Notes under the pieces: generated by a model
Database searches by the model: none
What the model was told of the DNA's origin: nothing
The model's input: the letters and a program-made list of their open reading frames with translations, nothing else
Shown here: positions 1-15,022 of the stretch, piece after piece
How positions within the stretch are numbered: the first letter of the stretch is position 1
Layout: each line of letters opens with the position of its first letter
Assembly: GCA_013041835.1 (NCBI GenBank)
Contig: JABDRH010000130.1
Span: 1-15,022 of the forward strand
DNA length: 15,022 nt
From: Desulfatitalea sp.
GTDB taxonomy: Bacteria; Desulfobacterota; Desulfobacteria; Desulfobacterales; Desulfosarcinaceae
Direction of reading: 5' to 3'
Translations under genes and position numbers: made by a program

Positions 1-105
1 CAAGCCTTCCTGCCCATGCCTTAAAAAACCCATCAAATAAGATCGTGCGTAGCACATCCTTTTATCTTCAATTACAATCCATCATCTATCTTGACTCTGT
101 TTCCA

Positions 106-367
106 TCAGTTATCGAGGCCACTCTCATTGATAAACCCTACTATCTGCGCCACTGAATACTTGGGCGGAATTGATATGAGTATGTGCACGTAGTCCTAAA
201 TGCCCTTCTATCACTTCGCATTGTCTGGCTCGTGCCAACTCCTTAAACACCTGCCCAAGATACTTATGAAGCTCGCCGTATAAGCTCCTTCGGCAACATT
301 TGGGAATCCAGACTATATGGTATTTGCATTCCTATCGGCTGTGGTTTAAAGTTGAATTATCGCACAT
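106..367 (-). pseudogene. Decayed IS200/IS605-family TnpA (HUH transposase) remnant
   Basis: IS200/IS605 TnpA is a small HUH/Y1 single-strand transposase. Reading down from the ATG at 367 (preceded by GGAGAGG), the family pattern is recognisable: HSR-stop-ECKYHIVWIPK, then LYGELHKYLGQVFKELARARQCEVIEGHL. A family Trp codon has become TAG at about residue 12. After GHL the homology jumps frame and resumes as DYVHILISIPPKYSVAQIVGF at about 195-133. The first His of the HUH pair is therefore Tyr (TAC for CAC). A stop follows at 106-108, and the usual C-terminal part with the catalytic Tyr is not recognisable. With a nonsense codon, a frameshift, a mutated active site and a lost C-terminus, the gene is inactive. 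It lies immediately downstream of the radical SAM gene that ends at 471. The family assignment rests on remembered family motifs. Confidence 0.82.
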
Positions 368-453
368 GATAGCCTCTCCTTTGTGAATTTGAGCGGTTCA
401 TAACTGGAAGGGCTTTCATTTGTTCCCGTAAATGTCAAACTCTGGTAGGTCTC

Positions 454-466
454 CCGGCAAAACCGG
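454..466. repeat. Small hairpin, possible IS200-type left end
   Basis: CCGG-CAAAA-CCGG forms a 4-bp stem with a 5-nt loop, about 85 nt upstream of the decayed TnpA start and 5 nt beyond the stop codon of the radical SAM gene at 471. IS200/IS605 elements carry subterminal hairpins recognised by TnpA, so this may be the remnant of the left end. There is no U-tract, so it is a poor intrinsic terminator. Positions 1-105 and the rest of 368-470 show nothing else recognisable. Confidence 0.35.
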
Positions 467-470
467 AATT

Positions 471-1499
471 TTACCCAAGGGCAATTACGTCTTCGTCTCC
501 TAAAGGCATGCGCTGTGATAAGAATCGATTGAGCGGATAGTACCATTTCCCCACACTGTAACCCTCCTTATCAGTACAGCGAGCACATAGTTTGATGTCG
601 TCAAGGGTTTGATCTCTGTGTGCCTGTCTAAGTCTGCATGCGGCCTCACTACTCCATAGTTCTCTTATAGACTGCTTACTTAGATTCCCAAGCACATAGA
701 GTCCGTCATAATCGAAACAACATGGCACGACTCGACCATCCCACAACACGGTCACTGAGGTCCAGGGCTTGTCGCAGACTACATTAGGCTCCGGCACTGA
801 ATCAATACGAAGATCGTTTATTCGGTCATCATGCCCGTCCCAAGAAACAAAGGTCTTAACCTTGACTACGTCTATTCCCTTGACTGTTTTCCATTTTGCT
901 AACCAAGAAGCGGTCTCATGTTGATTCATCTTCTGACGGACGAACTGCAAAATCAAGTAAGGCGTTTTCATGTTCCTTGCTTTCCGGTATTCCAAAAAGG
1001 AACGCACCTTTCTCTCAGCTTCTTCAACGTTAGAAGCTGCTCTGCCTCGGATGGCTTCACTTGTCGCGGCACTGACCCCATCGAGCGAAAGCACTAATTC
1101 ATAAAGACCGTAATCCACCAATTCGTGTATTCGATTGTTAGTTAATAAATTTGGATTCCCCGATAGATAAGTTTGCATTCCGTGCTTCCTTGCAAATTCA
1201 ATAAGTTCTCCAAGCTGTGGATGGATCAGGGAGTCACCGAAATGGTGGAGGAAAATCTTTGAGGAATATTGTGATACCTCACGAACGACGTGGCGAAAAA
1301 GCGTTGCGTCCATATACCCTATCGCTCGTGTCATACTTCTCGTCCTGGGGCACATTACGCAGGTCATGGGGCAGTCGTTAGTAAGTTCAATCTGGAATGC
1401 TTCGGGAGCTCCTTTGGGCTTGATGGTTTGCCAGTTGTAGGCTGCTTGATTGAGCTCTCGATTTAAGGTCAATCTCAGAAATCTGATCAAACGTTCCAA
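471..1499 (-). CDS. Radical SAM/SPASM protein
   Basis: Radical SAM enzyme with a C-terminal SPASM domain that would bind auxiliary Fe-S clusters; substrate unknown. The open frame runs up to an ATG at 1622, but that start would overlap the upstream gene by 88 nt. I prefer a downstream start near TTG 1499 (342 aa), behind GGTGAG, though this is uncertain. Counted from 1622, the SAM-cluster motif CPMTCVMC has C84, C88 and C91. A LHHFGDSLIHP segment (125-135) stands where GGEP is often found, as in many SPASM members. The SPASM region has CDKPW (C283), VVPCCFD (C301, C302) and LCARC (C346, C349). The family includes peptide-modifying and sugar-modifying enzymes. It is the last gene of the six-gene run and abuts IS debris, so its extreme C-terminus could have been altered by the insertion. 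Confidence 0.88.
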   Translation of the reverse strand: MERLIRFLRLTLNRELNQAAYNWQTIKPKGAPEAFQIELTNDCPMTCVMCPRTRSMTRAIGYMDATLFRHVVREVSQYSSKIFLHHFGDSLIHPQLGELIEFARKHGMQTYLSGNPNLLTNNRIHELVDYGLYELVLSLDGVSAATSEAIRGRAASNVEEAERKVRSFLEYRKARNMKTPYLILQFVRQKMNQHETASWLAKWKTVKGIDVVKVKTFVSWDGHDDRINDLRIDSVPEPNVVCDKPWTSVTVLWDGRVVPCCFDYDGLYVLGNLSKQSIRELWSSEAACRLRQAHRDQTLDDIKLCARCTDKEGYSVGKWYYPLNRFLSQRMPLGDEDVIALG

Positions 1500-1534
1500 A
1501 TTCTCACCATCCCTTTTCGACCACAAAAAGAAAT

Positions 1535-2983
1535 TTATTCTCTGGATACTAAGAAGGTCGCTGCTGCTGGATTCGCTGGATGTTTCCTCATTTTTTCTGC
1601 TACTAATGTATTTAAAGTACATGCCTTACAGGCCTCCATCTCACCATATGTCCACATTGAGAATTTATCCTGCTGGCACAAAAATTCATGAAGGGTAACC
1701 CTTTCCCTTATTTCCAATGACAATCTGATTGAGGTCGGCACCAACGTGGGGCAGGGATAAACCCAACCATTGTAGAGCCAGGGGGTTGGCCATCTACAAT
1801 CACCTGGCATTACACCATCTAACAGATAGCTCGGTAAAGAAATATGGTGAAGTTTATCAGTTACATGGTATTTGTACCGTTTAACAGTTGCCTTGGAATG
1901 AAGCATACTTAAATTTTCCCCATAATCCGAAACCATTATGGCGTCAGCGTATTCCTCCACAAGATCCATGTCACCTTCTTCGATTAAAGCCGTAGAAACT
2001 TGAATCCATTTGATTTGTGGACAATTTGATAGTATTGGTAGGTAAACTTGTAGATAAGTAGAAAGGAGTGGTTCACCTCCAGCTAATACCAGCCGGTCAA
2101 TAACAACTCTCTGACACTTTAAGGTCGTCACCAAATCTTCGGCCATTGAGGCGTCAAATTCATAGTTCGGATCTGTACTGCGGAGTGGTAGCTTGTCGCA
2201 GGAGTAACATCCTTTTTTGCAATGGCTGTTTGTATAGATCTCAAAAACAGGGATCCTGCCTGGCATCGACAAAGACAAGCATGAGGAAGATGTACCAATG
2301 AAGTCTGCACTTACTCTTGGGAAGTAGTGGTGATCATTGCCAACGGCAGAAGACCCAGCCTCTACACCAATGTGCTCAACCAAACTTGGAGTATGATAGT
2401 AGACCCGAAGCCCACTCTGTTCAGCCCAAAAACCGAGGACGCAGTCTGCACTATTCTTGTATTGATCAAAGTCAAGTGGCAATGCTTCCAAATCCAAGAG
2501 AAATCTGACAGCACTGGATCTCGGGAAGACATAGAATTGAGCCATGTAGGTGTCCACTCCCTGGCATATTACATTCCAACCATTGTTTTCTGCACGATAC
2601 TCTACTGGCGTGAAACACGAACAGTAGGCTGCGTCTTCGGGCCATAGTGATTTTTCCAAATAGCTCCTGAGATCTTTACAGCATACAATATCGTCCTCTG
2701 CGACTATATAAGCGTTTGCCGCTGGATAAAATCTAAGCAGAAACTTCAGCGTTCTCAAATAGTTCGCCAATGCTCCGAGGCGATACCCGGTGTCATAAAA
2801 TACATGAACAACGTCGAATCCAGCATTTGCCATACTGTCTATCGCTGTCCCCACCATGCTTTTGCCCTCTGGGCGCTCGCATGACAGCATGCCTACTGCC
2901 CATTGCCATGCAGGACCATTCAAGGTATTTTCAACTTCAGGCTTAAAATCACCCATTAATGTATTTATGCTCGACCCATCCAT
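1535..2983 (-). CDS. Glycosyltransferase-like / radical SAM fusion protein
   Basis: A 482-residue two-domain protein. Residues 1 to about 232 look like a GT-A glycosyltransferase: YIVAEDDIVC (acidic EDD at 96-98, a likely metal/nucleotide-sugar motif) and PSLVEHIG (H204), the kind of C-terminal His seen in GT-A enzymes. Residues about 240-482 form a radical SAM domain: CKKGCYSC (C255, C259, C262), then LAGGEPLL (GGEP 302-305). Later cysteines C396, C411, C436, C452 and C455 could bind a second cluster. The ATG at 2983 lies 18 nt after the GT9 gene. GAGGAG occurs upstream but about 14 nt away, and a second in-frame ATG is at 2956. The fusion suggests that one protein transfers a sugar and radically modifies the same product. 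Each domain is fairly clear, but the substrate is unknown. The frame is continuous across the junction with no sign of a sequencing join. Confidence 0.85.
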   Translation of the reverse strand: MDGSSINTLMGDFKPEVENTLNGPAWQWAVGMLSCERPEGKSMVGTAIDSMANAGFDVVHVFYDTGYRLGALANYLRTLKFLLRFYPAANAYIVAEDDIVCCKDLRSYLEKSLWPEDAAYCSCFTPVEYRAENNGWNVICQGVDTYMAQFYVFPRSSAVRFLLDLEALPLDFDQYKNSADCVLGFWAEQSGLRVYYHTPSLVEHIGVEAGSSAVGNDHHYFPRVSADFIGTSSSCLSLSMPGRIPVFEIYTNSHCKKGCYSCDKLPLRSTDPNYEFDASMAEDLVTTLKCQRVVIDRLVLAGGEPLLSTYLQVYLPILSNCPQIKWIQVSTALIEEGDMDLVEEYADAIMVSDYGENLSMLHSKATVKRYKYHVTDKLHHISLPSYLLDGVMPGDCRWPTPWLYNGWVYPCPTLVPTSIRLSLEIRERVTLHEFLCQQDKFSMWTYGEMEACKACTLNTLVAEKMRKHPANPAAATFLVSRE

Positions 2984-3001
2984 ATTTTACACGCATTCTC
3001 C

Positions 3002-4066
3002 TCAGCAGCACATTTCTTTAATAGCTTCGATCACATCTTCTACTTTTATCCTGAGTAGCCCCAAATCAGTAGCGGCACCGTAATTGTCACCACTCTTGCC
3101 AGCCCATAAAGTCTTATGTTGAGCATTTCCTGGTGGTGGCCCCCACCAGGCCGGTGAAACCGGACCGAATAACGTCACGGCTGGCCTTCGGAATGAGGTT
3201 GCCAGATGGGAAATACCGGTATCGACGCTGGCCACTAAACGGGCTCCTGCAACCAACCATGTAAGTTCTTGGACGTCAGTTCCGCAGCGGTTGCATTCTG
3301 CCGGTAAGCACGCGCGGCGTCGAACCTCGTTGACCATGGCTGCTTCAGGCCCACTACCAGTCAGAGCTATCCGGTGGCCCGTTGATTGAAGATGTAAAAC
3401 AACTTTGACCCAGCGATTGATTGGCCACAATCGTGAGGGGCTACCCGCCCCTATATGGACAACCGTGAAACCCTGGTGGCTGAGAGGCACGGCCAGTGTT
3501 GTATATAGGTCATCGTCGCACGGTTCAACGCATATTGTCTTAAGCAGACGCCGCCAACGGGTTAGGATGTGTTCAGTAAAATTTAGCTCAGGGGAATTCT
3601 CCGTCGCAGCTATTCCATCGTAGCGGTAGCTAACAAAAACGCGCGGCATTAGAGTGTTGATTAGCGGCACCAACTCAGATCCTGGGGTACGCAGCGAAAC
3701 GAGGACATCAGCTGATCGAATATTCGTCAATACGTTGGCAAGAAGCGCAGCATCGATCTGCTGGTGGCATGTGGGATCTCCCCCATTATCGCAACCAGAT
3801 TGTTGGCTGGGAATTTCAGACACAAGTTGATCAGCTGTACCAAAGAACTCAGCCAGTGGAACCAGCCAGGACGGGCATGTGACCACCAGCCGGTGCCGCG
3901 GGAAGCTTCTACGTAGGCCATGCAGGGAGGGTTGTGCCGTTACCAGATCCCCAAGTCCATGATGGCGTAACACAAGTAGTGTTGGTTTTGTTGAACCACC
4001 CATAATCGTATGTCGTTTTAAAGGTCGACTTAGACAGATCTCCACATTTCTGCACGGTCGTGCCAT
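3002..4066 (-). CDS. Glycosyltransferase family 9 (ADP-heptose:LPS heptosyltransferase-like)
   Basis: GT-B glycosyltransferase of the GT9/WaaC-WaaF type, which transfers heptose or related sugars from a nucleotide donor onto LPS core or other glycans at the inner membrane. Visible signatures are LLVLRHHGLGD (N-terminal glycine loop, GLGD at 37-40), VVHIGAGSPSRLWP (202-215, near the donor site), LTGSGPEAAMV (235-245), VDTGISHLA (281-289) and LFGPVSPAWWGP (299-310). These are typical GT9 landmarks, and 354 aa is the usual length. The ATG at 4066 is 6 nt after the previous stop. An alternative ATG at 4003 would place the N-terminus closer to the first beta strand; neither has a strong Shine-Dalgarno. 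It overlaps no neighbour and looks translationally coupled within the operon. The acceptor cannot be deduced. Confidence 0.87.
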   Translation of the reverse strand: MARPCRNVEICLSRPLKRHTIMGGSTKPTLLVLRHHGLGDLVTAQPSLHGLRRSFPRHRLVVTCPSWLVPLAEFFGTADQLVSEIPSQQSGCDNGGDPTCHQQIDAALLANVLTNIRSADVLVSLRTPGSELVPLINTLMPRVFVSYRYDGIAATENSPELNFTEHILTRWRRLLKTICVEPCDDDLYTTLAVPLSHQGFTVVHIGAGSPSRLWPINRWVKVVLHLQSTGHRIALTGSGPEAAMVNEVRRRACLPAECNRCGTDVQELTWLVAGARLVASVDTGISHLATSFRRPAVTLFGPVSPAWWGPPPGNAQHKTLWAGKSGDNYGAATDLGLLRIKVEDVIEAIKEMCC

Positions 4067-4072
4067 CCACTG

Positions 4073-5167
4073 TCATCGCATAGCATGATTGATCAAGCTT
4101 GCAACCTGTTCCGCTCCTCTAGTCCCGAGACCCGTCAGCGATTGGTCCAGAACACCTTTTTCTGGTACAGCATATAGCCCAGCCTGGATCATCTCAGAAA
4201 TCTCTGTCTTTGCCTGTACTGATGTTGCCGCGTCGCTTATCGATCGATATATATAGTTAAGCACGGCATCTTCACCATTGGAGCGTAGTTGCTCAATCCG
4301 TTCAGGATCTATAATGCTAGTAGGCCACGCCATCAATGGCGCATCAGGCGATGAAAATAATTGCATGTTGAAGTATTGACTAAGATTTTGTGGCGGAAGC
4401 AACATGGTTGGCAGCCCTATTGTTAAAGCCTGAAGGATAGTTGTGCTGCCCGGAGATGTTATTAGTAAATCCGCTCTTATTAATAACACCTCGAAGTCAT
4501 AAGGGGAATGACGGCCAATGGCCGGGCAATCTGGTAACAGATTGTTAAGTTGCCGGCAAATATTTTCCGGAAGATTTCCGCAAACCGCATAAACTGCATA
4601 ATTCAAATCTTTCAAAATATTAACAAGAGGTATTAAGACCAAGTCAATATAGTCTTCAATAGTGTTACCCGCAAGATGGGAATGAAGGCCACCGAGATTG
4701 ATGACCACACCATTTCCGCCCCTGTGATCAGTTAGATTTGGAACGATGGGATCTATCCAATGGATCTCGTGCCAATCCCGTATCGGGTCAGACACTTGCA
4801 TTCGGTGAAAGGGAAATTTCTGCGCACAATAATGGGCAATTTTGTGGCGTATGGGGACCTCTTCTTCTGTTGCCCATAAATAAGGCAAACTGTCAACATA
4901 TATGACAGAGATTCCAAAATCTGCAACCCGGTTGGCAGCATTCGGATCATTTATCACCAAGGCAACATTCGATTTCTTATACGGCCGGTCCACAAACCTA
5001 TGACGGGAACTCAATAGCTCGGTAACAGTAGCATTTATATCCGCACAGCCATAAAGGACGATATCAGTCGTAGGGAGCTTGTCCAAGATAAGGCGGAATT
5101 TCCCCAGACTTCCCCATCCGAAGTCACAAACCGAGGCAAGCAATGTTTGCCTGTTGCTATTTGTCAT
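4073..5167 (-). CDS. GT-B glycosyltransferase resembling cytosylglucuronate synthase (BlsD/MilC-like)
   Basis: A 364-residue GT-B-type protein. The N-terminal loop SVCDFGWGSLGKF (12-24) and the C-terminal half, with NLGGLHS (157-163), a MurG-like SPGSTTILQAL (238-248) and GLPTMLLPPQNLSQYFN (251-267), fit nucleotide-sugar transferases of the MurG/PseG type. The glycine-rich GWGSLGK start recalls the cytosylglucuronate (CGA) synthase-related family, which joins UDP-glucuronate to cytosine in blasticidin and mildiomycin synthesis. That narrower assignment is from memory and unverified. The start is well set: AAGGTG lies 5 nt before ATG 5167 and overlaps the stop of the aminotransferase gene, so the two are probably coupled. 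The flanking radical SAM and DegT genes strengthen a nucleoside-sugar reading. A flippase-independent polysaccharide transferase remains possible. Confidence 0.7.
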   Translation of the reverse strand: MTNSNRQTLLASVCDFGWGSLGKFRLILDKLPTTDIVLYGCADINATVTELLSSRHRFVDRPYKKSNVALVINDPNAANRVADFGISVIYVDSLPYLWATEEEVPIRHKIAHYCAQKFPFHRMQVSDPIRDWHEIHWIDPIVPNLTDHRGGNGVVINLGGLHSHLAGNTIEDYIDLVLIPLVNILKDLNYAVYAVCGNLPENICRQLNNLLPDCPAIGRHSPYDFEVLLIRADLLITSPGSTTILQALTIGLPTMLLPPQNLSQYFNMQLFSSPDAPLMAWPTSIIDPERIEQLRSNGEDAVLNYIYRSISDAATSVQAKTEISEMIQAGLYAVPEKGVLDQSLTGLGTRGAEQVASLINHAMR

Positions 5168-5176
5168 GTTTGCACC

Positions 5177-6397
5177 TTACTTCTTGGGAGGAGCTGGAGA
5201 ACAGAAATGACGCCATACTTTTAATAGAGCAGCACCGGATACCCGTGCTTCGTCTTCAGGCAGATATGGGCCTGTTTCTATTTCGAACAGCTGCGGGTAT
5301 ATCACAGCTACTGTTGGGCATCCATCAGCACCACGGTAAGCACCTTTCTCCTTTAAATATTCTGCCAACCACGGTATGCTATAAAGTGGACGATGTGGGA
5401 TACGACAACTGATATTCTCGGTAGAAATAGCGTCTACGATCTTCTGCCGCTCTGAGGTGAAATGAGTTGGTAGCAACACAGGACATTTAAAAAAAACACT
5501 TTTGCCCCATGTCGGTTCTTGGACAACATCCAGCTCAGTGTCCCGCAATAGTTCTCTATAGTATGATCCCGCTTTGCTCCTAGCTTGGATTTCAAGATCA
5601 AGACGGCTTAGTCCGTCCAGGGCTATAATAGCCTGGAATTCGGCCATTCGATAGTTGTATCCTATCGAAAAGTAGTCATCCCAACCTGGACCTTTTCCAT
5701 AATTTGACAACCTGCGGATGTGCTCATAGCTATCCTTGTTACTGCACAGAACTATGCCACCTTCTCCGCAGGCTATATGTTTTCGTACGGAAAAGGCGAA
5801 AGTGGCATAATCGCCGAAATTACCGACTTTGCGGCCATGTGCTGGCGCACCCAATGCCTGTGCGCAATCTTCTATCAATGCAAGCCCATGTCGGTCGCAC
5901 AACTCCCTGAGCGCTGCTACATTAGTGGGATATCCCCAGAAATGCACCACAAGGATAGCCTTTGTGCGACTACTGATCAGGCTCTCAGCCTTCGCGATGT
6001 CCATGGTCAAGGTTTTAGGCTCTGCATCGCAAATCACTGGAATGCCGCCATTTTGCACAACTGCCGTTGCAGCTGCGACAAAGCATAAGGCCGGTACTAT
6101 TACCTCGTCTCCGGGACCAACATTGGCTGCTGTAACAGCCAAGTGCAAAGCACTGGTGCCTGAATTAACAGCAATAGCATAATACTCGGGACCGTGAAAC
6201 TTGGCAAATTCCTCCTCAAATTGCCGTGCCCATGGGCCGTTGTGGTAATTCGATAATTGGCCGCAATCGAGAAGTGCATTCACCCTGTCACGCGCATGAT
6301 CGGAGATCAGAACCCCTGTTTCGATAGGCTGAGGTCGAGTGGGCGAGCCCCCAAATATCGCTAAATCATTAGTGCTACTTATCTTTTGATCATTCAT
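5177..6397 (-). CDS. DegT/DnrJ/EryC1/StrS-family PLP aminotransferase
   Basis: PLP-dependent sugar aminotransferase of the DegT/StrS family, which converts a keto-sugar, usually nucleotide-linked, to an amino-sugar using glutamate or glutamine. The frame is open to 6442, but ATG 6397 is preceded by AGAGGAA at about 10 nt and avoids overlap with the upstream radical SAM gene, giving 406 aa, a normal family length. In that numbering, NSGTSALHLA (78-87) binds the PLP phosphate, IEDCAQALGA contains the ring-contacting Asp177, and FSVRKHIACGEGG holds Schiff-base Lys206, so it is an aminotransferase rather than a Lys-lacking dehydratase. It sits 32 nt after the radical SAM gene and 9 nt before the GT-B gene. 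BlsH/MilD-type enzymes of nucleoside pathways belong to this superfamily, but so do many O-antigen enzymes. Confidence 0.92.
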   Translation of the reverse strand: MNDQKISSTNDLAIFGGSPTRPQPIETGVLISDHARDRVNALLDCGQLSNYHNGPWARQFEEEFAKFHGPEYYAIAVNSGTSALHLAVTAANVGPGDEVIVPALCFVAAATAVVQNGGIPVICDAEPKTLTMDIAKAESLISSRTKAILVVHFWGYPTNVAALRELCDRHGLALIEDCAQALGAPAHGRKVGNFGDYATFAFSVRKHIACGEGGIVLCSNKDSYEHIRRLSNYGKGPGWDDYFSIGYNYRMAEFQAIIALDGLSRLDLEIQARSKAGSYYRELLRDTELDVVQEPTWGKSVFFKCPVLLPTHFTSERQKIVDAISTENISCRIPHRPLYSIPWLAEYLKEKGAYRGADGCPTVAVIYPQLFEIETGPYLPEDEARVSGAALLKVWRHFCSPAPPKK

Positions 6398-6429
6398 ATC
6401 ATTACAATTCCTCTTTCTAATTACGGGTG

Positions 6430-7428
6430 TTAGAACTGCCAAAGGTCGACATTTCCTGTCAGGGCGACTTGATCACTATAACCTGCGGCTGTGGTAGAGC
6501 AACTACGGCACCGTTTATAGCCTTCCAAACGAAACTGGTTTACATGATCATGGAATTCAGTGACATCAAGGGTCCAACCGTCTTTAGTGCGCATCCTAAC
6601 ACCACCACCGGATTCTTCTGCGTTACGATGTGGCAGCAAACTGCAACCGAAGCCTAATCCAGCCTTGGCATCTAAATAGAGAGCATCTCCCACTAAATGG
6701 CATTGCGGTGGACTGGGACGAGGGGAGATTCCAAATTTAAAATATAAATCCTGCTCCAGCAATGTATCACCGTAGAATCGCTTGCCCATAGGTACCAGCA
6801 TTGATCCATTATTAGCCTCATAAATTGGTTCACAGACTGAAAGGACATGATCACGATCAGGGTATGTAACCCGCTGCTCAAGCTTAATAGCTGAAAGCTC
6901 CCACTGCTGGACTCCAAGCTTGCTCAACCTTTTTTGCAATCGCGGCATTTCCGTATAATTATGGGGACCCACCACTGTGTTTACGCGAGTCAACACCCCT
7001 TTATTCAGCGCCGATTCTATTCCAACCATGCATTTGCCAAAAATCCCCGGAACATTGCGATATGAATCGTGCGTGTCAGCAGATGCTCCATCAATACTGA
7101 CAATAACCTGTGCTAACCCGACCTCTGATAATTGGCCAATCAGTTTTGGAAGCAAATAACCATTAGTAATTAATGACATTTTCATGTTATCCGCTGCGCC
7201 AAGAGAGATGAGTCTCGTAACATCATTGTGTAAAAGTGGTTCACCACCTGTAAAGCGTACAACCTCGACTCCCATCGCATGGGCTTGTGATAGGATAATT
7301 TTAAACTCTCCAATCGTAATACGATATGAATCACGTGATTGACGATAGCCACACATGAAGCAACCAGCGTTGCATGCTTCAAGAATTCGGATAAAAAGAT
7401 AACGTTTTCTGGCTGTTAACTTTTTCAT
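6430..7428 (-). CDS. Radical SAM enzyme with twitch/SPASM-like C-terminus (BlsE/MilG-like candidate)
   Basis: A 332-residue radical SAM enzyme. LFIRILEACNAGCFMC starts almost at the N-terminus and carries the cluster cysteines C19, C23 and C26. RFTGGEPLLH (GGEP 61-64), SLITNGYLLP (85-94), VIVSIDGAS (108-116) and VNTVVGPHNYTEMP (149-162) follow the radical SAM barrel strands. Four later cysteines (C243, C262, C307, C310, the last pair as CRSC) could hold an auxiliary cluster. The short N-terminus and overall layout recall cytosylglucuronate decarboxylases such as BlsE; this is an unverified recollection, but it agrees with the neighbouring genes. ATG 7428 lies 4 nt after the rlmB stop, with no clear Shine-Dalgarno of its own, so translation is probably coupled to rlmB. 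Other radical SAM epimerases, dehydrogenases or maturases cannot be excluded. Confidence 0.9.
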   Translation of the reverse strand: MKKLTARKRYLFIRILEACNAGCFMCGYRQSRDSYRITIGEFKIILSQAHAMGVEVVRFTGGEPLLHNDVTRLISLGAADNMKMSLITNGYLLPKLIGQLSEVGLAQVIVSIDGASADTHDSYRNVPGIFGKCMVGIESALNKGVLTRVNTVVGPHNYTEMPRLQKRLSKLGVQQWELSAIKLEQRVTYPDRDHVLSVCEPIYEANNGSMLVPMGKRFYGDTLLEQDLYFKFGISPRPSPPQCHLVGDALYLDAKAGLGFGCSLLPHRNAEESGGGVRMRTKDGWTLDVTEFHDHVNQFRLEGYKRCRSCSTTAAGYSDQVALTGNVDLWQF

Positions 7429-7432
7429 TTTT

Positions 7433-8155
7433 TTATTTTAATCGAAAAATTTCTGACATTGCTATCGATGCGGCTACAGCTGCATTGAGGCTCTCCACCC
7501 CTTTTATTCCCCCTGGAATACGAACTAACTCATCACAATTTATCCGAGTTTTCCTCCGTAAACCCTGGCCCTCTGCTCCCACAACAAATACTGTTTTCTC
7601 TGCAAATTCAGTCTCTGCTAATGTTTTTTGACCTCGCTCATCCAAACCATAAGCCCAAAAGCCCATTGATTTTAATTCATTAAGCGTTCGTGATAGATTG
7701 ATTACAGTAAACACTTTGACAAATTCAGCGCCTCCCACGGCGTATCGTACTACGGTTTGGCTTAAATCAGCAGCGCGGTTACGCGTAGTGATAATCCCGT
7801 CCACACCGAAAAATGCGGCACTTCTAATAATGGTGGCAAAATTCTGAGGATTTGAGATTTGATCTACTGCAAATATGCAACGACCGGTTTTCAGAAGGTC
7901 TAGATCTTTCTCGTTATAAGTCGGGCGTGGTTTAACGAGAATGAGAATTCCCTGATGTTTATCATGCTCTTCAAATTCCCCCAATCTGCGGAATTCTGGC
8001 CAGGAAAGAAATTCATAGTTGATCCCGTTGCGGCGGGCGAGGTCAATGAATTCCTTATGGTATTCTATTTTACCGGCAATAACCATACGACGAATATCAT
8101 CTGGGCGAGTTAAAAAAACGGCCCTTACTGAATGCTTTCCAAAAATTTTTTCCAT
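7433..8155 (-). CDS. rlmB: 23S rRNA (guanosine-2'-O)-methyltransferase RlmB (SpoU/TrmH family)
   Basis: SPOUT-class methyltransferase that makes Gm2251 (E. coli numbering) in the P-loop of 23S rRNA. All three SpoU motifs are visible: motif 1 DQISNPQNFATIIRSAAFFG (98-117, with N102 and catalytic R111), motif 2 FVVGAEGQGLR leading to VRIPG (190-215), and motif 3 VESLNAAVAASIAMSE (220-235). The N-terminal stretch of about 75 residues beginning EKIFGKHSV is the L30e-like substrate-binding domain, which favours RlmB over TrmH. At 240 aa it is slightly short for the family (about 245-270) but complete. ATG 8155 has only a weak ribosome-binding site. It lies 178 nt after efp and 4 nt before the radical SAM gene, so the biosynthetic genes are probably co-transcribed with it. 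A paralogue such as TrmH is a less likely alternative. Confidence 0.9.
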   Translation of the reverse strand: MEKIFGKHSVRAVFLTRPDDIRRMVIAGKIEYHKEFIDLARRNGINYEFLSWPEFRRLGEFEEHDKHQGILILVKPRPTYNEKDLDLLKTGRCIFAVDQISNPQNFATIIRSAAFFGVDGIITTRNRAADLSQTVVRYAVGGAEFVKVFTVINLSRTLNELKSMGFWAYGLDERGQKTLAETEFAEKTVFVVGAEGQGLRRKTRINCDELVRIPGGIKGVESLNAAVAASIAMSEIFRLK

Positions 8156-8206
8156 TTTGCTTTATGATTAAGATAAATTGTGTATATGTAAAATGATACT
8201 ATCTAA

Positions 8207-8228
8207 TTAATTATCTATTGATAATTAA
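8207..8228. repeat. AT-rich perfect inverted repeat between efp and rlmB
   Basis: TTAATTATC-TATT-GATAATTAA has 9-bp perfect arms around a 4-nt centre, 52 nt upstream of the rlmB start. It has no GC-rich stem, so it is not an intrinsic terminator. On the minus strand it overlaps a possible weak promoter (TTATCA, 17 nt, TAGTAT), so it could be an operator controlling rlmB and the genes behind it. Confidence 0.45.
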
Positions 8229-8333
8229 CCTTTTCCACTGCCCCATAGATGAAACGACGAAGATACCGAAAAATATATAATCAGCTCGCGCCAATATTTT
8301 TTCATAACTGGAGCTAACCAAAACTGAGCTGGC

Positions 8334-8897
8334 CTATTCTTTAACACGGGTTATATACTCCCCTGAACGTGTATCTATTTGAATTTTATTTCCTTTTTCA
8401 ACAAAGGGAGGTACCTGAAGCTTATATCCAGTTTCCACAGTAACCAATTTTGAATCCGTGCTGGAGGTATCACCTTTAATCCACGGATCAGCTAATATCA
8501 CCTCCAAGTTGACAAAATTAGGGAGGCTTATGTCAATAGGTCGGTTATCAAATAGAAGGACCTGTACTTCCATATTGTCAACCAAATAATTCACATGCTC
8601 TCCAAGTTGATCATTTGTAAGAAAGACTTGGTCATAAGATTTATTATCCATGAAGTAATATTCGCCGTTCTGTTCATATAGGTACTGCATTGAACGTTCT
8701 TCGAGATCAGGTTTTTCAAACTTATCATTTGAACGGAAGGTTTCGTTATACTGATTCCCATTTATCATATTGCGCATCTTGCAGCGATACAGGGCTTGTC
8801 CCTTGCCTGGTTTATAGAATTCAAAGTCGGTAATAATGTATGGCTCTCCATTAATCAGGATCTTCAATCCCTTTCTGAGGTCCGAATGTGTATACAT
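8334..8897 (-). CDS. efp: Elongation factor P
   Basis: EF-P binds between the ribosomal P and E sites and relieves stalling at polyproline stretches. The 187-residue length and three-domain pattern are typical: an N-terminal KOW-like domain opening YTHSDLRKGLKI, a central OB domain with RSNDKFEKPDLEERSMQYLY, and a C-terminal OB domain ending VPPFVEKGNKIQIDTRSGEY. The tip loop FYKPGKGQA carries Lys32, equivalent to the modified Lys34 of E. coli, so a lysine-type modification is possible; no epmA or epmB lies in this window. ATG 8897 has a strong AAGGAAGG Shine-Dalgarno about 7 nt upstream. It is followed 178 nt later by rlmB and preceded by the truncated phage module across an AT-rich gap of about 270 nt. 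Confidence 0.96.
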   Translation of the reverse strand: MYTHSDLRKGLKILINGEPYIITDFEFYKPGKGQALYRCKMRNMINGNQYNETFRSNDKFEKPDLEERSMQYLYEQNGEYYFMDNKSYDQVFLTNDQLGEHVNYLVDNMEVQVLLFDNRPIDISLPNFVNLEVILADPWIKGDTSSTDSKLVTVETGYKLQVPPFVEKGNKIQIDTRSGEYITRVKE

Positions 8898-8960
8898 TTC
8901 AAATCCTTCCTTATTTTTCTAACTAATTGACTATTTGCTCAATGATCTAACTTGGCAAAA

Positions 8961-8989
8961 TTAACACAATATCCATACCACACTATAAT
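8961..8989 (+). promoter_or_regulatory. Candidate sigma-70 promoter, possibly bidirectional
   Basis: On the plus strand, TTAACA (8961-8966) is separated by 17 nt from a perfect TATAAT (8984-8989), close to the sigma-70 consensus. The same block reads TATTAT on the minus strand (8990-8985), where it could serve as the -10 of an efp promoter with a poor -35 (TTTTTA). Rightward transcription would run into the 3' end of the phage genes; no coding sequence follows, since the first ATG is closed by a stop after two codons. It could be an efp promoter with an antisense partner, or a chance match in AT-rich DNA. The rest of 8898-9169 shows no RNA gene that I recognise. Confidence 0.4.
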
Positions 8990-9152
8990 AACAGGTTAAT
9001 AATGGACTAAAAAGCTCTTAAATTTTGGCAAATATCTGTACTGGTGTTCCCCATTTTTACCCTCTTGGTTAAGATCTGAAATATTCTTTGCGCAGATGTA
9101 AATATTAAAAATAAGTTTGAGTGTCAACACTCCATCACAAAAGCATTGTAAT

Positions 9153-9166
9153 TTCAATCGATTGAA
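9153..9166. repeat. 14-bp perfect palindrome at the phage/host boundary
   Basis: TTCAATCGATTGAA is perfectly self-complementary and lies 3 nt beyond the stop codon of the last phage gene, where base composition changes from GC-rich to AT-rich. It could be a protein-binding site or part of a recombination junction. It has no loop and no U-tract, so it is not a terminator. Confidence 0.5.
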
Positions 9167-9169
9167 TGG

Positions 9170-9658
9170 CTATATTTTCACAGATCTTAATGCCTCACGA
9201 AAATTTTCAATTATCTGAGTCCTGTATTTTTCCATGACCGGGTGAAGGAACGGCCGTGGCGGGATGATGATGGTCGCACCGTTCGGGTGTTTGATCGTGG
9301 CCCCGTATTCCATGACAGCCCCGATGTTAACCATATCCTCACCGTCCCTATTGACCGTGCCGCGTAGAAGCCCAACGAATGCCCTTTCAGCCATGATCTT
9401 CTGGGTGATGGCATGGATGAGAAAGCCGGTATCGATTAGGGCCTTGCTGGAACCCTTGCGTGCGATGGTGCTCTCGGCAAGCTTCACAAAGGCTTGGCCG
9501 CCGGGAGATTGTGAACGGATGCCGCGTTGGATTTCTCGAACGAGAAACAGAGCGTTGCGGATGGTCGCCTGGCGCAGGGCATTGGCCAGACGAGGCGCCA
9601 GGCCAGCGCTCAACATAGCGCGGGCCTTGTCCCAGTCACCGGTGCGCTTAACGCCCAT
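9170..9658 (-). CDS. HK97 gp10-like / virion morphogenesis (tail completion) protein
   Basis: A 162-residue phage protein of the HK97-gp10/virion-morphogenesis type, which acts at the head-tail interface. The recognisable core is ALIDTGFLIHAITQKI (about residues 72-87), then VNIGAVMEYGATIKH, and the hallmark IPPRPFLHPVMEKY near the C-terminus. The frame is open further up to 9721, but those 21 residues would lie inside the preceding gene and look non-native (rich in Ser/Pro/Arg). ATG 9658 gives an 11-nt overlap with the upstream gene, in keeping with the other overlaps of this module. It is the last phage gene before the chromosomal DNA. A major tail protein gene would normally follow but does not. 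Confidence 0.8.
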   Translation of the reverse strand: MGVKRTGDWDKARAMLSAGLAPRLANALRQATIRNALFLVREIQRGIRSQSPGGQAFVKLAESTIARKGSSKALIDTGFLIHAITQKIMAERAFVGLLRGTVNRDGEDMVNIGAVMEYGATIKHPNGATIIIPPRPFLHPVMEKYRTQIIENFREALRSVKI

Positions 9659-10007
9659 GGAGTTTGACCAACTGGAGGATCTTGTGGGTAACGGCCCCGA
9701 AAAAGTGGGCCGCTTCGACACTTTGAATTTTATAAGTGCCGCTGTCTGTTACCAGCCTGTCTTCTCCCAAGACGTCGGCATCAGGCAGCGCATCGGCCAC
9801 CGCATCGATCTTTCCCGAGAGTTCTTCAGGTGGGGTTTCATCCAATTCCAACGGGATTTCGGCTATATCGCTGTAGGTAGCGTCATCGGAGCCATACAGC
9901 CGCTCGCCGGGTACCATGCGCTGAACCACGGCCGTCTGACCTGAAGCAAGAATCAGCCACGCCAAGTCAGCCACGGCTTGGGTTTTTTCTCGCTCGGTCA
10001 GCAACAT
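9648..10007 (-). CDS. Phage head-tail joining (neck) protein, putative
   Basis: A 119-residue acidic protein. The N-terminal half is helical (LLTEREKTQAVADLAWLILASGQ), followed by an acidic proline-containing middle, and the end TYKIQSVEAAHFFGAVTHKI fits a beta-rich closure domain. Size and position, between a connector-like gene and the gp10-like gene, match head-closure or head-tail joining proteins, which are poorly conserved in sequence; the call is mainly positional. ATG 10007 overlaps the upstream stop by 10 nt (ATGTTGCTGA), and its own stop overlaps the next gene by 11 nt, so translation is likely coupled on both sides. Confidence 0.6.
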   Translation of the reverse strand: MLLTEREKTQAVADLAWLILASGQTAVVQRMVPGERLYGSDDATYSDIAEIPLELDETPPEELSGKIDAVADALPDADVLGEDRLVTDSGTYKIQSVEAAHFFGAVTHKILQLVKLHGR

Positions 10008-10462
10008 CGGCGACGTTTTCCCTGCCCATAGATCAACGGGGACAAATTACTGGGGGTAATTATATAGGACTCTTCATCGATTTGAGTTTCCGGCCGCAAT
10101 TCGCCCAGCTGCTCACGATAGTCAGCCAGCAGGTCGGCTTCCAGTTTGGCCCAATGGCCGGGTTGGCTGGTCTTGTCCACGCGTTTGTCGCCACTGGAAA
10201 ATGAAAACGCGTTGGCGCTGGCAGCGCGCATCACCTGGCAGGCATGAACCTGGGATAGGATAATCATCAGTTCGCGCACGGCATCCTCAGGTGTCGGCAG
10301 GATCCTGCTGTTGCTACGGATAACAAAGTCAATCTGCAGGTCTTTCCCTACGCGGAAAACGGCCTTGCGGGCGCATCTTTCCAGAGTCAGATCCTCGAAA
10401 AGTGCTGCACCTGAATCCGATAGGTCCAGGCGTAGGTCGGCGATCAAATCAGTGAGCAGCAC
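9998..10462 (-). CDS. Phage head-tail connector/adaptor-like protein, putative
   Basis: A 154-residue mostly alpha-helical protein. It begins LLTDLIADLRLDLSDSG, continues with LTLERCARKAVFRVGKDL and a helix-rich centre, and ends in a basic RRR-Cys-Cys tail. The layout of N-terminal helices followed by a helical bundle, and its place after the capsid gene, suit gp6-like adaptors that dock on the portal. I do not recognise the sequence with certainty. The start codon is GTG at 10462, chosen because GGAGG lies 9 nt upstream. It overlaps the preceding gene by 14 nt. The C-terminal Cys-Cys pair is unusual but unexplained. Confidence 0.62.
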   Translation of the reverse strand: MLLTDLIADLRLDLSDSGAALFEDLTLERCARKAVFRVGKDLQIDFVIRSNSRILPTPEDAVRELMIILSQVHACQVMRAASANAFSFSSGDKRVDKTSQPGHWAKLEADLLADYREQLGELRPETQIDEESYIITPSNLSPLIYGQGKRRRCC

Positions 10463-10811
10463 CTTGTAGATCCTCCAGGCGGTTTTTGAGCGCGTCGATC
10501 ACCGTCCGGCGCTTTTCGGTCTCCAATTGGCCTTTGAGCATATCCGGGTCGGCCTCGGCGTTGACCCGTGAGATGGCCTCCGTCGCTGAAAGCTTGCTCA
10601 GGTCCACTGCACTGGATTCCGTGTCAGGGTCCTTGACGTTTTTTTGATCCGCAGGTTCATTGGGGTCGACGGAAGTCAGGTATCCTTTTTTCAAGGCCGA
10701 TTCGATCTGCTGGGTGGCCCTTTCTATATCAACCGCTTGGCCGGGTTTTAATTTGAGGCCGGCATCAGGTATGACCAGGATGCCGGGCCGGATGTTTTTG
10801 ATGGTAAGCAT
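10449..10811 (-). CDS. Small phage head-region protein of unknown function
   Basis: A 120-residue protein with two parts. Residues 1-47 look like a small beta domain (IRPGILVIPDAGLKLKPGQ), a style common in phage proteins that follow the capsid gene. A charged linker (about 48-65) leads to a helical tail containing ATEAISRVNAEADPDMLKGQ and EKRRTVIDALKNRLEDL; short helices of this kind recur in phage head proteins, where they may mediate assembly contacts. I cannot name a family. ATG 10811 has AAGGAGAG about 8 nt upstream. It sits between the major capsid gene (20 nt after it) and the connector-like gene (14-nt overlap). Confidence 0.7.
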   Translation of the reverse strand: MLTIKNIRPGILVIPDAGLKLKPGQAVDIERATQQIESALKKGYLTSVDPNEPADQKNVKDPDTESSAVDLSKLSATEAISRVNAEADPDMLKGQLETEKRRTVIDALKNRLEDLQGAAH

Positions 10812-10831
10812 GAGCGATCTCTCCTTATATA

Positions 10832-11695
10832 TTACGGTACCAATTTTACCTTGGCCAGGATGTCCGGCCGGGTGATCCCCTGGCCGATTTCCGACCAGAC
10901 CAGCCAGCCGGTCTTGAAACGGGTCTTCTGGTCGATGGATTCGGTTTTCAGGTTTTCACGCACCGGCAGCTTGCCGACCTCCTCATCGGGTACGATAATG
11001 ATCTCATCCATGGGCATTGCGGCCGTGAGCAGAATCCCTCCAGTGCCGTAGTTCTTGATGACCCCTTTCTGGCGCAGTTCAAGCTTTGTCTGGGGGTCCA
11101 GGTTCCAATTACGCAGGTCGTTGAATCGCCGACCGCGCATGACGATGTATTTCACTGAAAGCTCCAGGTCCTCGATGATGGAGATGGCCTCGTTGAGGGC
11201 TTCCTCGGTGACTTTGTCACCAGTCACTTCCACGGTGTTGATGACCGGAATGGCCGAGGAGATCACCGTAACGGTGCGCCGGTCCATCTCTTTGCGGATA
11301 GCGCCGGCAGCTCCGGTCTGGATGTCCATCAGGGTGCCGATGTTGCCGTGCTTAAGCACGGAGATGTCCACCATAGGGTTGGAGTGGATGCGGTTGGTTG
11401 GAAACTCGACTTCATCCTTGCCCACTTCCTGCTCTTGGGCTTCGCCCTCTTTGCTGATCCAGTGGGCTTTGACGGTCGGCTTTTTCTGGTAAACCGGTCG
11501 CTCGCCCTTGGGCAGGGTATGCCGGGTGAGCAGCAGCGAGGAGATCTCTTTTCTTTTGATCTCCTGTTCGATGGGTGCCGCAATGGCCGCAGCCAGCGCG
11601 CGCATACCTTCGGGCGACTCGAGCGCCTCGCTCATCAGCCGCGCCATGGTTTCCATGTATTCCTGGGAATGGATATTGATCGGGTTGGTTTTCAT
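10832..11695 (-). CDS. Phage major capsid protein (HK97-fold)
   Basis: Main shell protein of the phage head. It is 287 aa from ATG 11695, which I prefer over ATG 11701 because AAGGAG lies 9 nt before it but only 3 nt before the other. An N-terminal helical arm (about residues 12-60, MEDLARL-like helices ending KRKEISSLLL) leads into TLPKGERPVYQKKPTVKAHW, and the centre has ISVLKHGNIGTLMDIQTGA. The C-terminal half contains YIVMRGRRFNDLRNWNLD, typical of the capsid A/P domains, and AAMPMDEIIIVPDEEVGKLPV. It is short for an HK97-type capsid, with no large pre-cleaved delta domain, consistent with a separate scaffold upstream. It follows the decoration gene directly, the standard order in lambda-like and SPP1-like heads. 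Confidence 0.85.
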   Translation of the reverse strand: MKTNPINIHSQEYMETMARLMSEALESPEGMRALAAAIAAPIEQEIKRKEISSLLLTRHTLPKGERPVYQKKPTVKAHWISKEGEAQEQEVGKDEVEFPTNRIHSNPMVDISVLKHGNIGTLMDIQTGAAGAIRKEMDRRTVTVISSAIPVINTVEVTGDKVTEEALNEAISIIEDLELSVKYIVMRGRRFNDLRNWNLDPQTKLELRQKGVIKNYGTGGILLTAAMPMDEIIIVPDEEVGKLPVRENLKTESIDQKTRFKTGWLVWSEIGQGITRPDILAKVKLVP

Positions 11696-11704
11696 GTGCA
11701 TGGG

Positions 11705-11710
11705 CTCCTT
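11705..11710 (-). promoter_or_regulatory. Shine-Dalgarno deciding the capsid start
   Basis: AAGGAG (minus strand) sits 9 nt before ATG 11695 and only 3 nt before ATG 11701. The spacing favours the second ATG as the capsid start. Confidence 0.6.
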
Positions 11711-11713
11711 GGG

Positions 11714-12076
11714 TTAGATGAGAAGGCGGAACTTGAGGATGCCGCCTGAAACTGAAACGGCCTGGGCGATGACCTGGTCATTAGATCCGCCACCGTTGGT
11801 CAGGCGTCCGTTGGCCGAGACTACCAGGTCGTCACCGGCACTGATTGTGCCTTCGAAAACGTCGGTTTCATAGACACCGCCGTCGCAGTAAATACCGGGC
11901 ATCTCGCCGGAGGCGTAATTCGTGATCAGGATGCCGAACGAGCGCAGGCCGGGATCGGTGTTAACGGTGAACAAGTCGTCGCCGGCCACCCGGACCACCT
12001 GGCCAAGCTGCCCGTCGCCCTGGATGTGACCGTCACCGTAGGCCAGACCCCGGTGACACGGATTGATGAATGCCAT
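11714..12076 (-). CDS. Phage head decoration-like protein
   Basis: A 120-residue protein rich in glycine and beta-strand-forming residues, with little helix. It opens MAFINPCHRGLAYGDGH, continues GQLGQVVRVAGDDLFTV and ends VSVSGGILKFRLLI. Size, composition and place between protease/scaffold and major capsid fit gpD-like or DUF2190-like decoration proteins that stabilise the expanded capsid. The start is secure: AAGGAGG lies 7 nt upstream and overlaps the stop of the scaffold gene (12089), so the two are probably coupled. Function is inferred from position and fold propensity, not from a diagnostic motif. Confidence 0.68.
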   Translation of the reverse strand: MAFINPCHRGLAYGDGHIQGDGQLGQVVRVAGDDLFTVNTDPGLRSFGILITNYASGEMPGIYCDGGVYETDVFEGTISAGDDLVVSANGRLTNGGGSNDQVIAQAVSVSGGILKFRLLI

Positions 12077-12088
12077 GTTGTTTCCTCC

Positions 12089-12697
12089 TTATGCGTCGAG
12101 TTGCAGGGTTTCGTTAGATTCTTCGCCCACACGGTTGCGGTAGGCCGCCATGAAGCCACTGCGCAGCCGGTCCTCCAGTGAGAGCTTGCGGTCGTCAACG
12201 TCACGGGGGCGGACCGAATGCGGAACGCGGAATGTGGAATGCGGATTATTTAAATCGGCTTTCTGCGCCATGGCATCGGCATCGGCGGGTTTGCCCTCGT
12301 CCTTGGGTTTGTCCGGTTCTTTCTTTGTTCCGCGTTCCGCATTCCGCATTCCGAGTTCGAAGGCGGCTTCGGTGGCAGCAAAGGCCTCGTCGGTCATTTC
12401 GGACAGGCGCTTGAGCTCGCTTTCACGTTCCTCGTCGCTGCCGAAGGCAAGGCCCTTTTTCTCCAGTTTGGTCAAAAGCTTTTTAGCCCGGGAACGGCAG
12501 GCTGCAGCCTTCTGCTCAGTCTCTAGCTCGTCAATGCGCTTTTGCAGTTGGGCCACCTGGGCCTTGAGCTGGCGGTTTTCCTTTTCAAGTTCGGTTACGC
12601 GCGCTGCCGGATCGCCGTCTTGGGATTCCGGCTTTTTCTTGGCTGCATCCGTGTCGGACTTAGACGGATCATCGTTGGTCTTGGTTTTGTCTTCCAT
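12089..12697 (-). CDS. Internal in-frame scaffolding protein (nested start)
   Basis: A 202-residue product of the last third of the methyltransferase/protease/scaffold gene, begun at an internal ATG in the same frame. AAAAGGAG is placed 8 nt before ATG 12697, a better ribosome-binding site than the gene's own start has. The product is acidic and lysine-rich, with a predicted coiled coil (TELEKENRQLKAQVAQLQK) and helical repeats, but lacks the protease and methyltransferase domains. It ends with LEDRLRSGFMAAYRNR, a likely capsid-contact segment. By analogy with lambda Nu3, it would be the bulk scaffold around which the capsid assembles. The Shine-Dalgarno is seen directly; the role is inferred. 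Confidence 0.72.
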   Translation of the reverse strand: MEDKTKTNDDPSKSDTDAAKKKPESQDGDPAARVTELEKENRQLKAQVAQLQKRIDELETEQKAAACRSRAKKLLTKLEKKGLAFGSDEERESELKRLSEMTDEAFAATEAAFELGMRNAERGTKKEPDKPKDEGKPADADAMAQKADLNNPHSTFRVPHSVRPRDVDDRKLSLEDRLRSGFMAAYRNRVGEESNETLQLDA

Positions 12698-14521
12698 TAC
12701 GGAATCTCCTTTTGCTTGGGATTGAATCGAATCTTCCACTGAGGCCACCTGCAGGATACGGGCGTTTTCGTCTGCCCCTTTGCGGTCGAGCAGACCGAGC
12801 CCGGTAAAGGTGACGCCGTGCAGAATTTCATAGACAGGCCGGCCGTTATATTCCCGGCCCTTGAACTTGCGAAGATGCGGGCAGTAATCGGCTTTGTTGG
12901 TAAAGCGCTTCTGGCAAATCGAGCACTCGCCCTCCTGGTAGTCGCACTCCATGGAGACCTGAGAGATGATCCCGCGCTTCATGAGCTTGTAGGCCAGCCG
13001 GGCCGCAGGAGTGTCGTTGACGTAAAGCTCGCCCACGCATTCCACCCGTCCGCCGCTGTCATCTTCCAGGTAGTCGGCGGCCACCACGCCGCCCACGATG
13101 TCGTTGAATTCCTGGGAGTGCTGCAGGTCGATCTTCTTGTTGACCGCTGTCATGTGGCGACCGGAGAGTTCCTCTACGGTGAAGTGGTCGCCGTTTTTGT
13201 TGGTGCCGGTCCGGCACAGGATGAAGCTGAACTGAGGATCACCTGCCGTGCCAACGTCCATGGCGTCGGTGGTCAATTTTCCGGGATCATCGATGCGGAT
13301 CTCCACCGGGATGCTGGTATGAAAATTGGCGGCCGCGGCCAGAGGCACCGGCTTAATATCGGCATGCTCATCAGCCTTGGACTTGGAGGCCGGTGTGCAG
13401 ATGAAAAGACGCTCCTTGGCGTTGGAAGCTTCGCCGTGCCGGGAGGTGATGGCGTAATGATGATCCTTGGACTGCATACGGCTTTGCTTGCCCAAAGATC
13501 CGATGATTTTGCGCATCTGTTGCTCATCGGGGTAGGCATGGTCGCGATAGGAAATCATCCAGTGCGGGATATGTTGCGCGTTGCCCAGAAAGGTTTTGAA
13601 AAACTCGCCGGCGTTGGCCTTGGTGACGGTCTGATGATCGGTTTCGTAGTACTTGACCTTGGTGTCCTTCTTGATCGTCAGTCCGTCCCAATAGGTCATC
13701 AGCCCTTCCACGAAGTGGTAGGCCCGCTCGTAATTGGTGGTGGAAAATTCGGTGGCATAGGGCGGATCGAAATAGGCCAGATCCGCTTTCACCTTGGGCA
13801 AAAGCTCATTGATGTCCTGGCGATGCGCCTTGTTCTCCTTGCCGTTGTCAAATACCAGGGCGTTGATGCGTACCAGGTTGTCCTTGAAGCGCTTTTTGAA
13901 ATCCTCCGGCGAGTCCTGGCGCTTGCCGTAGTCCGTAGAAGAAGAAAAATGGCCGAACCCGCCCTTGCCGCTCATGCAGGTCTTGCCCAGAGCGAACAGA
14001 GCGATATCCTTTTTGAGGCCCGATAGTTTGTTACAGTTAGCGCGCAGGGTGTCGATCAAGGCATGGACGCCCTTGGCGAAAAAGATGCCCTTGAAATTAT
14101 CCTGCACAAAGGTTCCCGCTTTGGCATTGTCGGCCAAAAGCGCTTCGATCTCCTCGTCGCTGACTCGGGTCGAGTTGTTCTCGATAATCGCCCGGGCGGC
14201 GTGGTGGCAGTAGTGCAGCCGGTCGTTGGCAATCACCTTTAACCCCTTGGCCTTGTACATGTAGGCCACAACGGCTGAGCCCGAAAAGGCGTCGACAACG
14301 GTGCCGACGCCCTCATGGGTATGCTTCCAGATCCAGTCGACCAACTTCTGCTTGCTGCCGATGTAGTTGGTGATGTACTTGGGGCGTTTTTCTGGAGGGG
14401 TCTCTTCAGGAGCCTTCTGTTCGGCCGCCTCGCTCCCGAGATCCTCGGAATCGAAGGACAGGGCCGCATCTGCCTCCAGTAAAAACGCCAGCCGGTCAAG
14501 GTCAGTGGCAAACAGTTCCAT
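12089..14521 (-). CDS. Fused D12-class adenine DNA methyltransferase / prohead protease / scaffold
   Basis: An 810-residue protein. The frame reaches a TTG at 14554, but GGAG 6 nt before ATG 14521 decides the start. Residues about 45-380 are an N6-adenine DNA methyltransferase of the D12 class: YIGSKQKL (53-60), SAM-binding DAFSGSAVVA (77-86), AND (98-100) and catalytic YFDPPYA (250-256). Residues about 405-600 resemble phage prohead serine proteases: TNKNGDHFT (440-448), probable catalytic H468 in DLQHSQ and S523 in SQVSMEC, with a C533/C536/C547/H549 zinc-ribbon-like insert. From M609 comes a charged coiled coil (RVTELEKENRQLKAQ onward), a scaffold. The scaffold can also start on its own at 12697. 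Protease-scaffold fusions with an internal start are known (lambda C/Nu3); the methyltransferase fused in front is unusual. The protease catalytic residues are inferred. Confidence 0.83.
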   Translation of the reverse strand: MELFATDLDRLAFLLEADAALSFDSEDLGSEAAEQKAPEETPPEKRPKYITNYIGSKQKLVDWIWKHTHEGVGTVVDAFSGSAVVAYMYKAKGLKVIANDRLHYCHHAARAIIENNSTRVSDEEIEALLADNAKAGTFVQDNFKGIFFAKGVHALIDTLRANCNKLSGLKKDIALFALGKTCMSGKGGFGHFSSSTDYGKRQDSPEDFKKRFKDNLVRINALVFDNGKENKAHRQDINELLPKVKADLAYFDPPYATEFSTTNYERAYHFVEGLMTYWDGLTIKKDTKVKYYETDHQTVTKANAGEFFKTFLGNAQHIPHWMISYRDHAYPDEQQMRKIIGSLGKQSRMQSKDHHYAITSRHGEASNAKERLFICTPASKSKADEHADIKPVPLAAAANFHTSIPVEIRIDDPGKLTTDAMDVGTAGDPQFSFILCRTGTNKNGDHFTVEELSGRHMTAVNKKIDLQHSQEFNDIVGGVVAADYLEDDSGGRVECVGELYVNDTPAARLAYKLMKRGIISQVSMECDYQEGECSICQKRFTNKADYCPHLRKFKGREYNGRPVYEILHGVTFTGLGLLDRKGADENARILQVASVEDSIQSQAKGDSVMEDKTKTNDDPSKSDTDAAKKKPESQDGDPAARVTELEKENRQLKAQVAQLQKRIDELETEQKAAACRSRAKKLLTKLEKKGLAFGSDEERESELKRLSEMTDEAFAATEAAFELGMRNAERGTKKEPDKPKDEGKPADADAMAQKADLNNPHSTFRVPHSVRPRDVDDRKLSLEDRLRSGFMAAYRNRVGEESNETLQLDA
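12216..12344. repeat. Heptad-repeat inverted repeat inside the scaffold coding region
   Basis: Runs of a 7-bp unit (GGAAYGC) occur twice in opposite orientation, at about 12216-12245 and about 12328-12354. The arms share a perfect 17-bp inverted repeat, 12216-12232 against 12328-12344, about 95 nt apart, so a large hairpin is possible. In the scaffold frame they encode MRNAERGTK and HSTFRVPHS-like peptides. Mobile heptamer-type repeats that stay in frame would explain this. The frame is not broken. Confidence 0.75.
12706..12713 (-). promoter_or_regulatory. Internal Shine-Dalgarno for the scaffold
   Basis: AAAAGGAG on the minus strand, 8 nt before the in-frame ATG at 12697, deep inside the methyltransferase/protease/scaffold gene. 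Its strength and position support a separate scaffold product. Confidence 0.75.
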
Positions 14522-14617
14522 CAATGTCTCCGGTAAGGTTACTGTGCCCGCCAAAACAGGGAGACGGGCTTTGGACGATTACTTACCGGGGTGGTCGGCA
14601 ATGTGTCGGAAAAGGTC

Positions 14618-15022
14618 TCAGATTTTCTTCAGCCGATCAGGTTCTACGATCGGCAGTACGCAACAGCGGCAGAAAGGATGAGCCGGAAGTTGGGGAAATT
14701 TATCTATGGAATACTTCTTTCCGTCCAATGGTCCGCACACCGGACAGGTCCGCTCGTCGGCCATGGTCATCCACTCCAGTTTTTCGATACCGACTTGCTG
14801 GTGGAATTTGAGCCGGCCCATGTTGTGAGCGCGCAGCACCTCGGTGCGGGCGATCATCTCCATGCGATACTGGGCCTTACTGAACACCCGGGTGCCGGCA
14901 TGGCGGAACGAGTCCTTGTAGATCACCACGTGGCCCAAATCGCGGACGATGTCGTCGGTTCCCTTGCCCTGGACGATACCCTGCATGATGACCCGCTTGA
15001 TGCCGTCGGAAAGTTCCCGCTG
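14618..15022 (-). CDS. Phage minor head protein, Mu F / SPP1 gp7 family (5' end beyond the window)
   Basis: The C-terminal 134 residues of a head-morphogenesis protein; the frame stays open to the window edge, so the start lies outside. Proteins of this family are minor capsid components that act near the portal in early head assembly, and they are sometimes fused to or placed after the portal. The diagnostic C-terminal pattern is present: ARTEVLRAHNMGRL, then ERTCPVCGPLDGKKY, then AHPFCRCCVLPIV, a Cys/His cluster that may bind zinc. Upstream of this in phage genomes come portal and terminase genes, expected beyond 15022. It is followed after 96 nt by the methyltransferase/protease/scaffold gene. 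Confidence 0.9.
   Translation of the reverse strand, partial: QRELSDGIKRVIMQGIVQGKGTDDIVRDLGHVVIYKDSFRHAGTRVFSKAQYRMEMIARTEVLRAHNMGRLKFHQQVGIEKLEWMTMADERTCPVCGPLDGKKYSIDKFPQLPAHPFCRCCVLPIVEPDRLKKI

Follow-up and report, generated by a model that had tools for sequence, protein, structure and literature searches.

The closest described relatives of the locus reported here are the blasticidin (bls) and mildiomycin (mil) clusters of Streptomyces and Streptoverticillium, with the pathway roles of the cytosylglucuronate (CGA) synthase BlsD/MilC, the radical SAM enzyme BlsE/MilG and the DegT-family enzyme MilD as given in PMC3715490 and PMC11784345. The cytosine of blasticidin forms a usual Watson-Crick pair with G2251 (PMC10945559), the P-loop nucleotide that is also the target of the methyltransferase RlmB (PMC12123411). 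In the blasticidin S cluster, blsL is the sole methyltransferase gene and leucine acylation is described as a mechanism of self-resistance (PMC5572114), while the producer of the nucleoside A201A protects itself by an ABCF protein (PMC10201436). rRNA methyltransferases are present in the producers' clusters for erythromycin, lincomycin, evernimicin and avilamycin (PMC6804068), and the SPOUT relatives AviRb and Tsr give antibiotic resistance (PMC12123411).

We analysed a window of 15,022 nucleotides from Desulfatitalea sp. (assembly GCA_013041835.1, contig JABDRH010000130.1) that shares relatives of CGA synthase, BlsE/MilG and the DegT enzyme with the bls and mil clusters. The explanation that we favour, with a probability of roughly 0.62, is an operon, gained by horizontal transfer, that makes a CGA-derived nucleoside, probably a ribosome inhibitor, and carries its own means of self-protection.

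An operon around a BlsE-type, DegT and CGA synthase-like core

As originally predicted, six open reading frames occupy positions 471 to 7428, all on the minus strand, separated by 32, 9, 6, 18 and 8 nt (Table 1). These gaps assume starts that we chose, ATG 6397 for the DegT gene and TTG 1526 for the last gene, the mechanical starts at 6442 (TTG) and 1622 both overlapping the neighbouring genes. The cluster is larger than the six genes of the original prediction, which overlooked the head of the operon: the RlmB-type gene lies 4 nt upstream of the BlsE-type gene and is itself preceded, at 178 nt, by an EF-P gene.

Table 1. Features of the window, with the scores or observations on which each assignment is based
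Feature	Position	Strand	Basis
EF-P, second foreign copy, cluster membership uncertain	8334..8897	-	TIGR00038 247 bits
RlmB-type SPOUT 23S rRNA 2'-O-methyltransferase, head of tightly spaced operon	7433..8155	-	TIGR00186 177 bits, cut-off 160
BlsE-type radical SAM enzyme, proposed substrate cytosylglucuronate	6430..7428	-	TIGR04466 448 bits, cut-off 400
DegT/StrS PLP enzyme, at MilD's place	5177..6397	-	PF01041 302 bits
CGA synthase-like GT-B glycosyltransferase	4073..5167	-	TIGR04467 182 bits, cut-off 300
GT9 (heptosyltransferase family) glycosyltransferase	3002..4066	-	PF01075 70.5 bits
GT-A-like domain (by eye) and radical SAM domain, fused	1535..2983	-	motifs CX3CX2C, GGEP
Radical SAM/SPASM enzyme	471..1526	-	PF13186 (SPASM) 63.8 bits, PF04055 36.1 bits
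Host-genus-type prophage fragment, borders island, outside pathway	9170..15022	-	nucleotide identity and PHROGs
Decayed stretch, by eye IS200/IS605 transposase remnant, contig end	1..470	-	read by eye

The likeness of the first radical SAM protein to BlsE/MilG was confirmed: the protein exceeds the TIGR04466 equivalog cut-off, aligns over its whole length with the solved BlsE (7VOB/7VOC; 406 bits, residues 5-332) and keeps both motifs required for BlsE activity (PMC3715490), namely CX3CX2C (Cys19/23/26) and GGEP (at 61). At E ≤ 0.001, radical SAM matches turned up in all 395 genomes of the phylum and equally in 14 of 14 control genomes, so that the equivalog cut-off alone can serve as a BlsE marker; it was exceeded in a single one of the 395, the own genome. 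For the GT-B protein, which had been likened to BlsD/MilC, CGA synthase is the best family; the score falls under the equivalog cut-off, so that we regard the protein as a divergent CGA synthase relative whose base acceptor could differ. Six relatives score 185-218 bits against TIGR04467 (two of them being the same protein) and a Streptomyces coeruleorubidus protein 490 bits. An alignment of 10 rows, including two Streptomycetaceae CGA synthases (L009 and L010), contains 51 invariant residues, and the best PDB sequence match of the island protein has an E-value of 0.045. A plasmid search with the same protein returned four records at 27-30% identity (Kitasatospora, Rhodococcus, Streptomyces and Embleya), and on viral contigs the alignment gave 33 pattern matches and no relatives. 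With a DegT enzyme encoded between the BlsE-type protein and the CGA synthase relative, the core of the blasticidin/mildiomycin pathways is present.

The DegT/StrS and GT9 assignments of the original prediction hold. Among its three radical SAM proteins, the BlsE-type enzyme scores above its equivalog cut-off and the SPASM enzyme reaches 36.1 bits for Radical_SAM, but the fusion protein is weaker, reaching 18 bits for Radical_SAM, below the cut-off of 29.5. The motifs CX3CX2C (residue 255) and GGEP (302) lie in its C-terminal half; its N-terminal half, where the likeness to GT-A was read by eye, matches no Pfam family at E ≤ 1, and two other homologues were found at E ≤ 1e-5. Compared with bls and mil, the island thus adds two radical SAM proteins, a GT9 enzyme and a GT-like domain, while relatives of the arginine side-chain genes are absent from its eight proteins. 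The CMP hydrolase family of MilB (PF05014), reported as missing from the window, has no match at E ≤ 0.001 in the whole assembly (86.9% complete). The noted lack of transport genes also stands for the eight island proteins scanned against Pfam. Both absences count against the nucleoside reading.

Two loci in other genomes keep BlsE, DegT and CGA synthase genes contiguous and in the same order. In Plantactinospora mayteni (L005; NZ_BONX01000001.1) the three proteins match at 56%, 55% and 46%, respectively, but this locus differs from the island in holding a PF05014 protein, an oxidoreductase, a HAD protein, a second DegT and a GHMP kinase; PF05014 is also present, by coordinates, within L009 and L010. 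The likeness goes further in a 21-kb stretch of the Lysobacterales MAG Bin_30_3_3 (L006; BlsE 48%, DegT 58%, CGA synthase 42%, GT9 40%, RlmB 54%, SPASM 55%), in which the GT9 gene occupies the same position as in the island and the RlmB gene is followed directly by the SPASM gene (16329-17360) further on. It differs by the addition of SurE, an ORF without Pfam match and genes resembling those of heptose activation, and neither the fusion protein nor EF-P has a match in the 21 kb. The heptose kinase/adenylyltransferase-like genes adjoin the cluster and hold the sole TIGR02199 match of that genome, and may therefore be its LPS genes; the Desulfatitalea genome has a TIGR02199 match elsewhere (contig C348), and its GT9 enzyme perhaps uses ADP-heptose. 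Taken together, a BlsE above cut-off, CGA synthase as best family and a conserved gene order support the aminosugar nucleoside put forward in the original prediction.

A second RlmB and a second EF-P

The cluster had been described as lacking resistance genes, which fits poorly since the operon starts with an RlmB-type rRNA methyltransferase. This protein passes the TIGR00186 equivalog cut-off (its Lysobacterales relative, at 141 bits, does not) and keeps the SPOUT motifs: GAEGQGLR and ESLNAAVA align with motifs of E. coli RlmB that we take to be the SPOUT motif positions. It is a second copy, the other RlmB-like gene of the genome being on contig C663. In an RlmB tree, the island protein falls with CGA synthase-linked RlmBs in a 121-row clade that is separate from the 32 other rows, to which the C663 and E. 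coli proteins belong. Across the host and its kin, 40 genomes in all, the type exceeds 114 bits in the own genome only. In the phylum of genome G451 it is likewise present in one of 398 genomes (263 bits, next best 130), which is the CGA synthase-bearing centre genome itself. Plasmids yielded 94 records, all below 60% identity and the best 20 of the 94 at 32-34%, several of these records being chromosomes as judged by size.

Linkage of this RlmB type to CGA synthase extends beyond the window. The two genes are 4.3 kb apart in the Lysobacterales MAG, and contigs of 20892, 25996 and 37707 bases are common to the CGA synthase and RlmB homologues listed (best 120 of 289 and best 120 of 861), so that three more contigs probably carry both, going by equal contig sizes. 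When sizes were jittered by 10%, the mean was 0.04 matches and the maximum 2 in 2000 trials. For 44 of the 47 other listed CGA synthase contig sizes of at least 7 kb, there is no equal-sized RlmB relative among the matches listed; among them is the 1.68-Mb contig that carries P0003, which ranks with the three nearest CGA synthase relatives listed. The P. mayteni cluster stretch has no such RlmB.

Since blasticidin's cytosine pairs with the nucleotide that RlmB methylates, target-site self-resistance is the best reading of this linkage, and the island enzyme may plausibly serve it. AviRb and Tsr/NHR are likewise SpoU-family 23S rRNA 2'-O-methyltransferases giving resistance to ribosome-targeting drugs, but their sites are U2479 and A1067 and their drugs of other classes, whereas the island enzyme scores as a member of the RlmB (P-loop) family (PMC12123411). 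G2251 is presumably already a substrate of the C663 enzyme, in which case methylating it again would add no protection; the island enzyme would need another nucleotide or another timing. Given the blsL and ABCF cases above, protection by an rRNA methyltransferase would be without precedent in the nucleoside literature searched, in the available portions of which, largely outside the subscription journals, neither RlmB nor EF-P was found in association with a nucleoside cluster.

The island EF-P is 52-56% alike to seven EF-Ps of the genus and family, which are themselves 77-89% alike, and the host's own copy lies on another contig (C160). Its linkage to the cluster was seen in a single contig, and neither the Lysobacterales nor the P. 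mayteni stretch has a match.

Island boundaries and alternative explanations

The own assembly is a fragmented draft whose 693 contigs point to a metagenome-assembled genome. A sulfate-reducer reading of the host is unsupported, dsrA (TIGR02064) having no match in this 86.9% complete assembly. The island, with a GC content of 0.38-0.53 as against 0.50-0.60 in 11 host contigs, adjoins a truncated prophage that bears PHROGs head and connector genes and has 72-79% nucleotide identity to stretches in two same-genus genomes (G002 and G003), the junction being the point at which homology to the relatives' prophages ends. At the contig end, a 44-aa piece of the decayed stretch has no Pfam match. Gene content, family scores, foreign composition, the status of RlmB and EF-P as second copies and the proximity of RlmB to CGA synthase in one other genome are established directly, the three further contigs indirectly by their sizes; the cluster looks foreign, and the GC shift fits horizontal transfer.

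The same composition, the foreignness of EF-P and RlmB to the genus and the position of the junction would also suit a mis-assembly, or a mis-binned foreign piece whose housekeeping RlmB and EF-P merely flank the cluster. We hold this to be quite improbable, as the GC shift also fits transfer, the other half of the contig matches same-genus stretches and the gene set recurs in the Lysobacterales MAG, which makes the cluster itself independent of binning. A surface glycan (LPS or exopolysaccharide) with a uronic acid or amino sugar, for which the GT-B acceptor would be a lipid or a sugar, is very unlikely. GT9 is indeed a heptosyltransferase family, the Lysobacterales cluster adjoins heptose-type genes and the CGA synthase relative is under its curated cut-off, but the BlsE-type protein is above its own, no polymerase, flippase or lipid-linked transferase was found among the eight island proteins scanned, and linkage to RlmB would be unexpected.

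It also seems unlikely, if less so, that the nucleoside pathway is real and RlmB and EF-P are passengers of the transferred block with no role in self-protection. For EF-P the 178-nt gap, the linkage in a single contig and the lack of matches in both related stretches agree with such a status; for RlmB, so do the host's other copy and the 44 long CGA synthase contigs without an equal-sized relative among the matches listed. Against it stand the 4 nt that separate RlmB from the BlsE-type gene, the recurrence of its type near CGA synthase in the Lysobacterales MAG and, by equal contig size among the matches listed, in three other contigs, and its restriction, above 114 bits, to the own genome among the 40 of the host's kin.

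Proposed pathway and significance

For the favoured reading, a transferred operon making a self-protected CGA-derived nucleoside, we infer the reactions, product, target and resistance as follows. The GT-B enzyme would join a free pyrimidine base, cytosine being the likeliest, to UDP-glucuronate, the BlsE-type enzyme would remodel the glucuronate by radical chemistry and the DegT enzyme would insert an amino group. The GT9 enzyme and the GT/radical SAM fusion would attach one or more sugars, one of which the SPASM enzyme would oxidise or epimerise. The RlmB-type enzyme would 2'-O-methylate a nucleotide of the 23S rRNA P-loop, or one close by, at the would-be binding place of the cytosine, so that the producer would not be poisoned. 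Much more tentatively, the locus might represent a class of CGA nucleoside antibiotics that is new in bearing heptose or other sugars and is spread among bacteria that are mostly known through metagenomes (the Lysobacterales MAG being one), with dedicated RlmB-like methylation of the P-loop or of a contact nucleotide and possibly a dedicated EF-P that holds the P-site tRNA end.

The curated CGA synthase cut-off misses a clade in which BlsE-DegT-CGA synthase neighbourhoods are kept, as read at two loci (P. mayteni and the Lysobacterales MAG). If the proposed explanation is true, rRNA target-site methylation tied to CGA clusters would be a strategy other than that of blasticidin S, and the RlmB linkage would point to the molecular target ahead of the product and provide a marker for cluster searches in metagenomes.

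A cytosylglucuronate-type gene cluster

The draft genome of Desulfatitalea sp. (4.32 Mb in 693 contigs, 86.9% complete) carries in the window a real cytosylglucuronate-type cluster. The original prediction of a run of six same-strand genes with radical SAM, DegT, GT-B and GT9 members was borne out by family matches and short intergenic gaps. Genes for an RlmB-type 23S rRNA methyltransferase and elongation factor EF-P lie upstream. The gap figures assume the DegT and radical SAM/SPASM starts in the table, the latter picked by comparison with the homologue in L006, a Lysobacterales MAG locus.

Features of the window, in gene order for the minus-strand cluster
Feature	Position	Strand	Gap to next gene (nt)
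EF-P		minus	178
RlmB-type methyltransferase		minus	4
BlsE-like radical SAM	6430-7428	minus	32
DegT	start ATG 6397	minus	9
CGA-synthase-like GT-B	4073-5167	minus	6
GT9		minus	18
GT/radical-SAM fusion		minus	8
Radical SAM/SPASM	start TTG 1526	minus	
Probable decayed IS200/IS605 transposase, contig end (by eye; a 44-aa piece has no Pfam match)	1-470		
Phage half	9170-15022		
Single 821-aa phage ORF	12089-14554		
Phage discontinuity	14610-14664		

The proposed comparison of the first radical SAM protein with BlsE/MilG of the blasticidin and mildiomycin pathways placed it above the TIGR04466 cut-off (448 bits; cut-off 400), a level reached in one of 395 genomes of the phylum, its own; residues 5-332 also match the solved BlsE entries 7VOB/7VOC at 406 bits. 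A newer view sees BlsE as a diol dehydratase. The CX3CX2C and GGEP motifs, described as required in BlsE (PMC3715490), are both retained. The DegT protein is 55-58% identical to the BlsE-adjoining DegTs of L006 and of L005, a Plantactinospora mayteni locus. As outlined in PMC11784345, the base is joined to UDP-glucuronate by MilC, with MilG and the DegT enzyme MilD believed to act next. In Streptacidiphilus sp. 4-A2 (L009, 13545-14481), the BlsE homologue aligns as three adjacent pieces and is possibly frameshifted or gapped.

The GT-B protein had been likened to cytosylglucuronate synthase (CGAS): TIGR04467 is indeed its best NCBIfam family, and 51 residues are invariant in a 10-row alignment including two Streptomycetaceae CGAS, but its 182 bits fall under the cut-off of 300. 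Relatives likewise score 185-218 bits (P0002, P0029, P0094, P0119 and the L005 and L006 proteins, P0094 and the L005 protein being the same); a Streptomyces coeruleorubidus protein reaches 490. On these scores and invariant residues, the GT-B is a member of a divergent branch outside the curated equivalog. A protein search returned 289 relatives at E<=1e-5, of which the best 120 were examined; in the tree, the window protein groups with P0002, P0003 and P0012 (98% support). Among 60 genomes, its own included, only its own gave a strong match, two others giving 21-23 bits. The tree also contains an 81-row CGAS-like clade (e.g. P0025, P0027, P0030); following the GG motif, some of its members have a short insertion.

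Gene order in other genomes and missing steps

A scan of genome contigs yielded seven loci. The gene-order search that had been suggested found BlsE-DegT-CGAS kept in L005 and L006, followed in L006 by GT9; in the remaining five, the CGAS is 25-32% identical (tblastn). Of the eight island genes, six have counterparts at 40-58% identity within a single 21-kb stretch of L006, where RlmB lies 3.3 kb past GT9 and overlaps the SPASM gene. The GT/radical-SAM fusion is rare: the search gave two further homologues at E<=1e-5, and of this pair P0123 covers 43% of the query. By eye, P0123 has a GT-like domain akin to the fusion's N-terminal half, then a different, methyltransferase-looking domain.

Both CGAS and island-type RlmB are rare elsewhere in the sampled order and phylum of G451, the genome carrying L006. 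Six of 398 genomes of its order matched the CGAS alignment at E<=0.001 (G451 432 bits, others about 20), and nine of 398 of its phylum matched RlmB at E<=1e-35, the island type occurring only in G451 (263 bits; next 130). G451 was the chosen sample centre, and its own matches are not independent finds.

The absence of a CMP hydrolase, already noted for the window, extends to the whole assembly (86.9% complete), which has no PF05014 match. In contrast, a PF05014 protein lies within L005 and, by coordinates, within the Streptomycetaceae loci L009 and L010, while L006 has a SurE nucleotidase in its cluster. The free base may be supplied by ordinary metabolism, or the acceptor may be different.

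Origin of the island

The cluster was apparently acquired horizontally. GC content is 0.38-0.53 in island genes versus 0.50-0.60 in 11 of 19 sampled host contigs, the other eight having yielded no sequence. The phage half is 72-79% identical to stretches of the same-genus genomes G002 and G003, some match to it being found in nine of 40 genomes, its own included. By eye, tail genes come after the connector gene in G002; in the window, the island starts at that point. The island therefore sits inside or next to a truncated prophage of the host type, unless the contig is a chimera. Parts flanking the phage discontinuity are about 4.6 kb apart in G002 and G003, which implies either an internal deletion of the window prophage or a misassembly at this place. 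The 821-aa ORF combines a D12 DNA adenine methyltransferase with a part weakly resembling a prohead protease (16 bits, below the cut-off); phrog_27806 (DNA methyltransferase) matches it over its full length.

The linked RlmB-type methyltransferase

The window RlmB retains the SPOUT motifs. Its matches in the genome are itself and a protein on contig C663 (31% identical); 39 of 40 kin genomes (own included) have a match, none above 114 bits once the window copy is set aside. In a 153-row tree (quick method, midpoint root), it forms one 121-row clade with the L006 RlmB, whose long branch makes its placement unsure, and 119 other relatives from the best 120 of 861. The other 32 rows are the C663 protein, 29 host-kin RlmB-like proteins, a second G451 protein and E. 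coli RlmB.

Linkage with CGAS was also sought through contigs of equal size among the best 120 of 289 CGAS and the best 120 of 861 RlmB relatives. Besides the window (15022), sizes of 20892, 25996 and 37707 bases occur in both sets and share one or more sources; another shared size, 1963, is too small to be relied upon. With 48 CGAS and 46 RlmB distinct sizes of at least 7 kb, 0.04 chance matches were expected (maximum 2 in 2000 trials, RlmB sizes jittered by up to 10%). Within the window CGAS clade, two of P0002, P0003 and P0012 are size-matched, P0003 (1.68 Mb) being unmatched. Counting against linkage, no RlmB of equal size appears among the best 120 of 861 for 44 of the other 47 long CGAS contigs. 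As indirect evidence, the equal sizes point to CGAS-RlmB linkage.

By analogy, the linked RlmB suggests self-protection of the producer, because the cytosine of blasticidin S usually Watson-Crick pairs with G2251 (PMC10945559), the P-loop nucleotide that RlmB modifies, and the SPOUT relatives AviRb, Tsr and NHR are described as antibiotic-resistance enzymes (both PMC12123411). Clusters of other ribosome-targeting drugs are reported to contain rRNA methyltransferases (PMC6804068); the A201A producer differs in being protected by an ABCF protein (PMC10201436). The weak point of self-protection is that Gm2251 is presumably already formed by the host RlmB on C663; the island enzyme would therefore have to modify a different site, or work where its host counterpart fails to.

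The window EF-P is likewise foreign: it is 52-56% identical to seven genus/family EF-Ps (the host copy on C160 included) that are 77-89% identical among themselves. As EF-P binds beside the P-site tRNA, a protective role is possible for it too, its linkage to the cluster having been seen once. The linked RlmB-type methyltransferase is the most interesting feature of the cluster.
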